Source: Planctomycetota bacterium
GTDB taxonomy: Bacteria; Planctomycetota; Planctomycetia; Pirellulales; Pirellulaceae
Reading direction: 5' to 3'
Assembly: GCA_014381825.1 (NCBI GenBank)
Contig: JACNKX010000149.1
Location: 186,001 to 250,000, forward strand
Length of the DNA: 64,000 nt
The notes beneath the pieces are model-generated. The model did no database searches and was not told where the DNA came from. It worked only from the letters and a program-made list of their open reading frames with translations. Positions 1 through 64,000 of the stretch are shown piece by piece. Both the position numbers and the translations under genes were made by a program. The first letter of the stretch is position 1, and every line of letters begins with the position of its first letter.

Positions 1-36
1 AGTTATCGCTCGCGGCCCATCTTGAGCCGCCAAGGA

Positions 37-1242
37 CTATCCTCTGTCCAATAGTAAGTTCTGTCCGCTCATCGCATTAAACAAATGCAAGTTCGCGGAG
101 TTGAAATCCAAACGAACGCAGTCGCCTTTTTCGATGCTCGCACGCGGTTCAACTTTGCAAACCAGTTTCGAAGCTTCGCGAGGTGAACGACCGTCGTCCG
201 AACCAGCCGAGATGTGCAGTAATTTGCAGTCACCAAGTGGCTCGACCATCGATACGTCTCCGCAATTCACGTCGCCGTCTGACTCACACTTCTCTACAAC
301 TATGTCTTCGGGCCGCACACCTAATTCGACGGATTCCGCCTCGACGGTGACAGCTCTAAGCCTCTTCTTTCTCTTCTCGCCAAACTCCAACTGCAATCCA
401 GTGGCAACAAACGAAAGTTTGTCTTCGACCGCGACCAGGCCACCGGTCACGAAATTCATCGGTGGTGAACCAATGAACCCCGCGACAAATCGCGAGTCCG
501 GTCGGTCGTAGATCTCCATCGGGCTTCCAATTTGTTGTATTTCGCCATCTTTCATGACGACGATGCGTTCTCCTAAGGTCATGGCCTCGGTCTGGTCATG
601 GGTGACGTAAATCATCGTTGTCGACAGTCGCTGATGTAATTCGTTCAGCTCGCGCCGGGTTTCCAATCGAAGCTTTGCATCTAAGTTCGACAACGGCTCA
701 TCAAATAAAAAAACCGCCGGTTGGCGGACGATGGCTCTGCCTAGTGCAACGCGTTGCCGCTCTCCACCAGACAGTTGCCGAGGCATTCGGTCGAGCAAAT
801 GCTGGATCCCTAGTGCCTGCGCCGTTTGTCGAACCGTGTCACGAATTCCGTGACGTTTCGCTGCCAAATTGGCTGCCTCGGTTGGGCTCGTCAACCGTTT
901 CCAAGTTCTATGAAGGCTATTCCCTCCGTAACGCAGTTCCAATCCAAACGCCATGTTCTTGTACACCGACATGTGTGGGTACAAGGCATAGTTTTGGAAC
1001 ACCATCGCGATGTCCCGGTCTTTCGGAGCCACATCATTTACGACGCGATCTCCGATTCGCATTTCACCATCTGTCGCTTCTTCGAGTCCCGCGATCATCC
1101 GGAGCGTCGTGCTTTTGCCACAGCCGCTGGGGCCGAGCAAAACCAAGAACTCTCCGTCATCCACTCGAAGGCTGATATTATCCACCGCCTTCACATCACC
1201 GGCGAAGACCTTCGAGACGCTTGCTAATGAAACGCTCGCCAT
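37..1242 (-). CDS. ABC transporter ATP-binding protein, MalK/UgpC type
   Basis: 401 aa. It should be the cytoplasmic ATPase of a carbohydrate or glycerol-phosphate type importer. Visible are Walker A GPSGCGKST (res 37-45), the Q-loop Gln in VFQNYALYPH (Q83), the signature LSGGERQRVALGRA (157-170), Walker B FLFDEP (178-183) and the H-loop His in YVTHDQ (H215). The C-terminal ~150 residues with GVRPEDI look like the TOBE/regulatory domain of the MalK group. An extra segment of about 30 residues (103-134) lies between the Q-loop and the signature and is unusual for the family. No permease or binding protein is in the window, so the partner genes must be elsewhere or beyond the left edge. Substrate is not predictable from the sequence. 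Confidence 0.9.
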   Translation of the reverse strand: MASVSLASVSKVFAGDVKAVDNISLRVDDGEFLVLLGPSGCGKSTTLRMIAGLEEATDGEMRIGDRVVNDVAPKDRDIAMVFQNYALYPHMSVYKNMAFGLELRYGGNSLHRTWKRLTSPTEAANLAAKRHGIRDTVRQTAQALGIQHLLDRMPRQLSGGERQRVALGRAIVRQPAVFLFDEPLSNLDAKLRLETRRELNELHQRLSTTMIYVTHDQTEAMTLGERIVVMKDGEIQQIGSPMEIYDRPDSRFVAGFIGSPPMNFVTGGLVAVEDKLSFVATGLQLEFGEKRKKRLRAVTVEAESVELGVRPEDIVVEKCESDGDVNCGDVSMVEPLGDCKLLHISAGSDDGRSPREASKLVCKVEPRASIEKGDCVRLDFNSANLHLFNAMSGQNLLLDRG

Positions 1243-1447
1243 GTCTTACCACCGACAAAATGTGCGCTAATCCAAAGCTGGCAAAAGCACTTTGAACCAA
1301 CCCGAGTCGCTCGAAATCCGCTTAAGTACAGAACTTAGTGGAATTCTAAAGCCCGTCAACATACTGGTCGCGCGGGGAAGTGTCAAGCTGGCACGGTTGC
1401 AGCGGCGGCGAGCTGAAATGCTTTAGATAATTGCGGTTAGAGTACTT

Positions 1448-2191
1448 TCATGCGAACTCATTGATGTCTTCCAGAGTCAAGCTGCCGTTGTGAATCGCCG
1501 ATGCAACCAACGCCACATCACAGCCAGCTTCTGCGAGTTGATACAGATCGGACTTATCCCGAACCCCTCCACCGGAGGTAATTTCAACATGCGGATATCG
1601 CGCTCGCGTTGAAGAACAAAGTTGTTGGACCGCGACACCCTCCCCCACACCGACATACGCCAGGTCCAACACGATCAGCCGTTTGAACCCGGCATCGACG
1701 ACTGCATCGACGATTTCGTCCGGATGCGACTTGCGCCAGTCCGATATATCGGTCAGGGCCTTGCCGTTTCGAAGGTCCAGGCTGAATAACGCTCGTTCGA
1801 CGCCGACAGCATCGAGCAGTGCTGGCAGATCTCGCTCATTTCTCAGGGATTCCAAGCCGAAGACGACACCGATGCACCAGCCGTTCACCGGCTTGTCGGC
1901 GAACCACGGAGCCTGATCAACGCGGTTCGTGCCCGCGTCGACCAAAAGGCGAAGTCCGGACGAAGCGATGGCATCGTAGGCTTCCCAGTTAGGTGGGGCT
2001 CCCGCGATCGCCGCCAAATCAGCGACATAAACGGATTGAAATCCAAATTGCCCGACGAACGCAGAAGCAACGCCCTTCGGAGTCGCGTCGCAACCCAACA
2101 CGCTCTCGACAGGCCGATACAAGTCGCGCCGACCGGCCACACCGCGGACGACGGTGCAATCCTTTAAATCGATAACTGGAATAATTCGCAT
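1448..2191 (-). CDS. HisA/HisF-related TIM-barrel protein (COG1411 type)
   Basis: 247 aa. It starts MRIIPVIDLKDCTVVRG, the usual beginning of HisA-like barrels. It continues with YVADLAAI, LVDAGT, LIVLDLAYVGVGEG and the phosphate-binding end ITSGGGVRDKSDL with VASAIHNG. The G-R-x-x-Y element (GRRDLY) and the YVADLdaI segment fit the HisA/HisF-related family known from methanogens, methylotrophs and planctomycetes better than true HisA (ProFAR isomerase). Its biochemical role is not established; its distribution suggests a link to tetrahydromethanopterin or methanofuran metabolism. No his genes lie nearby. It is on the same strand as the downstream ABC ATPase but 205 bp away. Confidence 0.8.
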   Translation of the reverse strand: MRIIPVIDLKDCTVVRGVAGRRDLYRPVESVLGCDATPKGVASAFVGQFGFQSVYVADLAAIAGAPPNWEAYDAIASSGLRLLVDAGTNRVDQAPWFADKPVNGWCIGVVFGLESLRNERDLPALLDAVGVERALFSLDLRNGKALTDISDWRKSHPDEIVDAVVDAGFKRLIVLDLAYVGVGEGVAVQQLCSSTRARYPHVEITSGGGVRDKSDLYQLAEAGCDVALVASAIHNGSLTLEDINEFA

Positions 2192-2416
2192 GGGAACAGC
2201 CTATCGGATAAATGTCTTGTCGGACAAAGGTTCAAGATTCCCCCGAATGGTCGAAGCGGGAGGATCTTCAATTCCCTCCCAACGGCTCTCTGCATTTCAC
2301 TCGTCAGACTTTGGAGTTTGTCTGGCAGATTCGCGTCAATTGAGTAAGCTGACTATACATCTTGTCTCTATTTTGCTGTTGGGCGGGACTCGCTAATCTG
2401 TTCAGAGGTGTCATTG

Positions 2417-5400
2417 ATGTTCCGACTCGCGCGACGCCGACTTCGCTTGGAACGCTTGGAAGAGCGGCTTGTGCTCTCTGGAACGATTTTTTGTAGGGCG
2501 ATATTGGCTACTTTCTCCAGCCACAGCCGCCATCGCTGCACCGCTACGACGTGGTGAACGAGCTCTGGCTACCGCCGGTTTCTCTGGAAGGTGCCATCGG
2601 GAGTCCGACCGTCGCTCACGTCGATGACGATGGAATTTACGTTGGCTATGGCCAAGCGTTCAATCGCTACAATCTTGATGGGACACAGCAAACCCATTTG
2701 ATTAACGCCCAAAACAACGTGATGGCCATTCATTCCGATGGTGATTTGTTACTTCTGAATCACACAAGCGGCCTCTACGCTCGCTTTCTTAGTATCGACA
2801 AGGATACTAACACGGTCATCGACACTATCGAAAGCTATGTTGACTCCGTGTACGATTCGTCGATCGCACCGGAGAAGAATCGCATATTTGGTCGGACTCA
2901 GGGCATCAGCCCTTCCGATATCACGTATATTTCGTATGACGATCAGGGCAACTTCTCCGCCAGCGTCGATAGTCCCTATCACGGAGACTACCCTAGCGTT
3001 TCAGAAACGTGGGTGTTTCCCTCCGGTTCGAAAGTCGTGGACGATTCAGGCACGATCTACTCGACGGACTCGCTGACGCGGCTCGGCAGCTTCGGCACTA
3101 GGATCGGTGACATCGGATTCTTTGCCGGTGAAATCCCAATAATTCTCTAGGGAAATACGCTAACGGCGTACTCGTCCGCCATTTTGCCGACCGGCTCCGA
3201 GACACTAGATCACACGCCATCGAATATCTTTGTTAACGACGAGCATGTCATCACTTTTATCACGGACGCCGTTAGTGGGACAGGTTTTCAGGCGACGCTC
3301 ATTCCACTGGATAACCTCGAACCTCCGACGCCCGGCCAGCCGGTTGATCCACACGGCTTGCCATATACGCCGGATGCCATTGAAATTGCGTCTGATGGAA
3401 CGCTTCTGTTGTTCAGCAAACCGCACGAGAGCATTTTTCGCTGGGATCCGATTACGGAAAGCTATGGGGCCACGATCCCTTTGATCGGTGCTCCCGAATT
3501 CATGGCCTATTCGGCTGAGACGGAAATAGCGTATCTCGCGTATGCCTCAGGACTAATTCGCAAGATCGAATTCGATTCCGCCGATCCCCAAGAACTACCG
3601 TTCGCTGTGTTACCGAGCAGCCCGATGGGGCTGGCCACCGCCGGCTCGTTCGTGTTTGCCGTCGACCCGTCCGGCGCTTGGGTAAGTCACTACACGTTTG
3701 CGCCCGACGGAAGCCTCGTTGAAAGCGTCGAGTGGAACTACTTTTCGAGCGAGTACATCTGGAGTGAAGTCAATCAGAAAATGTACTTCTTCCGAGACGG
3801 TACGTCTCCGAACGACCTGCTGTGGGAAGAGATCAATGCTGATGGCGTCACTTATCCTGGAGAACCGCTCGGTGGGATAGGGAAAAAGGACGATTCGCCA
3901 TTGCACGGCGGCGGAGGAACTATTCATCCGATTCGCGTCTCACCCGATGGCAGTGTTGCAGTACTGGGATCGGGGCGGATTTACGATGCCCAAACTCTGG
4001 AGCCGAGCCCTTACGCCCTCGCGAATTCGATCGCTGACGCGACATGGCCCGGAGGAGAATTATTCACGGTCCGCAACATCGCGACCGTACACCAGTATCA
4101 ACGCTGGTCGTCACCTACGTACGGACAGGCAAAGATCGCTCAGTTTCCAGGTGATGGCTTCGCAGTCTTGCCGATTGCCGGAAGTCGATTGCTCGGAATC
4201 TCGATCGGAGACGACGGAATTCCTGCGTTCCGGATGCTGAACTCTAATCTTGAGGAAACGCCGCTTACAGCGTTCGATTTCGGCGACGCCCCGACGAGCA
4301 TCCAGAGCGGATTCGCCAGCAGTTACCCGACGCGAATCGAAGACGACGGTGCCCGCCACAAAGTGACTGGACTTTACCTCGGTTCCAGGATCGATTGGGA
4401 GGCTGATGGTCAGCCGGACGATCTGGCGGGCGCGAATGGCGGCGGCGATAACGCCGGCGTCCGCGACGACGAGGATGGAGTCCGATTGCTGGCGACCATT
4501 ATGACTTCAACGGTAGACTCGCCGGCCTTCAGTCTGGACATTACGGCGTCAGCCACAGGAAAGATTGATGCTTGGGTGGACTTCAATCGCGACGGTGACT
4601 GGCTCGACCCAGGTGAGCAGATTGCTATTAGTAAAAGTGTCGAAGCGGGGATGAATATGATTGCCGCCAGCGTGCCGGCCGGGAGCTCCGCAGGGGAGAC
4701 TGCGATGCGCGTCAGGCTGAGTTCCATCGGTGGACTGTCGCCCACGGGGCCTGCCGACGATGGTGAAGTCGAAGACTACATCGTGACGATTCTGGACGGC
4801 GCTGCTGCGGGAGGAGTGGCGGTTGAAATCACAGCACCAGCTCCAGGTACGCTCGACGTCGTCCAAGGCAGCGTGATCGTTCGCACTCGCGATCCCGATC
4901 GCGTGATTTTCACGGCTTCAGAAGGCAGTGTCGCTTCGATAAGTATCACCGGAACCGATGGTGACGACACGCTGAACTTGGAGAACATTCCCGGTGTCGA
5001 GGTCAGTGGCGATGCGCTCGCGGGTCATGACACGCTGGTTCTTCTTGGCAGTGACTTCTACTTCGATTTGACCGCGATCCCCGATTCAGCGATCCAAGGC
5101 ATTGAAGCGATCAACATCACTGGCAGCGGCGATAACAGTTTGACGCTGGATGTCAATGAAGTGCTCAACATCTCGCCCACTTCAGACACGTTACGAGTGC
5201 AGCACGACGTTGGTGATAGCGTGAGTTACGGGGAAGGCTGGGCCGTCGGGATCCCGCAGATCGTCGACCGTCAATACCTGCATGTGCTGACACAAGTCAG
5301 TGCTACCGTCCAAGTCGTCAATACAACTCCGTTCCACAATCCGCTGCGTGCGTTGGATACGAATCGTGACGGCAGCGTCTCGCCGCTCGATGCGCTGATC

Positions 5401-5841
5401 ATCGTGAATCGGCTGAACTCGAGCGGGCCGGGTCCACTGTCGACGCCGCTTACGGTGGATGGGCTCACCCAATTCTTTTACGTCGACACCAACGCTGATC
5501 TATCCGTCGCGCCTATCGATGTGATTCGAGTCGTCAATTTCTTGAACGGTTCGACCGGTGGTACGGAAGGCGAAGGAACGGTTTTTGGAGCAACGCAGTT
5601 TGCAATCGAAACGCCGCTACGCCGCGCCGCTTCTTCACGATTCCCAATTGCTTCGATGAATTTGTCTCCTGATCATCTAATTGACGCGAACGGTATCGCA
5701 GTTCCGCGATGGGCTTCCGCTGTTGCGCCCGCGAGAATTGCCGCGACGCGTACGGAGAGACTTGATTACGATTTCGCCACAGCGCTGGATGAATTGCTTG
5801 GACGCGATGAAGCCGGGCTGTTCGACGAGTTCTTTGAATAG
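2417..5841 (+). pseudogene. Decayed GEVED/dockerin-type surface protein gene
   Basis: The reading starts at ATG 2417 with a planctomycete N-terminal motif (RLERLEERLVLSG). It leaves frame in the run TTTTTTGTAG (2488-2496) and continues in another frame with a propeller-like region (GDIGYFLQP onward). It meets an in-frame TAG at 3148-3150, then runs on in the same frame to 5841. From about 4279 it has one GEVED repeat (FDFGDAPTS to GEVEDYIVTIL). Next comes a region with SVASISITGT and DDTLNLENIPG, then a dockerin-like pair (DTNRDGSVSPLDAL and DTNADLSVAPIDV). The last ~256 residues are identical to those of the intact paralogue at 6337-10695. The two lesions argue for a pseudogene. Sequencing error at one of them cannot be excluded, but two separate ones are less likely. 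Confidence 0.75.
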
Positions 5842-5985
5842 CCGCGTGTTGTCATGACGCGTTCGTAGCCGTCAATCTGCGAGTGACGAGCGCGTTCTTC
5901 CGTATGGGGCTGATCACTCGGAGAGTGATGGCTACAGAGGGAAGCATTAGAAGGCATCTTCGACCGCCTCTTCGTCGTACAGCGG
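5069..5985. repeat. Direct repeat copy A (917 bp; partner 9923-10839)
   Basis: Reading both stretches side by side at an offset of 4854 bases, I find only two differences (5936 A versus 10790 G; 5975 T versus 10829 C). The block starts abruptly inside the surface-protein coding region, runs through the stop codon and intergenic spacer, and ends in the 3' end of the convergent toroid gene. Upstream of the block the two genes are clearly diverged. Both copies contain the small hairpin ATCACTC-GGA-GAGTGAT just after the stop codon. Confidence 0.92.
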
Positions 5986-6165
5986 TTGTCCGAGTACTCT
6001 TTTGCGAGTTCGGTGGCCGGAGACGGTACGAACAGACCCGCCATGCGGGTCGCCCTTCAGTGCCACAACTTGCCAACCGGTTCCGTTGGTATCACCCGGG
6101 GCGCCGGCGTGGTACGGCCATCTGCCGCGTGGATGCTGGGCGCGATCAATGAAGTCGACTTTTAA
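5947..6165 (-). pseudogene. Remnant of a membrane-anchored toroid (prenyltransferase-like) gene
   Basis: Read on the minus strand, this stretch matches two parts of the intact gene at 10801-12393. The part 6165 to ~5987 gives AQHPRGRWPYHAGAPGDT and GTGWQVVALK, then in a shifted frame MAGLFVPSPATELAKEYS; the intact gene has AQHPRGGWRYHPGAPGDT, VTGWQVMALK and MAGLFVPSPTTELAKDYL. It then jumps directly to PLYDEEAVEDAF and a stop, the last residues of the intact protein. About 391 bp present in the intact gene (10841-11231) is missing. The 5' part of the gene is absent too. This is the convergent partner of the decayed surface-protein gene, so the gene pair was duplicated together. Confidence 0.85.
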
Positions 6166-6336
6166 GGAAATCGTCGCTGAGAAAACAACCTATTCGGGTG
6201 AGTGGTTAAAGTGTAGGAAATGAGTGGTATCTAGGCCATAATGGGTAGTGCGTGTCGATCACATCTCGCGTTGGCCGACCCCCCAATTCGTATTGGGTTT
6301 AAAGCACGGTACCACGAAAAGCTTTCAGAGTTTGCT

Positions 6337-9300
6337 ATGAAATCCCGGACTTGGCTTCAACTTTTGCGCGGTGCAGTCCCGAAATTCTCCTTGTCTCACA
6401 GGGGGAGCAACCGCGTTTCGCGCGCGCGTCGCATCTTCTTCGAGCCACTTGAAGACCGCCGCTTACTTGCGAACTTTCACGTGATCGACCGTGATGATCC
6501 AGATTCGACGGTTACGGATCCGCTTGAGAGTTGTACTGCGGTGCGTTGCACCTTGCGCGACGCAATCATCGAAGCGAACTTGGAGCCAGGGGCTGACACG
6601 ATCACGTTCGCCTTTACCGATCTCGATCCGCACGATCAGTTCGCCACGGTGACGCTCGATGCTGGCAAGGGGCCACTCGTCATCCAAGAGTCGCTCACAA
6701 TCACGGGCTCGCAGGTCGCTGGCGTGCAGATCAGTGGTAACAACGCGACGCGAATCTTTGAGTTTTCGGTCGCGGGCAATTACGTCCTGGAAGGACTGAC
6801 CCTGTCGCATGGCAATGGTGATGGCACCGACCCCAGTATCGATGGCTCCGGTGGCGCGATCAATTCGGCTCAACCCGGCACTACGCTCACCATCCGCGAT
6901 AGTCTCATTCGCAAGAACAGCGGCGAGTTCGGCGGGGCAATTGGCTTCTATGCGGGAACGCTCAACATCTCTGACACCGCAATCATCAACAATGAAGCCG
7001 TTGAAGTTGGCGGCGCGATGGTGGTGGCTGGTGATATCTCGCTGACGAACGTGACGGTGAGCGGCAATCGTGTAACTGCGCCGGCGGAAGAAGAACCGGA
7101 AGCTGGCGGGATCTCCGTTCAAACTGTCTTCAACCAGCAGGGCAGCGCCGCACCTTCCAACATCGTGATCAAGCAGTCAACGATCGCGAATAACTCGGCT
7201 CCGACCGCGGCGAACTTGCTCTTAGGAGCGCAAAACGCAAACGTCACTGTTACGCTGCAGAACACGATCATTGCTGTGCCTCAAGGAGGTGGCGAGAACG
7301 TCGACATGTTCGCTACCGGACTTCCGATGTTTCCGCCTCCCGTAGTGATCACGTCGCTCGGCAACAATATTGTTGATGACGATACCGTTACGCTGACCGA
7401 AGCGAGCGACTTCCCTAACACCGATGCACACCTTGCCCCGCTCTCCGAGAACGACTGCCCGGTGTGTCCTATCTTGTCGGGCCACGATCTGCTTCACGGC
7501 AGCCCGGCGATAGACGGCGGAGCGAGCATTGGCATCACGACCGATCAACGAGGCGTCGCGAGACCACAGGGCACGGCGGTCGATATCGGAGCCTTCGAGA
7601 TGGAGTTCGACTTCGGCGATGCAAAGGCCGGCTTTCCGACGCGATTGATTGTCAACGCGAATGGCGAAGTGACCGAAGACGGTGCTCGTCATGTCGCGAC
7701 CGGGTTGATGCTCGGCGCGACGCGCGGCCCGGAAGGTGATGGCGTTCCGTCGGAGAACGCGGATGGCGACGGAGCTGATGAAGACGGCGTGGCCTTCGGC
7801 GTAATTGACTTCGAGGCATCTAGCACTGCGTCCGTCACCGTTGATGTGCAAGGTGGCTCCGGAAGGCTGGATGCGTGGATCGACTTCAACCAGGACGGCG
7901 ATTGGGGCGACCGGGGCGAACGCATCTTCACGTCGCAGGCAGTTGGAAGCGGCGCGAATGACTTGACGTTCGTCATTCCTGGAAGCGTCATTCCTGGAAG
8001 CTTCAACAGAGTTCCCGGTAGTTCGGTTCCCGGGATAGCTCAAGCGAGGTTCCGTTTGAGTTCGAGTGGCGGACTGCCGCCGAGCGGCCCTGCGCCCGAC
8101 GGCGAAGTCGAGGACTATGCCGTCACAATCCTGGACGGCATCGATTTTGGTGACGCTCCGGATACGGGGGTTGGCATTGGGGCAGGGAACTATCAAACAC
8201 TCGAGGCCGATGACGGTGCGCGGCACATGCTCGGCGGGCCGCGGCTCGGTGCCGACGTAGACTCGGAGCTTGACGGGCTCCCGTCCGATCGCGCGGATGG
8301 CGACGATCTCGACAAGGACGATGATGACGACGGCGTAACCTTCGGCGAGTTTGTTGTCGGCCAACTCGAACCCCAGCAGGTAGCGATCACCGTCAACGTG
8401 CAAGGTACGGACGGCAAGCTAGACGCCTGGATCGACTTCAATCGAGACGGCGACTGGCTCGATGTGGACGAACAGATTTTCGCGGCACAATCTGTCGTCG
8501 TTGGAGACAATGAATTCACGTTCGATCTGCCGCCTGAATTGACGGCGGGCGACACCTATGCCCGCTTTCGGATTAGCACCGATGGCGGGTTGGCTCCGAC
8601 GGGGCTGGCTGACAGCGGCGAGGTCGAAGACTACCTGATCGAGATTCCGCCTGGGATCGACTTCGGTGACGCACCTGATCTGGCGGGCGGCACGCAAGCG
8701 GGCGACTACGAAACGCTATTGGATGACGACGGCGCGCGGCACATCATCGGCACGTTGCGGCTCGGCGGTGCAGTCGATGTCGAAGACGATGCCTTTCAGT
8801 CCGCAATGGCGGATGGTGATGACTCGACGGACGACGATGATGAGGACGGCGTCACGTTCTGCTCGATTCTGCAAAACCAAAAAGTCGAAGGAACTGTAAT
8901 TGTCGATGTGGAAGGTGCCGCAGGCAAGCTCGATGCCTGGATCGACTTCAACAATGACGGGGATTGGAGTGATCCGAGCGAGCAGGTACTCACGTCAGAA
9001 GACGTGCAGGTCGGTAGCAACAAGTTGACGTTTCAAGTGCCTGGCCTTTTGAATCCGGGTACAACCTTCGCAAGGTTTCGCTTGAGTACGGCCGGCGGCT
9101 TGACGCCAACAGGCTTGGCGGACGATGGCGAAGTCGAAGACTACCGGATTGAGATACTGCCGATCGGGAGGGACTACGGCGACGCGCCCGACGATTATCC
9201 AAACTCGGGCGCGTGGCACACGATCGGCGATCTTCGCCTCGGCTGTTCCGTCGATGCGGAATTTAGGCCCTTAACCAGCAACGACGCTTTCGGCGACGGA

Positions 9301-10695
9301 CCAGATGACGACGGCGTGTTTGCCACCGCGAGCATCGTAGCCTTCGATGCCGGTTCGACCACTGCGAGCTTCTCGGTGACTGCCAGCAACGAGGCCGTTG
9401 CGACCGGGATCGGCAAGGTCGATGCGTGGATCGACTTCAATCAGGATCTCGATTGGGATGATCCCGGCGAACAGATTTACGATACGGAGGATGTTGGACC
9501 TGGAGTGAATGTTCTGCCGTTCACCGTGCCGGCTGGCGCGACGCCAGGAGAGACATACGCTCGCTTCCGGATCAGTAAATTGGGAGGCTTAACGCCGGAG
9601 GGAACTTCCTCTACCGGTGAGGTCGAAGATTACATCGTCACAATTCTTGACGGCGATGTCGAAGGAGGAGCCGCCGTGGAAGTCATGGCTCCCGATCCGG
9701 GGACGATCGAAATCATCGAAGGAAGCGTGATCATTCGGACTCGCAATCCAGACCGGATCATCTTCACGGCACCCGGCGGTACGGTTGCGTCGATCAACAT
9801 CACCGGCACGGCGGGCGACGACACATTGAATGTGGAAGACGTACCGGGGTTGATCGTCACCGGAGACGCTGGCGTTGGTCACGATACTTTGAACCTGCTG
9901 GGCGGCAGCTTTTCACTTGATCTGACCGCGATCCCCGATTCAGCGATCCAAGGCATTGAAGCGATCAACATCACTGGCAGCGGCGATAACAGTTTGACGC
10001 TGGATGTCAATGAAGTGCTCAACATCTCGCCCACTTCAGACACGTTACGAGTGCAGCACGACGTTGGTGATAGCGTGAGTTACGGGGAAGGCTGGGCCGT
10101 CGGGATCCCGCAGATCGTCGACCGTCAATACCTGCATGTGCTGACACAAGTCAGTGCTACCGTCCAAGTCGTCAATACAACTCCGTTCCACAATCCGCTG
10201 CGTGCGTTGGATACGAATCGTGACGGCAGCGTCTCGCCGCTCGATGCGCTGATCATCGTGAATCGGCTGAACTCGAGCGGGCCGGGTCCACTGTCGACGC
10301 CGCTTACGGTGGATGGGCTCACCCAATTCTTTTACGTCGACACCAACGCTGATCTATCCGTCGCGCCTATCGATGTGATTCGAGTCGTCAATTTCTTGAA
10401 CGGTTCGACCGGTGGTACGGAAGGCGAAGGAACGGTTTTTGGAGCAACGCAGTTTGCAATCGAAACGCCGCTACGCCGCGCCGCTTCTTCACGATTCCCA
10501 ATTGCTTCGATGAATTTGTCTCCTGATCATCTAATTGACGCGAACGGTATCGCAGTTCCGCGATGGGCTTCCGCTGTTGCGCCCGCGAGAATTGCCGCGA
10601 CGCGTACGGAGAGACTTGATTACGATTTCGCCACAGCGCTGGATGAATTGCTTGGACGCGATGAAGCCGGGCTGTTCGACGAGTTCTTTGAATAG
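6337..10695 (+). CDS. Giant secreted surface protein: beta-helix, four GEVED repeats, dockerin-like end
   Basis: 1452 aa from ATG 6337. The frame stays open upstream to 6241, but MKSRTWLQLLRG with a basic stretch and FEPLEDRRLLA is the usual planctomycete surface-protein N-terminus. Next come a CTLRDAIIEAN motif and Asn-rich turns typical of a right-handed parallel beta-helix (res ~60-415). Four repeats of ~165 residues follow (~424-1100), each running from an FGDAP-like start with Asp-rich stretches through DAWIDFNxDGDW to GEVEDY. After a bridging domain (VASINITGT, DDTLNVED) there is a dockerin-like EF-hand pair (~1290-1350; DTNRDGSVSPLDAL, DTNADLSVAPIDV), which should bind calcium. A local expansion (7972-8036) sits in the first repeat. 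Likely exported and cell-surface or extracellular; substrate unknown. It is convergent with the toroid gene. Confidence 0.85.
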   Translation: MKSRTWLQLLRGAVPKFSLSHRGSNRVSRARRIFFEPLEDRRLLANFHVIDRDDPDSTVTDPLESCTAVRCTLRDAIIEANLEPGADTITFAFTDLDPHDQFATVTLDAGKGPLVIQESLTITGSQVAGVQISGNNATRIFEFSVAGNYVLEGLTLSHGNGDGTDPSIDGSGGAINSAQPGTTLTIRDSLIRKNSGEFGGAIGFYAGTLNISDTAIINNEAVEVGGAMVVAGDISLTNVTVSGNRVTAPAEEEPEAGGISVQTVFNQQGSAAPSNIVIKQSTIANNSAPTAANLLLGAQNANVTVTLQNTIIAVPQGGGENVDMFATGLPMFPPPVVITSLGNNIVDDDTVTLTEASDFPNTDAHLAPLSENDCPVCPILSGHDLLHGSPAIDGGASIGITTDQRGVARPQGTAVDIGAFEMEFDFGDAKAGFPTRLIVNANGEVTEDGARHVATGLMLGATRGPEGDGVPSENADGDGADEDGVAFGVIDFEASSTASVTVDVQGGSGRLDAWIDFNQDGDWGDRGERIFTSQAVGSGANDLTFVIPGSVIPGSFNRVPGSSVPGIAQARFRLSSSGGLPPSGPAPDGEVEDYAVTILDGIDFGDAPDTGVGIGAGNYQTLEADDGARHMLGGPRLGADVDSELDGLPSDRADGDDLDKDDDDDGVTFGEFVVGQLEPQQVAITVNVQGTDGKLDAWIDFNRDGDWLDVDEQIFAAQSVVVGDNEFTFDLPPELTAGDTYARFRISTDGGLAPTGLADSGEVEDYLIEIPPGIDFGDAPDLAGGTQAGDYETLLDDDGARHIIGTLRLGGAVDVEDDAFQSAMADGDDSTDDDDEDGVTFCSILQNQKVEGTVIVDVEGAAGKLDAWIDFNNDGDWSDPSEQVLTSEDVQVGSNKLTFQVPGLLNPGTTFARFRLSTAGGLTPTGLADDGEVEDYRIEILPIGRDYGDAPDDYPNSGAWHTIGDLRLGCSVDAEFRPLTSNDAFGDGPDDDGVFATASIVAFDAGSTTASFSVTASNEAVATGIGKVDAWIDFNQDLDWDDPGEQIYDTEDVGPGVNVLPFTVPAGATPGETYARFRISKLGGLTPEGTSSTGEVEDYIVTILDGDVEGGAAVEVMAPDPGTIEIIEGSVIIRTRNPDRIIFTAPGGTVASINITGTAGDDTLNVEDVPGLIVTGDAGVGHDTLNLLGGSFSLDLTAIPDSAIQGIEAINITGSGDNSLTLDVNEVLNISPTSDTLRVQHDVGDSVSYGEGWAVGIPQIVDRQYLHVLTQVSATVQVVNTTPFHNPLRALDTNRDGSVSPLDALIIVNRLNSSGPGPLSTPLTVDGLTQFFYVDTNADLSVAPIDVIRVVNFLNGSTGGTEGEGTVFGATQFAIETPLRRAASSRFPIASMNLSPDHLIDANGIAVPRWASAVAPARIAATRTERLDYDFATALDELLGRDEAGLFDEFFE
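7972..8001 (+). repeat. 15-bp tandem duplication inside a GEVED repeat
   Basis: The 15 bases at 7972-7986 (GTCATTCCTGGAAGC) are repeated exactly at 7987-8001, encoding VIPGS twice. A looser relative follows (GSSVPG near 8020). The other three GEVED repeats are shorter here, so this is a recent local expansion. Confidence 0.85.
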
Positions 10696-10839
10696 CCGCG
10701 TGTTGTCATGACGCGTTCGTAGCCGTCAATCTGCGAGTGACGAGCGCGTTCTTCCGTATGGGGCTGATCACTCGGAGAGTGATGGCTACGGAGGGAAGCA
10801 TTAGAAGGCATCTTCGACCGCCTCTTCGCCGTACAGCGG
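9923..10839. repeat. Direct repeat copy B (917 bp; partner 5069-5985)
   Basis: Second copy of the near-identical block, covering the 3' end of the intact surface-protein gene, the spacer 10696-10800 and the last ~13 codons of the convergent toroid gene. Because it joins two intact genes, this is more likely the donor of the conversion tract than copy A. Confidence 0.92.
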
Positions 10840-12393
10840 CATGTGGCGGTAGTAGACTTCGAGGATCATGGTGCAGATGGCGGTGGTATAGAGTCGACCG
10901 CCGGCCTCGCCGTGTCTGTCGGTGAAGAACCAGCTGCCTTTCGTGTGGCCGCTTGAGGACTGCCTAGCAACCAGAAAGTCTCGCATGCGGATGTTCCATC
11001 TCTCCCAATCGCTGCCGTGGTGATGGTGTAGTACTTGGGTGGCGTAGTAGTTGAAGTACATGTCTGATGTCGAAGGGCCTTGGTTGGCGAGAAAGGCATA
11101 GGCTCCTTGGAGTCGCGAATCGTAACGCTGCCAGCCCAGGTACATGCGGAGCAGCGTCGCCACGGATGTTGCACCCGAATCCTTACCGGGTTTCAAGTAG
11201 CCGTAAAACACGCCGCCGGGATCTTGAACACTGTCCAAGTAGTCCTTTGCGAGTTCGGTGGTCGGAGACGGTACGAACAGGCCCGCCATGCGGGCGCTCT
11301 TCAGTGCCATAACTTGCCACCCAGTTACGGTTGTGTCGCCCGGCGCGCCAGGGTGGTATCGCCATCCACCGCGCGGATGCTGGGCGTGGACGATAAAGTC
11401 GATGGCCTTTTGAGCGTAGGGCCTTAGGTCTTCGTCGCCGGTCATTGCAAAAGCTTCGCAGAGTGCAATCGCCGCGATTCCTTGCGAGTACATCGTGCCT
11501 TCTTGCAAGTCGCCGCCGCGCGCCGTATCGATCATGCGACCTGTCAGATAGTAAAGGGCTCGATCAACGGTCTCTTTGTGCTTGCCTTGTTGGTGCGTAT
11601 AGCCCGCGCCGAGAAACGGTAGCAGCCCGAGTGCCGTCGCGCCAGTACTCGTCCCAACTTTTCCGGGGTGCGGGCAATTACAGTTGCCGACACCTTCTTG
11701 ATGATTCAGCCGCCAACTGCCGTCTTGACGCTGATGAGCGACGAGCCAAGCAAGCCCCCGCTCGACGGCAGCCTCGCTGGCTTGCGTGCCACCACGAGCG
11801 GCCACCAGTCTGGCTCGCTGCTCCTGCGTTCGTCCCTCAAAGCCACCGCCGGATGGCGTGTTGGTGGCTTCGAGCAATTCAGCGACCGTCGTATCATGGA
11901 ATAGCTCGGTCGGGCGCACTTCAATCACTGTCGCCGCCGGCGAAGCAAAAGGTGAATCGACATTTGGCGCGTCGGGAAGCCGGACTTCTAATGGTTTCGC
12001 TTCAATCACCTGCGGTTGCTCCGCAGCGACGCTAACATCAGGCAGCACGATTCGCGAGTCGCTGGGTTCAGGCTCGTCGGTATCGCGGATCGGCGCGACG
12101 ACCAACTCCGGTCCGCGAGGTCCGATTTCATCGACAATCGCAACCAGTGCCAAGATGATCAGCACGATTGTATGCACGACCAGACTGATGAACCCGCTGA
12201 TGGCGTCGCCTGCGAAACGGCTTTGAACGCTTTGCCAGAGCGGGCGCCTTTCCAGTTCTTCGTCGGAAACAACGACCGGCGGTGAGGTCGGCCGCCCGAT
12301 CGGCGGTGCCACAAGATACTGAACCGGCGGCTCGGCAAGCTCTTGCATCCCGGCGTCTGACGAGTTGTGTGGTGGCGACGGATTGTGCGGCAT
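10801..12393 (-). CDS. Membrane-anchored alpha-toroid (prenyltransferase/squalene-cyclase-like repeat) protein
   Basis: 530 aa from the Met at 12393 (MPHNPSPPHNSS). The open frame extends to 12618, but that part crosses a terminator hairpin and is not protein-like. The N-terminal ~75 residues are cytoplasmic and Pro-rich. One membrane helix (FISLVVHTIVLIILALVAIV) follows, then a Pro/Asp-rich linker and an alpha-toroid domain with QW-like repeats (HQRQDGSWRL, AQHPRGGWRY). It carries a C-x-C-x-H motif (NCNCPH) and an NYYATQVLHHHH segment. No DxDD motif of squalene-hopene cyclases is seen, so terpene cyclisation is doubtful. The layout resembles TonB or TolA: short inside part, one helix, long outside part. 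It is a paralogue of the next gene at 12551-14110 and converges on the surface-protein gene, sharing its 3' spacer. Confidence 0.8.
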   Translation of the reverse strand: MPHNPSPPHNSSDAGMQELAEPPVQYLVAPPIGRPTSPPVVVSDEELERRPLWQSVQSRFAGDAISGFISLVVHTIVLIILALVAIVDEIGPRGPELVVAPIRDTDEPEPSDSRIVLPDVSVAAEQPQVIEAKPLEVRLPDAPNVDSPFASPAATVIEVRPTELFHDTTVAELLEATNTPSGGGFEGRTQEQRARLVAARGGTQASEAAVERGLAWLVAHQRQDGSWRLNHQEGVGNCNCPHPGKVGTSTGATALGLLPFLGAGYTHQQGKHKETVDRALYYLTGRMIDTARGGDLQEGTMYSQGIAAIALCEAFAMTGDEDLRPYAQKAIDFIVHAQHPRGGWRYHPGAPGDTTVTGWQVMALKSARMAGLFVPSPTTELAKDYLDSVQDPGGVFYGYLKPGKDSGATSVATLLRMYLGWQRYDSRLQGAYAFLANQGPSTSDMYFNYYATQVLHHHHGSDWERWNIRMRDFLVARQSSSGHTKGSWFFTDRHGEAGGRLYTTAICTMILEVYYRHMPLYGEEAVEDAF

Positions 12394-12495
12394 CGCGCGA
12401 TTATGTGTTAGGAGAATGAAACGGTTCGGGCGCAATGCGCCAAGGAAGTATAGGTTGCGAGTGTCTGGGCAACTCCTGCAAAAGACCCTGCGCAT

Positions 12496-12526
12496 AAAAA
12501 AGGCGTGCCTGACGATCAGGCACGCC
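12496..12526 (-). terminator. Rho-independent terminator of the second toroid gene
   Basis: Perfect 11-bp stem (12502-12512 with 12516-12526) and a CGA loop. On the minus strand it is followed by six T (12496-12501). It lies 25 bp past the stop of the gene ending at 12551 and is oriented to stop that transcript before the next toroid gene. Confidence 0.9.
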
Positions 12527-12550
12527 GCATCTTGCAGCTTGGTTGGCTTC

Positions 12551-14110
12551 TTACAGCGGGAAATCTTCTTCCGCGGCTTCTTTGGCATAGATCGGCATGT
12601 GGCGGTAATAAACCTCAAGGATCATCGTAGCCATCGAAGTCACGTACAAACGACCCCCCTTCTCGTTCGCGTGACCGCCGCCTGGAACATCCCAGCTGCC
12701 GGCCATGTGTCCCGTCGGTGTTTGACTATTGATCAGCTGCTCGCGCATGACGCTGTTCCACTTTGGCCAGTACTCGTCGCCATAGTGATGCATGATCTGC
12801 GTGGCGTAGTAGTTGTAGTAGAGGTCATTTTTCGAGGGACCTAACTTGCTGATGTAATCCGCGCCTCGCTGGAGCGCTGGTTCGTCCTTCTTCCAACCGA
12901 GATACATCCGGCAAAGCAGTCCGATGGCGGTTGTTGAAGGCTTTCCTCCCGGTTCGGCGTACCCGTATTTGGACCCACTGTCTGACTGAACGGTATTGAG
13001 GAACTTGATTGCACCAGCGACCGTGTTTGGTGGGACCTGTAGATACGCCATGTGCCCGCTCTTGAGCGCCATCAGCTGCCAACCTACGACCGATGTGTCA
13101 CCTGGCTGTCTGGGCGTGTACCGCCAGCCTCCGCCGACGGGATCTTGTGCGTAAGAAATGAACGCGATCGAAGCTTGGGCTGGCGCCATTAGCTTCCTGT
13201 CGTGTGTCATTGCGTAAGCTTCACACAATGCGATCGAAGCTAATCCGTGTGCGTACATGTTGCCGCCACCTTGGATCAGCGATCCGTTGGGCTTCTCGGT
13301 GCGCACTAAAAACGCCAACCCGCGCCCTACCGTGTCCTTGTATTGTCCTTCCAAGTGCGTTTGACCTGATCCTAAGAAGGGCAACAATGCCATCGCGGTC
13401 GCTCCAGTAAAGCAGCCGTTCGTATGGCCCTGGTGCGTGCAGGCACACGGCATCCCCTCGAAGCTCCAGCGGCCATCTGGAAACTGGTGCGCGGCAAGCC
13501 ATTTCAATGCCATCGCGACCGCTTTCTCGCTTCCTTCCGAGCCGCCGTTTTGTTTGACCATCTGGCCTCGAGCCTTCGCGCTTCGGCCTTCAAGTGCGCT
13601 ACCAGTCATCGCCCCGATTTCTTTCATCAGGTCATTGCGCGGTGCGGTCTCGCTGCTGAAGTCGACGAGATCAACTTGAATGGCAGCGGCATCAACGTCC
13701 GTCGACACTTCCACTTCGACAACTTCGCTTGGAGTGTCGACCGTGCTTTGGACAACGGGTTGCTCCGCGCTGATTTCCGAGACTTCAAGAGGCTCCAGTT
13801 GGTCGAGCATCTCGAACTCTTCTACTTCCTCGACTTCGCTGGCATTTGCGACGTTCAGGATGTTCGCTGCTTTCTCCACGCTGGGGGCGAAGGTAACGAA
13901 AGCGAGAACCAGGATCGCAATGATGTGAACGATCATGCTGATCGCCCAACTCGGTACGGCGGCGAACAACAGGAAACGACGACCAACTGACTCGTACTCT
14001 TCGCCCTCTTCTTCCTCGTCATCGGTTTCCGCTTCGAGGGCCTCGGCAGACTCAGCGGCGAGCGCTTGTTCGCGAGCTACTTGATCGGGATCGTCTATCG
14101 TGGATGACAT
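12551..14110 (-). CDS. Membrane-anchored alpha-toroid protein, paralogue
   Basis: 519 aa from ATG 14110. This start is preferred over ATG 14125 because a GGAG lies 9 bases upstream of 14110 and nothing similar precedes 14125. The layout matches the gene at 10801. An acidic cytoplasmic N-terminus comes first (EALEAETDDEEEEGEEYES), then one helix (SMIVHIIAILVLAFVTF) and a long acidic Val/Glu linker. The toroid domain follows with AHQFPDGRWSF, PCACTHQG, TGATAMALLPFLGSG and NYYATQIMHHYGDEYW. The C-x-C-x-H and HH motifs are kept between the paralogues and may form a metal site; that is inference. The window also contains an ExbB/ExbD set (57034-58904), which might energise such single-helix proteins, but no genetic link is visible. 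It is divergent from the DUF1080 gene. Confidence 0.8.
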   Translation of the reverse strand: MSSTIDDPDQVAREQALAAESAEALEAETDDEEEEGEEYESVGRRFLLFAAVPSWAISMIVHIIAILVLAFVTFAPSVEKAANILNVANASEVEEVEEFEMLDQLEPLEVSEISAEQPVVQSTVDTPSEVVEVEVSTDVDAAAIQVDLVDFSSETAPRNDLMKEIGAMTGSALEGRSAKARGQMVKQNGGSEGSEKAVAMALKWLAAHQFPDGRWSFEGMPCACTHQGHTNGCFTGATAMALLPFLGSGQTHLEGQYKDTVGRGLAFLVRTEKPNGSLIQGGGNMYAHGLASIALCEAYAMTHDRKLMAPAQASIAFISYAQDPVGGGWRYTPRQPGDTSVVGWQLMALKSGHMAYLQVPPNTVAGAIKFLNTVQSDSGSKYGYAEPGGKPSTTAIGLLCRMYLGWKKDEPALQRGADYISKLGPSKNDLYYNYYATQIMHHYGDEYWPKWNSVMREQLINSQTPTGHMAGSWDVPGGGHANEKGGRLYVTSMATMILEVYYRHMPIYAKEAAEEDFPL

Positions 14111-14491
14111 GGCAGAATGCTCCATTACAATATCGGCGCAACGAGCGAGCGCAGAATGAACGTCCTTATTCCTGTTCCAAGGGAAATTGGACTACCTCTC
14201 TCTAAGTCCTTAACCTACTTATTTTTCGGTCAATTGCAAGGACAAACGCGTCTGCCTCTCGTCGCAATGCAGGTATTTGTCCCCGCAGATTGGTGGGGCT
14301 CATGGTGCAATCAATTTACCAGGATCGCGAGGGCGACAGAAGGTCCGAACCGGTACGCCAGCTTCGAGCGTCTCGGCCTTCTGATTCGACTCTCGCAAGT
14401 TTGTGGCTTGAACCGCAGCGTCTCCGCCTCCACAATGGCTTCAACCGTGTCTAAAGCAAACACAAATATCTCTCCGCCGGAGCAACGAAAT
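14111..14491. other. Divergent intergenic region, 381 bp
   Basis: Lies between the divergently transcribed toroid gene and the DUF1080 gene. The plus-strand frame stays open through most of it, but the translation has no signal peptide or family resemblance. I see no convincing promoter pair, hairpin or RNA gene. It must hold the promoters for both genes. Confidence 0.5.
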
Positions 14492-15475
14492 ATGTTGAAT
14501 CGTACCGTTACTGGTGTATTGTTCGCCCTCGCCCTCTTCACGACGGCGCAGGCCAAAGGGCCAATCTTCACCGATCCAGAAAAGGCCGATGCCGACTTCG
14601 CTTTGCAAGGCGAATATCTGGGCAAACTGTCGGGTGACGGCGATACGGTCGTCTTAGGGCTTCAAGTAATCGCTCAGGGTGGAGGCAAGTTTACTTCTGT
14701 TGCCTATGTTGGCGGCCTCCCAGGTGCTGGTTGGGATGGCGATGAGAAGTTCCACGGCTCGGGCGAACTGAAGGACGGTGTTGTCATTCTACAGGGTGAC
14801 GAGGGACGCGGTGAATTGAAAGACGGCGTCGTCTCGATCACGACGGACGATGGAGCGATGACCGGCAAGCTGAAGAAGACCGCTCGCCAAAGCTCCACAC
14901 TAGGCCAAGCTCCTCCCAAAGGGGCGGTCGTACTGTTCGATGGTTCGAACTCGGATGGCTGGACCGGCGGAAAGATGACGGAAGATGGCCTGTTGATGCA
15001 GGGTTGCACGAGCAAGCAAACATTCGGCAGCCATCAATTGCATCTTGAGTTTCGCTTGCCGTTCCAGCCAGAAGATCGCGGCCAAGGCCGTGGCAATAGC
15101 GGCATCTACTTCCAAGGTCGCTACGAGGTCCAAATGCTCGATTCGTTCGGACTCCAAGGCGAGCAAAACGAATGCGGGGGTATCTATTCAGTCGCAGAAC
15201 CGAGCGTCAACATGTGTTTACCACCTCTGACGTGGCAGACCTACGATGCGGAGTTCACAGCCGCGAAGTATGACGACGCCGGGAAACTTGTGAAGAATCC
15301 GCGTATCACCGTGAAGCACAATGGCGTGGTGATTCATGACGATATCGAGTTGCCTGGAGATCGAAATACGACCGCAGCACCTCTCAAAGCCAGCGCGGAC
15401 CCTGGCCCCGTCTATTTGCAGAATCACGGTAATCCCGTCCGCTATCGCAACATCTGGGTCGTGCCGAGAGCTTGA
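14492..15475 (+). CDS. Secreted DUF1080 (3-keto-disaccharide hydrolase family) protein
   Basis: 327 aa. Start set at ATG 14492: it has GGAG about 8 bases upstream and opens with a signal peptide (MLNRTVTGVLFALALFTTAQAKG). Residues ~25-135 form an unassigned N-terminal part with two GELKDGVV repeats. From ~146 the DUF1080 domain runs through VVLFDGSNSDGW, GNSGIYFQGRYEVQMLDS, NECGGIY and YLQNHGNPVRYRNIWV. This is a concanavalin-like beta-sandwich common in planctomycetes, with some members acting on 3-keto-glycosides. It is likely periplasmic or surface-bound and part of the carbohydrate-degrading repertoire. Substrate is not predictable from sequence. Confidence 0.88.
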   Translation: MLNRTVTGVLFALALFTTAQAKGPIFTDPEKADADFALQGEYLGKLSGDGDTVVLGLQVIAQGGGKFTSVAYVGGLPGAGWDGDEKFHGSGELKDGVVILQGDEGRGELKDGVVSITTDDGAMTGKLKKTARQSSTLGQAPPKGAVVLFDGSNSDGWTGGKMTEDGLLMQGCTSKQTFGSHQLHLEFRLPFQPEDRGQGRGNSGIYFQGRYEVQMLDSFGLQGEQNECGGIYSVAEPSVNMCLPPLTWQTYDAEFTAAKYDDAGKLVKNPRITVKHNGVVIHDDIELPGDRNTTAAPLKASADPGPVYLQNHGNPVRYRNIWVVPRA

Positions 15476-15569
15476 AATTTGACGTTCGTAGAGAACTCGT
15501 CGCCCCCGAAGTGTCGAAACCACCGTGCCAACCCTCATGAATTGCCGTAAGACGCTTCACCGGGACGGG

Positions 15570-15598
15570 TTACCTAGCCTGGGAGATTTGGCTACAAT
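15570..15598 (+). promoter_or_regulatory. Candidate sigma-70 promoter for rpmG
   Basis: TTACCT (15570-15575) and TACAAT (15593-15598) are separated by 17 bases, about 60 bases before the rpmG start. The -10 is good and the -35 is weak. Confidence 0.4.
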
Positions 15599-15656
15599 CG
15601 GGCGGTCAAGACCAACCAGCAAGCTAAACGGCTGATGAACTGAAGGAGCCAATTCG

Positions 15657-15824
15657 ATGGCCGGACGAAGTAAGAAGAAGGCAGATACCGTGTTTCTCGT
15701 GTGCGAAGAGACAGGTGATTACAACTACAGCCTGCGCCGCAAGCCTGGTGGCGAAAAGCTACGCCTGAAGAAATTTAGCCCGCGACTGCAACGCCACACC
15801 TTGCACGTCGAGAAGAAGAAGTAG
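15657..15824 (+). CDS. rpmG: 50S ribosomal protein L33
   Basis: 55 aa. ATG 15657 is preceded by a clear AAGGAG (from 15643). The protein begins [20 protein letters not shown] and continues with [33 protein letters not shown]. The pattern of LKKF followed by R-x-HTLH and a basic end is that of L33. Only one Cys remains (VFLVCEETG), so it should not bind zinc through four cysteines as some L33 forms do. It stands alone between a DUF1080 gene and recJ and has its own probable promoter. It encodes a small basic protein of the large ribosomal subunit near the E site. Confidence 0.85.
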
Positions 15825-15838
15825 CGGTTACGCGCAGT

Positions 15839-15899
15839 CGTAGTGGTGGCTTCCAGCCGCCACGGTACTTGGAGGTGGCGGCTGGAAGCCATCACTACG
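15839..15899. repeat. Long palindromic repeat (REP-like), also possible rpmG terminator
   Basis: Arms of 25 bp (15839-15863 and 15875-15899) match at 24 positions around an 11-base loop. It starts 14 bases after the rpmG stop. It shares its plan with the palindrome at 27390-27446: both arms begin GTAG, contain TGG and CTTCCAG, and end the right arm with CTAC. This suggests members of one dispersed element family. No T-run follows, so termination is uncertain. Confidence 0.8.
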
Positions 15900-15936
15900 G
15901 GCCTCTGGACGAACTCGCATCACGACAGGGATCGTC

Positions 15937-17703
15937 ATGACAAAACGCTGGCGAATTCATCCGCATGATGCCGGGCGAATCGAGTCGCTTGAGAAGCAAG
16001 CCGGCATTTCCCCGATCGTCGCCCAGCTGTTGCTTTGTCGAGGTATCGGCGCGACCGAAGATGTTCAGCGATTCCTCGATCCGAAAATGAGCGAGTTGCG
16101 CGATCCCGAGCTGCTTCCCGGGATTCCCGATGCAGCCGATCGAGTCTTCGCTGCGATTCAAGCGAAACGTCGGATAGTGATCTACGGCGATTACGACGCG
16201 GACGGAATGACCGCGACGGCGATTCTGTATCGCTGTCTGCAATTGCTTGGCGCTGATGTCGGTTACTACGTCCCGAATCGGCTCGAAGAAGGTTATGGAT
16301 TAAACGACGACGCGCTCCGGAAACTGTCCGAACGTGGAGCATCGCTAGTCATTTCTGTCGACTGTGGCATTGCGAGCGTCCGCGAAGCGAAAACCGCTCG
16401 CGAGATCGGTCTTGAGCTAATCATCACCGATCATCACCAGTTCGCCGACGAACTGCCCGATGCGGCCGCGATCGTACATCCGCGTTTGCCCGGCTCGAAC
16501 TATCCCTTTGCTGGCTTGTGTGGAGCGGGTGTCGCATTCAAGTTGGCTTGGGCGCTCTGCTGTCGCGCGAGCGAATCGAAGCGAGTCAGTGATCGGATGC
16601 GCAACTTTTTGCTCACGGCGATCGGCATCGCTGCAATTGGCACGGTTGCCGACGTCGTTCCGTTGGTTGACGAAAACCGTGTGCTCGTCCGTTTCGGACT
16701 GAACAGTTTGCAATCACAGCCAACGATCGGTTTGAAGGCCTTGCTTCGCGTCACGAAGTTGCAAGACAAGCCCGCCTTGGGAAGCGAAGACATCGGGTTC
16801 AGCCTCGCCCCGCGGCTGAATGCAGCGGGTCGGCTTGGTCAAGCCCAACTTGGTGTCGAGTTGCTGACGACCGACTCGGTCGAGCGTGCCGATGCACTCG
16901 CCGACTACATCCACGAGTTGAACAGCAGTCGCGACAGTCTCGAACGAAGCGTCTACCTCGCTGCAAACAAACAGATCAAAGAACAGTTCGATTCAAACGA
17001 TTCTGCCTTTGTGTTGGCTGGACGTGGTTGGCACGCGGGAGTGATTGGCATCGTGGCCGGGCGATTGGCTGAAAAGTTCAATCGGCCTGTCGTCTTGCTC
17101 TCGATCGACGAATTGGGAGCAAAGCCCGCGACTGGATCAGCTCGCTCGGCATCCGGCTTGAATCTTCATGAAGCGTTTGCCCAGTGTACTGAGCACCTGA
17201 TTGCTCACGGCGGACATGCGGCTGCGGCAGGATTGAAGGTCGAGGAAGCAAAGATCGACGATTTTCGCATTGCGTTTCGCGAAGTCGTCGAGAGCGAGGT
17301 AGCGGTCCAAGACCGCACACCGGAAGTCCGCATCGATGCCGAAGCTTCGTTGAGTCAACTAACTCTACAAACAGTACAACAACTGGAGCGGATGGCTCCA
17401 TTCGGCGACTCCAACCCTCGCCCCGTTTTGTGTGCGACCGGCGTCGAACTGGCCGAAGCTCCTCGTCACCTGGGCAGCGGTGAACGTCATATTTCCGTCA
17501 AAGTAAAGCAACACAACGTGACATTGCGCGCGGTGGGCTTTGGGAAGGGCGATTGGTACGAAGATCTGTCCAAGCTGGATGGGCTGATCGATATCGCTTA
17601 TCGCCCCGTCATCAACGAGTTTCGTGGCCGTCGCAATGTCGAGATGCATCTGGTTGATTGGCGGATGAGTCAGCAACCGGCGATGGCGGCAAGCAACGGT
17701 TAA
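15937..17703 (+). CDS. recJ: Single-stranded-DNA-specific exonuclease RecJ
   Basis: 588 aa, usual RecJ length. It degrades single-stranded DNA 5' to 3' in RecF-pathway recombination, mismatch repair and base excision repair. The DHH-family metal sites are present: motif I GDYDADGMTAT (D85, D87, D89) and the DHHQ motif at 165-168. A glycine-rich GLCGAGVAFKLAWAL follows. The DHHA1 part has GWHAGVIGIVAGRLAEKFNRP, with ASGLNLHEAF and HGGHAAAAGLKVE. An OB-like C-terminal region ends with YRPVINEFRGRRNVEMHLVDWR. It appears complete. The small hypothetical gene 22 bp downstream may share its transcript. Confidence 0.97.
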   Translation: MTKRWRIHPHDAGRIESLEKQAGISPIVAQLLLCRGIGATEDVQRFLDPKMSELRDPELLPGIPDAADRVFAAIQAKRRIVIYGDYDADGMTATAILYRCLQLLGADVGYYVPNRLEEGYGLNDDALRKLSERGASLVISVDCGIASVREAKTAREIGLELIITDHHQFADELPDAAAIVHPRLPGSNYPFAGLCGAGVAFKLAWALCCRASESKRVSDRMRNFLLTAIGIAAIGTVADVVPLVDENRVLVRFGLNSLQSQPTIGLKALLRVTKLQDKPALGSEDIGFSLAPRLNAAGRLGQAQLGVELLTTDSVERADALADYIHELNSSRDSLERSVYLAANKQIKEQFDSNDSAFVLAGRGWHAGVIGIVAGRLAEKFNRPVVLLSIDELGAKPATGSARSASGLNLHEAFAQCTEHLIAHGGHAAAAGLKVEEAKIDDFRIAFREVVESEVAVQDRTPEVRIDAEASLSQLTLQTVQQLERMAPFGDSNPRPVLCATGVELAEAPRHLGSGERHISVKVKQHNVTLRAVGFGKGDWYEDLSKLDGLIDIAYRPVINEFRGRRNVEMHLVDWRMSQQPAMAASNG

Positions 17704-17725
17704 GGCGAATCAGCGTGGATTCAGA

Positions 17726-18037
17726 ATGACTCTATCTTCGGGCGACGACAGTAAATCGAACACGCCGGATCCGTTGAAGCCGATCGAAGTTCCTGTCTTT
17801 AGTTGCATCGTTTATGTCTCGAGAACTCCAAGCGGCGGCGTCCACGTGCGCGTCGCGAATCTTGATGGACTTGAAAGCGACGCTGGCAGCGAACGCGAGG
17901 CGTTAAGCAAGATCGTTCCCGCGTTCAAGCGACACGTGGCGGAACTCACGGCGAACCAGACGCCGATCGCATGGATCGATCCTCCATCTCCGAAAGCGGA
18001 CGGCGAGCAAGAGCGACTGATCCCCGTCCATCTGTAG
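17726..18037 (+). CDS. Small conserved-looking hypothetical protein
   Basis: 103 aa, starting 22 bp after recJ. The core reads CIVYVSRTPSGGVHVRVANL then SEREALSKIVPAFKRHVAEL, a beta-strand pair followed by a helix. This recalls the short HicB-like or double-stranded beta fold, but no toxin partner lies next to it. No signal peptide or membrane helix. I do not recognise the family. Coding is supported by position in the same direction right behind recJ and by a protein-like composition. Confidence 0.6.
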   Translation: MTLSSGDDSKSNTPDPLKPIEVPVFSCIVYVSRTPSGGVHVRVANLDGLESDAGSEREALSKIVPAFKRHVAELTANQTPIAWIDPPSPKADGEQERLIPVHL

Positions 18038-18124
18038 GCATTCTGCAAGACGCGATTGCAACGCGGATTTGGTGTACGATAGCCGGAACTGACCCTAGGA
18101 ACGCGCACCGGAGATTCGAACACT

Positions 18125-18184
18125 ATGAATCTGGAAACCGTAAATTCGGAAGCCGTAAATTCGGGAACTGTGAATTCAAACACC
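18125..18184 (+). repeat. 15-bp-period imperfect tandem repeat before the sulfatase start
   Basis: Three to four copies of a unit resembling GAAACCGTAAATTCG run from about 18131 to 18180, directly in front of ATG 18185. Read in frame they give ETVNS, EAVNS, GTVNS, so they could be either leader DNA or an extended N-terminus from ATG 18125. A signal peptide is formed only from the Met at 18185, which favours leader DNA. Confidence 0.7.
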
Positions 18185-21037
18185 ATGAACAAGCGGCAAA
18201 TAAGATCGTGGATTGCTAAACTTGCGATGCTGACGTCCCTTGGGCTGATTTGCATCAGCGGTTTCGCGGCTGATCGTCCGAACTTCATTGTCATAAACAT
18301 CGATGATCTCGGTTACGGTGACATCCAACCGTTCGGCTCGAAGTTAAATCGAACGCCGAATTTGAATCGCATGGCCGAAGAAGGCAGGAAGTTGACGTGC
18401 TTTTATGCCGCACCGGTTTGTTCGCCTTCGCGGGCAGCGCTGATGACCGGCTGCTATCCGAAGCGAGCACTCCCGATCCAGCACGTGTTGTTTCCTGAAT
18501 ACGCGACCGGGCTTGCACCAGGTGAAATCACGATCGCCGAGTTGCTCAAAGAGCAAGGTTACGCGACCGGGATCATCGGCAAGTGGCATCTTGGGGATCA
18601 ACCGGAGTTTCTGCCGACGCGTCAAGGATTCGACTATTACTACGGGCTTCCCTATTCCAACGACATGGGACCTCCGGCGGACGGAGTGAAGAGCAACCTC
18701 GGCCAACCGCTGCCGAAGCCCCGCGCCGGTCGCAAGAAGCAGCCTCCTTTGCCGCTGCTCCGAAACGAAACCGTCTTGCAGCGAGTCCTTCCGGATGACC
18801 AGCAAGCCATTGTCGAGCGTTACACGCAGGAAGCCGTTAAGTTTCTGTGGGATCATCAACAGAAGCCATTCTTCCTCTACCTGCCGCATTCCGCAGTCCA
18901 CTTTCCGCTTTATCCAGGGAAAGCATTTCAGGGCAAGTCGAAGAATGGTTTGTATGGTGATTGGGTAGAGGAGGTTGATTGGAGCGTTGGGCAAGTGCTC
19001 GACACCGTCCGCCAGTTGAAGCTTGATGAGAACACGCTCGTGATCTTCACCTCCGACAACGGCGGCTCCATTCGCCACGGCGCTGTGAACACTCCGTTGC
19101 GAGGTGGCAAAGGATCTACCTTCGAAGGTGGCATGCGCGAACCGACGATCGCATGGTGGCCGAAGAAGATTCCCGCTGGTACGGAAAGCGGCGAGGTGAC
19201 GACCATGATGGACCTCATGCCAACCCTCGTGAAGTTAGCGGGTGGAAGGGCTCCGAAGGATCGCAAGATTGACGGTGGCGATATCTGGCCGATTCTGTCT
19301 GGCGCCGAAGATGCCAAGTCGCCTTACGAATCGTTCCACTATTTCCGTGGCTTGAATCTGCAAGCCGTTCGCAGCGGTCCCTGGAAGCTGCACTTAGCCA
19401 AGGGCGAGCTATATCATCTCGAGCGCGACATCGCCGAAGCGAAGAACGTCGCAAAAGAGAATCCTGATGTCGTCGCTCGATTACGCAGGATCGCCGACGA
19501 AGTGGACGAAGATCTCGGCACCAAGGAACTCGGCCCAGGCTGCCGACCAATTGGCGAAGTCGAGAATCCAAAGCCTCTGATCGACCGTGAGGGCCAGATT
19601 CGCGCGGGCTTCGGACAGCTTCTCCCACGGACCGGAATGGGCATCATGGTTGGCGAGGTCACCGCGACCAGCGCGCTCGCGCAAGTACGACTCACGAAAG
19701 TAGACGCACTCGTGGATGGCGACGTCGTCGGGATGCCCGGCGCGGTTCGTTTTCAAGTCGAGCCGATTGACAAACAACTAATGAAGCCGATTCGTTCGCG
19801 AACGTTACCAGCGACGGCTGACCGCGACTTCATTGTGCGACAGCTGTTCGAGCGGTTGAAGCCCGGTGCCGAGTATCGTATCCGCGCCTGGATTGGTTCA
19901 AGTGCTAAAGATCTGCGTGACGGCCCGACCGCCACGTTCCGAACGCTTCCTGGTGCCGCATCTAGTGAAGTCGTTCGCTTTACGGTTGTGACGGGCATGA
20001 ACTACGCAAAGTTCCATGGCGACAATCGCATTGATGGCAGGATTCATCGCGAGCACAACAACACCGATTTACCACCGCCGTATGCACTGCCCGATAAACA
20101 TCTTGGCTACCCTGCCCTCACATCGATTCTGAAAGATCGCCCCAATTTCTTCGTGGGCACGGGCGACAATGTTTACTACGACACCCCGAAAATGCCACGT
20201 GCCGAAACAGTTCCGCAACTCAGACAGAAATGGCACGAGCAGTTCGTCCAACCAAGATATCGCGACTTGTTCGCCGCCGTTCCGACGTATTGGATGATCG
20301 ACGATCACGACTATCGGATCGACGACGGCGACAATACAGGTGATCATTTACCGTCTCCGGAGACCGGTCGTCAGATGATGCTCGAGCAATTGCCCGTCGC
20401 TGCCGCCGACAACGACGATGCGAAGACATATCGCACGCATCGAGTCAATCGCGACTTGCAAATCTGGTTCCCCGAGAATCGTATGTATCGCAGTCCCAAC
20501 GCGATGGAAGACGGGCCGGACAAGACGATCTGGGGAGTGGAACAGAAAGCGTGGCTCAAACGCACGTTGGCTGCAAGCGACGCGACTTTCAAGTTGCTGA
20601 TCTCTCCAAACCCGATGATCGGACCCGATGATGCTCGCAAGTCAGACAACCACACGAACCCCGGCGGCTTTCGACACGAGCGCGACGAGTTCTTTGCCTG
20701 GTTGAATGAGCAGGGAATGGCAAAGAACTTCTTTTTGATCTGTGGTGATCGACACTGGCAATACCATTCGATCCACCCCACCAACATCGAGGAGTTTTCA
20801 TGCGGAGCGCTCATTGACGCAAACTCTCGGCCCGGTCGGAAACCGGGCGACCCTTTGTCGACTGATCCCGAAGCCTCGATCAAGCAGGTGTATTCGCAGA
20901 AGAAACCATCAGGCGGCTTTCTGATGGTTGAGTCAACTCCCGCACGCGACAATGAAACCGCGACATTGACATTCCGCTTTAATGACGAACAGGGCGACGT
21001 TCTTTATGAACACACGAAATCGGCCACGATTCAATGA
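18185..21037 (+). CDS. Secreted sulfatase fused to a PhoD-like phosphatase
   Basis: 950 aa from ATG 18185, which gives a signal peptide (MNKRQIRSWIAKLAMLTSLG to ISGFAA). The N-terminal half is a type I sulfatase: NIDDLGYGDIQPFGS for metal binding, CSPSRAALMTG with Cys79 (matured to formylglycine by an FGE), GKWHLGD, and SDNGGS. Residues ~480-595 look like the Ig-like N-domain of PhoD (GIMVGEVTATSA, LKPGAEYRIRAWIG). The C-terminal half is a PhoD metallophosphatase: TGMNYAKFHGD, GTGDNVYYD (~658), IDDHDYR (~704) and GDRHWQYHS (~853). All key motifs of both halves are visible, so both should be active on sulfate and phosphate esters outside the cytoplasm. It is followed 54 bp later by another sulfatase. 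Confidence 0.92.
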   Translation: MNKRQIRSWIAKLAMLTSLGLICISGFAADRPNFIVINIDDLGYGDIQPFGSKLNRTPNLNRMAEEGRKLTCFYAAPVCSPSRAALMTGCYPKRALPIQHVLFPEYATGLAPGEITIAELLKEQGYATGIIGKWHLGDQPEFLPTRQGFDYYYGLPYSNDMGPPADGVKSNLGQPLPKPRAGRKKQPPLPLLRNETVLQRVLPDDQQAIVERYTQEAVKFLWDHQQKPFFLYLPHSAVHFPLYPGKAFQGKSKNGLYGDWVEEVDWSVGQVLDTVRQLKLDENTLVIFTSDNGGSIRHGAVNTPLRGGKGSTFEGGMREPTIAWWPKKIPAGTESGEVTTMMDLMPTLVKLAGGRAPKDRKIDGGDIWPILSGAEDAKSPYESFHYFRGLNLQAVRSGPWKLHLAKGELYHLERDIAEAKNVAKENPDVVARLRRIADEVDEDLGTKELGPGCRPIGEVENPKPLIDREGQIRAGFGQLLPRTGMGIMVGEVTATSALAQVRLTKVDALVDGDVVGMPGAVRFQVEPIDKQLMKPIRSRTLPATADRDFIVRQLFERLKPGAEYRIRAWIGSSAKDLRDGPTATFRTLPGAASSEVVRFTVVTGMNYAKFHGDNRIDGRIHREHNNTDLPPPYALPDKHLGYPALTSILKDRPNFFVGTGDNVYYDTPKMPRAETVPQLRQKWHEQFVQPRYRDLFAAVPTYWMIDDHDYRIDDGDNTGDHLPSPETGRQMMLEQLPVAAADNDDAKTYRTHRVNRDLQIWFPENRMYRSPNAMEDGPDKTIWGVEQKAWLKRTLAASDATFKLLISPNPMIGPDDARKSDNHTNPGGFRHERDEFFAWLNEQGMAKNFFLICGDRHWQYHSIHPTNIEEFSCGALIDANSRPGRKPGDPLSTDPEASIKQVYSQKKPSGGFLMVESTPARDNETATLTFRFNDEQGDVLYEHTKSATIQ

Positions 21038-21091
21038 CGAGCTGATGGATGCCACAAAAAACGCCAAAATGCACAAGAGTTGGATACTGCC

Positions 21092-22465
21092 ATGTCGCGA
21101 GTAGTCTGTAGGAATTGTTCTCGTGGTTCAATGTGCTTTTTGTGGCTACTTGCCTTCGCTTGGATAGTCCCCGCGGTGCGTGGTGCGGATCATCCAAACA
21201 TCGTCTTGATCCTTGCCGACGATCTCGGCTACGGTGATCTTGGTTGTTATGGCCATCCTGTTGCCAAGACTCCGAATATCGATCAATTAGCAAAGCAGGG
21301 AGTCCGATTCACTCAGCACTATTCAAACGGGCCCGAATGCAGCCCGACCCGAACTGCATTGCTCACGGGGCGCTATCAACAACGCGTTGGCGGACTGGAG
21401 TGCGCGATTGGTACGGGTAACGTTGGACGGTATGACGATGCGATTCGACTTGCTGAACAGCACGACCTAGGGCTTCCCGTCGGCCAGGCCGTGCTGCCAG
21501 GGACACTCAAGGAAGTTGGATATTCTTGTGGCGTGTTTGGAAAGTGGCATTTGGGATATGAACCAAAGTTCAATCCGATGGAGTACGGTTGGGACGAGTT
21601 TTTTGGTTACCTCGGCGGCAACGTCCATTACTTCAATCATCGAGAAACGAGCGACGTGCACGTTCTCTTCGACGGACGCCAACCGGTCACCCGCGAAGGC
21701 TACATGACTCACCTGATTACCGACGAGTCGATCGCTTTCATCAAGAAGCAGAGAGACAAGCCGTTCTTTGCATACGTCTCTCACGAGTGCCCCCACTTTC
21801 CGTTTCAGGGGCCCAAGGATGAAAGCAAAGTCGTGACGAAAGAGAATTGGATGGAATTGAACGCCAAGACGTACGTCGCGATGTTGGAAGATCTCGACTC
21901 GGAGGTCGGGCGACTCTTGACGGCGATTGATCAAGCTGGTGTCGCGAAGAATACGGTCGTTGTTTTCGTCTCTGATAACGGCGGCTTTGCCGGTGCTGGC
22001 AACATGGGCCCGTTGCGTGGAAGCAAGAGTACGACGTTTGAAGGCGGGATTCGCGTGCCGCTCATCATTCGTTGGCCCGATCGGATTGAGCCGAATCAGA
22101 CGAGTGATCAAGTCTCCGCGACGTTTGATCTAACGAAGTCGTTCCTCTCATTGGCCGGTGCTGATCTGCCAGAGGATCAGTTAGATGGCTTCGACGTCAT
22201 CAAGCACATTGTTCAGAAAAGCGACGACGTTTCTCGAACGCTATTTTGGCGAGGGCGCCGTGGCGACCGCGCTTGGTCAGCTGTCCGAGACGGAGACATG
22301 AAGTACGTTCACAAACGCGAGGGCGGCTCGTCCGAGGAGTGGCTGTTCGACTTGTCGAAGGATATTAGCGAGAGCAACGATTTGGCCATCAAGCGATCGC
22401 CGAAGTTGATGAGATTGGGCAAGAGTCTGGCGGATTGGGACGCGGATGTAAAGCCGTCTCGTTAG
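21092..22465 (+). CDS. Secreted type I sulfatase
   Basis: 457 aa from ATG 21092 (TTG 21080 is also in frame). A signal-like hydrophobic stretch (MCFLWLLAFAWIVPAVRGA) is followed by the sulfatase core: PNIVLILADDLGYGDLG, CSPTRTALLTGRYQ with Cys83 for formylglycine, GKWHLG and VFVSDNGG. GSKSTTFEGGIRVPLI follows. It hydrolyses a sulfate ester, probably of a polysaccharide; substrate not predictable. It is probably cotranscribed with the fusion sulfatase upstream. Its stop codon overlaps the stop of the convergent esterase by four bases. Confidence 0.93.
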   Translation: MSRVVCRNCSRGSMCFLWLLAFAWIVPAVRGADHPNIVLILADDLGYGDLGCYGHPVAKTPNIDQLAKQGVRFTQHYSNGPECSPTRTALLTGRYQQRVGGLECAIGTGNVGRYDDAIRLAEQHDLGLPVGQAVLPGTLKEVGYSCGVFGKWHLGYEPKFNPMEYGWDEFFGYLGGNVHYFNHRETSDVHVLFDGRQPVTREGYMTHLITDESIAFIKKQRDKPFFAYVSHECPHFPFQGPKDESKVVTKENWMELNAKTYVAMLEDLDSEVGRLLTAIDQAGVAKNTVVVFVSDNGGFAGAGNMGPLRGSKSTTFEGGIRVPLIIRWPDRIEPNQTSDQVSATFDLTKSFLSLAGADLPEDQLDGFDVIKHIVQKSDDVSRTLFWRGRRGDRAWSAVRDGDMKYVHKREGGSSEEWLFDLSKDISESNDLAIKRSPKLMRLGKSLADWDADVKPSR

Positions 22466-23409
22466 TCGCCTCGTAGGTGTCGATCGAAGAACGCAATCAC
22501 CGTGGCTCTTAAATCTTCTTGCTTTGGCTGAAGATGAAAGCTGTGTGGTACGCCTTCGATGATGTGGAGGGTTGCGTCGACTTTTGTCTTGCTTAACGAA
22601 TCGTATAAGATCTGCGACTGTTCCGTTGGGACGAGTGCGTCTTTGGTGCCGTGCAAGATTAACGCGGGCGGGTCGTCCGATGTGATGTAAGTGATCGGCG
22701 ACGCGGCACGGCAGAGCTGACGATCAGGGACGGACATCCCTTCCAATTGGTGCTTCACCTTCGCCTGCGCGACGACGTCATGCACTCCGTACATTGGCAC
22801 GGCTGCTTGGATGCGGCAAGAGAACTCGCTGTATGGGCCGTCAGGATCGAGGCCGTCTTCTCGATCTGTCACGGCAAGCATCGCCACAAGATGACCGCCT
22901 GCGGAACCGCCGATGGCACCGATTCGACTTGGGTTGATTTCGTATTCGTTGGCGTGGGCGCGCAGATATCGCACCGCCGTTTTGCAATCGTGAAGATTGC
23001 GAGGCCAGATATTATTCAAGCGCTCAGCAATACTGTCGCTCTTGGGACAGAGTTCGTAGTTGATGCTGGCACAGACATATCCGGCTGCGGCAAGTGTCTT
23101 GCCGACGTTCTGCTCGCGACCAGCTGCCTTGTCTCCACCGTGCCAGCCACCGCCGTGGATGATCACGATCGCGGGACGGCGAGCATTCGCCGACTCGGAC
23201 TCTTTGCGTTGTGGCATGTACAGATCGAGCTTCTCTTGTCGGTCGCCACCCAGGTATGCAACGTCTTTGTGAACCTCGACCTCCCAACTCGCGGTGTTTC
23301 CGCGTGCATCTTCTGCCGTTGCAGTTTGCGTGTGCGCGTGAATGGCAATAGAAACGAAGATCGCGTTCAGAGTAAGAAGGCGAAGGTTGGACTTGGACGT
23401 TGACATCAT
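22462..23409 (-). CDS. Secreted alpha/beta hydrolase, BD-FAE/carboxylesterase type
   Basis: 315 aa from Met at 23409, giving a signal peptide (LLTLNAIFVSIAIHAHTQTATA). The oxyanion motif HGGGW (85-89), nucleophile GGSAGG (Ser169), acid in LILHGTKDALVP and His in VPHSFHL form a complete triad. The closest family is the HSL/feruloyl-esterase-like group that removes acyl groups from plant or algal polysaccharides. It lies 67 bp after the DUF1552 gene on the same strand and may be the last gene of that operon. Confidence 0.85.
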   Translation of the reverse strand: MMSTSKSNLRLLTLNAIFVSIAIHAHTQTATAEDARGNTASWEVEVHKDVAYLGGDRQEKLDLYMPQRKESESANARRPAIVIIHGGGWHGGDKAAGREQNVGKTLAAAGYVCASINYELCPKSDSIAERLNNIWPRNLHDCKTAVRYLRAHANEYEINPSRIGAIGGSAGGHLVAMLAVTDREDGLDPDGPYSEFSCRIQAAVPMYGVHDVVAQAKVKHQLEGMSVPDRQLCRAASPITYITSDDPPALILHGTKDALVPTEQSQILYDSLSKTKVDATLHIIEGVPHSFHLQPKQEDLRATVIAFFDRHLRGD

Positions 23410-23476
23410 GTTGAAGCTCCGGTTGTGTCGGCCAATGCGCGCGCCACGGCCCGATGGCTTGTGTGATTCAGGCAGA

Positions 23477-24742
23477 TTAAGTCGGTTCGAGTCCATTCAT
23501 GGTACCGGTCGACGAGGCGAACGATTCAGTTTCCAAGCCAAGTCGTTGTAGCATCGAGACGTAGAGGTTTGGTAGTGGGTAGTTGTTGTCTCGATCAAAC
23601 GCCAAATGCTGGCCGTGTTTGAATCCACCACCCGCCAAGATGATCGGCATGTTCCTGGTATCGTGACTGCTGGCGTTGCCAAGATTCGAGCCGAACAGAA
23701 CCATCGTCGAGTCGAGCAGCGAGGAACCGGCTTCGTTGCTCTCGGCGAGCTTTTTCACAAAGTTGCCGAACGCTTTGATGACTTCGGATTCAACGATCGT
23801 CAGCTGAGCGATCTTCGCCGGGTCCTTGGCATGATGCGACAGATTGTGGTAGTCGATGTCGATGCCGGGAATTGTCGGAACTTGGTTCATGCCGGTGAAG
23901 TAATAAGTGATGAATCGTGTCGAGTCGGTTTGGATCACCAGATGCATCATGTCGTACATCAGCTGCATTCGTTCGACGATCCTCGTGGAGTCCGTTTGAT
24001 CCCGAGGCGGCTTGGCATCGACCACCGGTTTTGGTCGTGCTTCCCAGGCTTCCGCTTTGGCCAGCCGTTTCTCCGCTTCTCGCACGGCACCGAAGTATTG
24101 GTCTAGCTTCTCTCGGTCTCGGCCAGAAAGGCGCTGCTCCATACCTTTCGCCTTTTGCATCACAAGGTCTAAGACGCTTTGCCCATCCTGCAAGCGTCGA
24201 ATCTGTGCGGCTTGCTCTTGCGGGTTCCCAGCGAGAAACAGTCGCTGAAAGACATGCGACGGTCGTGATTCAGCGGGAACCTCGACACCCGCGCGAGACC
24301 ACGACAGACCCGGACCAGAACTTGTTAGAGACAGCGAACCATAGCGAGTTTCTGCTCCGAGTTGCTCGGCGGCGTATTGGTCTATGGAGATAGAGTTTTT
24401 AAAGCCAGCACTGTTGGGATGTTTTGCTGCAGTCAAATACGACTTACCTGACAAGTGACCGCCGCTGACCTCTGGATGTGATGCTCCGGAAATCACCGTG
24501 AACGAATCGCGATGGTCGCCGATGAGCTTGAGGTAGGGAGTCAGTTCGTAATCTCGTCCGGTTGTGGTTGGGATCAGATTCGGAGCGTGAAGTCCGAGCC
24601 CAACGTTTACCGCAACCATGCGACGACGGAGCGACTTCTCATCAGCCGCCGCCCTCCCCTGCACTGCTTCCAGGAAAGGCAAGCCGACGGCAATCCCCGA
24701 GGCGCGGAGAAATGTACGACGGGATAATGCGGGAGTACTCAT
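23477..24742 (-). CDS. DUF1552 family protein with Tat signal
   Basis: 421 aa. The N-terminus SRRTFLRASGIAVGLPFLEA is a twin-arginine signal. The rest follows the DUF1552 pattern: GLGLHAPNLIPTTTGRDYEL, TVISGASHPEVSGGHLSGKSYLTA, SISIDQYAAEQLG, MQLMYDMMHLVIQTDSTR and GSNLGNASSHDTRNMPIILAGGG. These are alkaline-phosphatase-superfamily-like secreted proteins of unknown activity. They are nearly always encoded beside a DUF1592/DUF1588 cytochrome protein, as here (77 bp downstream of it). Confidence 0.9.
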   Translation of the reverse strand: MSTPALSRRTFLRASGIAVGLPFLEAVQGRAAADEKSLRRRMVAVNVGLGLHAPNLIPTTTGRDYELTPYLKLIGDHRDSFTVISGASHPEVSGGHLSGKSYLTAAKHPNSAGFKNSISIDQYAAEQLGAETRYGSLSLTSSGPGLSWSRAGVEVPAESRPSHVFQRLFLAGNPQEQAAQIRRLQDGQSVLDLVMQKAKGMEQRLSGRDREKLDQYFGAVREAEKRLAKAEAWEARPKPVVDAKPPRDQTDSTRIVERMQLMYDMMHLVIQTDSTRFITYYFTGMNQVPTIPGIDIDYHNLSHHAKDPAKIAQLTIVESEVIKAFGNFVKKLAESNEAGSSLLDSTMVLFGSNLGNASSHDTRNMPIILAGGGFKHGQHLAFDRDNNYPLPNLYVSMLQRLGLETESFASSTGTMNGLEPT

Positions 24743-24819
24743 GTTTGTTTTATCCTAGGCTGTCGTAATTCACGCGATCCTACTGGGAACGTCGAGTTGC
24801 GGAGTACAGTGTCTCTTTA

Positions 24820-27198
24820 TTACGGCTGTTTGAATATCTCGCTCTCGACGACTTCGTGGATCAATGCACGAAAACCGTAGTTTTTCTGGCTTACGTGTTC
24901 GACGATTTGTTCGACGGCGGCTCGATCAGAGAATTGAAGTTCACGACCTGTCGCGTAGGTCAACAGTTTCTCGGTCAATCCCTTCGTGATCTGACGCGAT
25001 TGCCCGGCCAGAAGTTTCTTATACGCCACAATGCTGTCGAAGGTCCCACCACTCGGAGTTGTTCCGCTGGCGTCGACCGGCAATCCAATTCGGTAGCGAA
25101 TCCAAGCATAAGTGAACGGTGATTGGCTAAAGTCAGGACGCCTCCCCTCTCTCATCGTTCGGTAATTGTCTCGCCAGCCGCCAATCGGGTCGAAGTTCTC
25201 CAAAGCGAAGCCCGGCGGATCGATCTTGTCGTGGCATGACGCGCACGATTCGACATCGCGATGCTTGGTGAGTTGCTCGCGCAGCGTCGTTGCTCCGCGA
25301 ATATCGGGCTCGACCGCCGAGACATTGTTGGGGGGCGGAGGTACGGTCAAGCCGAGTAGTTTCTCTCGAACCCACGCGCCTCGCAAAACTGGCGACGTGT
25401 TTGTACCGTTGGCCGTTACCTTGAGGATGCTGGCCTGAGTCAACAAGCCTCCGCGAACGCTATCCTTGGGTAGCGTTACTTTGCGATACGCCTGGCCAAC
25501 GACGCCAGTAACTCCGTAGTGCTTCGCTAACCTTTCGTTCAAAACAGTGAAGTCCGAGTCTAAAAACGTCATGACATTCAGGTCTTGATCGAGTACCTCC
25601 TGAAAGAATCGAGTCGTCTCTTCAATCATCGACACTCGTAGCAATTCGTCGAACTCGGGGTACAAGTTGGCATCGGGTTCTGTGAAGTCGATATCTCTCA
25701 GATCGAGCCACTGGCCCGTGAAGTTTGTCGTGAACGCCTTGGCTCGCGAATTGCCTAACATCCGCTCCGTCTGTTGTCTTAAGACTTGAGGATCGCTCAA
25801 ATCGTTTCGGGCAGCACACGCCGTAAGTTCGACGTCCGGCATGGAACTCCAGAGGAAATACGAGAGACGCGAGGCGATCGCAAATTGGCTGACGAACTGA
25901 TCTTGCGTCGGCTCGTCGAGGAATAAAAACTCAGGCGAGCAAAGCACCGCCTTCAATCCGAATCGCAAAGATTCCTCGAACGAACGTCCGACGGTTAACG
26001 CCGACTCGACCAAGCCGACATAGTCCTCCGCTTCCTCGACGGTCGTTGGTCGGCGGTAAGCTTTCGGTAGAAGCTCTCGGAGGATGTTCCTCGCATCCTC
26101 TAGTGTTGCGTTAGTCGGATCAACGTCGCCAAGCAGCTTGCCACGGCTCCGAGGTGGCCACGCCTCAAGCGGTCCTTCGATGGTGATATCGCCGATCTCT
26201 ATTCCCGGTTCCGGATACGTATCGGCATCCTTGCGAGTATCGCGAGTTCCGTAACATTTCGGTTGAAAAGTGCCACCATCTTGGACCAATCGGTCTGTGA
26301 ACTCGATCGTCGTCCATTCGTTCGGCGGAACGTCGTAGTAGCCGACGAGATGCTTCTCGCGGCGTCCGACGATTGTGTCTCCGCCGTAGATGCGAAGCGT
26401 GACGGGCGCGGCGCTCTGTATTGCTCGGACACGGATCGTCCCGCGATACGTTCCTGCTGGCGCTCGCAGCCGCGAGAAGTTCACAAGATTCGTAGGACAA
26501 TAACCGGATTGAAAAATGACGAGTCCGTCGTCGGTCTTGCGAAACATTTTTCCAATTTGATCGGCGAGTTGTGGCTGGCCCAGCCAAGTCAACTGATCCA
26601 ACAAATTCGTTTCATGCTTTAGGTACTTCGGTTGCTTCGGTGGCCCAAAAACGGCGTCTAAGGTCGCATCGGCGGCTCGTAGATACGCGTGCATCGCCTC
26701 GGGAGAAACTGCAAGGCCCTCGCCGACGTTGTCGAAGCCAGCTGACGGCGTGTCCTCTGGCAGTAGTTCCTTGACTCGGACGTAGACGTCAAACAAGTCG
26801 CGGACTGTGTTCTCGTACTCAACGCGATTCAGCCGTCTGAGTACAACGTCGCGACGCGAATTATCCGCTCTGGAAATCGCTCCTGCTATGTCGGCCAGGA
26901 CATCCGCCTTTACCTTAACCGGCAACTGCTCAGAATCGGATGGAGGCATCTCGCCCCGTGCGATTCGATCGTGGATCAATGTCCAGCGCCGCGTTACCTC
27001 CTTGTCTGCCAAGTCATTACTCAGACTGTCGAGGTCCAGTCCAGCTTCAGCGTCTTCGCCTTGGTGGCAATCGGAGCAATGCGACTGGATCAGCGTTTTA
27101 ACGGAATCGGGCCACAATCGAACTTGGGCATGTGCGGTTTGCACGAGTTGGCTGCAGACAGCAGCGGCGAGCAACGCTAAAGAGTGAGTCTTTCGCAT
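24820..27198 (-). CDS. Planctomycete cytochrome c protein, DUF1587-1592-1588-1585
   Basis: 792 aa with a signal peptide (SLALLAAAVCSQLVQTAHA). Order of domains: PSCyt1 haem site CSDCH (41-45), DUF1587 (RRLNRVEYENTVRDLF), a carbohydrate-binding-like middle (PAGTYRGTIRVRAI), and DUF1595 (ARNILRELLPKAYRRPTTVEE). Then come DUF1592 (RLSYFLWSSMPD, GQWLDLRDIDF, TVLNERLAKHYGV), DUF1588 (RGGLLTQASILKVTANGTNTSPVLRG, CASCHDKIDPPG near 651) and a C-terminal DUF1585. It should be an exported c-type haem protein. Its function is unknown; such proteins are abundant in planctomycetes and are thought to act on or near the cell surface. First gene of the operon with DUF1552. Confidence 0.92.
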   Translation of the reverse strand: MRKTHSLALLAAAVCSQLVQTAHAQVRLWPDSVKTLIQSHCSDCHQGEDAEAGLDLDSLSNDLADKEVTRRWTLIHDRIARGEMPPSDSEQLPVKVKADVLADIAGAISRADNSRRDVVLRRLNRVEYENTVRDLFDVYVRVKELLPEDTPSAGFDNVGEGLAVSPEAMHAYLRAADATLDAVFGPPKQPKYLKHETNLLDQLTWLGQPQLADQIGKMFRKTDDGLVIFQSGYCPTNLVNFSRLRAPAGTYRGTIRVRAIQSAAPVTLRIYGGDTIVGRREKHLVGYYDVPPNEWTTIEFTDRLVQDGGTFQPKCYGTRDTRKDADTYPEPGIEIGDITIEGPLEAWPPRSRGKLLGDVDPTNATLEDARNILRELLPKAYRRPTTVEEAEDYVGLVESALTVGRSFEESLRFGLKAVLCSPEFLFLDEPTQDQFVSQFAIASRLSYFLWSSMPDVELTACAARNDLSDPQVLRQQTERMLGNSRAKAFTTNFTGQWLDLRDIDFTEPDANLYPEFDELLRVSMIEETTRFFQEVLDQDLNVMTFLDSDFTVLNERLAKHYGVTGVVGQAYRKVTLPKDSVRGGLLTQASILKVTANGTNTSPVLRGAWVREKLLGLTVPPPPNNVSAVEPDIRGATTLREQLTKHRDVESCASCHDKIDPPGFALENFDPIGGWRDNYRTMREGRRPDFSQSPFTYAWIRYRIGLPVDASGTTPSGGTFDSIVAYKKLLAGQSRQITKGLTEKLLTYATGRELQFSDRAAVEQIVEHVSQKNYGFRALIHEVVESEIFKQP

Positions 27199-27521
27199 TT
27201 CTGTAGTCTAACCGATGACGTCTCGTGGGTCTTTGTCGTAGTGGGAATCGGGAACGCAAGATACGTTACGAGGACTGCGGCAAGTTGCGATCAAGGAGCT
27301 GAAACGCAACTCGGCTCCATTTGTTGACAAGTTGCCGGATGTGAAGTCGTTCGGGCGCAGATTCTATAGATGCGAAACGGCAAATCTAAGTAGGATGGAC
27401 TTCCAGTCCGTCCAGCGGATTCGGACGGACTGGAAGTCCATCCTACAAACTTCCGCCGACCGCAGTTGACCTCGCAAAGAGAGTCAGCTCGTCTTCGGGC
27501 TCGCTAATGCGATGGTCTCTT
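27199..27521. other. Intergenic region, 323 bp
   Basis: Lies between two minus-strand genes. The only clear structure is the palindrome at 27390-27446. I see no open reading frame with a recognisable product and no tRNA-like fold. It should contain the promoter of the DUF1592 operon near its left end. Confidence 0.6.
27390..27446. repeat. Perfect long palindrome, REP-like
   Basis: Arms of 24 bp (27390-27413 and 27423-27446) pair without mismatch around a 9-base loop. It lies downstream of nothing convergent, so a simple terminator role is not obvious. Its arm plan resembles the palindrome at 15839-15899. Confidence 0.9.
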
Positions 27522-29510
27522 TCACTCTTCGAATCTGACTTTGTCTTCGCCAATCAATCGAACTAGATCCGGAAGGTCGTAGACCTCAAGGGCCCCGTGG
27601 ACGACGCTATCGAGTTGGCCGCTGGGGACCGACTGTTCCACGAGAGATGACCAATCACGCGGCGTGTTGCGGAGCGTGACCGAGGCAAACAACTCAGGAC
27701 GGAGCGCTGCGGCGTGAAGCGCGATGATACCGGCCTGTCCGGCGCCGACCAGATGAACGCGACGAGGCTTGTCTTTGGGTTTCTGATAGTACGCGACGAA
27801 GTGCCCGGCAGATAACGCGTCTTCGACTCGAAGGCCCAAGAGCGGTTTCCCTAGTAGATAGGCGAGGTAATACGTCTTCCAGTCCGTTAGCAGTTCGCTT
27901 CGATCGCCCGACGCGGTCTCGCCTTGTCCACGAAGATCCACTGATACGACGGCATAACCATCACCTACGAGTTGCTCGATTGGGCCGTCTGGCTCTGAGT
28001 CGCCAAGCTTGCCGCTGTCATGCAGGTATAAGTAGGCGTCGTCTTGTGGCGAGACAGGGTGAAAGGTTAGGCCAGGAATGGGCACGCCGGAGTCCGTCCG
28101 CAGTACAAGCTGGTCGATGTGGTATTCACCTCGTTGAACGCGACCCGCATCTTCGAATTTGGGCGGCTTAAGATCTTTGTTTTTGCGCACACTAACTTGC
28201 TCACGAATCTTGTCCGCCATCGCCTCTCGCGACTCGGTCTTCCACAACTCGAGGCGTTGCTTTTCGAGTTGTGTCTGGTGTTCCGCGTTGAGATCGAACA
28301 CTGAACGCTCGCCGGTCAAATTCAACACCTGCCCGGACTCCGTACACAGCAACTCACTTGGCGAGCGTGTTGCTAGTTCGGCAATCGGCACCGCTTCATC
28401 ACGGTCGAGCAACCAACGCTTCATCCAATGCGCGATGGTCGCCAAATTCTGTGGTTGAACACCGTGGTTGCCCTCGATCTCGACAAGATCGACGCGTTCG
28501 GGAAAGCCCAGCCGACCATAGATGCGTTTCGATTGTCGATAGTTGTCCCACGCTCCCTGGTAGTCAAAGTAGTCGCCGGTCGTTGAGCTAGTTAAGGTTG
28601 GGCGAGGTGCTCGCATCAGCACATAGTCGGGATGATCGAGCCCGAACGCGATTTGACCGAAGATATTCTGTTCGGCATCTTGCGGGCCGATGGTCTCGAT
28701 CAAGCGACGAAAGGTTGTGAGATAACACGCTGGTGCAGCACAAGCCACCCGTTCGTCCAACGCCATCACATAACTGGTCAATGTGCCGCCGCCAGAACAA
28801 CCGGTGTACCCGATGCGTGCGGGATCGATTTCAGGGCGACTGACAAGATAGTCGATCGATCGCATCCCATCCCAGACGCGATACGTTGCAGTGTTACGTC
28901 CAACCAGCGTCGAGCCCACACCCATCAAGAAGTGCTCAGTCGTCGTGCTAGAATATTTTGCGTTCCCCTTGTCATCGAGGATCTGCGACCGTTCGCCTTG
29001 GCCGATTGGATCGAAGCATAACGCCGCCATACCTTGCTTCGCCATCATGATGCCGAAGCGTTGGTTATAGTCCGCTGTCTTGCCCGTCCGGCTGTGTCCG
29101 CTAGAGACAACAACGCCCGGAAACGGGCCTTGGCCATCTGGAATATAGAAGTTCGCCGTCACATGATGCTTTGGCTGACTCTCGTAGATCACAAGTTCGA
29201 TCCGATATCCGTCCGCTTGAATCGTCCGAACTGTTACGGCGTTTAATGGCGTGCGCGCAGGGAAGCCGCCGAGTTGCAGCGTGAAGAACTCCCCTAGACG
29301 CTTTTGATACGCATGGATCTGTTCGGGAGTTTTAAGCTGCTCGTAAGTCTCGCGCCGCCGATCCAAGGCCGCGTATGCCTCTTGTTGGAGGTGTGTGTAA
29401 AGTGACGCAGATGCTCGTTCATTCTCGTTCAGGCAGTTCAATTCTTCCGCATTGGCGACTGGATTGAAAAGCAAGAGGAAGGCAGAGAGCGAGAGGAGGG
29501 GGCGACTCAT
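27522..29510 (-). CDS. Secreted tandem alpha/beta hydrolase (acetyl-xylan-esterase-like)
   Basis: 662 aa with a signal peptide (LLSLSAFLLLFNPVANA). The first hydrolase domain (~90-380) has PGVVVSSGH and FDPIGQGER, the nucleophile site GCSGG with Ser239, and a C-terminal His in EGNHG. It is typical of the acetyl xylan esterase/dienelactone hydrolase group. The second domain (~470-655) repeats the fold (YLYLHDSG, VSVDLRGQGE). Its nucleophile elbow reads GAGQAG, so the Ser is replaced by Gln and that copy is probably not catalytic. It stands alone on the minus strand, divergent from the sulfatase operon at 29730. Confidence 0.85.
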   Translation of the reverse strand: MSRPLLSLSAFLLLFNPVANAEELNCLNENERASASLYTHLQQEAYAALDRRRETYEQLKTPEQIHAYQKRLGEFFTLQLGGFPARTPLNAVTVRTIQADGYRIELVIYESQPKHHVTANFYIPDGQGPFPGVVVSSGHSRTGKTADYNQRFGIMMAKQGMAALCFDPIGQGERSQILDDKGNAKYSSTTTEHFLMGVGSTLVGRNTATYRVWDGMRSIDYLVSRPEIDPARIGYTGCSGGGTLTSYVMALDERVACAAPACYLTTFRRLIETIGPQDAEQNIFGQIAFGLDHPDYVLMRAPRPTLTSSTTGDYFDYQGAWDNYRQSKRIYGRLGFPERVDLVEIEGNHGVQPQNLATIAHWMKRWLLDRDEAVPIAELATRSPSELLCTESGQVLNLTGERSVFDLNAEHQTQLEKQRLELWKTESREAMADKIREQVSVRKNKDLKPPKFEDAGRVQRGEYHIDQLVLRTDSGVPIPGLTFHPVSPQDDAYLYLHDSGKLGDSEPDGPIEQLVGDGYAVVSVDLRGQGETASGDRSELLTDWKTYYLAYLLGKPLLGLRVEDALSAGHFVAYYQKPKDKPRRVHLVGAGQAGIIALHAAALRPELFASVTLRNTPRDWSSLVEQSVPSGQLDSVVHGALEVYDLPDLVRLIGEDKVRFEE

Positions 29511-29729
29511 GGCTAATTCTCATTGGTCGGTGAGAACGGAAGTTGGTGGGGCGGCTGTATAACTCCTTTCTTCGCTTGCTAACTCCCTGTTGTCAATGGA
29601 TTGATCGCAGAGAGTTCGAGCATTCCGCCAAAGCTCGTTCGCAGTCGCCAACGGAACGGACTAGAATGCGGCGGTTGAATAGGGCGGCTCGCGCCGAGTC
29701 GACGTTGCTATGCTTGGGAGAATCCACTC

Positions 29730-31145
29730 GTGAAGTACTTTGCCATCGTATTCTGTAGCGTGGCCGGATCCCTGTTGGCGTCTTCTTATGCTGATGCAGA
29801 AGAGGAGGCGGTTCGGCCGAACTTCGTTATCGTACTCGTCGACGATTTGCGCTGGGATGAAATCGGATGTATGGGCCATCCTTTTGTGCGAACGCCTAAT
29901 ATCGATCGGATTGCAACGGAGGGAGTGCGGTTTCGGAATGCCTTCTGTTCGACTCCGTTGTGCTCGCCAGTTCGGGCGTGTCTTTTGACGGGTTTGCACA
30001 CGCATCATCATGGCATTCTCGATAACATCAATCGCAGCGAACAAAGTCACCGGCTGAAGACCTTTCCGCAAGTTCTTCAGCGCGCCGGATACGAGACCGG
30101 ATATGTCGGCAAATGGCACATGGGAAACGACGACACGGCGAGACCTGGATTTGATCATTGGGTCAGCATGAAAGGACAAGGCACTTCATTCGATCCAACG
30201 CTCAATGTGGACGGCGATCGCAGGCAATTCAAAGGCCACACGACGGATGCCTTGAATGAGAAAGCTCTGGCATTCATCGCGAAGGAACGAGATAAGCCCT
30301 TTTGCTTGTACGTCGCTCACAAAGCCTTGCATCCCGAGTTGACGCAACGCGATGATGGAAGCATTACCGATCCCGGCGCCGCGCACTTTCTTCCCGCCGA
30401 GCGGCATCGCGAGCTATACATGGATGACGCGATTCCGAGACGCCTGAACGTAAACGACGCGGCGAGGGGGAAACTGGCGTTACTCCGAGATATCGAAGGC
30501 GTACCGCCACTCAGCCCGCGAACCGGAACTGATGATGAAACCGTTCGCGAGCGACTCCGCATGCTGGCGGGCGTTGACGAAGGTGTCGGTCAATTGCTCG
30601 CCGAGTTAGAAACTTCGGGCAAGTTGGATAACACAGTCTTTGTTTTCATGAGCGATCACGGGTACTGGTACGGCGAGCACGGGCTGAGTGTCGAGCGGCG
30701 TTTGGCTTACGAGGAGGCGATTCGGATTCCGCTGCTGGTTCGATATCCGAAGATGATCAGGGCTGGAGCGTTGATCGACGAGTTCGCGCTGAGCATTGAT
30801 CTGGCACCAACGTTGCTCGAGTTGTCGGGAGCATCTGAAGAACTAGCGGTCGATGGTAGAAGTCTTGTGCCGTTATTGCGTGGCAAGCAGCCTGAGAATT
30901 GGCGCAGCTCGTTCCTGATTCAATACAACTCCGACACTGTCTTTCCTCGTGTTTATCAAATGGGATATCGAGCGATTCGGACGTCGCGTTGGAAGTTCAT
31001 TCGCTACATCGAGTTGGATGGGATGGACGAGCTTTACGATTTGAAGAACGACCCATACGAGATGCGGAATCTGTTTCGCGATCCGGACTCGAAGAACGTG
31101 TTGCAGGATTTCAATTCGCAGCTGGATGAGCTGCTGAAAGATTAG
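29730..31145 (+). CDS. Secreted type I sulfatase
   Basis: 471 aa, GTG start at 29730 followed by a signal peptide (FAIVFCSVAGSLLASSYADA). Core motifs: PNFVIVLVDDLRWDEIGCMG, CSPVRACLLTG with Cys78 in the C-x-P-x-R context for formylglycine, GKWHMG and FMSDHGYWYGEHG. YDLKNDPYEMRNL marks the C-terminal subdomain. The SDHGYWYGEHG form is close to the iduronate-sulfatase/choline-sulfatase-like branch. First gene of a tight three-gene operon: the next start is two bases after its stop. Confidence 0.93.
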   Translation: MKYFAIVFCSVAGSLLASSYADAEEEAVRPNFVIVLVDDLRWDEIGCMGHPFVRTPNIDRIATEGVRFRNAFCSTPLCSPVRACLLTGLHTHHHGILDNINRSEQSHRLKTFPQVLQRAGYETGYVGKWHMGNDDTARPGFDHWVSMKGQGTSFDPTLNVDGDRRQFKGHTTDALNEKALAFIAKERDKPFCLYVAHKALHPELTQRDDGSITDPGAAHFLPAERHRELYMDDAIPRRLNVNDAARGKLALLRDIEGVPPLSPRTGTDDETVRERLRMLAGVDEGVGQLLAELETSGKLDNTVFVFMSDHGYWYGEHGLSVERRLAYEEAIRIPLLVRYPKMIRAGALIDEFALSIDLAPTLLELSGASEELAVDGRSLVPLLRGKQPENWRSSFLIQYNSDTVFPRVYQMGYRAIRTSRWKFIRYIELDGMDELYDLKNDPYEMRNLFRDPDSKNVLQDFNSQLDELLKD

Positions 31146-31147
31146 CC

Positions 31148-32938
31148 ATGACGAGAGCTTTATGGACCAGCCGAGAATTCTGGCGGAGGGCATTGATCGC
31201 GACTTGGTTTGTCGCGTTTCCGGCTTTTGCCTCGCTTGCTGGTGACGAGATCGAGGTCATCACCGAACGCGACGTCGCCGTTCCGATGCGAGATGGCGTT
31301 GTGCTGCGAGCGAACGTCTTTCGACCGGACGGCGACAACAACTTTCCGGTCCTCGTGTTACGGACGCCGTATGGCAAGCCGACCGGGGGCATGGATCGTT
31401 ATGTAAAGGCGGGCTATATCGTGGTGACTCAAGACGCTCGTGGCCGATTCGCGTCGGACGGGAAATGGGAATCCTTCCTCCGATTCGAAACGCACGATGC
31501 CGAAGACGGCTTCGACACCGTGGAGTGGGCCGCCAAGCTTCCTGGCTCTAGCGGTGTCGTTGGAACATTTGGAGCATCTTACAACGCGTTCTTGCAATGG
31601 CGGCTTGCGGCGTTGCGTCCGCCGTCGTTGAAAGCGATGGCCGCGTATAGCATTCCAGCACGTTATACCGATTTGGAAGGTCCCGGCACGATTCGTCCTG
31701 GTCGTCGGTTGCATTGGTGGGTGACGAGCATGTCGCCTGATATGCGAGATCGTGGAAGGCGTCCCGGCGTTAACTCGAAAGCTGAAATTCGGAAGCTCTG
31801 GGATGCTGGCGAGTCAGAGAAATGGCTCAACTTTCTGCCGTGGAGCGAACTGCCTGCAGATGCCTGCGAGGATGAGACAGCTTATGTCCAAGCTTGGTTA
31901 AAGAACCCGCACACGGATCCGTGGAAGTTGCACGAGGAGGTGAAGAACATCGAAGTCCCGAATCTGAATCTCATCGGGTGGTGCGATCACTGCAACGGTA
32001 ACATGCTTTTGGATCGAACAATAAGAAGCGAAGGAGCGACGCAGGCGGCTCGTACTGGATCGCGAACGCTGATCGGACCATGGTCTCACTCGAAACGCCG
32101 CAAGTACGGAAACATAGATTTCGGTGCGGAGGGAGAAATCGATGCGGTCGCAATGAATCTCCGTTGGTTCGACTATTGGTTGAAGGGAAAGCAAAACGGG
32201 ATCGACAAATCTGCGTCGTATCGGATCTTCGTCATGGGCGAGAACCAATGGCGAGACGAAGACAGCTGGCCGTTGCGGCGAGCACTGAAGCGAACACTCT
32301 ACATCGAGAGTACAGGGATCGCCAATTCGCCCGCTGGGAATGGTCGGCTCGTGCGGTGGCAGCCAGCAAGGTCGGGGAGCGATCACTTTGAATTCGATCC
32401 GCGTGACCCAGTTCCGTCGCTTCATGGTGCGCCGCTGTATGTAATCCCCACAGACCAGCGCCCGCTCGCTGAACGGGATGACATCTTGGTTTATCAGTCG
32501 GAACCTCTCTCGGAGCGAATTGAAGTCACCGGAAACTCTCGCGTCGAACTTTACGCCGCGTCGTCTGCCCGTGATACCGATTTCTTCGCCCGTCTGATTG
32601 ATGTGGCACCTGACGGGATGGCTCGCGATGTCTCCCTCGGTATGGTGCGCGCCCGTTATCGGCGTGGCCTCGACAAACCGTCCCTCATCAAGCCCGGCGA
32701 CATCATTCATTACACGATCGAAATGGATCCTACGTCGAACGCGTTTTTGCCTGGGCACCGCATTCGATTGGACATTACGAGTTCAGACTTTCCCAACTAC
32801 GACCGAAACCATAACACCGCAGCAGACCAGAACGCTGACGCGGAACTGAAGATCGCCCAACAGACCGTTTACCGTGGCACCGGAAATGCCACGCGAATTA
32901 TCTTGCCTTATATCCAAAACGAAAAGAGTGAGCGTTAA
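31148..32938 (+). CDS. CocE/NonD-family (S15-type) serine hydrolase
   Basis: 596 aa with an N-terminal signal or anchor ([18 protein letters not shown]). The hydrolase domain has [21 protein letters not shown] and [10 protein letters not shown], with the nucleophile site GASYNA (Ser144). The family consensus is GxSYxG, so the last Gly is Ala here. The C-terminal galactose-binding-like jelly roll covers roughly 370-590 ([39 protein letters not shown]). Members cleave X-Pro peptides, cocaine-like esters or beta-lactam side chains; the natural substrate here is unknown. It is translationally coupled to the sulfatase upstream. Confidence 0.87.
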
Positions 32939-32990
32939 GCGTACTCGTCGTTGCCGGGACTTTGCCAAACTTGCAAAAGGAATGTTCATC

Positions 32991-34301
32991 ATGCGGAGCA
33001 AAACTGCTGGAGTTGTATCGATCTTACTAGCGCTCTGCGCGACGGTTGACGCCGAGACCATAATTCACGCCGGTCGGTTGATCGATGGGCGAAGTGACAA
33101 AGCGCGTGAGATAGTGTCGCTGGTGATCGATCAGGGACGCATCGTCGGCATTCGAGCGGGATATGTCGAGGCGACCGAGAACGACACGCTGATCAATCTA
33201 CGTGAGTGTACGGTGATGCCCGGCTGGATGGATATGCACACGCATCTAATGTCCGAACACCACAAGAAGGTTTACTCGGACAAGTTCTTTATGAACGAAG
33301 CAGACTACGTGTTGCGTTCCACGAAGTATGCTGAACGGACTCTGATGGCTGGCTTCACCACGGTCCGCGACCTGGGAGACAACGGAGTCAACTCGGTCTC
33401 TCTGCGCAAAGCCATTGACGCTGGTTGGATCGTTGGACCGCGTATCTTTACGTCAGGGAAAGCGCTTGCCACGACCGGTGGCCATGCTGATCCAACAAAT
33501 GGTCTTAAAGGAGACTTTCGTCGAGATGCGGGGCCCGTCGACGGTGTTGTTAACGGCGTGGATGATGCTCGAAAGGCGGTTCGACAACGCTATAAAGACG
33601 GAGCGAATTTGATTAAGCTGACAGCGACCGGTGGCGTCCTCAGTCTGGCCGCCAGTGGCCAGAACCCGCAGTTTACCGATGAAGAACTGCGAGCGATCGT
33701 CACGACTGCGAAAGATTATGAGATGACGGTGGCCGTTCATGCTCATGGAACCGAAGGGATGAAACGAGCCGTTTTGGCCGGCGTCGATTCGATTGAGCAT
33801 GGAACGTTTATGACGGATGAAGTCATGGAACTAATGAAGGAGCGCGGGACGTATCTCGTACCGACGATTTCAGCGGGGGTCTGGGTTGCGGAGATGGCCG
33901 AGGTAGACGATTACTTTCCCGAAATCGTTCGCCCCAAGGCGGCCTCGATCGGGCCAGTTGCTCGTAGAACGTTTGCGCGGGCCTATGCTTCGGGAGTCAA
34001 AATCGCATTCGGGACGGACTCGGGCGTGTCGAAGCACGGCGAGAATGCTCGCGAGTTCGAGTTGATGGTAGCTGGAGGGATGCCACCGATGACGGCAATT
34101 CAAGCCGCGACGCTGGAAGCTGCAAGGTTGTTGAAGATCGAGGACCGATTGGGAACTCTCGAAGCAAAGAAGATCGCTGATGTGGTAGCTGTTAAAGGGA
34201 ATCCGCTCGAGGATATCACCGTGACTCGTGAAGTTGCCTTCGTCATGAAAGACGGCGTCGTGTACAAGGGCAAAGGACGTGTCGCGGTCCCTGAGGATTA
34301 G
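32991..34301 (+). CDS. Secreted metal-dependent amidohydrolase (imidazolonepropionase/prolidase-like)
   Basis: 436 aa. ATG 32991 is chosen because AAAGGA lies just upstream and a signal peptide follows ([16 protein letters not shown]). Metal ligands typical of the amidohydrolase superfamily are present: MHTHL, a Lys in LIKLTATGG (probably carboxylated), HAHG, EHGTF and FGTDSGV. The C-terminal beta-sandwich closes with [22 protein letters not shown]1228-type enzymes of this kind hydrolyse Xaa-Pro or cyclic amide substrates. As third gene after a sulfatase and an S15-type hydrolase, it may process the same sulfated or amide-linked compound; that is inference. Confidence 0.88.
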
Positions 34302-34310
34302 ACAATCCTC
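34293..34310 (+). terminator. Possible terminator hairpin at the end of the sulfatase operon
   Basis: Perfect 7-bp stem GAGGATT/AATCCTC with a 4-base loop, overlapping the stop codon of the amidohydrolase gene. No T-run follows, so it may be only an mRNA 3' stabilising structure. Confidence 0.35.
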
Positions 34311-34396
34311 TAATGACGCAACTGGGTTCGCGTTGTCCTGTACCGAGTCGGAGTACAACTTCGAACTGCGATAGCGCGTGCCACAGCTAAAAGGGG

Positions 34397-35422
34397 TTAG
34401 CGGTTTCCTAGAGCCTCACGATGTGGAAGCGAGACTCGCTGGATCTGCTCAGGTGATTCGTAGGGCACATACATGGCTCGCATCACCATCTGATATATCT
34501 CGCCTACCTCGCAGTCCGGAATGAAGTATTGGAAGTCCCACGCGGGGTTTCCTTTTCCGCCGCCCGATGGCGATTGTGTCAGCCTAATCGCATCCTGGGG
34601 GCGAAACATTTGTACGAACGCCATGCCGTTGCTGACAGCATAGTACCACGGTTCGTCATACTGATACTCCGAGTTATTGAAGGCCAACGTCAATGAGAAG
34701 TCGTCGTCGTGTTCAAAAACTCGCTGATCGTCGCGACCTGGATGGGTTGACGCAACTCCGTGTTTTGGCGTAACGCCGCGAATCCAGCGAGTTGATTCGT
34801 CCTTGCCATCGGTACGGCCTCGGAAGTGGATGTCGAGTGATTGCGGTTGGTGAATGTAGCTGGCCCAAAATAGTCCGATATAACCGTTGGTGAACGTCTT
34901 TGCGCGCGGGATGCACTCCAATGTCATTTGGATCGTACCGTCTTCGAGCATGGCGTAACGCAGCACACTTTCCAATTTCCAGTGTGGCGACGGGGCTTGA
35001 TAGAGTTCGACGATGTGTTCGTTCACAACTCGCAACTCCATCGGTGCGTGACGCGGCTCGAACAAGATGTTGCGATCTGTTTGGTTGGTACCGTCGTGAA
35101 TGTGTTCATAGTTCAAGCCCGCGTAAGCCGGGACAAATAGATTGTCGTTTCGCTGCGAGTGAGTTAGCGAGGCAACTCCGCTGTACTTCGCTCGGTGACC
35201 GGCGAGCACATCGTCATCGACCGCTCGGTTATCAACGATCACGGCCCGAACGTCACCTCGTTCCAGGACGTGGTAGCCGGAATCTGGGACGGTGTACTTG
35301 ATTGTTGGATTGGCCAGCGTCGTCTCACCGGCAAATGTGGCGGATTGGGCATGGAAGGTCGTCGTAGTCAATATCGCGAAATACCACGCGGCAACGCCGA
35401 GTGAATTGAATTTGGACATCAT
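34397..35422 (-). CDS. Secreted protein of unknown function
   Basis: 341 aa from Met at 35422, with a signal peptide (LGVAAWYFAILTTTTFHAQS). The rest is beta-rich with YHVLERGDVRAVIVDNRAV, NYEHIHDGT, MTLECIPRAKTF and GYIGLFWASYIHQP. It also has SLTLAFNNSEYQYDEPWYY and FQYFIPDCEVGEIYQMV. The look is of a mutarotase-like or beta-sandwich secreted protein, but I cannot place it in a family. Last gene of a minus-strand run with an oxidoreductase, an EEP-family enzyme and a hydrolase. Confidence 0.7.
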   Translation of the reverse strand: MMSKFNSLGVAAWYFAILTTTTFHAQSATFAGETTLANPTIKYTVPDSGYHVLERGDVRAVIVDNRAVDDDVLAGHRAKYSGVASLTHSQRNDNLFVPAYAGLNYEHIHDGTNQTDRNILFEPRHAPMELRVVNEHIVELYQAPSPHWKLESVLRYAMLEDGTIQMTLECIPRAKTFTNGYIGLFWASYIHQPQSLDIHFRGRTDGKDESTRWIRGVTPKHGVASTHPGRDDQRVFEHDDDFSLTLAFNNSEYQYDEPWYYAVSNGMAFVQMFRPQDAIRLTQSPSGGGKGNPAWDFQYFIPDCEVGEIYQMVMRAMYVPYESPEQIQRVSLPHREALGNR

Positions 35423-35475
35423 TGAATTCTTAACCAAGCTGTTCGCCAGTTGAGCCGCAATGGGAGGGTGTGGAA

Positions 35476-36900
35476 TCATGCCGTTGGCAATTCGAATGGC
35501 TTGCGATATGTGCGAGCCAGCAGCTTGCTCGCCGTTGCGTTGTCGACGAACGATTCCTCTTCGATCTTCAAGTGCTGGCCGAGAGTCAGTGGCGTTTTGC
35601 TCAGAGCAACGCCACTTTCTTCGAGATATTGTACGGTTCGAGCGACAGTGCGCGCGACATCCTGATGCAGCTCTGCCTTGTCAACGGCAGCTTTAATCTT
35701 GGCGGTGGGCATGGTCTGCCCGACTCGATACGAGATGTTTCCGACATGGCATAGAGAAGTTGATTGATGCCCTTCCGTGATGTCAGCGTTCAAGTCAGCT
35801 CGATTGCCACTACGTACGGCTTTGATAAAGTTGGCGAAATGGTTTTCGCTCGGGCCAGTGAATGCTTTGACAAGTTTGCCGTCGCGGTCAAATAGTGATT
35901 CTTCGGCGATGAAGCCTTCGGTGCCGTGGACGACCCACCCAGCTTTGAATTGCTTCGAGAACGGATCGCTCTTCAGCCCACGAACTTCTTGAACAACGGT
36001 CACCTTGCCAAAATCATGGGCGACGATTTGCGTATTAGGTGTCTCTCCCGCATCTTGGTAGCCCATTCGTCCACCGATGCTCAGCACAGATTGGCCGAGC
36101 CCTTCGAGTCCCATCAACATTCGACATGTGTCGATGATGTGGATGTTGTTGTTGCCAAGTTCACCGCAACCGGTGTCCCAATCCCAGTGCCAATCGTAAT
36201 GCAGGTTAGGGCGAGTGAGTTTCGTCATCGGAGCGGGGCCAAGCCACAGGTTGTAGTCGATGTTCTTTGGCACATCGTAGACGCCTTTGGAACCGATTGA
36301 ACCGCGAACGCCATAGATGATGCTGCGAGCGAAAGTCACGTCGCCGAGCTTGCCTTGCTTGATATAGTCGGCTGCGGCCTGTAACGCTCCTATCGAACGC
36401 CGTTGGGTGCCGGCCTGACAAATCCGTCGCGTTGCTGCTGCGACTTCGATCATCCGTCGGCCTTCGACGACATTATGGCTGACGGGTTTCTCGACGTAGA
36501 CATCCTTGCCGGATTGCATCGCCCAGATCGCGGCCAGCGCATGCCAATGATTCGGAGCAGCAACCGAAACGGTGTCGACCGTTTTGTCATCGAAGATCTT
36601 GCGCAGATCTTGCACTGCTTGAGGGCGTTTGCCTTGCTGCTTCTCGACAGCGGCGGCTAATTCGTTTGCCAGCGTCTCATCGGGATCGCAGACATAGGCG
36701 ACTTCGACACCTTCCTGCCCGGCGAACTCGCGAGCATGCACCCTGCCCCGAATGCGGCAACCGATGACTGCATGTCGAATTGTACTGTTTGCCGCCGCGC
36801 TCGCGGTGTCCTGCGCCATTATCAGTTGTGGCGTCGCGGCGGCGACAGCGGTAGCGATCATCGACTCTTCAAAGAAGCGGCGGCGGGTTACGTGTGCCAT
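35476..36900 (-). CDS. Gfo/Idh/MocA-family oxidoreductase with Tat-like signal
   Basis: 474 aa. The N-terminus VTRRRFFEESMIATAVAAA is a twin-arginine type signal, as is common for planctomycete members. The NAD(P)-binding domain has VIGCRIRGRVHA where the family usually has GxGxxG; the second Gly is Arg (G47-C-R49-I-R-G52). It continues with VCDPDETLA, NHWHALAAIWAMQSGKDVYV and EKPVSHN, then the C-terminal sugar-binding domain (NYNLWLGPAP, HYDWHWDWDTGCGELGNNN). It probably oxidises or reduces a sugar or inositol derivative in the periplasm. The altered glycine loop makes cofactor binding uncertain. Confidence 0.87.
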   Translation of the reverse strand: MAHVTRRRFFEESMIATAVAAATPQLIMAQDTASAAANSTIRHAVIGCRIRGRVHAREFAGQEGVEVAYVCDPDETLANELAAAVEKQQGKRPQAVQDLRKIFDDKTVDTVSVAAPNHWHALAAIWAMQSGKDVYVEKPVSHNVVEGRRMIEVAAATRRICQAGTQRRSIGALQAAADYIKQGKLGDVTFARSIIYGVRGSIGSKGVYDVPKNIDYNLWLGPAPMTKLTRPNLHYDWHWDWDTGCGELGNNNIHIIDTCRMLMGLEGLGQSVLSIGGRMGYQDAGETPNTQIVAHDFGKVTVVQEVRGLKSDPFSKQFKAGWVVHGTEGFIAEESLFDRDGKLVKAFTGPSENHFANFIKAVRSGNRADLNADITEGHQSTSLCHVGNISYRVGQTMPTAKIKAAVDKAELHQDVARTVARTVQYLEESGVALSKTPLTLGQHLKIEEESFVDNATASKLLARTYRKPFELPTA

Positions 36901-36922
36901 GTTGGGCTCCTGCGATTGGTAG

Positions 36923-37759
36923 CTATGGAGAGCAAAGTTCGAAATCAGCTTGGACGGGACGATGATCTGACGCCATCGCTTCCGCGATCACTTTCGGGTC
37001 GATCACACGAAAGTTAGCTGCTGGGCGGTAAAAGATGTAATCGATACGAGATTTCGGATTCGGTGACGGTGCGGAGGGGGAGGCCGGATCGTCGGAAGCG
37101 TTCGACCAACGTTTAAGCAAAATCTGAATCGGTTCTGCCTCCGGAGTCGCGTTCATGTCGCCTGCAAGGATCGTTGGGATGGAAGCGTCTTCGTCCGCGA
37201 ACAGCGAATTGATGGCTTTCGCCTCCGCGACTCGGTCCTCGGGGACATTGTGTTGAAAGTGTGTGCTGATGAATCGTAGTGGCCTGTCATCCGGGCCGCG
37301 GACTGTCACGGCGATGGCCCCTCGCGGATAGGTGACGAGTTCGGGTGTGCTCTCCGTATAGGGAAGCGGTTGAATGAGGACATCTAGGATGGGCAGTCGT
37401 GTGAGAACGGCGTTTCCGAAGAGCCCGCCTTCGTAGTGTTGCGTCGGGCCGTAGCGAACTGCCATACCGGTCAGTTCGGCAAGTCGACGCGCTTCATGGA
37501 CTCGCCCTGATCGCCGCACGCCGACGTCGACTTCTTGCAACGCGACCAGGTCCGGCTTCGAGCGGTTGATGACGACCGCAAGGCGCTCAACGTCATATTC
37601 CCCGTCCATGCCTTGGCCGTAATGAATGTTGTAGCAAAGCACTCGCAGCGTGCGTGATTCTTGTCCCTCAGTACCTGCCGTGAACGTCATTGCGAGTAAT
37701 AACGCGAGCATCATCTGATGCGTCGCGGTCTTGAACGGTTGCACTGGTTGGTGTCTCAT
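36923..37759 (-). CDS. Secreted endonuclease/exonuclease/phosphatase (EEP) family protein
   Basis: 278 aa from Met at 37759. A signal peptide (MMLALLLAMTFTAGTEG) precedes the EEP domain: LCYNIHYGQG, LVALQEVD with the metal-binding Glu, ISTHFQHN, LAGDMNATPE and the final SDHRPVQADF. All catalytic stations of the fold are present. Secreted EEP proteins of this type act as phosphodiesterases or phosphatases on nucleic acid or sugar/inositol phosphates. It lies 22 bp upstream of the Gfo/Idh/MocA gene, so the two are likely cotranscribed. Confidence 0.87.
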   Translation of the reverse strand: MRHQPVQPFKTATHQMMLALLLAMTFTAGTEGQESRTLRVLCYNIHYGQGMDGEYDVERLAVVINRSKPDLVALQEVDVGVRRSGRVHEARRLAELTGMAVRYGPTQHYEGGLFGNAVLTRLPILDVLIQPLPYTESTPELVTYPRGAIAVTVRGPDDRPLRFISTHFQHNVPEDRVAEAKAINSLFADEDASIPTILAGDMNATPEAEPIQILLKRWSNASDDPASPSAPSPNPKSRIDYIFYRPAANFRVIDPKVIAEAMASDHRPVQADFELCSP

Positions 37760-37849
37760 GTTTGCTTGCGTGGTTCGTTGAGAGGTTTCGTCGGGGGAGA
37801 ATGGTGCGGCTTGTGCCGGCACCCTACCGTTCGCCGTGTTCGTTGCTCG

Positions 37850-38890
37850 CTATGCCAGATGCTTTGCAAACGTGTCGCGTGTATGCTGCCACATTGTGTC
37901 GGACAGCACGTGGCCAGTGTCTGATTCGATGAAATAAGTGAATTGGTCCGCGGCATTAGCGTTGGTGTATGCTTCCGCGATTTGTGCGACACCCGCTCGC
38001 GCCTCTTTGATCGGCGAGCCGCCATCTGTTTCGCCGAGGTTTAGATGCAGGGCGCGCGGAGCAATCAACGCGGCAATATCGGGTGTATCGCCAAATTGAA
38101 GGATGCCGGGAATGAAGTTCGGGAAACAATGGAGGAGCTTTGCGCGATGGATGGCTGAGTAGGTTGGCAGGCAACAGTTTCCGACCAAGCACTTCAGCCG
38201 CGGTTCCCAAGGGCCAACTAACCAAGTGTGTGTCGAACCCATGGAATGGCCGTAGCAGCCGAGTCGCTCAGCGTCGACTTCTTCACGGGATACAAGGTAA
38301 TCGACCGCTCGCCGCATATCGAGAATGTTTTTCCATGCCATGCAGCGACCACCGACAACCTGTCGCAGAAATTCGAAACGCTCGTACGCGCTCCCTTTAA
38401 GTTTTCCTTCCGGGTCTTGTCGCTCCTCGAAGCAAAGTGCATCCGGGCACAGAACAACGTTGCCAAGTTTTGCAAGTGCGACGCCCGTATGATGCATCGG
38501 ATTGCCCAAGAGTCCAGCGGGTTCACTCTTGCCAAGATGCCACTGGCCGGCGTGTTGATGCCAAATTGCGATCGCAGGAGCGGGACTCGTCGGGGTCACT
38601 CGATCCGGGACGAGAAGTATGGCCGGAACTCGATCATCCGGTTCAACCGCATAGTCCACCCACTGTAGACGATAGCCGTCCTTCTGCTCTTCGCGAATTA
38701 TTTGCGGTTTTAGGTCGCAAGGCTCGGGCCAAGGTCCACCCAGACATTCAAGCAACTTACTCTTGAAGTCGTCCTGGGTGAGTGGTCCTTGTTGGTTCGT
38801 TTGAGCATGTGTCATGGGAGCTGTTCCCAGGGCCGATATTCCTGCTGCGATTGCAGATGACTTCAAGAAACCTCGTCGATCAGCTGGCAT
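37850..38890 (-). CDS. Tat-exported alpha/beta hydrolase, dienelactone-hydrolase/acetyl-xylan-esterase-like
   Basis: 346 aa from Met at 38890, opening MPADRRGFLKSSAIAAGISA, a twin-arginine signal. The hydrolase core shows PAIAIWHQHAG, nucleophile GHSMGS (Ser216), IAPRALHLNLGETD for the acid and ESDTGHVL for the His. It is of the same broad group as the hydrolase at 27522 but single-domain. Probably de-acetylates or otherwise de-esterifies a polysaccharide. First gene of the four-gene minus-strand run ending at 34397. Confidence 0.83.
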   Translation of the reverse strand: MPADRRGFLKSSAIAAGISALGTAPMTHAQTNQQGPLTQDDFKSKLLECLGGPWPEPCDLKPQIIREEQKDGYRLQWVDYAVEPDDRVPAILLVPDRVTPTSPAPAIAIWHQHAGQWHLGKSEPAGLLGNPMHHTGVALAKLGNVVLCPDALCFEERQDPEGKLKGSAYERFEFLRQVVGGRCMAWKNILDMRRAVDYLVSREEVDAERLGCYGHSMGSTHTWLVGPWEPRLKCLVGNCCLPTYSAIHRAKLLHCFPNFIPGILQFGDTPDIAALIAPRALHLNLGETDGGSPIKEARAGVAQIAEAYTNANAADQFTYFIESDTGHVLSDTMWQHTRDTFAKHLA

Positions 38891-39124
38891 CGGTAAATAC
38901 CTCTCTGTCTCGATTCGTGGCGGGCAATAAGGCAGGCGGGACAATGCATGATCATAGCTGTGGAGCTCCCCGTGAAGCAAATCGCTCGCAAGAGGAGCTC
39001 TGCGACGGATCCTGGCAACGAGATTCCGTGATCGAAACGCAGGCTCGCCGACCGCAACTCCGACACTCGCGTTATCGTTATACTGTGTCGTTAAACATCA
39101 CCTTCGTGAACATCGAGAAAACCA

Positions 39125-39391
39125 GTGCAGAACGACATCATTCACATCCTCGTCGCAGTGATCCAAATCTATTCGTTCGTTTTGTTGGGGCGAATCATCC
39201 TATCGTGGATTCCGAACGTCGATCGTACGAATCCTATTGTCCGCCTGCTGTATCAGTTAACGGACCCAGTGCTCGAACCCGTGCGGCGCACTATCCCGCC
39301 ACTCGGCATGATCGACATCTCACCGATTGTTGTCTTTATCGGGCTACGCATCCTGCAGAGTGTCTTGACAGGGATGGCGAACGATTTCTGA
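39125..39391 (+). CDS. YggT-family membrane protein
   Basis: 88 aa with a GTG start at 39125. Two membrane helices (ILVAVIQIYSFVLLGRIILSWI and ISPIVVFIGLRILQSVLTGM) flank the loop DRTNPIVRLLYQLTDPVLEPVRRTIPP, the hallmark of YggT proteins. The family has been linked to osmotic tolerance and to positioning of envelope or division machinery. It is a single-gene unit here, next to the GntR operon. Confidence 0.85.
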   Translation: MQNDIIHILVAVIQIYSFVLLGRIILSWIPNVDRTNPIVRLLYQLTDPVLEPVRRTIPPLGMIDISPIVVFIGLRILQSVLTGMANDF

Positions 39392-39576
39392 TTCATCGTT
39401 CCGCGATGCCAATAGCCGTTCAATGACGAGAAGTTCGCGCATCTAGCAACGCGTGAGACTTGAACCGTTGGCACTAGCGGCGCGTTTTTCGCGGCTGTTG
39501 CCGGGCCCTATCTGCGGTTAGCGCCTACAGCTCTAAAGGTCATCGGAGCAACGGTCAATTGTTTTCTGGAAAGCAC

Positions 39577-39603
39577 TTGACACTCTCGGGGAAGATGTAT
39601 AGT
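39577..39603 (+). promoter_or_regulatory. Promoter of the GntR-ABC operon
   Basis: A consensus -35 TTGACA (39577-39582) is followed after 15 bases by TATAGT (39598-39603). The spacer is short, which is common for promoters under tight control. The -10 is overlapped by the operator at 39600-39626. Confidence 0.65.
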
Positions 39604-39626
39604 GTACTGTAAGAAGTGGTACACTA
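39600..39626. promoter_or_regulatory. GntR (YtrA-type) operator
   Basis: Inverted repeat TAGTGTAC (39600-39607) and GTACACTA (39619-39626), perfect 8-bp arms 11 bases apart, between the -10 and the GntR start codon. Arms with GTAC cores are typical of YtrA-subfamily regulators. Autorepression is the simplest reading. Confidence 0.75.
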
Positions 39627-39637
39627 ATCGAGCGGAT

Positions 39638-40048
39638 ATGTTTGAGCTTCAAGTTACACCTGGTGGGAATCGGCCGATTTATCGGCAGATCATTGATCAA
39701 GTTCGGCAGGCTGTCGCCACGAGCGAGTTAGCCGTTGGCGACGGGTTGCCGAGCGTTCGGCAATTGGCTGAAGAGTTGGTCTTGAATCACAACACGGTTG
39801 CGAAGGCTTACGCCGAGTTAGTGCGTGAGGGAGTCTTGGAAAGCCAGCATGGACGCGGCGTGTTTGTTGCAAAGCGGCGTCGAGTGTTTTCGGCAAGTGA
39901 GCGGAAGCGGCGTCTCGATCAGGCGATGAACGTGTTTCTCTCGGAAGTCCTGACGCTGGATTATACCCCGCAGCAAATCGAAGAAGCCGTTGCCAAGCGA
40001 CTCGATCAGATGACCGGCTCGAAAGCAGAAGAATCGGAGGGTGACTGA
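39638..40048 (+). CDS. GntR-family (YtrA-type) transcriptional regulator
   Basis: 136 aa from ATG 39638. The winged helix-turn-helix (15-75) reads IYRQIIDQVRQAVATSELAV, GDGLPSVRQLAEELVLNHNT, VAKAYAELVREGVLESQHGRG. The C-terminal part is short (~50 residues), as in the YtrA subfamily that controls ABC transporters. The stop codon overlaps the start of the ATPase gene (TGATG), so the regulator is coupled to its target. The operator overlapping its own promoter predicts repression of the whole operon, relieved by an unknown, probably envelope-active, signal. Confidence 0.92.
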   Translation: MFELQVTPGGNRPIYRQIIDQVRQAVATSELAVGDGLPSVRQLAEELVLNHNTVAKAYAELVREGVLESQHGRGVFVAKRRRVFSASERKRRLDQAMNVFLSEVLTLDYTPQQIEEAVAKRLDQMTGSKAEESEGD

Positions 40049-40977
40049 TGCGTGAAGATAAGATCGCCATTCGCACGCGAGGTCTGACTCGCTACTTTGG
40101 CCAGAAGGCTGCATTGAGAAGCCTGACGTTGGACGTTCCGCGTGGTCAAGTCTCGGCGCTGGTCGGACACAACGGCGCGGGAAAGACGACGCTAATCCGG
40201 CTGTTGCTTGGGTTGTTGCCTCCCACGCGGGGCTGTGCCGAGTTACTTGGGTGTGACAGTCAATCGCTCACGCCGGAAGTTCGCACTCGCGTTGGTTATT
40301 TGGCTGAAGGACATTTCCTCTGGGGTTGGATGAAGGCCCGCGACGCGGCTCGACTGCAGCGGGAAACCTTTCCGCGTTGGGATCAGCATCTGTTTGACTC
40401 CATGCTCAAGTTCTTCGGCGTTTCCCCAGACTCGCGCGTTCGGCAAATTTCCCGTGGGCAGCGAGCTGGTGTTTCTTTGGCGATGACCTTGGCGACCGAT
40501 CCAGAGTTGCTTGTGTTGGACGATCCGTCGATGGGACTTGATCCGGTGGCACGCCGAGCGCTGGTCGAAGGCTTGTTGGCGTTCGCTCGCCGAGACGACC
40601 GCACGATTCTGGTTTGTACGCATTTGCTCGATGATGTCGAACGCTTGGCAGATCGCATTGCGATTGTCAGCAGCGGAAGACTGCTCGTCGATTCGGGACT
40701 CTCAGAATTTCGCGATCGCATTGGCGGCTGGACGCTTGAGGCTGAGTTTGGCGCGCAGCAAGCCGCACAGATCCCCGGCCTGATCGATTCGCGACAGACA
40801 CGCGAGCGAACTCACTTGGTGGTCGCCGATCCCGATTCGGAAACCGAAACAGCAGTCCAGCGAATCAGTGGGACAGCTCGTCGTGAAGAGCTGACTTTGG
40901 AAGATGCGGTCTTGGCATACCTGCGGCCAGCCGCGATGGTCGGGTCGATTTCCGACGCTTTGGAGAACGTGCGATGA
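40048..40977 (+). CDS. ABC transporter ATP-binding protein (YtrB/CcmA-like)
   Basis: 309 aa. Walker A GHNGAGKTT (40-48), a signature-like ISRGQRAG (134-141, where LSGGQ is usual) and Walker B LLVLDDPSMGLDP (155-166). The residue after the Walker B Asp is Asp159, not the usual catalytic Glu. H-loop in CTHLLDDVE. The C-terminal ~90 residues form a domain seen in exporters of this branch. It pairs with the permease that starts inside its last codon (ATGA overlap). ATP hydrolysis may be slow or altered because of the Asp. Confidence 0.9.
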   Translation: MREDKIAIRTRGLTRYFGQKAALRSLTLDVPRGQVSALVGHNGAGKTTLIRLLLGLLPPTRGCAELLGCDSQSLTPEVRTRVGYLAEGHFLWGWMKARDAARLQRETFPRWDQHLFDSMLKFFGVSPDSRVRQISRGQRAGVSLAMTLATDPELLVLDDPSMGLDPVARRALVEGLLAFARRDDRTILVCTHLLDDVERLADRIAIVSSGRLLVDSGLSEFRDRIGGWTLEAEFGAQQAAQIPGLIDSRQTRERTHLVVADPDSETETAVQRISGTARREELTLEDAVLAYLRPAAMVGSISDALENVR

Positions 40978-43094
40978 AGACGATCTTCTGGAAGGAGTTG
41001 CGAGAGCATGCTCGATGGACGCCCATGGGCATCATTCCGATGGTCATTGTCCTCGTTCTTAAGTGGCAGAGCACCGAGTTGATCTTCGATTCGGGGCAAT
41101 ATGGGAACTCTTTGAGTTTGACTTCGCTTGTCGGACTGTTGGCGGCAAGTATCGCCTTGTGCTTGGGATTCGTGCAAACTTGGTCGGACCAGCGCCCCGC
41201 AGCGCGCGCCTTGCTGCTGCATCGTGGGATCACCGCAGATGCAGCGTTCTGCGGGAAGCTGCTGGCCGGCCTTTTGCTTTATACGGTTGCGGTGTTTGGC
41301 CCGTTACTGGGAATGGCGGCGTTCATCACTTCGGTAGGGATTGAATACCGAGCGGCCTCGCCTAGTGCGCTGATTCCGTCCGCGCTCATCGCCATCGCCG
41401 CGTTTAGCTGCTGGGCCGCAGGATTATTGATGGTGCAGCGGAACGCTTGGTTTTTTGGGAGTCGACTCCTACCGGGACTTACGGCAGCACTGGCAGTGTT
41501 TGCCTGTGGATCGCTGATGGATGTCGTTTTCTGGTTGGCGACAACAATCGGCATCGCGACGCTCGTCGTCTATCTCACCACGGCTCGAACGGTCTTCGTG
41601 AACAGCGGGCAAAACGCCACAGGAGTTGCACGCGCTGGTCTGACAGTTGCCCTTACTGTCGCAATACTCACAATGGTGCTGAGCGTCGCGATGATGGTTG
41701 AAACGTATCGAACGCGCGCAGCTTACGCGCGAGCCGCTGGGAATCACAATCAGTACACGGTCGAGTTTGGCCCGGACGGAGAACCTTGGCTGACTCGCTC
41801 ACATTATTCTACCACGGACTACAAGTACGAGATTGATCAAGCCGCCAAGATGCTTCCCGACCGCTCGGTGCGCGATCAGCTCCAGCCGGTGCCGGCCGAC
41901 TGGAAACCGCTGCATCAGTGGTCGAGCGCCGGTTACGGCTATGGCTATTCACGCAGCAGGCGTTTTATTCATCTCGGCGAGGCGTCGGTACCAAGTGGGA
42001 CTGAGCATGTTCGCCGCTCGTGGGTCCTTGATCGGAAGCAAGATGCGATCTTGGTCTACGCGATTCGTCCACGAGCTTGGTATCGACTCGAGGCAACATT
42101 GCTTCCACCTGAACCGATTGGAACTTTTGGTGAAATGCGAAATCAGAGTGCCGTTGATGTCAACGGCAACTTCACCATTGTGACAACGACCGGCGTTTTT
42201 CAAGTGCCGGGGAATGGGACCGAAGTCGAGGTGATCTATGCTTTGCCCGAGCACTCGAAGGAACTCTTTTCCGAGATCCAGAGACAAACCGACCCGCAAG
42301 TGAATCAGCTTAGATTGTTGTTGCGATTCGGCGACCGGGTCGTCCTCTTGGAAACGGAACACGTTGATGATTCGCCGACGATGTCGCTCGGTCCGGTCCG
42401 CGGATTGGGAGTCGTGTATGGTTCAGTAGTTCAACTTCCGGACGCGCTCGCGACGGAGAGAACAATTAGTATTGCAAGAGATTCCGCGGAAGGCGGAGAC
42501 TTTGTCGGGTTGGCACCCAACTGGTCACAACCGCAAAGACCGAGCGATTGGTTCCGGTTTGCCGCAGATGGGAAGATTATTGAAAAGAAGCAATTCACAG
42601 TCGGCTCCACCGCCGCCGTCGTCGTAGAAACCGGGAATTCTTTCGCGGCGTTCGTGCCGCCAGGTGCGTTCGCGATAGGATTTGCGATAGTGGCGATCGA
42701 AAATGGCGATAGCGGAATTGAACAGGTATGGAGTAACGCAAAGGCAAAACCGATCGAATCGGCGATACCCGTTGCGTTTGGCCTGATCCAGCCTCTGCTG
42801 GGTATTCTTGTCGCAGTTTGGGCAGCGCGCCGACGCAGGCTCGACAAGCGGGCGACAAGGCGATGGCTTTGGTGGGCCTTCTTCTATGGTCCCTGTGGAA
42901 GCTTGGCAATACTCGCGGCATATCCTCGCATCGTTCGAGAGTCGTGCGACGCTTGCCGCGAAGTGACACGAATTGACGTCGCGACTTGCGAACAGTGCGG
43001 CCACTCGCTTGACGAAGTGCCGAAGATAGGCATCGAGGTCTTCGATCAAGACCAGACCACTGCGACCGCCCCTCCGCAACCATCCGCGAGCTAG
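40974..43094 (+). CDS. ABC transporter permease with large extracytoplasmic part and C-terminal zinc ribbon
   Basis: 706 aa. About six membrane helices lie in the first ~245 residues (from GIIPMVIVLVLKW to VALTVAILTMVLSVAMMVET). An outside domain of roughly 370 residues follows, then two more helices (GLIQPLLGILVAVWAA and FFYGPCGSLAILAAYP). The tail has four cysteines (CDAC, then CEQC after 10 residues) that look like a zinc ribbon. Overall an ABC-2/YtrC-like permease for export or envelope stress. The substrate is unknown; the operon is of the type that responds to cell-wall-active compounds. Confidence 0.8.
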   Translation: MKTIFWKELREHARWTPMGIIPMVIVLVLKWQSTELIFDSGQYGNSLSLTSLVGLLAASIALCLGFVQTWSDQRPAARALLLHRGITADAAFCGKLLAGLLLYTVAVFGPLLGMAAFITSVGIEYRAASPSALIPSALIAIAAFSCWAAGLLMVQRNAWFFGSRLLPGLTAALAVFACGSLMDVVFWLATTIGIATLVVYLTTARTVFVNSGQNATGVARAGLTVALTVAILTMVLSVAMMVETYRTRAAYARAAGNHNQYTVEFGPDGEPWLTRSHYSTTDYKYEIDQAAKMLPDRSVRDQLQPVPADWKPLHQWSSAGYGYGYSRSRRFIHLGEASVPSGTEHVRRSWVLDRKQDAILVYAIRPRAWYRLEATLLPPEPIGTFGEMRNQSAVDVNGNFTIVTTTGVFQVPGNGTEVEVIYALPEHSKELFSEIQRQTDPQVNQLRLLLRFGDRVVLLETEHVDDSPTMSLGPVRGLGVVYGSVVQLPDALATERTISIARDSAEGGDFVGLAPNWSQPQRPSDWFRFAADGKIIEKKQFTVGSTAAVVVETGNSFAAFVPPGAFAIGFAIVAIENGDSGIEQVWSNAKAKPIESAIPVAFGLIQPLLGILVAVWAARRRRLDKRATRRWLWWAFFYGPCGSLAILAAYPRIVRESCDACREVTRIDVATCEQCGHSLDEVPKIGIEVFDQDQTTATAPPQPSAS

Positions 43095-43245
43095 AGTCAA
43101 AGCTGTCAGACTCACGCCATCCGCACAGTTGCGAACTGGGTTCGCGTCGCACGTTACCCAGCTTGAAAGCCAAGTCCTGCCAGGATAAGCTGCGACTCTC
43201 GTCGGTATGCTACCTACTTAGTGGTCAGTGACAGGGACACTCGTC

Positions 43246-44469
43246 ATGCGTTGGCGGTTCTATAACGCGAACGACTCGCGCGAAGTCGCCGAGCATCAGG
43301 CGACGCTCAATCGAATAGATGCCTGGTGGCGTGAATTTGCAACGAAGACCCGAGAGCTGGAGGCCCTTTTCTCTCAGGAGTGCCAGTGGGATTTGCCAGA
43401 TTGGATGTTGCAGCACCTGAGCGCAATTCATCCTGATCTGATGTGGGAGTACGGACCGGCCGTTAAGTGCGAGGGGCATCGACTGGTGATCACACCAGAA
43501 AGCGCGCAGCATTTGCGCCCGTTGACAGCAACGATTATCGAGCGGGCGCCAGAAATCGCTGGTTGGGAATTCTACGCCTATCGAATGCCCGGAGATGTTA
43601 ACGATGCACTAGCGACGGTCGAGGGGCGAACGGGTGGAGATTTGACCGATGTCATGGTTCGAGTGCAACGCGGCGAACACCATCGAATCGACGTCCGGTT
43701 CTACACACCGCACGCCAAGCACCACGAGGACGCGCAGGCCATGAATGACGCGTTCGTGGCAACGGAAACGCTGCTCGGCGAGGAGTGTCTCGATAAATGG
43801 ATCGGAGTTATTGATATCGAGCCATCGAAAAAGAAAACCGGTTTGCTCGGGATGTTTCGCTCTAAAGAAACAAAACCGGTGGGCTTGATTCCCCTGGAAC
43901 GCTTGCAAGATACGGTCACCAGTGTGATTGAAAGCATTCGGGATCAGCTCGCGTCGACGCCGCACTGTGATTGGACCAAAGACGGCAAGTGGACCATGTG
44001 GGAGCTGACGCCGCCGGAGATGGATGATTATCCAGAGCAGTCTGACTTGTTCGTTGCCAAGTCGCCGAATCCGAGTGCTTGGTCAGCCTCGCATTCTTCC
44101 GGCCTGTTCTACTCGGAACGATTCACCCGCTGCGGCGAAACGTTTTGCTATGTCAAGATCGAGGGCTCCGACGGGCTGGGTGACACCGAGTTCGCGGATA
44201 AAGCCGAGATCGAGGATGCGTTGGACGAAGTACTCGTGCCGTCCAAGCTTGGTGTCCAGATCGGTGGCGGGACGGGGCAACGCTATTCATACATCGACCT
44301 TGCACTGATCGATCTCGAGCGTGGTGTGGACACCGTTCGCGCGAGACTTCAGCAAGGCAATGCGCCCAAGCGGACTTGGATTCAGTTCTTCGACGCCGAT
44401 TTAGTCGGTGAATGGATTGGTATCTACGACGACACGCCACCACCACCGATGGACTCTTTCGACGAATGA
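43246..44469 (+). CDS. Protein of unknown function, 407 aa
   Basis: ATG 43246 is preferred over GTG 43228 because GGGA lies about 8 bases ahead of it. No signal peptide or membrane helix, so probably cytoplasmic. It is rich in Asp, Glu and Trp (MRWRFYNANDSREVAEHQAT, DLPDWMLQHLSAIHPDLMWEYG, EFYAYRMPGDVNDALATVEG). A short basic interruption lies at KKKTGLLGMFRSKETKP. I recognise no catalytic motif. It is oriented with the ABC operon but separated by 151 bp; whether it belongs to that operon is open. Confidence 0.65.
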   Translation: MRWRFYNANDSREVAEHQATLNRIDAWWREFATKTRELEALFSQECQWDLPDWMLQHLSAIHPDLMWEYGPAVKCEGHRLVITPESAQHLRPLTATIIERAPEIAGWEFYAYRMPGDVNDALATVEGRTGGDLTDVMVRVQRGEHHRIDVRFYTPHAKHHEDAQAMNDAFVATETLLGEECLDKWIGVIDIEPSKKKTGLLGMFRSKETKPVGLIPLERLQDTVTSVIESIRDQLASTPHCDWTKDGKWTMWELTPPEMDDYPEQSDLFVAKSPNPSAWSASHSSGLFYSERFTRCGETFCYVKIEGSDGLGDTEFADKAEIEDALDEVLVPSKLGVQIGGGTGQRYSYIDLALIDLERGVDTVRARLQQGNAPKRTWIQFFDADLVGEWIGIYDDTPPPPMDSFDE

Positions 44470-44709
44470 CGGCTTGCGATAGGTGTGGAGCTTCCTTCTC
44501 GGTGTGTTCGTGAGACGCTACGCCCAATAGGTAGCGCGTACCAGATGAGATTGGGGTGTCCGCCCGATCGCCTGAATCGCTCCCGTATGTTCATGTTCCG
44601 TGATGAACAAGCGACATCGGCTCGTGAACTGACCAAGTTAGTTTGATCGTGTCAGCGGTTTTCAGTAGCATGGAGTCGGGCAACTTATCTTGGATAACTG
44701 GTTCGATTG

Positions 44710-45327
44710 ATGCCGAATCGCGACTTGGAGCCTGAATTGATTCAGCGAGCGATCGCAGGAGATCGCGCGTCGCTGTCTCAATTGTTGCTCTTTCATCACG
44801 ATCCCCTGCGGCGGCATATCGTTCACGAGTCGACCGGGCAGCAACTTGGCGTGATGCTGGTTGACGACATCTTGCAGCAGACTTTCGTGCGAGCGGCACA
44901 AAGTATCAAGACGTTCGAGAATCGTGAGGCGAGTTCGCTACGCGGATGGCTCAAGACGATCGCAACGAACTTGATCAAAGATGCTCGCAAGCGACGAGGA
45001 CGAGAGCGCCGTGCAGCGGCGCAACACATATCACATTCGGACGACGGGTCATTTCTCCAAGCGGTCGACCGGTTGTCGGGCGACGTCACACCACCGATCA
45101 AACGTGTGCAGCGATCCGAGAGTATTCGCCGGTTGCGCGTGGCGATGGCAAGTCTCCCAACGGAGCAGCGAGACGTTGTCCAACGCTACTATCTCCAAAC
45201 ACAATCGCTGGAGCAGATCGCCGAGTCGACGGGCCGGACGATCAGCTCCATTCGGGGAAGTTGTTATCGAGCGAGAAAGAACCTACGCAGTTTGATGGGC
45301 GGTTCGTCGTTGTACTTCAGCAACTAG
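44710..45327 (+). CDS. ECF-type RNA polymerase sigma factor (kinase-linked)
   Basis: 205 aa. ATG 44710 follows an in-frame TTG. Region 2 is visible as VDDILQQTFVRAAQSIKTFE with RGWLKTIATNLIKDARKRRGRERR. Region 4 is LPTEQRDVVQRYYLQTQSLE, QIAESTGRTISSIRGSCYRARKNLRSLM. No anti-sigma factor is adjacent. Instead the gene ends 13 bp before a large Ser/Thr kinase. ECF-kinase gene pairs are known in planctomycetes, and phosphorylation is thought to replace the anti-sigma factor as the control. Confidence 0.92.
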   Translation: MPNRDLEPELIQRAIAGDRASLSQLLLFHHDPLRRHIVHESTGQQLGVMLVDDILQQTFVRAAQSIKTFENREASSLRGWLKTIATNLIKDARKRRGRERRAAAQHISHSDDGSFLQAVDRLSGDVTPPIKRVQRSESIRRLRVAMASLPTEQRDVVQRYYLQTQSLEQIAESTGRTISSIRGSCYRARKNLRSLMGGSSLYFSN

Positions 45328-45340
45328 ACACGAGATCCCT

Positions 45341-48300
45341 ATGGCGGTCGGCTCTTCGAGTGAGCAACGAGCGAGAACGCGATCGCGGCAAGTGCGCGAG
45401 ATCGTCCTTGACGTTTCCAACCGGCGTGCACGCGGCGAGCGAGTTTCCGACGAAGAGCTGTTGGCTGCCAATCCCGAGCTTGCTCCGGCGCTGACGCAGG
45501 AACTGGCGAAGTTGCACCGCATCAATTGCGTTCTTGAACAAGTTGACAACTCGACCTGCGCCGAAGCACTCGAACGCATCGAAGCTGACTGGGCGCTGGA
45601 TCGATCGTCACGTGGCGTTGGTCCAGCCGACTCTTGGGCAAACAGTCGCTCTCGCAATGTTCTGTCTGGACCGGACGAACACGACCCGCTAACCGCATCA
45701 ACTGCGGGTGACAGCGCAGAACGGTTGCGACGAGCTGATTCCACTGCGGCGACTGCACCAGATCACATCGGACGTTATCAGGTTCGTGGACTATTGGGTG
45801 AGGGCGGCTTTGGTCGTGTGTATTTGGCCTGGGACCAGGAGCTAAATAGACATGTTGCAGTGAAGGTTCCGCACGCACATCGTGTTGCCGAGCCGACTGA
45901 CGTCGAGGCTTATCTCCGAGAAGCGAGGCTGATTGCGAACCTCGATCATTCGGGTATCGTGCCGGTTTACGACGTCGGCAGAACGGACAAAGGTTACTGT
46001 TATGTCGTTTCGAAGTTGATCCAAGGGGAAGACCTGGCGTCTCGGATGAAGCAGGAACGATTCGAGCCTCTGGCCGCAGCTCGAGTCGTCGCGCAAGTTG
46101 CGGAGGCATTGCAGTACGCTCACGACCAGGGTCTCGTGCATCGAGACATAAAGCCCGCCAACATCCTGCTAGATGGACGAGACCGAGCATACGTCGCCGA
46201 CTTCGGGTTGGCGCTTCGAGACGACGTTCTCGTCGAAGGCCGGAGCTTCGCGGGAACTCCCGCTTATATGAGCCCCGAGCAAGCACGCGGCGAGTCGCAT
46301 CGAGTCGACGGGCGTAGCGACATTTTCAGTTTGGGGGTTGTACTATACGAGTTGCTGACGCGGCGTAAACCCTTCCTCGCTGATTCGTATGACGAACTGC
46401 TGGCCTTGATTGTTGACATGGAAGTAGTGCCTCCCGGCGTGCTTGAAGAATTGCTCCCGGATGAATTGGAACGCATCTGCCTGAAGGCGCTGGCGAAACG
46501 AGCGGCGGATCGATACGCATCGGCCAACGAATTCGCCGACGATCTCTACTATCTCCTAAACGCAGCGACTGAGTCCTCGGTAGCCGCGGAGGACCCGTCG
46601 GAAGCGAAGATCGACCCTGAGCTGACACCGCGGGTAGTCCCCAAGGGATTGCGAGCGTTCGATGCGAATGACAAAGACTTCTTTCTCCATCTGCTGCCCG
46701 GTGCTCGTGATCGCAATGGGTTGCCAGAGAGCATTCGTCATTGGAAGCTGCGAATCGAGGAACGCGAGTCGGACGAAACTTTCTCGGTTGGCTTGATCTA
46801 CGGGCCTTCGGGTTGTGGCAAGTCGTCGTTGGTGCGCGCCGGACTTCTCCCGGCACTGTCTCCGCGGATTCAAGCCATTTATGTGGATGCGACATCAGAA
46901 GACACGGAACAGCAACTTGTGCGAAAACTACACAAGCAGTTTCCCGATTTGTCGAAGGAACTCTCGTTGCCGGCCTGTCTAGCGACGATTCGCCGTGGCG
47001 AAGGGTTATTGAATGGTCAAAAGTTGTTGCTGGTTATTGACCAATTCGAGCAATGGTTGCATGGGCGACAAGAGGGGGATCGCAGGCAATTCGTGCAAGC
47101 CCTGCGCCATTGTGATGGCGAACACCTTCAGACGCTATTACTCGTTCGCGACGATTTTTGGCTGGCCCTGAGCCGCTTCATGCACGAATTAGAGATCGAC
47201 TTGCTGCAAGGGAGAAACACGGCATTAGTCGATCTGTTCGATCCGATTCATGCTGCGAAAGTTCTGGCGTCATTCGGACGTTCGTTTGGCCGTGTTGCAA
47301 GCGAGCAAAGCGAAGCGAGTCCTTCGCAAGACGCGTTCGTCGTGCAGTCGATCGAGGCGCTCGCGGATGAAGGTAAAGTAAATCCAGTTCGTCTTGCTTT
47401 GTTTGCCGAGATGGTCAAAGGACGACCTTGGACGCCGAATACGTTGCGCGAGCTAGGGGGAGCGGACGGTGTCGGGATCGCATTCTTGGAAGAGACATTC
47501 TCCGCACGTGCGGGTAACTCACAGAGCCGTGCCCACGAGCAAGCAGCGAGAGCCGTTCTTGAAGCGCTGCTTCCTGATTCGGGCAGCGATATTAAGGGAC
47601 ACATTCGCTCTTATCCAGAACTGCTCGACATTTCGGGCTATGGCCATAATCCGCTCGCCTTCAAAGAGCTGATGCGCCTTCTCGACAGCGACACACGGTT
47701 GCTTACACCCGTGGATTCGGAAGTCAGCGGCGATGAATCGGCACCAGGCAGCAGGTGCTACCAATTGACTCATGATTATCTGGTCCCAGCGCTTCGCCAG
47801 TGGTTGACGAAGCGTCAGAAAGCAACTCCTGTTGGCCGAGCTGAGCTACGATTGGCGGAACGCGCGACCATGTGGAGTGCCCGTCCGGAGCGTCGGCAGC
47901 TTCCGTCGATTCTCGAGTGGTTACAGATTCGTTTGCTCACTCGTTCCTCGCAGTGGACTGCGAATCAGCGACGCATGATGCGAGCGGCGGCCAGACAGCA
48001 GGCAGTGACGGCGATCGTGGCCTGTTCACTCGCATTAATGTTCTTGCTGATGGGATCCGAGTTAACGACGCAAGCGAAAAACTTGCTAGTTCGCTTTCAG
48101 GCCAGTACCGCTTCGATATGGTTGGCTCTTGGACAGGACGACGAAATATGGGAGTTGCTGGCGCACGAAGCTGATCCAACACTGCGGACGCGTCTGATTC
48201 ATCGTTTAAGTCCGCTGGTTCTCGATCCGGATGAAATTGTGTCCGCGCAGAGCAAGCAGGGAGACGTCTCGACGCGCCGAGCTATGTTGTTGCTTGCGGG

Positions 48301-49324
48301 CGAGTTGGTAGGTGATCCGACGGAACAGCCGAGTACTGCAATCTCACGCGCGGAAACATCCCCTAGAGTGATTCGAGATCTTTGGAAGATCTTCAACGAA
48401 GATCCGGATCGCGGAATGCACGCGGCTGCCGAATGGACATTGTTGCGTTACGGACAGGAAGCTGAATTGGCGAGGTCAACGAAAGACGCGAGTGCAGAAT
48501 CGATTCGCGGAGACCGGCAGTGGTATGTCACGACGCAGGATCATGCGATGGTAATCGTGCCAGGACCAGACGATTTCATGATGGGATCGCCCGAAAGTGA
48601 TCGTTCGAGCGGAGGTGACGAAGTTGCGCACAGCCAGCAGATTCGGCGTAGTTTCTCCATCGCCAGCAAAGAGACGACAATCGCTCAGTTCGAGCAGTTT
48701 CTGATCGAGAATCCGTCGCATCGCTACAATCGAGTTCAGCAGTCGCAACGCGCTCCGGATGGCCCGCAGACGTTTGTCTCTTGGTACGATGCCGCAGCTT
48801 ATTGCAACTGGCTCAGCGACAAAGCCGGCGTGCCAGAAGAGCAATGGTGTTATATCCAAAATCGCGACAAGGAATACGCGGTGGGCATGACCGTTGCGGA
48901 CAACATTTTTACTCGCAACGGATATCGCCTGCCGACCGAGGCCGAATGGGAGTATGCGTGTCGCGCTGGCACGACAACGGCGCATCACTTTGGTCGAGAC
49001 GAGTCACAGCTTTCCAAGTACGCAGTCTTTGACGATGGAAAGTCTAGTGAGCCGATGAGTGTTGGGATGCGGAAGCCGAATGATTATGGTCTGTTCGACA
49101 TGCATGGGAATGCCGCCGAGTGGTGTCATGATCGCTATCGTCTCATGCCCACCGCGCAAATGGTAGATTCGTTCGCTTCGATCCCCGGTCGCGAGCCGCG
49201 TGTCGTGCGTGGCGGCTCGTTTCGAGACGGTGCGATGCGGATTCGCAGTGCCGCTCGCGGGAAAAGTCTGCCCGGAACGCGAAACGCGGCGATCGGTTTC
49301 CGGGTGGCACGTAGTTATCCCTGA
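45341..49324 (+). CDS. Ser/Thr kinase-STAND NTPase-FGE-like multidomain membrane protein
   Basis: 1327 aa. The kinase domain (~143-410) has LLGEGGFGRVYLA, HVAVKVPH, VHRDIKPANILL (~265), VADFGLA (~286) and AYMSPEQARGE, so it should be active. Next is a STAND-type NTPase with Walker A GPSGCGKSS (~487) and Walker B LLLVIDQFEQWL, then VRDDFW. A membrane helix is at ~886-908 (TAIVACSLALMFLLMGSEL). The C-terminal ~265 residues resemble formylglycine-generating enzyme: FMMGSPESDR, RLPTEAEWEYACRAG, DMHGNAAEWCHD, RVVRGGSF and GFRVARS. The active-site cysteines normally after RGGS are absent (RGGSFRDGAMRIRSAARG), so it is probably a sensor or binding module, not a sulfatase-activating enzyme. A tripartite sensor-switch-kinase is the likely role. 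Confidence 0.9.
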   Translation: MAVGSSSEQRARTRSRQVREIVLDVSNRRARGERVSDEELLAANPELAPALTQELAKLHRINCVLEQVDNSTCAEALERIEADWALDRSSRGVGPADSWANSRSRNVLSGPDEHDPLTASTAGDSAERLRRADSTAATAPDHIGRYQVRGLLGEGGFGRVYLAWDQELNRHVAVKVPHAHRVAEPTDVEAYLREARLIANLDHSGIVPVYDVGRTDKGYCYVVSKLIQGEDLASRMKQERFEPLAAARVVAQVAEALQYAHDQGLVHRDIKPANILLDGRDRAYVADFGLALRDDVLVEGRSFAGTPAYMSPEQARGESHRVDGRSDIFSLGVVLYELLTRRKPFLADSYDELLALIVDMEVVPPGVLEELLPDELERICLKALAKRAADRYASANEFADDLYYLLNAATESSVAAEDPSEAKIDPELTPRVVPKGLRAFDANDKDFFLHLLPGARDRNGLPESIRHWKLRIEERESDETFSVGLIYGPSGCGKSSLVRAGLLPALSPRIQAIYVDATSEDTEQQLVRKLHKQFPDLSKELSLPACLATIRRGEGLLNGQKLLLVIDQFEQWLHGRQEGDRRQFVQALRHCDGEHLQTLLLVRDDFWLALSRFMHELEIDLLQGRNTALVDLFDPIHAAKVLASFGRSFGRVASEQSEASPSQDAFVVQSIEALADEGKVNPVRLALFAEMVKGRPWTPNTLRELGGADGVGIAFLEETFSARAGNSQSRAHEQAARAVLEALLPDSGSDIKGHIRSYPELLDISGYGHNPLAFKELMRLLDSDTRLLTPVDSEVSGDESAPGSRCYQLTHDYLVPALRQWLTKRQKATPVGRAELRLAERATMWSARPERRQLPSILEWLQIRLLTRSSQWTANQRRMMRAAARQQAVTAIVACSLALMFLLMGSELTTQAKNLLVRFQASTASIWLALGQDDEIWELLAHEADPTLRTRLIHRLSPLVLDPDEIVSAQSKQGDVSTRRAMLLLAGELVGDPTEQPSTAISRAETSPRVIRDLWKIFNEDPDRGMHAAAEWTLLRYGQEAELARSTKDASAESIRGDRQWYVTTQDHAMVIVPGPDDFMMGSPESDRSSGGDEVAHSQQIRRSFSIASKETTIAQFEQFLIENPSHRYNRVQQSQRAPDGPQTFVSWYDAAAYCNWLSDKAGVPEEQWCYIQNRDKEYAVGMTVADNIFTRNGYRLPTEAEWEYACRAGTTTAHHFGRDESQLSKYAVFDDGKSSEPMSVGMRKPNDYGLFDMHGNAAEWCHDRYRLMPTAQMVDSFASIPGREPRVVRGGSFRDGAMRIRSAARGKSLPGTRNAAIGFRVARSYP

Positions 49325-49534
49325 TGCGAGAACACAACAAAACGAGCCTTTCCCTTGTACGAGCAACAGATTACATGCAGCCGCCCGATCGGGAGTGGCC
49401 TTGGGGAATAAGTCGCTAGGGTTCATTCGAACCTCTATTTGTTAGCTAACGCCCAAATGCTCAGTAGCAAACCCATTCGACCGCCAGGCAAGGCACAGGT
49501 CGGAAAGTAAGTACCGTTCTGCGGAGAGTTCGTC

Positions 49535-50041
49535 TTGGCACTGACCCAGGCCCTGTTCAACGAGATGGTCGACGAGCATGGTGCTGCGCTGTACCGAATC
49601 GCGTATCGGATGGTCGGGGATCGACATGATGCCGAAGATCTAGTGCAAGAGGCGTTTAGGTCGGCGTGGAACAGTCGAGCGAGATTTCGAGCAGACCTGG
49701 GTGAGCGAGCTTGGTTGGTGACGATTTTGCGACGGCGAGTTGTTGACGGCTGGCGAAAGCGACGCGCACGAACGATATCCTTCGACGAAGCCTCGATGGA
49801 CCTTGGCAGTCCGGGCGATGATCCCGCTGCAAATGATTTCGAGGACCACGTCCAGGCGGCGCTGCGGCAACTACCAGACCAACTTCGAGAAACGCTCTTG
49901 TTGGTTGTCGTGGGCGAGCTAACCCACCAGGAAGTCGCCGACATGTTGTCCATCCCGCTCGGAACCGTGTTGTCGCGCGTCAGCCGGGCGAGAACTAAAC
50001 TGCGAAAACTGCTGGTCGAACAAGAAGTCAGGAATCAGTAA
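49535..50041 (+). CDS. ECF-type RNA polymerase sigma factor
   Basis: 168 aa. TTG 49535 is taken as start, with GGAG about 9 bases upstream. Region 2 reads RIAYRMVGDRHDAEDLVQEA, then AFRSAWNSRARF. Region 4 reads LPDQLRETLLLVVVGELTHQ, EVADMLSIPLGTVLSRVSRA. This is a compact, normal-length ECF factor, quite different from the one at 44710. It lies 36 bp before the vWA protein gene, its probable regulatory partner. Confidence 0.9.
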   Translation: MALTQALFNEMVDEHGAALYRIAYRMVGDRHDAEDLVQEAFRSAWNSRARFRADLGERAWLVTILRRRVVDGWRKRRARTISFDEASMDLGSPGDDPAANDFEDHVQAALRQLPDQLRETLLLVVVGELTHQEVADMLSIPLGTVLSRVSRARTKLRKLLVEQEVRNQ

Positions 50042-50077
50042 CGTTAACAATCATGAGAGTGACGAGCAGACAAGATC

Positions 50078-52240
50078 ATGTGTGACGAACGGTCTGAACA
50101 ACATCTCGACGCCGAGTTGCGGAATGTTGAAGTTCCCGGGGAGCTGTTCGCGCGTGCGAAACAAGTGACTCAGCTCACGGACGCCGCGATTGATTCAGCG
50201 ATTTGTTCGCTCGAGACACCGAACGGTCTTGCAACGCGAGTAAGGATCGTCGTCGCCGATGCGTCGCTCGACGAGTCAATTCGGCTGGTCGAAGTTCCAG
50301 AGGATCTGCTCGCCAGTTTGCGAATCATTCCCGAAGTTCGTCGCGATTCGACGCTTCGGCGTTTCGTGTTGGCTGCTTCTTTGTTGTTGGCGATGACAGG
50401 AAGTTTCTTCGGCGCGCTCGGAGGATTAATGGCGTCGCTTCGACCTGTGGCCGACGCGGCGACCTCGCTCTACGTCATTGACGTTGGCCCGACGCAGCTT
50501 ATGGCGATGCCTTCCGATCCCGTTCGCATCTCGTCCGACAAGATGTCGAGTCCGTTCGAGGGAAGAACGGTTCCGGTGGTTTGGAAAGGTGGCCCGTTGC
50601 AGGTCGATCTAGTAAGAATTGATGCAACCATGACGCCAGGTCCCGCCGGACAGTTGATTCGCGAAGTCGAGCGAGGCTTAGAACTCGGCCGTGATGTCTT
50701 GCTGATGCGATGGGATGCGTATGCCTCGCCACAACACGCTTCGCAGCGACTTCCCGAATTGGAGCAGATTCGGCGCCCGCCCAGGGCGGGCGTTGATCTG
50801 CCAATGGTCGCAGGCTACGACCGCTCCTTCTTGCAGCGATCGTCGACGCATCCGCCAGTGTTTATTGCGGGCCAAGAAGTTTTGAAGTCGATACGCGTGC
50901 CGCTTTCGACGTCGGTTGCAAGTGTCCGTCGGACAGAGCAATTGCTGAAGCTTGATCGGGTACCCGACGCACAAGAGATTCGCACGGAGGACTTTCTCGC
51001 GGTCGTTGACTACGGCTTTGCTCCGCCCAACGGCAACGATGTCTCTGTTACGATCATGGCGGGGCCGGCGGTGTTCGGTGACCAAGATCACTCGCTCGTA
51101 CAGGTCGGTGTGAAGGCGGCTCGTCGCCTGGGTGATTCGGCGACGCATCTGTCGGTGGTTGTTGATGTCTCGCAAAGCATGCGTCAGCAACGACACATCG
51201 ATGTCGTTCGCGATTCGTTACGAACGATGTTTGAACATCTCGGACCGGGCGATTCAATTTCGTTAATCGCAGTGAATCACGAAGTCACGCAGCAGCTCGA
51301 TTTCGCGACTTCCGAACAGCAGGATCTGGTCTCGGACTGGCTCGCTGCGCTGCGAGCAGGTGGAGGCGATAGATTGGCAGTCGGAGTTCAAGCGGGATTA
51401 TCATTAGCGCTCGAGTCGCCTTTCGACGATAGTATCGCGAAAGAATTGGTCGTTGTGACGGATGGTGCGGCAAGATCTTCGCGCGGCGAGCGCGCTCAAC
51501 TTAGTGAGTTGCTTCGCGTTGCAGCGGAAAGTGGCGTTCAGGCCACGGTGCTACAGTTGGGGGATGATACGACGGCGGTCGCTCCGAGTGTGGATGGGAG
51601 TCCGACTCCCGAAGGCGGCCTTCACTTGGCGACCGTGTCCTCGGATGAGTTGTCGTGGAAGTTGGTTGAGCTTGTAACGGGCGTTTCGTCGGTTGTGGCC
51701 CGTCAGGCACTTGTTCACGTCGAATTCAACCCGAAAGCGGTACGCGCCTATCGCTTGATCGGGCATGGACCGTTGGCGACAACTGGCTTGGGGGAAGAGG
51801 TCTGGGCGACCGATCTGCGATCAGCTGAAGAGGCAACCTTGCTGTTTGAGGTCTGGCTTCGCGATAGTCTCGGGGACGAAATCGCTTCGGCGACCATGCA
51901 TTGGATTGCACCAGAATCTAGCGAGGCGAAGCACAGCGGAGTCGCGTCGCTCAGCCGATACGGTGTGACCACCAGGCTTTCAGAGGCGCCAGCGTCCCTT
52001 CAAGCCGCTGCCATTGCAGCTGAAATTGGCCAACGATTTCGCGGAACTGGCAGCTTCGAGTTAGGTGGTGAAGCTGGTTTCCGCGAGCGGCGGAAGTCTG
52101 CTAGTTGGGCAGGAATCATGGACGCTGCCGCCCATATTGCCCCGGAGGTTGCTGGGAGAGAGGAATTTCAACGGTTGCTAGAGTTGGCTCGAAAGATGGA
52201 AGAACAACGCCGCCATCAACGAGCGTCAACGACACTGTGA
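50078..52240 (+). CDS. Membrane vWA-domain protein (YfbK-like), probable anti-sigma-type partner
   Basis: 720 aa. The N-terminal ~110 residues are cytoplasmic and repeat the phrase VEVPGEL/VEVPEDL, followed by one membrane helix (FVLAASLLLAMTGSFFGALGGLMASL). Outside, a YfbK-like region precedes a vWA domain whose MIDAS reads DVSQS (D363-S365-S367) with VVTDGAA. The C-terminus has GEEVWATDLRSAEEATLLFE and ALAIAAEIGQ-like helices typical of YfbK (DUF3520) proteins. The inside-helix-outside topology and the adjacent ECF factor suggest it passes an outside signal to the sigma factor; that role is inferred from position. Confidence 0.8.
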   Translation: MCDERSEQHLDAELRNVEVPGELFARAKQVTQLTDAAIDSAICSLETPNGLATRVRIVVADASLDESIRLVEVPEDLLASLRIIPEVRRDSTLRRFVLAASLLLAMTGSFFGALGGLMASLRPVADAATSLYVIDVGPTQLMAMPSDPVRISSDKMSSPFEGRTVPVVWKGGPLQVDLVRIDATMTPGPAGQLIREVERGLELGRDVLLMRWDAYASPQHASQRLPELEQIRRPPRAGVDLPMVAGYDRSFLQRSSTHPPVFIAGQEVLKSIRVPLSTSVASVRRTEQLLKLDRVPDAQEIRTEDFLAVVDYGFAPPNGNDVSVTIMAGPAVFGDQDHSLVQVGVKAARRLGDSATHLSVVVDVSQSMRQQRHIDVVRDSLRTMFEHLGPGDSISLIAVNHEVTQQLDFATSEQQDLVSDWLAALRAGGGDRLAVGVQAGLSLALESPFDDSIAKELVVVTDGAARSSRGERAQLSELLRVAAESGVQATVLQLGDDTTAVAPSVDGSPTPEGGLHLATVSSDELSWKLVELVTGVSSVVARQALVHVEFNPKAVRAYRLIGHGPLATTGLGEEVWATDLRSAEEATLLFEVWLRDSLGDEIASATMHWIAPESSEAKHSGVASLSRYGVTTRLSEAPASLQAAAIAAEIGQRFRGTGSFELGGEAGFRERRKSASWAGIMDAAAHIAPEVAGREEFQRLLELARKMEEQRRHQRASTTL

Positions 52241-52521
52241 GGGAACATGTGGGTGCGAAATCAATCGACGGTGACGAGTGTCCCCGGCTCTCCGAAATCT
52301 CATTTAGCTTAACATTACTGCTGGTCGATGGTTGATAGTCAAACGGTTTGACTATATTCTGGAGTGTAACTGCCTTTTGTGTCTGTTGTTGTGTCGAATT
52401 GTCCGGAACCATTTCGATGCAATTCGACGGTCGAAGCCGCATCTCTTGTGGTGTCGTTCTAGGCTCAGACACAACGCAAACGCTCCTATCTTCACTGCGA
52501 GCGATTAAAAGGAATTAATAG
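52241..52521. other. Leader region with two inverted repeats, 281 bp
   Basis: The spacer before the TPR/ExbBD operon. It contains a perfect inverted repeat ATAGTCAAA-CGG-TTTGACTAT (52335-52355) and a second, wider one, GTCGAATTG (52393-52401) and CAATTCGAC (52430-52438), with a 28-base gap. A Shine-Dalgarno-like AAAAGGA lies just before ATG 52522. No ORF is convincing here. Confidence 0.6.
52335..52355. promoter_or_regulatory. Candidate operator, 9-bp inverted repeat
   Basis: Perfect 9-bp arms around CGG, about 167 bases before the TPR operon. The right arm contains TTGACT, a possible -35 element, so a bound repressor would block it. I see no matching strong -10. Confidence 0.4.
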
Positions 52522-55500
52522 ATGAAGACGCTGCCTAATTCGTTGCCGATTCCTCGAAGTTGGTTCGAACTTGTTTTACTGTTGAGCCTACTTGGAGTGG
52601 GACTGGCTGGCAGTTCAAGTCGCGAACTCGTCGCTGCAGAGCCTGCAAGAGAGTTTCTCAACGGTCTGCGCGATCGTGGTTTTCATGACATTGCTTTGGA
52701 CTATTTGGCGATGATGGAGACAAGTTCGCTTGCTCCTGCTGAGTTGAAGGAAATCATTCAGTATGAGAAGGCCGTCACGCTTATTCAGGGCTCTCGGGCG
52801 CAACGGGATCAGGCTATCCGCGAGAAGTTCCTGGATGATGCACAAGTACTTTTGAAACAATTCACGGAGAGCCCTCGGACGGCGCAACACGCCCTTGCCA
52901 ACTCGGCGCGCAGCCAACTCGGCAACTTGATCGTTGAACGAGCGCGGATGAAGGTCGAAGCTTCTAAGAAGGGCGATAAGCCGAAGCTGCTCAAGGAAGC
53001 GAATGCGCTTTACGAGCAAGGGTACGGCGTCTTCACCGGTATGCAAGAAGCTGTTCGTGTACAGCTAGAGCGAATTCCAAAAGTGCTGGATCTGAAGGAC
53101 AAGCGTCAAGCTTCCATGGCCGAGCGGCGGACGCAGCTTCGCGCGGACTATTTGCAGACACAGTTGACTGCTGCGGCGATTCGCGAAGAGATGGCTGACA
53201 CCGTCCCGGAAGGTTCGGAAGAGTTTAAGAGGTTATTGACGGAAGCCGCAACGCAGTACGACGAAATCTACAAGAAGTATCGTACGCGATTAGCGGGGCT
53301 TTACGCGCGAATGTATCAAGGCCGCGCCAATCAGCGAATCGGTAAGCTCCAAGATGCGCTCGGATACTACGGCGAGTTGCTTGACCAGCCCGATGAACCC
53401 GAAGCATTTCGATTGCTGAAAACCAAGACGCTTCGATTGGCGATGGAGGGATGGTTGCATCCGTCGGAAAAGAAATACGTCGAGGCGATCAAGCGTGGTG
53501 CCGACTGGGTGAAGAAGTCTCGCCCGACTGACGATCGCAACGTGGATTGGTTGGCGATTCGATTGAGCTTGGCGAAAGCGTACAAAATGCAAGCGGACGC
53601 TGCGGATGTTGGCGAAAAACGCATCATCACTCAAGCCACTTCGGATGCGAAGAAGCAGGCGAATTTCGTTGCCAGTAAAGGCGGTGAGTTTCAGGAGGAA
53701 GCAAGGCAGTTAGTCGCGGCGTTGGGTGGGCCTGATCGCACGGGCGAGAAGCCGGACCCGCAGACGTTCGACGAAGCAAAAGCTGCTGGCAAGGAGGCGC
53801 TCGATTCGATACAGACGGCTTCGTTGGTCGTCTCGCAGGTGCCTGCCCGTATTGCCAAAGAGAAGGACGAGAAGATCAAGGCCGAACTACAGGCACAGCT
53901 CGTCGAGGCAAAAAGCACGCTGGATAACGCTCGTTACGACGCGATGATGTACTATCAACTCGCTCTGCGGCTAGTGAACGAGGAAACATCGATCGACGAT
54001 ATCAATGTCGTGCGTTACTTCTTGTGTTATCTCTATTATCTCGAGAAGGATTATTACAGAGCCGCGTTGATGGGCGAGTTTGTTGCCCGACGTTACCCAG
54101 ATAGTGCAGGGGCACGACAATGTGCAAAGATCGCGATGGCTTGCTATATCCAGATCTATGGCGAGACCAATCAATCTGCCGGCGCGCTCTTCAAAGAACT
54201 CGACCAGGACACAGACGGTTCGATTGCTGGTGAAGAATTATCTTCGCTGCCAGATATTGCCCGCGGCGCTGACAAGAATTCCGACGAGAAAGTGACAAGC
54301 GTTGAACTCGCAGATCGGCTGGTTGAGTTTGACGTGGCCCACATCGTTTCTGTCGCGGAGTACGTCGCCGACAAATGGTCAGACCAACCGGAAGCGGAAG
54401 AAGCCTTGAATACTTTAGTGCCGTTCATGATCAATGCAGGGGAATTGGATCGCGCACAACAGTTCCTCGCGAGGATACCGGAGTCCTCTCCCAAACGTGG
54501 CGATTCTGAGCTGAAAACCGGCCAAGCAATCTGGGGTACGTATCTTCGTGAAACACAACAACTGCAAAAATGGGAAGCGGATGGAGCTCCCACGGGTGCT
54601 GACATCGGAGCAAAGCGAGAAGAGCTGAATAACCTGAAGATGAAAGCCGAGGAAATTCTCGCTGCGGGCTATGGGCGGATCCCGGCTGCGGCAAAATCAA
54701 GTCGCACGATGGTCACGGCGTTACTTTCTTTAGCGCAGGCTTATCTCGAATCTCAACAAGCAGCGAAGGCGGTTGAGGTCTTAGAGAACCCAACTTTCGG
54801 CCCGCTCGTCTTGGTCAACAAGAACGATTCTGCGGCACAAGAGTCGGCGGTTATCGAAGAGATCTACAAGACCGCGTTGCGAGCGTACATCTCATCGCTG
54901 GGCGGAGCGGACGGAGAAGGCGCCATTGAAAAAGCGAAGGGCGTGATGGACAAGATGAAGGCGACGCTTGGCGGCACGCCGGAAGGTGAGAAGCGGCTCG
55001 TCTCGGTTTACGTTAACTTAGCACGGGATTTGGAGACACAGCTTGAATCAGCGACACCCGACGTAAAGCGTTCGCTTTCACAGGGATTCGAGACGTTCCT
55101 GCTGCAGCTGAACGAAGGGGCATCGGAGTTGAGCGTCTTGAATTGGGTCGCCGAGTCGTTCTCGAAGCTCGGAAAAAGTTTGGATAATGGTCAAGCGTTG
55201 AATGAGGACGCCAAGAAGTATTACCAAGCGTCGCTTGACGCGTTTCAGAACATTATTGACAAGGTAGATCTTGCGCCAGCGATGAAGGTTCAGGTTCAGC
55301 TTCGAATCGCGAGCGTACAAGGTGAAATGCGAGACTTTGAGAAAGCGGTCGGAACTTTCGAGGAGATCCTCGCGGCGAACGCGAGCGCATTGAATGTACA
55401 GGTGGAGGCTGTCAAGTTGATTGAGCTGTGGGCCAAACAGCCTGGACAGGAAGAGAAATACAAAGAGGCGATCGTCGGCGTTCGCAAAGAGGGTAATCCC

Positions 55501-55797
55501 AAGCCGATAATCTGGGGTTGGGGCGGCATTTCGCAAAAGACCGCCGGGAACTCAAAGTTCAAAGAGACATTCTACGAGGCTCGCCTCCACCTCGCTCAAT
55601 GCCGATACGACCACGCGATGACAAAGGACGGCGCAGCGAAAGATGAACTCTTGAAGAAAGCGAAGCAGGACGTGAAGATAACGAACCAGCTGTATCCAGA
55701 ACTTGGTGGTGAACGGATGAAGCCGAACTATGACAGCCTGTTGAAGAAAATCCAGAGTGCTTTGGGTGAACAGCCGGTTGGACTCCCGGGATTGTGA
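52522..55797 (+). CDS. Large exported TPR-repeat protein with an EF-hand pair
   Basis: 1091 aa with a signal peptide (WFELVLLLSLLGVGLAGSSS). Almost all of it is helical and repeat-like, as in TPR/Sel1-like scaffolds (LKEIIQYEKAVTLIQG, KLQDALGYYGELLDQPDEPE, YYRAALMGEFVARRYPDSAG, MRDFEKAVGTFEEILAAN). Between helical repeats, at ~559-602, sits a calcium-binding pair: loop one DQDTDGSIAGEE is canonical, loop two DKNSDEKVTSVE keeps the acidic ligands but lacks the central Gly. First gene of a five-gene operon with another TPR protein, ExbB and two ExbD. Likely a periplasmic scaffold; specific function unknown. Confidence 0.82.
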   Translation: MKTLPNSLPIPRSWFELVLLLSLLGVGLAGSSSRELVAAEPAREFLNGLRDRGFHDIALDYLAMMETSSLAPAELKEIIQYEKAVTLIQGSRAQRDQAIREKFLDDAQVLLKQFTESPRTAQHALANSARSQLGNLIVERARMKVEASKKGDKPKLLKEANALYEQGYGVFTGMQEAVRVQLERIPKVLDLKDKRQASMAERRTQLRADYLQTQLTAAAIREEMADTVPEGSEEFKRLLTEAATQYDEIYKKYRTRLAGLYARMYQGRANQRIGKLQDALGYYGELLDQPDEPEAFRLLKTKTLRLAMEGWLHPSEKKYVEAIKRGADWVKKSRPTDDRNVDWLAIRLSLAKAYKMQADAADVGEKRIITQATSDAKKQANFVASKGGEFQEEARQLVAALGGPDRTGEKPDPQTFDEAKAAGKEALDSIQTASLVVSQVPARIAKEKDEKIKAELQAQLVEAKSTLDNARYDAMMYYQLALRLVNEETSIDDINVVRYFLCYLYYLEKDYYRAALMGEFVARRYPDSAGARQCAKIAMACYIQIYGETNQSAGALFKELDQDTDGSIAGEELSSLPDIARGADKNSDEKVTSVELADRLVEFDVAHIVSVAEYVADKWSDQPEAEEALNTLVPFMINAGELDRAQQFLARIPESSPKRGDSELKTGQAIWGTYLRETQQLQKWEADGAPTGADIGAKREELNNLKMKAEEILAAGYGRIPAAAKSSRTMVTALLSLAQAYLESQQAAKAVEVLENPTFGPLVLVNKNDSAAQESAVIEEIYKTALRAYISSLGGADGEGAIEKAKGVMDKMKATLGGTPEGEKRLVSVYVNLARDLETQLESATPDVKRSLSQGFETFLLQLNEGASELSVLNWVAESFSKLGKSLDNGQALNEDAKKYYQASLDAFQNIIDKVDLAPAMKVQVQLRIASVQGEMRDFEKAVGTFEEILAANASALNVQVEAVKLIELWAKQPGQEEKYKEAIVGVRKEGNPKPIIWGWGGISQKTAGNSKFKETFYEARLHLAQCRYDHAMTKDGAAKDELLKKAKQDVKITNQLYPELGGERMKPNYDSLLKKIQSALGEQPVGLPGL

Positions 55798-55852
55798 CCC
55801 TTTATGGCCGACTGATAAGACATTGAGAATAAATAACTCGAAGGAGTTGCTG

Positions 55853-56902
55853 ATGAGAACCGGTAAGTGGTTATCCATATGCTGTTTAGTCGTGGCGGCG
55901 GGTGTTGCTGACGAAGCTGCCGCGCAGTTCGATCAAGTCTACGGATTGCGTGGTTCGCCAACGAACGGGATCATTGCCGCCGCGACGTCCCCTGCCGAGG
56001 TCTTGATCGAAGTGCAAGGATCACAGCGATCGATTGCTGTCAACGAGATCCGTCGTATCACCCTGGCTGACGATCCACCAGAGTTGAGGCGCGGTCGAGA
56101 CAACATCCTCAGCGGGCAGCTCGAGTCGGGTTATGACGATTTAAAAAAAGTCAACGTCGCTGACATTAAGCGAGCCCTTACCAAAGCTGATTTGCAGTAC
56201 TATCTCGCGTATTGCCAAGGCAAGCTCGCTCTGACCGGTGGCGGAGACAAGTCGGCTGCGGCGAGGGCGATGATTACGTTTATTCGCGCGAACGAAAATA
56301 GTCACCATTATTTCGCCGCCGCAGAGTTGTTGGGCGATTTGGCGGTCTCGCTCGAAAGCTACGACGGAGCAGCCACGTGGTATGGCAAGATTGCTGAACA
56401 AGCTCCCTGGCCTGACTACAAAATGCGAGGATCGGTTCTTAAAGCACGCGCTCTGGTGCGAAAGGGCGACTTTCCTGCAGCACTGAGCGAATTCGAAGCC
56501 GTGATCGGCTCTCGAGTCGACACGCCTGCGGCGATGCAGGAAAAGTTAATGGCCCAAGCGGGCAAAGCGAGCTGTCTGGCCGGGACCGGATCGCCAGCGG
56601 AAGGGATTACGATCGCTGAGGAGATCATTTCAAAGAACAGTCCTGAAAACAACGCAGAGCTATTCGGACGGACCTACAACGCACTCGGAGCTTGCTATTT
56701 GAAGTCTGGGAAGCCGAAAGACGCTTTGATGGCCTATCTGCACGTGGACGTTCTTTTTTACGCGAACTCGGAAGTCCACGCTGAAGCCTTGTATAACCTG
56801 AGCAAGCTCTGGTTGTCCCTCAAGAAGCAGGATCGGGCTGACAGCGCGCGGAATTTGCTAACCGACCGATATGCGGGGAGCGTCTGGGCGAAAACTCAAT
56901 AG
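55853..56902 (+). CDS. Exported TPR-type protein
   Basis: 349 aa. ATG 55853 is selected by a perfect AAGGAG six bases upstream; the frame is open to 55757 but overlaps the previous gene. Signal peptide (WLSICCLVVAAGVADEAAAQ). A short beta-region (VLIEVQGSQRSIAVNEIRRI) is followed by helical repeats (FAAAELLGDLAVSLESYDGA, ALSEFEAVIGSR, AEALYNLSKLWLSLKKQDRA). It is a second periplasmic scaffold beside the ExbB/ExbD genes. Confidence 0.85.
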   Translation: MRTGKWLSICCLVVAAGVADEAAAQFDQVYGLRGSPTNGIIAAATSPAEVLIEVQGSQRSIAVNEIRRITLADDPPELRRGRDNILSGQLESGYDDLKKVNVADIKRALTKADLQYYLAYCQGKLALTGGGDKSAAARAMITFIRANENSHHYFAAAELLGDLAVSLESYDGAATWYGKIAEQAPWPDYKMRGSVLKARALVRKGDFPAALSEFEAVIGSRVDTPAAMQEKLMAQAGKASCLAGTGSPAEGITIAEEIISKNSPENNAELFGRTYNALGACYLKSGKPKDALMAYLHVDVLFYANSEVHAEALYNLSKLWLSLKKQDRADSARNLLTDRYAGSVWAKTQ

Positions 56903-57033
56903 CGGGCCGGTCATTTACTGCCCTGTCTGCGTGTGATTAGAATGCGACTGAATTAAAATATTTACTTGCCGACGATCGGCGAGACCACCTTACGAAAACA
57001 GTTTTTACAGAGACTTGGATCTTGGAGGCGAAA

Positions 57034-57831
57034 ATGCGTCAGCGTGCTTTGCTATTTGGAACGCTTGTGGCTGTGATCGGCCTGCTCTTTCTCGATGGGG
57101 CATTTCAGGCAGCTAATATTTTCAGCCAAACCGCGGTGGCTCAAGACGAGGGCGGTGGCGGAGCCGCAGCACCTGCTGCCGCGGAAGAGCCTGCGGAAGA
57201 TATGAATGCCCTGGAGTGGCTATATAATTCGCTCGGCATCGGCTACTCGTTACTTTTTCTCGGCCTCTCGTTCACGCTCGTTGCGTTTTTCGTGATGAAC
57301 ATGCTGTCGGCTCGACGAGAGAATGTCTGTCCTGTCAGCCTGGTCGAAGGATTCGAAGCTCATTTGAATGAGAAGCAATATCAGGAAGCGTACGAATTGG
57401 CGAAGTCTGACGAATCGTTCCTGGGCCAAGTCCTCTCGGCGGGGCTGGCAAAGCTGTCTGCCGGGTACGCACAAGCGATCGAAGCCATGCAGGAAGTTGG
57501 TGAAGAAGAAAACATGAAACTGGAACATCGGCTGAGCTATATGGCGTTGATCGGAACGCTCAGCCCGATGGTCGGACTGTTCGGAACGGTTCACGGAATG
57601 ATCGCCGCCTTCATGACCATCGCAACCGCTGGTGCAACGCCCAAGGCATCTGAGCTGGCGGAGGGCATTTCGACGGCGTTGCTCACGACACTGCTCGGTT
57701 TGGCGATCGCCATTCCCGCCTTGGCTGCTTTCAACATCCTCAAGAACCGTATCGCACGGCTGGTGTTGGAAGTCGGCATCTTGAGCGAAGGATTGATGAG
57801 CCGTTTCGAGAAGCCTGAACAACAAGAGTAA
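57034..57831 (+). CDS. MotA/TolQ/ExbB proton channel family protein
   Basis: 265 aa from ATG 57034, which has GGAGG 5 bases upstream; TTG 57022 lies ahead in frame. A signal-like first helix and an Ala/Glu-rich outside stretch precede the family's three helices. One is SLLFLGLSFTLVAFFVMNML; the last two flank GTLSPMVGLFGTVHGMIAAF, the conserved channel motif, and ALLTTLLGLAIAIPALAAFN. With ExbD it forms a proton-driven motor that pulls on a periplasmic protein. Confidence 0.93.
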   Translation: MRQRALLFGTLVAVIGLLFLDGAFQAANIFSQTAVAQDEGGGGAAAPAAAEEPAEDMNALEWLYNSLGIGYSLLFLGLSFTLVAFFVMNMLSARRENVCPVSLVEGFEAHLNEKQYQEAYELAKSDESFLGQVLSAGLAKLSAGYAQAIEAMQEVGEEENMKLEHRLSYMALIGTLSPMVGLFGTVHGMIAAFMTIATAGATPKASELAEGISTALLTTLLGLAIAIPALAAFNILKNRIARLVLEVGILSEGLMSRFEKPEQQE

Positions 57832-57874
57832 CCCCGAACGAGAGTAACCCAATCTGCCGACTTCGAGGTTCATC

Positions 57875-58321
57875 ATGCGAGTAGCAAAGAAAACATCGGA
57901 GGGGATTCTCGAAGGAGATCTTACTCCAATGATTGACATGACGTTTCAGTTGATTGCGTTCTTTATGGTGTTGATCAACTTTTCGCAGGCCGAGCAGAAC
58001 GAGGAGATTCAGCTGCCTGACAGCCAACTCGCCAAGCCGCCAGACGGTCCACTCGAGTTTCCGATTACGATCCACCTGACAACCGAAGGCATGGCGATCA
58101 TCGGCGCTCAAAAAGTGCCGATCGCTGCTCTCAGTCCTTTCTTGGTCAAGGAGAAGCAAGTGCTTGCCAGCCAAGGCAAGGGCGCCAATGAAGCAACGAT
58201 CATTATCCGAGCACACAGAGACGCTCAGACAGGTCACGTTCAAGAACTGATACAGAAGTGTCAGGAGAACGACTTCGAGAAGTTTGCGCTGCGGGCCAAG
58301 GAAGATGTAGGAAACAACTAG
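57875..58321 (+). CDS. ExbD/TolR family protein (first copy)
   Basis: 148 aa. Short inside N-terminus, then one helix beginning LTPMIDMTFQLIAFFMVL with the proton-carrying Asp21, then a periplasmic domain. It lies 43 bp after the ExbB gene. The periplasmic part (PDSQLAKPPDGPLEFPITIH) differs clearly from the second copy, so the two are not a recent duplication and may form a mixed stator. Confidence 0.92.
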   Translation: MRVAKKTSEGILEGDLTPMIDMTFQLIAFFMVLINFSQAEQNEEIQLPDSQLAKPPDGPLEFPITIHLTTEGMAIIGAQKVPIAALSPFLVKEKQVLASQGKGANEATIIIRAHRDAQTGHVQELIQKCQENDFEKFALRAKEDVGNN

Positions 58322-58403
58322 AGAGGGATAGAATCGTTTACGAAATGATGTTTGTTCGCGGGGCGAATGACGACGATACTGCAATACTGGATTCGATAAG
58401 ACT

Positions 58404-58904
58404 ATGAAAGTACGACACAACAAGGGTGGTGGCGACGAAAAGGTCGAGCTGCAAATGACGCCGATGATTGACATCGTGTTTCAGCTGCTTGTCTTCTTCA
58501 TTATGACTTTCAAAATCGTTTCGCAAGAAGGCGACTTCAACATCAAAATGCCTTTGGCGGCACCGGCTGCCGGTGCGCCTGACGACTTGCAGCTACCTCC
58601 GATGAAAGTTCGATTGCGAGCTGACGCTGATGGCATGTTGGCGGGAATGTCACTCAATGACACGGGCGTCCCAACGATGAAAGATCTCAGGATACGGATC
58701 ATTGGTTTTGTCGGAGACGACCGTGGCCCTGGTAGCATTCAAGAAACTGCTGAGGTCGAATTGGATTGCGACTATGGGTTGCGCTATGAACATGTGATCC
58801 AAGCCATCACGGCTGTCTCCGGCGACATTGATGGCGCTGGCAACGTCGTGAAGCTGGTTGAAAAGATCAAGTTCGCGCCCCCGCGTCAGCCGGCTGGCGG
58901 ATAG
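58404..58904 (+). CDS. ExbD/TolR family protein (second copy)
   Basis: 166 aa. The helix begins MTPMIDIVFQLLVFFIMTFK with Asp23 as the proton carrier. The periplasmic domain contains PLAAPAAGAPDDLQLPPMKV and RADADGMLAGMSLND, and it ends in a Pro-rich tail. Last clear gene of the TPR/ExbB/ExbD operon, 82 bp after the first ExbD. Confidence 0.92.
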   Translation: MKVRHNKGGGDEKVELQMTPMIDIVFQLLVFFIMTFKIVSQEGDFNIKMPLAAPAAGAPDDLQLPPMKVRLRADADGMLAGMSLNDTGVPTMKDLRIRIIGFVGDDRGPGSIQETAEVELDCDYGLRYEHVIQAITAVSGDIDGAGNVVKLVEKIKFAPPRQPAGG

Positions 58905-59163
58905 CCAACCATCGTTGTCGTCATGTGCGGCGATTGGGCTCAGGCTATCGAATCTGATTCAGTGGCGCTTGCTCGTCGGGGACAAACGAGAACTCTATCT
59001 TTTGCGTCGTCCGCTGATTCCAGTTGGCTAGGTTGGTCTCCATAGCCATACTCTCGCTGCGAACGCTGTGGGCACTCCTGCGTATTTGAATTTTAAGACA
59101 TCGTGCGGGTATGATACTTGTTTCGCTTCCTGCTTTTTCGCTTACTTCGCTTTATCCCGCCTT
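58905..59163. other. Intergenic region, 259 bp
   Basis: Separates the ExbBD operon from the DUF1549 operon. The plus-strand frame of the next gene is open from 59068, but the translation there is Cys/Phe-rich and lacks a signal peptide. I see no clear promoter, terminator or RNA. Confidence 0.5.
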
Positions 59164-61902
59164 ATGCCAAACCATCGAGCCTTATCTCTCGGGCGGTCTA
59201 TCGGCGCAATCGTAGTGGTTGCGGCGGTTACCGTCGCGGCTGACCAGCCTGTGACAACGGACGTGAGGCGGTTTGAGCCCGATGTATTGCCAATTCTGCG
59301 GCAGCATTGCCTGAAATGCCACAGTCAGAAAGTTCGTAAAGGCGACTTGAGTTTGCAGTCAATCAGCGGACTTGCACGTGGCGGCGAAAGCGGTGAGCCG
59401 GTCGTTGTGCCGGGCGAGCCTGCAGTAAGTCGGTTGATCAATCTGGTTAAAGCGGGCGAGATGCCGCCCGACGGTGCTCGGCTGAGTGATGATGATATTG
59501 AAGTACTTGAAGCCTGGATCAACACTGCCGCGCGAAAGGAATTCTCTACCGTCAATGAAGCACTTAGCCCCGAATTGCTCGCCGCCCGCAACGTGCATTT
59601 CTTGTTCGAAGTCAAATGCCAACCATGTCACGGGCGGAAGAAGCAGGAAGGTGAACTTGATATGCGGTCGATGGCCTCCATCTTACGGGGAGGCAAATCG
59701 GGCCCGGCGTTGGTGCGCGGCAAGGCATCAGAGAGCTTGCTTCTGCGCCGGATTCACGACGACCAGATGCCTCCACGCGACGTTCGCTACAAACTTTCAA
59801 TTCGCCCTGTTACAGAAACCGAACAAGAGCTGATCCGCGATTGGATCGACGGTGGGGCGATTGATCCGCCTCCGCCTCCGGGCGTGATCGACGACGAGGG
59901 CTTGCTGGTTAGCGACGCGGATAAGCAGTGGTGGGCGTTTCAATCGCCTTCTGCGGGTGCGATCCCGAATGTCGCAGATCCCCAGCAAGAACGAACCGAG
60001 ATCGATTCCTTCTTGCTAAGCAAGTTGGAATCGCAAGGGCTGAGCTTCTCCGCGAAAGCAGATCGTCGAACGTTGATTCGTCGAGCCTACATCGACTTGC
60101 TTGGGATCGTGCCTTCGCCCGAGGCGACACAAGCGTTCGTCAATGATGCCACGCCCAATGCTTTCGACCGGCTGATCGAACGATTACTAGGTTCACCCCG
60201 TTACGGCGAACGTTGGGGCCAACATTGGCTGGATGCGGCGGGCTACGCTGATTCCGAGGGTTCCGCGAGCGCGGATACGATCTATCCGCTGGTCTACCAG
60301 TATCGGGATTATGTCATTCGCGCGATGAACGCTGGCAAACCGTACGATCGTTTTCTGTTGGAGCAGTTGGCGGGAGACGAGTTGGTCGACTATCGGAATG
60401 TACCGCGGATGACGGAGCAACTGCGAGACAACTTAGTCGCGACGGGATATCTGCGGACGTGCATCGATCCGACCACGAGTCCGGAGACGAACTTCCTTTA
60501 CGATCGCTATCAAGTCTTGGCGGACACGGTCGAGATCGTCAGTTCGTCTTTGATGGGTCTAACCGTGCGTTGCGCGCGCTGCCATAGCCACAAGTACGAC
60601 CCGTTACCGCAACGCGATTACTACCGCTTTACCGCGATCTTCGCGGCGGCTTACACGCCGAGTGACTGGGTCAAGCCTCAACAACGAACGATGGAGCTGG
60701 CGGGCGTCGAAGATCGCCGCGAGATCGCCGAGTTCAATGCAACGATCAACAATCAGATCCATCCTATCAATCTTCAGATCGCTGCTCTGAGCGAGAAGGA
60801 TGCCGAGTTCAAGAAGCAAAAGGAGAGCTTGGAAGCTGAGAAGAAGAAGCTGGAAACGCAACTTCGAAAGCCGCCACAGGTTCAAAACCTGACTGACCTG
60901 CGCCCGGACGCGGACCCGTTCTATCTGTTGCGGCGAGGCGAGTGGAACAATCGTGGTCGCCGTGTGTTGCCTAATGTTCCGACCGTACTCAAGCGATCGC
61001 CAGAGTCGTTCCAAATCGCCAGACCGTTTGACGACGCGCCGACGACTGGCAGTCGACTCGCGTTGGCAAGATGGCTGACGCAGGATGATCACCCGTTAAC
61101 TGCACGAGTGATCGTCAACCGCGTGTGGCAACATCATTTCGGTCGCGGCATCGTGCCCACCGCTGAAAACTTCGGAAAAACGGGCGTCGCGCCAACGCAC
61201 CCGGAACTGCTCGATTGGCTCGCCGTAGAGTTTGTGAACAACGATTGGAGCATCAAGCAGCTGCATCGGCTAATCATGACTTCCAACGCATGGCGACAAC
61301 AGTCTCGTCGGCGCGATGCCGGCGCGGCCATCGATCCTGACAACCACCTGCTGTGGCGGATGCCTTTGCAACGCATGGATGCCGAAGTGATTCGTGACTC
61401 GATGCTTGCGGTCGCTGGCAGATTGGATGGAAAGATGTTCGGGTCGGCGGTTGGAGTCAAGAGTTTGCCAGATGGTCAAGTGATGACGGAGGACACCGCG
61501 GAAGGCAACCGGCGCAGTGTCTACCTCTTGCATCGCCGTTCGACTCCAGTGACCGTTTTGGAAACATTCGACGCGCCGCGGCTGACAACGAATTGCATTC
61601 AACGCCATACTTCGAATGTCGTATCGCAATCGCTGCTGATGCTCAACAGCGGTTTCGCCGACCGACAAGCCACAAGCCTCGCGAAGGTGATCAGCGTTAA
61701 AACGAGTGACCGATCGCAACAAGTTACCGCCGCCTATGAAGCGGTACTCGGGCGCGACCCTAAAGAGTCAGAGAGCGAACTGGCTATTGGCTTCCTGCGA
61801 CAACAAACAGATCGATACGAAGCCAACGATAGCACAGGGACTGCGCTGGTCGATTTGTGCCTCGTGTTATTGAATTCCTCCGAATTCCTTTATGTGGACT
61901 AA
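59164..61902 (+). CDS. Planctomycete cytochrome c protein, PSCyt1-DUF1549-DUF1553
   Basis: 912 aa from ATG 59164, giving a signal peptide (SIGAIVVVAAVTVAADQP). It has two haem-binding sites in tandem PSCyt1 domains (CLKCH at 49-53, CQPCH at 152-156) and a third CxxCH in DUF1549 (CARCHSHKYDPL from 470). DUF1549 shows ADRRTLIRRAYIDLLGIVPS and GERWGQHWLDAAGYADSEG. A coiled-coil stretch of Glu/Lys (~558-580) separates it from DUF1553 (LARWLTQDDHPLTARVIVNR, RMDAEVIRDSMLAVAGRLDG). Expected to be an exported c-type cytochrome. Function unknown; it is nearly always paired with DUF1501, as here. Confidence 0.95.
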   Translation: MPNHRALSLGRSIGAIVVVAAVTVAADQPVTTDVRRFEPDVLPILRQHCLKCHSQKVRKGDLSLQSISGLARGGESGEPVVVPGEPAVSRLINLVKAGEMPPDGARLSDDDIEVLEAWINTAARKEFSTVNEALSPELLAARNVHFLFEVKCQPCHGRKKQEGELDMRSMASILRGGKSGPALVRGKASESLLLRRIHDDQMPPRDVRYKLSIRPVTETEQELIRDWIDGGAIDPPPPPGVIDDEGLLVSDADKQWWAFQSPSAGAIPNVADPQQERTEIDSFLLSKLESQGLSFSAKADRRTLIRRAYIDLLGIVPSPEATQAFVNDATPNAFDRLIERLLGSPRYGERWGQHWLDAAGYADSEGSASADTIYPLVYQYRDYVIRAMNAGKPYDRFLLEQLAGDELVDYRNVPRMTEQLRDNLVATGYLRTCIDPTTSPETNFLYDRYQVLADTVEIVSSSLMGLTVRCARCHSHKYDPLPQRDYYRFTAIFAAAYTPSDWVKPQQRTMELAGVEDRREIAEFNATINNQIHPINLQIAALSEKDAEFKKQKESLEAEKKKLETQLRKPPQVQNLTDLRPDADPFYLLRRGEWNNRGRRVLPNVPTVLKRSPESFQIARPFDDAPTTGSRLALARWLTQDDHPLTARVIVNRVWQHHFGRGIVPTAENFGKTGVAPTHPELLDWLAVEFVNNDWSIKQLHRLIMTSNAWRQQSRRRDAGAAIDPDNHLLWRMPLQRMDAEVIRDSMLAVAGRLDGKMFGSAVGVKSLPDGQVMTEDTAEGNRRSVYLLHRRSTPVTVLETFDAPRLTTNCIQRHTSNVVSQSLLMLNSGFADRQATSLAKVISVKTSDRSQQVTAAYEAVLGRDPKESESELAIGFLRQQTDRYEANDSTGTALVDLCLVLLNSSEFLYVD

Positions 61903-61925
61903 CTCAGTAAAAACTGACAACTTCG

Positions 61926-63341
61926 ATGAATTACGACTTCTTCAATCGCCGTAAATTTCTTAGCACGATAGGCCGATCTCTTTCCGGAATCGCGCTCTCG
62001 GATCTGTTGTCGCGAGAATCCGGGGCTTTCGAGCGGGATGTCGCCCTGAAGCAATTCGACTTGAAGCCGAAAACTTCGCGATTCGCTCCGCGAGCCAAGT
62101 CGGTGATCCAGTTGTTCATGCATGGTGGTCCGAGCCAAGTCGATTTGCTCGATCCAAAGCCATCGCTTGACAAGTACGACGGCCAGAAATTCCCCGGCGT
62201 GATCGATGTGCAACAGCCGGAACAGGCCGGCGGAATCTTGAAGAGTCCATTCAAGTTCGCGAAGCACGGGCAATCGGGCATCGAGGTCAGCGACGTCATG
62301 CCTCATGTCGCGAAGCATGTAGACGATCTTTGCGTGATTCGGTCGATGTGGACCGAACATATCAATCACGAGCCAGCTTTGTGGATGATCCACACAGGCC
62401 GCACGATTCCTGGACGACCGAGTCTCGGCTCGTGGGTTGTCTACGGCTTGGGTTCTGAGAGCCAGGATCTGCCAGCCTACGTCGTTCTCGACGACCCAAA
62501 GGGCTTGCCAGTCGACGGCATCCGCAACTGGTCGTCTGGATGGTTGCCGCCGCAGTTTCAAGGAACACGTTTTCGCGCGACAGGCACGCCGGTTTGGAAT
62601 TTGAACCCGGCCCGCGCCGTTCCCGCACCACTGCAAAAAGCTCGCCGCGAGCTGCTTGCGAAGATCGATCAAGCCCATCGCGCCGCCAGGCCCGGCGAAG
62701 CGGAACTTGACGCGCGGATCGCCAGCTATCAATTGGCCGCGAGAATGCAGGTCTCGGCAACCGCGGCACTCGACCTCTCGCAAGAGACAAAACCAACACA
62801 AGCCGCCTATGGAATTGGCAACGAGACGACGGAGTCTTATGGTCGTCGCTGTTTGCTGGCCAGACGGTTGGTCGAACGAGGTGTGCGATATGTACAGCTC
62901 TTCATTGACGGCCAGATCTGGGACAACCACACGGGACTCGAAAGCGGAATTCGAGGAGCGTGTGCTCGAACCGATCAACCAGTTGCGGCTTTACTCGCGG
63001 ACTTAAAGCAGCGCGGGATGCTCGACGACACGCTCGTAATCTGGGGTGGTGAGTTCGGCCGCTTGCCGATCTCGCAGTCCAAAAACGGACGAGATCATGG
63101 CCGGCAGGGCTTTACGATGTGGATGGCAGGCGGAGGAGTCAAAGCCGGTCACGTACACGGTGCGACAGACGAATTCGGCTATGCGGCTGTTGAAGAGCGA
63201 GTCAGTGTCCCTGATTTACATGCGACGCTTCTGTACCTGCTCGGAATCGATCATAAGGAATTGACGTTTCCGCGTAACGGCCTAGAAGAACGATTGACAG
63301 GAGTTTACGAGCCGCGCGTTGTCAGCGAAATTCTGGCGTAA
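61926..63341 (+). CDS. DUF1501 family protein
   Basis: 471 aa. It starts with FFNRRKFLSTIGRSLSGIAL, a Tat-like signal. The family pattern follows: AKSVIQLFMHGGPSQVDLLD, PFKFAKHGQSGIEVSDVMPH, HEPALWMIHTG and ERGVRYVQLFIDG. It ends with LVIWGGEFGRLPISQ and GRDHGRQGFTMWMAGGGVKA. The fold belongs to the alkaline phosphatase/sulfatase superfamily, but no Cys or Ser nucleophile of a sulfatase or phosphatase is evident. It starts 23 bp after the DUF1549-DUF1553 gene, in the same operon. Confidence 0.95.
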   Translation: MNYDFFNRRKFLSTIGRSLSGIALSDLLSRESGAFERDVALKQFDLKPKTSRFAPRAKSVIQLFMHGGPSQVDLLDPKPSLDKYDGQKFPGVIDVQQPEQAGGILKSPFKFAKHGQSGIEVSDVMPHVAKHVDDLCVIRSMWTEHINHEPALWMIHTGRTIPGRPSLGSWVVYGLGSESQDLPAYVVLDDPKGLPVDGIRNWSSGWLPPQFQGTRFRATGTPVWNLNPARAVPAPLQKARRELLAKIDQAHRAARPGEAELDARIASYQLAARMQVSATAALDLSQETKPTQAAYGIGNETTESYGRRCLLARRLVERGVRYVQLFIDGQIWDNHTGLESGIRGACARTDQPVAALLADLKQRGMLDDTLVIWGGEFGRLPISQSKNGRDHGRQGFTMWMAGGGVKAGHVHGATDEFGYAAVEERVSVPDLHATLLYLLGIDHKELTFPRNGLEERLTGVYEPRVVSEILA

Positions 63342-63344
63342 TCC

Positions 63345-64000
63345 ATGCAATTCGCCGACCGAACAATTGAACTCGCGATGTTGGCCGCTTATCTGGTCGT
63401 CTTGCTGTGGATTGGAATTCGTGCAGCACGGCAAGTAAAGTCATCGGGTGACTATACGCTTGCCGGACGCAGCGTTCCTTGGATCGTCGTCCTTGCGACA
63501 ACAGCTGCCACCATGATCGGTGGCGGGGCGTCTGTTGGAATGGTTTCGCAAGTCAGCCAAATTGGTATCGCTGCCGCCGTCATTACCTGTGCTTGGCATC
63601 TGCAGCTCATTTTCACTGGGCTTTTCGTCGCCCCGAAACTTCGTGGTTTGAATCTGATCACGGTCGGTGATTACTTTCAACTGAAGTTTGGACCTCTGGC
63701 ACGTGAGCTGGCCGTGGTTAATTGTGTTGTCTTTCTCGTGGGTGCGCTGGCTGCGCAAATGGCGGCAATCGGCATGGTGACCAACACGATTCTCGGTGTG
63801 CCCTATGGAGCCGCGTTGTTGATCGGCGCGACGGTGACGATATTCTATTCCACCGTTGGTGGAATCCGTGCGGTCGTCAGCACCGATGTTCTGCAATTCG
63901 TGATCTTGGTCATCGGGATCGGAGCTGCGTCCGCGATCCTGATGTCGCAGCACGGTGGCTTCGAGGCGATGCGAGCCGTGGCGAGCGAGGGGCAGTTTCA
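63345..64000 (+). CDS. Sodium:solute symporter (SSS family), truncated by window edge
   Basis: ATG 63345 lies three bases after the DUF1501 stop and the reading frame stays open to the last base (218 codons seen). Helices are evident: LAMLAAYLVVLLWIGIRAAR, then SGDYTLAGRSVPWIVVLATT, AATMIGGGASVGMVSQ and NLITVGDYFQLKFG. The SSS motif continues with STVGGIRAVVSTDVLQFVIL. It should import a solute with sodium. The tight spacing suggests it imports a product released by the DUF1549/DUF1501 pair; that link is inference. Confidence 0.88.
   Translation, partial: MQFADRTIELAMLAAYLVVLLWIGIRAARQVKSSGDYTLAGRSVPWIVVLATTAATMIGGGASVGMVSQVSQIGIAAAVITCAWHLQLIFTGLFVAPKLRGLNLITVGDYFQLKFGPLARELAVVNCVVFLVGALAAQMAAIGMVTNTILGVPYGAALLIGATVTIFYSTVGGIRAVVSTDVLQFVILVIGIGAASAILMSQHGGFEAMRAVASEGQF

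Follow-up and report, generated by a model that had tools for sequence, protein, structure and literature searches.

The transmembrane (TM) helices of TonB and TolA bind their motors through the SHLS motif, taken here as defined in PMC12215075; the Leu and the Ser of this motif are conserved less strongly in the Ton system (PMC12215075). In E. coli, a Trp in the first TM segment (TM1) of ExbB/TolQ contacts TonB/TolA (PMC12215075), and the D-box peptide spans 43-54 (PMC10907165). The tonB gene co-occurs infrequently with exbB-exbD, and a set of vWA force transducers combines an SHLS-bearing TM helix and a linker with a head that is not that of TonB (Williams-Jones et al. 2025, PMC12204202). In the PVC group, these vWA transducers are reported to be encoded downstream of TPR, tolQ-like and tolR-like genes (PMC12204202). 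The words "toroid" and "prenyltransferase" do not occur in the main text of that paper, and no paper on toroid-headed transducers was recognised from the titles and abstract starts of our search, which left subscription papers and preprints outside.

We analyzed a stretch of 64,000 nucleotides (the window) from a Planctomycetota bacterium of the Pirellulaceae (contig JACNKX010000149.1). Two of its genes, which sequence similarity would assign to the relatives of sterol-type cyclases, look instead like members of a TonB-like family spread through the phylum and probably driven by proton-powered ExbB/ExbD motors. We consider it likely that both encode Ton/Tol-type force transducers of a planctomycete class, in which a toroid replaces the TonB/TolA head.

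Two toroid proteins with an SHLS-type helix

The two genes and their parts are as follows (residue numbers of P0001 count from the residue after its Met).

12551-14110, minus strand: toroid protein 2 (P0002), open reading frame (ORF) of 519 amino acids that begins with the ATG at 14110 and closes with a stop codon ending at 12551, AlphaFold toroid
10801-12393, minus strand: toroid protein 1 (P0001), ORF with ATG at 12393 and stop ending at 10801, AlphaFold toroid
12496-12526, minus strand: intrinsic terminator between the two genes, of good quality (12526-12502, followed by six T)
13892-13951, minus strand: TM helix of P0002, residues 54-73, with S58-x3-H62-x6-L69 (AlphaFold and column conservation)
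12127-12201, minus strand: TM helix region of P0001, with S69-x3-H73-x6-L80, within AlphaFold helix 51-88
13838-13867, minus strand: beta-prone, motor-box-like stretch of P0002, residues 82-91 (position-specific beta-propensity)
12088-12111, minus strand: motor-box-like stretch of P0001, residues 94-101 (beta-propensity peak)
12593-13543, minus strand: alpha/alpha toroid of P0002, residues 190-506 (AlphaFold and fold comparison)
10837-11793, minus strand: alpha/alpha toroid of P0001, residues 200-518 (AlphaFold)

P0001 and P0002 are 41% identical over 480 columns, and each consists of a tail, a single TM helix, a linker with pLDDT mostly below 50 and an alpha/alpha toroid. The initial annotation had described paired, membrane-anchored toroids with an inside tail, one helix and a linker, and AlphaFold bore out this layout for both ORFs, the tethered head lying probably outside the cytoplasmic membrane. 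Its term "TonB-like layout" holds for the layout but is too narrow, the likeness to TonB being found also in sequence and gene order. As for the pairing, tandem toroid genes were found again in 18 of the 66 related loci in which a pair could have been seen, but in the window the terminator separates the two genes.

Conservation in the TM helix was measured on an alignment of P0002 with 94 relatives that were not selected for the motif and include a few signal-peptide proteins. S58 was kept in 98% of these 95 proteins, H62 in 97% and L69 in 80%, and every other column of residues 50-124 stayed at or below 71%, in such a way that the residues selectively kept are the core of the motor-binding SHLS motif of TonB/TolA. 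Two other family alignments, where S and H appear "invariant", are not independent evidence because they were built mostly or only from S-x3-H proteins. The TM S-x3-H was found in 90 of 94 TM-bearing relatives around the named contigs, in 59 of 73 from the window organism and 13 relatives, and in 40 of 50 from other orders or classes; control TM segments gave 14 of 537. A peak of beta-propensity follows 18-28 residues after the motif His, with a z of about 15 against shuffles of the linker (n=148), at the place where a motor box (D-box) strand would be expected.

Some features count against a motor reading. The final Ser of SHLS is not conserved, its position (T73) being variable among the 95 proteins, with the best residue at 25%; in a clade with three TM segments the motif drifts to C/A-x3-H and S-x3-N; and some members of the family are secreted, without TM anchor. 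Something other than a motor could also explain why the TM sequence is conserved.

ExbB/ExbD operons and a candidate motor for the window pair

Of 195 genomes sampled from the phylum, 160 have matches to the toroid family, and the window genome holds eight anchored toroid transducer candidates. Gene order was studied in a first set of 57 regions from 13 of 19 relatives, hand-picked from the match listing in favor of contiguous assemblies and leaving aside one or more listed matches close to the E-value level used (G004:C82 among them), and in a phylum-wide set of 40 regions, also hand-picked. Toroid matches below 220 amino acids, identical-protein duplicates and ORFs cut at a contig end were left out of the counts, and two weak matches from the own genome (L017, L018) out of the analysis.

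ExbB-ExbD-toroid operons occur in several lineages. The toroid gene lies directly downstream of ExbD on the same strand in 21 of 75 cases of one set and 13 of 50 of another, and the 34 ExbD-linked relatives correspond to two clades (22 of 23 and 11 of 14 members) plus a lone member. Nine linked cases were scanned for TPR matches, and each has them upstream of ExbB. In two operons, L080 and L088, the order is ExbB-ExbD-ExbD-X-toroid-1000-aa protein, their toroids are sister (0.86) to the clade with the window pair, and in L088 a vWA protein of the force-transducer kind is encoded beside the operon. At 80% consensus, the ExbB set lacks the Trp of TM1 and has a Ser resembling that of TM1. Both TonB_C and Plug matches were absent from 5 of 20 genomes, all 20 of them with toroids, and four of these five genomes carry an ExbD-toroid operon.

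Neither ExbB nor ExbD is encoded next to the pair in the window flanks, and its 80 orthologous loci gave no ExbD match and one ExbB-like ORF, which also counts against a motor reading. Such neighbors would support a transducer without being a requirement, since tonB itself is seldom found together with exbB-exbD (PMC12204202). The nearest motor genes lie about 43 kb away:

57022-57831, plus strand: ExbB/TolQ-type proton channel, putative candidate motor (PF01618, E 4.1e-28)
57875-58321, plus strand: first ExbD of the candidate motor (PF02472, E 8.5e-19)
58404-58904, plus strand: second ExbD of the candidate motor (PF02472, E 2.9e-13)
55757-56902, plus strand: TPR protein upstream of ExbB (TPR_16, E 3e-11)
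52522-55797, plus strand: 1091-aa protein, whose distant relatives adjoin the toroid in L080 and L088

Within the first set of regions, this ExbB found its best match in the L080 toroid operon, and the 1091-aa protein shows 24-26% identity to its L080 and L088 relatives (E 1.5e-8 and 4.6e-9). The window pair would use a motor encoded elsewhere, perhaps this ExbB-ExbD-ExbD set at 57022-58904. A VWA protein (50078-52240) was considered as the transducer of this adjoining motor and rejected, its TM segment lacking S-x3-H.

The toroid head and competing explanations

The toroid is confidently predicted as 12 helices, and its closest solved fold is squalene-hopene cyclase (2sqc; Z 26.7, rmsd 2.9, 280 aligned, 16% identity), the same fold being found in sugar epimerases, GH76 and AprG. 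Besides the QW-type repeats, ten residues are near-invariant (H252, Y286, E297, D338, Y384, Y431, Y435, W448, R487 and T491). Identities as PL10 pectate lyase or GH88 were discarded, the matches being weak.

These near-invariant residues look like a pocket and, together with the sugar enzymes sharing the fold, the window subclade without linked motor and the secreted, unanchored paralogues, they favor a different explanation: that the proteins are periplasmic enzymes or lectins tethered to the membrane and descended from terpene cyclases or (alpha/alpha)6 sugar enzymes, with the TonB-type helix as a borrowed anchor and no need of a motor for the window pair. We regard this as unlikely, since the S and H of the helix show 97-98% conservation against a drifting remainder, and a mere anchor requires neither these residues, nor a beta-prone stretch at fixed distance, nor ExbBD operons.

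A conserved metal site, as in protein prenyltransferases or LanC, had been proposed from C-x-C-x-H and HH segments, which in P0002 comprise C222, C224 and H226, and H441 and H442.

13433-13447, minus strand: C-A-C-T-H loop of P0002, residues 222-226, a variable loop

Both window proteins do have the C-x-C-x-H, but only 5 of 171 relatives share it, and the HH drifts as well: of 172 aligned rows, 116 have His at its second position and 48 have Gln. The Cys pair is missing in 65 of the 171 (59 with no Cys in the loop, six with one); where present it is most often C-x3-C and fits a disulfide loop equally well. The predicted order of the helices puts the Cys loop at the N-terminus of one inner helix and the HH at the C-terminus of a second one, so that the two should face opposite sides of the toroid. 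The metal site thus found no support, the prenyltransferase and LanC readings were rejected for this lack of conservation, and a zinc-dependent modifying enzyme appears very improbable.

Squalene-cyclase profiles match the window proteins weakly, each with part of the profile only: TIGR01787 gave E 3.9e-10 and 39 bits for P0002 and 38.2 for the other protein (cut-off 322.7), and Pfam SQHop_cyclase_C gave 24.2 bits for P0002, under the 26.1 required, and 32 bits for P0001, above it, over 40 residues. A membrane-bound squalene or terpene cyclase, which these matches and the similar fold might suggest, appears very improbable as well, given the partial matches, the scores far under the NCBIfam cut-offs, two separate loci elsewhere in the genome that pass the PF13249 cut-off, and the DxDD motif, present in 2 of 171 relatives and, by eye, in neither P0001 nor P0002, as the initial annotation had noted.

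Proposed mechanism and comparison with known systems

As force transducers, the toroid proteins would be physically coupled to the motor by their last TM helix, which would run from inside to outside and use S-x3-H-x6-L to dock on a proton channel of the ExbB/TolQ type. The periplasmic domains of ExbD/TolR would catch the beta-prone stretch just outside the membrane, and proton flow would pull or turn the linker. The toroid, in the place of the C-terminal domain of TonB/TolA, would be the working head, its conserved rim gripping a partner or ligand.

More tentatively, and at somewhat less than even chances, the Ton/Tol principle may have been multiplied in the Planctomycetota and, in some of their genomes, replaced. 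Each Pirellulales-like genome would then run several toroid-headed, proton-driven transducers that draw on a small number of common ExbBD motors and serve different partners in the envelope, neither TonB nor a TonB-dependent receptor being detectable in some genomes; the toroid would perhaps be an actively pulled enzyme or a glycan or lipid grip. We know of no precedent for a motor-driven catalytic head. The transducer reading gives a large unnamed cyclase-like family a testable motor-coupled role, and it is relevant to the way in which planctomycetes, whose envelope is unusual, drive processes in the outer membrane or the periplasm, above all where neither TonB_C nor a TonB-dependent receptor is found.

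Compared with squalene-hopene cyclase, the window proteins share the alpha/alpha toroid fold and QW-type repeats, but they have one toroid, no DxDD, and a TonB-type TM helix and linker attached. With TonB and TolA they have in common a probably cytoplasmic N-terminus, the TM S-x3-H-x6-L, a beta-prone stretch after it, a flexible linker and a globular head; ExbB/ExbD gene neighbors occur in several other lineages of their family. They differ in the head, a toroid of about 310 residues instead of a small C-terminal domain (no Pfam TonB_C match in P0001 or P0002 at E up to 0.1), in the final Ser of SHLS, and in that no transporter or TolB/Pal partner was found for them. The vWA transducers share with them the SHLS-type TM helix, the linker and a non-TonB head, whereas the head fold differs, neither P0001 nor P0002 having a Pfam VWA match; the toroid would thus be, besides vWA, a second fold among the few heads other than those of TonB and TolA proposed for ExbBD/TolQR motors.

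A pair of toroid proteins and its conserved residues

The window, from a host genome of 9.7 Mb, encodes two neighbouring proteins with a ring-shaped alpha/alpha C-terminal head (toroid):

12551-14110, - strand: P0002, toroid protein
10801-12393, - strand: P0001, toroid protein

They share 41% identity over 480 aligned columns, and in both a single TM helix separates a cytoplasmic-type tail from a long acidic/Pro linker, with squalene-cyclase-type repeats in the C-terminal domain. A terminator sits between their genes, so that they are possibly separate transcripts, and such a tandem toroid pair recurs in 18 of 66 loci. Pfam SQHop_cyclase_C scored 24.2 bits for P0002 and 32 bits for P0001 (cut-off 26.1), and TIGR01787 scored 38-39 bits for the pair versus a cut-off of 322.7. 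AlphaFold predicted the toroid with confidence in both, the linker being mostly below pLDDT 50. The nearest structure to P0002 was squalene-hopene cyclase 2sqc (Z 26.7, rmsd 2.9, 280 aligned, 16% identity), closely followed by sugar epimerases, GH76 and AprG, and the common fold does not establish the function of the toroid.

The initial annotation had proposed a conserved Cys/His metal motif, a proposal that did not hold across the family: C-x-C-x-H was found in just 5 of 171 toroids. Of the 171, 106 carried a C-x(1-6)-C pair in the Cys loop, 6 a single Cys and 59 no Cys at all, and the second position of the HH segment was His in 116 and Gln in 48 of 172 rows. The near-invariant positions of the 171 toroids fall outside these segments, and include (P0002 numbering) the QW-type repeat residues Q209/W215, Q322/W329 and Q463/W473, together with H252, Y286, E297, D338, Y384, Y431, Y435, W448, R487 and T491. 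Many coincide with, or shortly precede, the N-termini of alternate helices in the AlphaFold helix list of P0002, and in this model they may form one conserved rim or pocket.

Part of the toroid coding region of P0001 was also detected as a decayed copy at 5987-6158 (identity with 11232-11402: 92% in a 63-nt and 79% in a 111-nt stretch), flanked by two GEVED/dockerin surface-protein genes that contain a 67% repeat (4708-5007 / 9562-9861). The copy and the repeat are perhaps remains of a segmental duplication.

The TonB-type helix and the motor genes

The best reading, and one that we hold to be probable, is that the toroid proteins are Ton/Tol-type transducers with a toroid head. According to PMC12215075, the TMs of TonB and TolA carry the SHLS motif (Ser-x3-His-x6-Leu-x3-Ser), whose Ser and His contact ExbB/TolQ. 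In an alignment of 95 proteins not chosen for this motif, S58, H62 and L69 were conserved in 98%, 97% and 80%, the remaining columns of residues 50-124 reaching 71% at most. S-x3-H was present in 90/94, 59/73 and 40/50 members of three samples, the last counting every toroid, TM-bearing or not; among control TM segments, drawn from the regions of the second sample, it occurred in 14 of 537. Toroids without it were mostly secreted ones or belonged to a 3-TM clade showing C/A-x3-H or S-x3-N. Positive charges, noted by eye, precede the last TM in the multi-TM forms inspected, which suggests that this helix runs from inside to outside. Beta-propensity in the linkers peaked 18-28 residues past the His (z around 15 versus shuffled linkers, n=148); in E. 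coli TonB, the D-box peptide (residues 43-54) comes 23-34 residues after His20 (PMC10907165).

Toroid genes were counted as linked to the proton-powered motor when a same-strand ExbD lay upstream, with the toroid start at most 300 bp away or overlapping by at most 200. Three of the eight anchored toroids of the window genome follow ExbB and ExbD, with ExbD-toroid gaps of 37-126 bp. In 57 regions from 13 relatives, taken together with the window genome, linkage was found for 21 of 75 distinct toroids; 40 regions from other orders or classes gave 13 of 50. In the tree it was concentrated in a 2-TM clade (22/23) and a PD40/3-TM clade (11/14), L234 standing apart. An adjoining ExbB was detected in 20 of the 21 former cases and 2 of the 13 latter, three of whose other 11 had an ExbB-ExbD-ExbD set around 4 kb upstream. 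In each of the nine linked cases scanned, out of 22 with detected ExbB, the gene upstream of ExbB matched TPR models, and 49 of 51 ExbD-like matches had the proton-binding segment pattern.

In the ExbBD-linked toroid L021:8076-11567 (G000:C66), a TolB-like PD40 beta-propeller precedes the S-x3-H helix. One of 34 members scanned had TolB-propeller and OmpA-type model matches, and this is presumably L021.

The strongest point against the transducer reading is that motor linkage was lost, or never present, in the subclade of the window pair, so that its motor coupling rests on the conserved TM. The single-TM toroids of two loci, L080 and L088 (order ExbB-ExbD-ExbD-X-toroid-1000-aa protein), are sister (0.86) to the clade holding P0001 and P0002. 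The window has a cluster of its own:

50078-58904: VWA gene, 1091-aa gene, TPR, ExbB, ExbD, ExbD, in this order

Because its ExbB, both ExbDs and 1091-aa protein have their best matches among the relatives' regions in L080/L088, this set, which lies 43 kb from the toroid pair, is a candidate for its motor, as judged from sequence similarity. One ExbB from the other orders or classes matched the cluster ExbB about equally, and the VWA protein of the cluster has a TM without S-x3-H.

Family spread and comparison with known systems

P0002 matched 16 places in its own genome, 14 of which were analysed: eight toroids were anchored and six (L025-L030) looked secreted via a signal peptide, without a TM anchor, the signal being Tat-like by eye in at least two. 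Family matches occurred in 20/20 genomes of one sample and 160/195 of a phylum-wide one, and relatives on named contigs were nearly all Planctomycetota or its members. No Pfam or NCBIfam model fitted the scanned members beyond partial squalene-cyclase-type matches. One subclass (L019, L051, L053, L054, L058) carries a zinc-ribbon-like C-x-C-x2-C ... C-x2-C in the N-terminal tail, before the TM.

Neither TonB_C nor Plug was found in 5 of 20 genomes, four of which showed an ExbD-toroid operon within the retrieved regions. The window genome gave two TonB_C and seven Plug matches, and thus has classical Ton systems alongside the toroids.

The titles and abstract starts searched, a scope without subscription papers and preprints, held no report of toroid transducers, and the main text of PMC12204202, a paper on new transducer heads, makes no mention of them. 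The passages of PMC2754498 on the exbB/exbD genes of Rhodopirellula baltica report a salt response and nothing further. At L088:15106-16158 there is a vWA protein (PF13519, E 4.9e-5) whose TM has S-x3-H as in the toroids; its gene adjoins the ExbBDD-toroid operon, in such a way that both head types occur in one locus. In PMC12204202 the vWA transducer class is reported to occur downstream of TPR and tolQ/tolR-like genes, and these transducers are the closest published parallel, with the same type of upstream genes as the linked toroids.

Follow-up and report, generated by a model that had tools for sequence, protein, structure and literature searches.

A predicted single-pass receptor kinase of planctomycetes with nSTAND1 and cysteine-less FGE-fold modules and a conserved ECF sigma factor neighbor

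The window analyzed here, a 64,000-nucleotide stretch of planctomycete DNA, contains a gene that joins a Ser/Thr kinase, a STAND NTPase and an FGE-fold domain in one polypeptide. STAND NTPase-FGS proteins have been predicted to be counter-invader systems, with intracellular sensing proposed (Kaur et al., 2021, PMC8195603), and this locus raises the question of what its product senses, on which side of the membrane, and what it controls. A preliminary description, which placed the open reading frame exactly where we find it (45341-49324, plus strand, 1327 amino acids), suggested a stress or phage sensor that signals through an ECF sigma factor encoded upstream. The reading we favor, at a probability of roughly 60%, is that of a single-pass membrane receptor kinase that would be gated by a ligand through its nSTAND1 module and would have the upstream ECF sigma factor as its output. 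The features of the locus are collected in Table 1.

Table 1. Features of the sigma factor-receptor kinase locus, in positions of the window
Feature	Position	Strand	Basis
Operon partner: ECF sigma factor gene (205 aa, ATG start)	44710..45327	+	Sigma70 r2 + r4; synteny
Promoter-like element, TTGATC-N17-TAGCAT, 67 nt before sigma start	44643..44671	+	pattern in orthologues
Receptor kinase gene, kinase - nSTAND1 - TM - HEAT-like - FGE-fold, 1327 aa	45341..49324	+	ORF + Pfam
Variable N-terminal region, aa 1-140	45341..45760	+	34% mean pairwise identity within clade
Ser/Thr kinase domain with intact catalytic motifs, aa 144-405	45770..46555	+	Pfam, motifs
nSTAND1 NTPase, aa 435-848	46643..47884	+	Pfam, invariant motifs, AF2 model
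Walker A	46802-46828	+	GPSGCGKSS
Walker B	47027-47056	+	DQFEQW
Single transmembrane (TM) helix, aa 888-908	48002..48064	+	hydropathy, charge, relatives
Helical HEAT-like domain, predicted outside membrane, aa 916-1055	48086..48505	+	AF2 model
FGE/C-type-lectin-fold module, aa 1069-1324, without catalytic Cys pair	48545..49312	+	Pfam, alignment, fold comparison
Site matching FGE cysteine pair, reads VRGGSFRDGAMRIRSAARG, no Cys	49205..49261	+	alignment

All three modules are indeed joined in this one reading frame, and the kinase and the NTPase both look intact. The Pfam Pkinase profile matched residues 146-360 (E 1e-45), and the motifs GEGGFGRVY, VAVK, HRDIKPAN and DFG were all found; HRD and DFG are kept in 12 of 12 members of the clade described below. 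With its Gly loop, VAxK, HRD and DFG motifs the domain is assigned, by sequence, to the Hanks-type Ser/Thr kinases and predicted to be catalytically competent. The nSTAND1 profile PF20703 matched with 81 bits against a cut-off of 27, and with the Walker A and Walker B motifs also in place the domain can be assigned to that family on the same grounds. The core residues of Walker A and the DQFEQ of Walker B were invariant in all 26 relatives compared. An AF2 model of the NTPase (pLDDT 85.6) ends in a single long helix that leaves the last domain and continues across the TM segment, and its closest solved folds are archaeal STAND-like and Cdc6-Orc ATPases. Several kinase-nSTAND1 paralogues are present in the same genome.

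The view in the preliminary description that such modules usually occur separately did not stand. Matches were obtained in all 60 genomes searched (genus, family and order), many of them to the kinase domain alone, and a scan of the genome contigs gave at least 79 distinct NTPase-bearing loci. Where an organism is named for these loci it is a planctomycete throughout (two are labelled only 'bacterium'), and kinase-nSTAND1-TM-FGE is the architecture of most of the listed loci with enough sequence. The fusion is common in Planctomycetota and already published (PMC8195603, PMC11032199), and is not new.

The HEAT-like domain was also overlooked in the preliminary description, as was a single TM helix (Kyte-Doolittle 2.19) that separates the NTPase from the FGE part. 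Five Lys or Arg residues are found in the 20 residues before the helix and two after it. An equivalent helix is present in 32 of 34 family members, most of which likewise have more Lys and Arg on the NTPase side. Given the position of the helix, the kinase and NTPase are predicted to lie inside and the HEAT-like and FGE domains outside the cytoplasmic membrane, a topology read from hydropathy and charge counts only. This arrangement agrees with what has been described for planctomycete receptor kinases, in which FGE is the third most abundant accessory domain and lies mostly on the periplasmic side (PMC11032199). Like those proteins, and from the same phylum, the present one would have a cytoplasmic kinase, one TM helix and an FGE domain outside, as far as hydropathy and the positive-inside bias predict. 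It differs from them in the nSTAND1 module inserted between kinase and membrane and in the fixed sigma factor partner of its clade.

We next consider the putative sensing end. The FGE-sulfatase profile PF03781 matched residues 1069-1324 with 152 bits against a cut-off of 23. The claim that the module keeps the FGE fold and lacks the active-site cysteines was borne out: human FGE carries the catalytic pair C336/C341, whereas the corresponding site of the 1327-amino acid protein reads GGSFRDGAMRIRSAARG, with Cys at neither position. Cysteines are present at 1155, 1170, 1207 and 1262, none at a catalytic position. The same genome has one clear true FGE, encoded by a separate gene (locus L012), in which the site is GGSYLCHDSYCNRYR and the pair is kept. 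Among 64 aligned fused FGE modules, none has a CxxxxC pair and none has Cys in the first catalytic column, which indicates that the cysteines are absent, not displaced elsewhere in the fold. The second column does hold a Cys beside a gap in 18 long-form relatives, never paired; it is most simply explained as a structural Cys before RSA. By sequence, then, the module is a member of the PF03781 fold and family that lacks the copper-binding Cys pair of FGE (SUMF1). It is probably non-catalytic in FGE terms and a recognition module, as had been suggested.

Comparison of a predicted structure with true FGEs confirmed the shared fold and placed other proteins closer. The AF2 model of the ectodomain, built with the family alignment as input (pLDDT 89.3, pTM 0.91), consists of an all-helical HEAT-like domain followed by an FGE/C-type-lectin (CLec) fold. 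Its closest solved folds (VIA-align) are the Treponema variable protein TvpA (PDB 2y3c, Z 27.5) and PvdO (Z 27.0), with CarF (Z 23.5) also among the closest; the true FGEs of human, S. coelicolor and T. curvata scored about 23. Within the clade, mean pairwise identity is 0.61 for the kinase and 0.65 for nSTAND, both inside, and 0.45 for the HEAT-like and 0.51 for the FGE domain, both outside. A sensor whose output is fixed would be expected to show this pattern, with the inside domains more conserved than the outside ones. The most variable part of the FGE module is its C-terminal part, with an identity of 0.43 and 3 of 59 positions invariant.

What that output might be is suggested by the gene neighborhood. 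The protein belongs to a short form (complete members 1287-1349 amino acids) lacking the insert, from about 100 to several hundred residues long, that relatives carry between the TM helix and the HEAT-FGE part. In a tree of the NTPase domain of the loci listed, the 13 short-form sequences form a single clade (SH-aLRT 100). An orthologous ECF sigma gene lies directly upstream on the same strand in 12 of the 12 short-form members with usable upstream DNA, a count that includes the gene described here and a locus in which the kinase reading frame is split in two (L145). Among the other listed relatives for which upstream DNA was available, 55 in all, an ECF-like sigma gene was detected next door in 3. 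The searches made no use of the neighboring gene, and the linkage is therefore no product of the method; the sigma-linked loci are related to one another and should not be counted as 12 independent events. Linkage to a sigma gene recurs at other loci (L095, L096, L102, L105, L106 and L107) and changes four times on the tree of the wider family. Most kinase-nSTAND1-FGE relatives are without an adjacent sigma gene, and the architecture thus does not require one. The upstream ECF sigma factor named as partner in the preliminary description is therefore a conserved operon neighbor within the short form, and the clade-wide synteny strengthens a link that is plausible. The subfamily with its fixed sigma gene looks new, with earlier mention in planctomycete ECF surveys (Wiegand 2020; Jogler 2012) possible. 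Two further genes were considered as parts of the unit and set aside: conservation of the downstream ECF and vWA genes is limited to the same genus, and the upstream 413-amino acid gene was not found at congeneric loci.

Control of an ECF sigma factor by a kinase encoded next to it is proven for EcfP-PknT and EcfK-PknS (PMC8999054, PMC13147305), and STPK-linked planctomycete groups (ECF59, 61, 62 and 217) have been predicted (PMC8999054, PMC8103513, PMC13147305). The sigma factor encoded here matched Sigma70 regions 2 and 4 in Pfam and scored 85 bits with TIGR02984, below the cut-off of 184. A profile search found no anti-sigma domain in the immediate neighbors. As in the EcfP-PknT and EcfK-PknS pairs, the ECF gene adjoins a gene for a transmembrane Ser/Thr kinase with no anti-sigma factor recognized in the operon, the hallmarks of an STPK-linked ECF sigma factor; adjacency to the STPK gene was found in 12 of 12 scorable clade members. 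The core-binding motif sets it apart from the proven pairs. In ECF43 the usual DAED is replaced by an uncharged STTA or QTTA and the protein is activated by phospho-Thr (PMC8999054, PMC13147305), whereas the region 2.2 motif here keeps acids and reads LVDD-ILQQ, against DAED-LVQE in ordinary ECFs. No member of the clade retains the first acid or the Glu of QE; every member has the last Asp, and L150 (SDAD) alone lacks the Asp before it. Many other planctomycete kinase-linked sigma factors have DASD or DPSD, with a Ser at a position where the sigma factor encoded here has none. Judged by its motif, the protein would not be of the ECF43 type, and because acidic residues are kept, the EcfP scheme, in which charge comes from phospho-Thr, is not directly transferable. 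Ser115 and Thr128, conserved in the linker between regions 2 and 4, are possible phosphorylation sites by analogy with Thr106 of EcfK.

Upstream of the sigma gene we noted a promoter-like element. The strict pattern TTG-N20-TA[GA]CAT, chosen post hoc after the alignment had been viewed, was found for 6 of 12 sigma orthologues, at -65 to -76 in 5 of these. It matched 7 of 3600 shuffled sequences and is unique on the plus strand of the window. Such a sigma70-like element suggests constitutive expression of the sigma factor combined with post-translational control.

Taken as a receptor kinase, the protein might work as follows. The HEAT-like domain and the cysteine-less FGE module, outside the cytoplasmic membrane, would bind a ligand or a partner protein, and the binding signal would pass via the TM helix to the nSTAND1 NTPase. 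The latter would serve as a nucleotide-dependent switch that probably clusters the receptor, clustering would turn on the N-terminal Ser/Thr kinase, and the product of the upstream ECF sigma gene would be activated, either directly by phosphorylation or in an indirect way. The fixed sigma neighbor suggests a complete pathway from the outside to the gene. A more specific version is tentative: a lectin-like ligand outside may gate nSTAND1 oligomerization and thereby the protein's own kinase, which may turn on an ECF sigma factor that is dedicated to it and otherwise binds weakly; the sites used would differ from the EcfP threonine and could include Ser115 and Thr128. If it were true, the STAND switch principle would shift from death and defense to reversible transmembrane control of transcription. 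Receptor-like kinases and ECF sigma factors are both very numerous in planctomycetes, and we found no such kinase-sigma pair from this phylum characterized in the literature. The short-form clade, with two genes in fixed order, is a small and clean unit for testing ligand, switch, kinase and transcriptional output.

It is unlikely, though it is the strongest of the alternatives, that kinase and sigma factor are only co-expressed, with the sigma factor controlled transcriptionally or by another protein and the kinase acting on other substrates. The acidic residues kept in the core-binding motif, the sigma70-like element before the sigma gene and the many related kinases without a neighboring sigma gene would all be in keeping with this. 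However, adjacency in 12 of 12 loci together with repeated gains of linkage (the four changes on the tree) fits a functional pair better, and the conserved Ser115 and Thr128 fall in the linker region where EcfK is phosphorylated (PMC13147305).

The proposal of a phage sensor fared less well. In an anti-phage or conflict sensor, the FGE module would recognize an invader molecule, STAND would oligomerize and the kinase would trigger defense or suicide. The composition of the protein agrees with such a role, since S/T/Y kinases are possible N-terminal partners and nSTAND1 a possible NTPase of the STAND-FGS proteins (Kaur et al., 2021, PMC8195603); the order of nSTAND1 followed by a C-terminal FGE/FGS domain is the same, and the kinase-nSTAND1 paralogues of this genome also fit. 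The protein is a STAND-FGS fusion with an N-terminal kinase in that sense, but its context is not that of the published systems: the TM helix between NTPase and FGE would place sensing outside the membrane, which is evidence against an intracellular phage sensor, and we found no effector-associated domains, DGR template or defense neighbors. None of the neighbors scanned is a defense gene; they encode sulfatases, ABC transporters, planctomycete cytochromes and hydrolases, housekeeping or degradative functions, and the PADLOC matches were to generic kinase models (PD-T4-6 and similar). The operon partner is an ECF sigma factor, and the sigma-kinase operon, unlike an island with a changing set of effectors, is stable across the clade. 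DGR-diversified nSTAND1-FGE antigen sensors (PMC10907252) share the nSTAND1 and FGE/CLec modules, but here the final 270 bp of the gene had only short weak matches elsewhere in the 9.7-Mb, 238-contig draft genome: no template or variable repeat was found for the 3' end of the FGE module, and the C-terminus is not duplicated in the genome. Reverse transcriptases are encoded in the genome on contigs other than that of the gene. Overall we regard a conflict sensor as improbable. That FGE-fold and STAND modules occur together in what appears to be transmembrane signaling also warns against assuming an immune role for every STAND-FGE protein.

Least probable of all is that the FGE module has a different enzymatic activity, such as one resembling that of PvdO, CarF or EgtB, and that the protein couples surface modification to signaling. 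The closest solved folds do include PvdO, which works without the FGE cysteine pair, and CarF, but the non-enzymatic binder TvpA, a DGR variable protein, is equally close, the metal-binding DinB domain needed for EgtB chemistry was not found by Pfam, and the C-terminal part of the module is its most variable. The name already in use for such proteins at NCBI is 'bifunctional serine/threonine-protein kinase/formylglycine-generating enzyme family protein'.

A paralogue of the window's kinase-nSTAND1-FGE gene is present in the same draft genome as a pair of genes (locus L046), and loci L179 and L205 look similar in arrangement to this split pair. The sensor of these proteins appears to be detachable. 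Another kinase of this genome, at locus L051, has FGE and WD40 modules and no STAND module. The protein near the kinase-nSTAND1-FGE gene at L207 is possibly a free-standing tandem ectodomain-like protein. The orthologous kinase gene at G001:C606 is broken by a frame change within the kinase domain, which may be an assembly error or a real pseudogene.

Many planctomycete ECF sigma factors that adjoin kinases (loci L114-L143) carry DASD or DPSD, with Ser replacing the Glu of DAED, in agreement with the published serine-phosphorylation idea for ECF59. In contrast, the clade of the window's sigma has Asp at this Glu position. Upstream of the window's sigma gene, the intergenic DNA around a promoter-like element, a pattern chosen after the alignment was seen, has diverged but the element itself is retained. 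The second ECF sigma contains the canonical DAED motif and is followed by a possible membrane anti-sigma; adjacency of these two genes to the kinase is kept only within the same genus (L082, L083). Elsewhere, the window encodes an apparent Sulfatase-PhoD phosphatase fusion.

Coordinates of the features discussed
Feature	Location	Details
FGE-module protein (405 aa) and kinase-nSTAND1 (1078 aa)	L046 3181-4395 and 4411-7644	Separate adjacent genes, contig C132
Sigma related to window's sigma, then kinase-FGE-WD40 protein	L051 1851-6200	Contig C1
821-aa protein	L207 10877-13339	Four HEAT/FGE profile matches
Broken kinase gene	L083 5690-9609; L145	
TTG-N20-TA[GA]CAT element	Window 44643-44671; matching region of L144-L146, L153	-65 to -76 of sigma gene
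Second ECF sigma, then vWA-domain protein (720 aa)	Window 49535-52240	
Single ORF	Window 18125-21037	Sulfatase (PF00884, aa 52-373), PhoD phosphatase (PF09423, aa 661-894)
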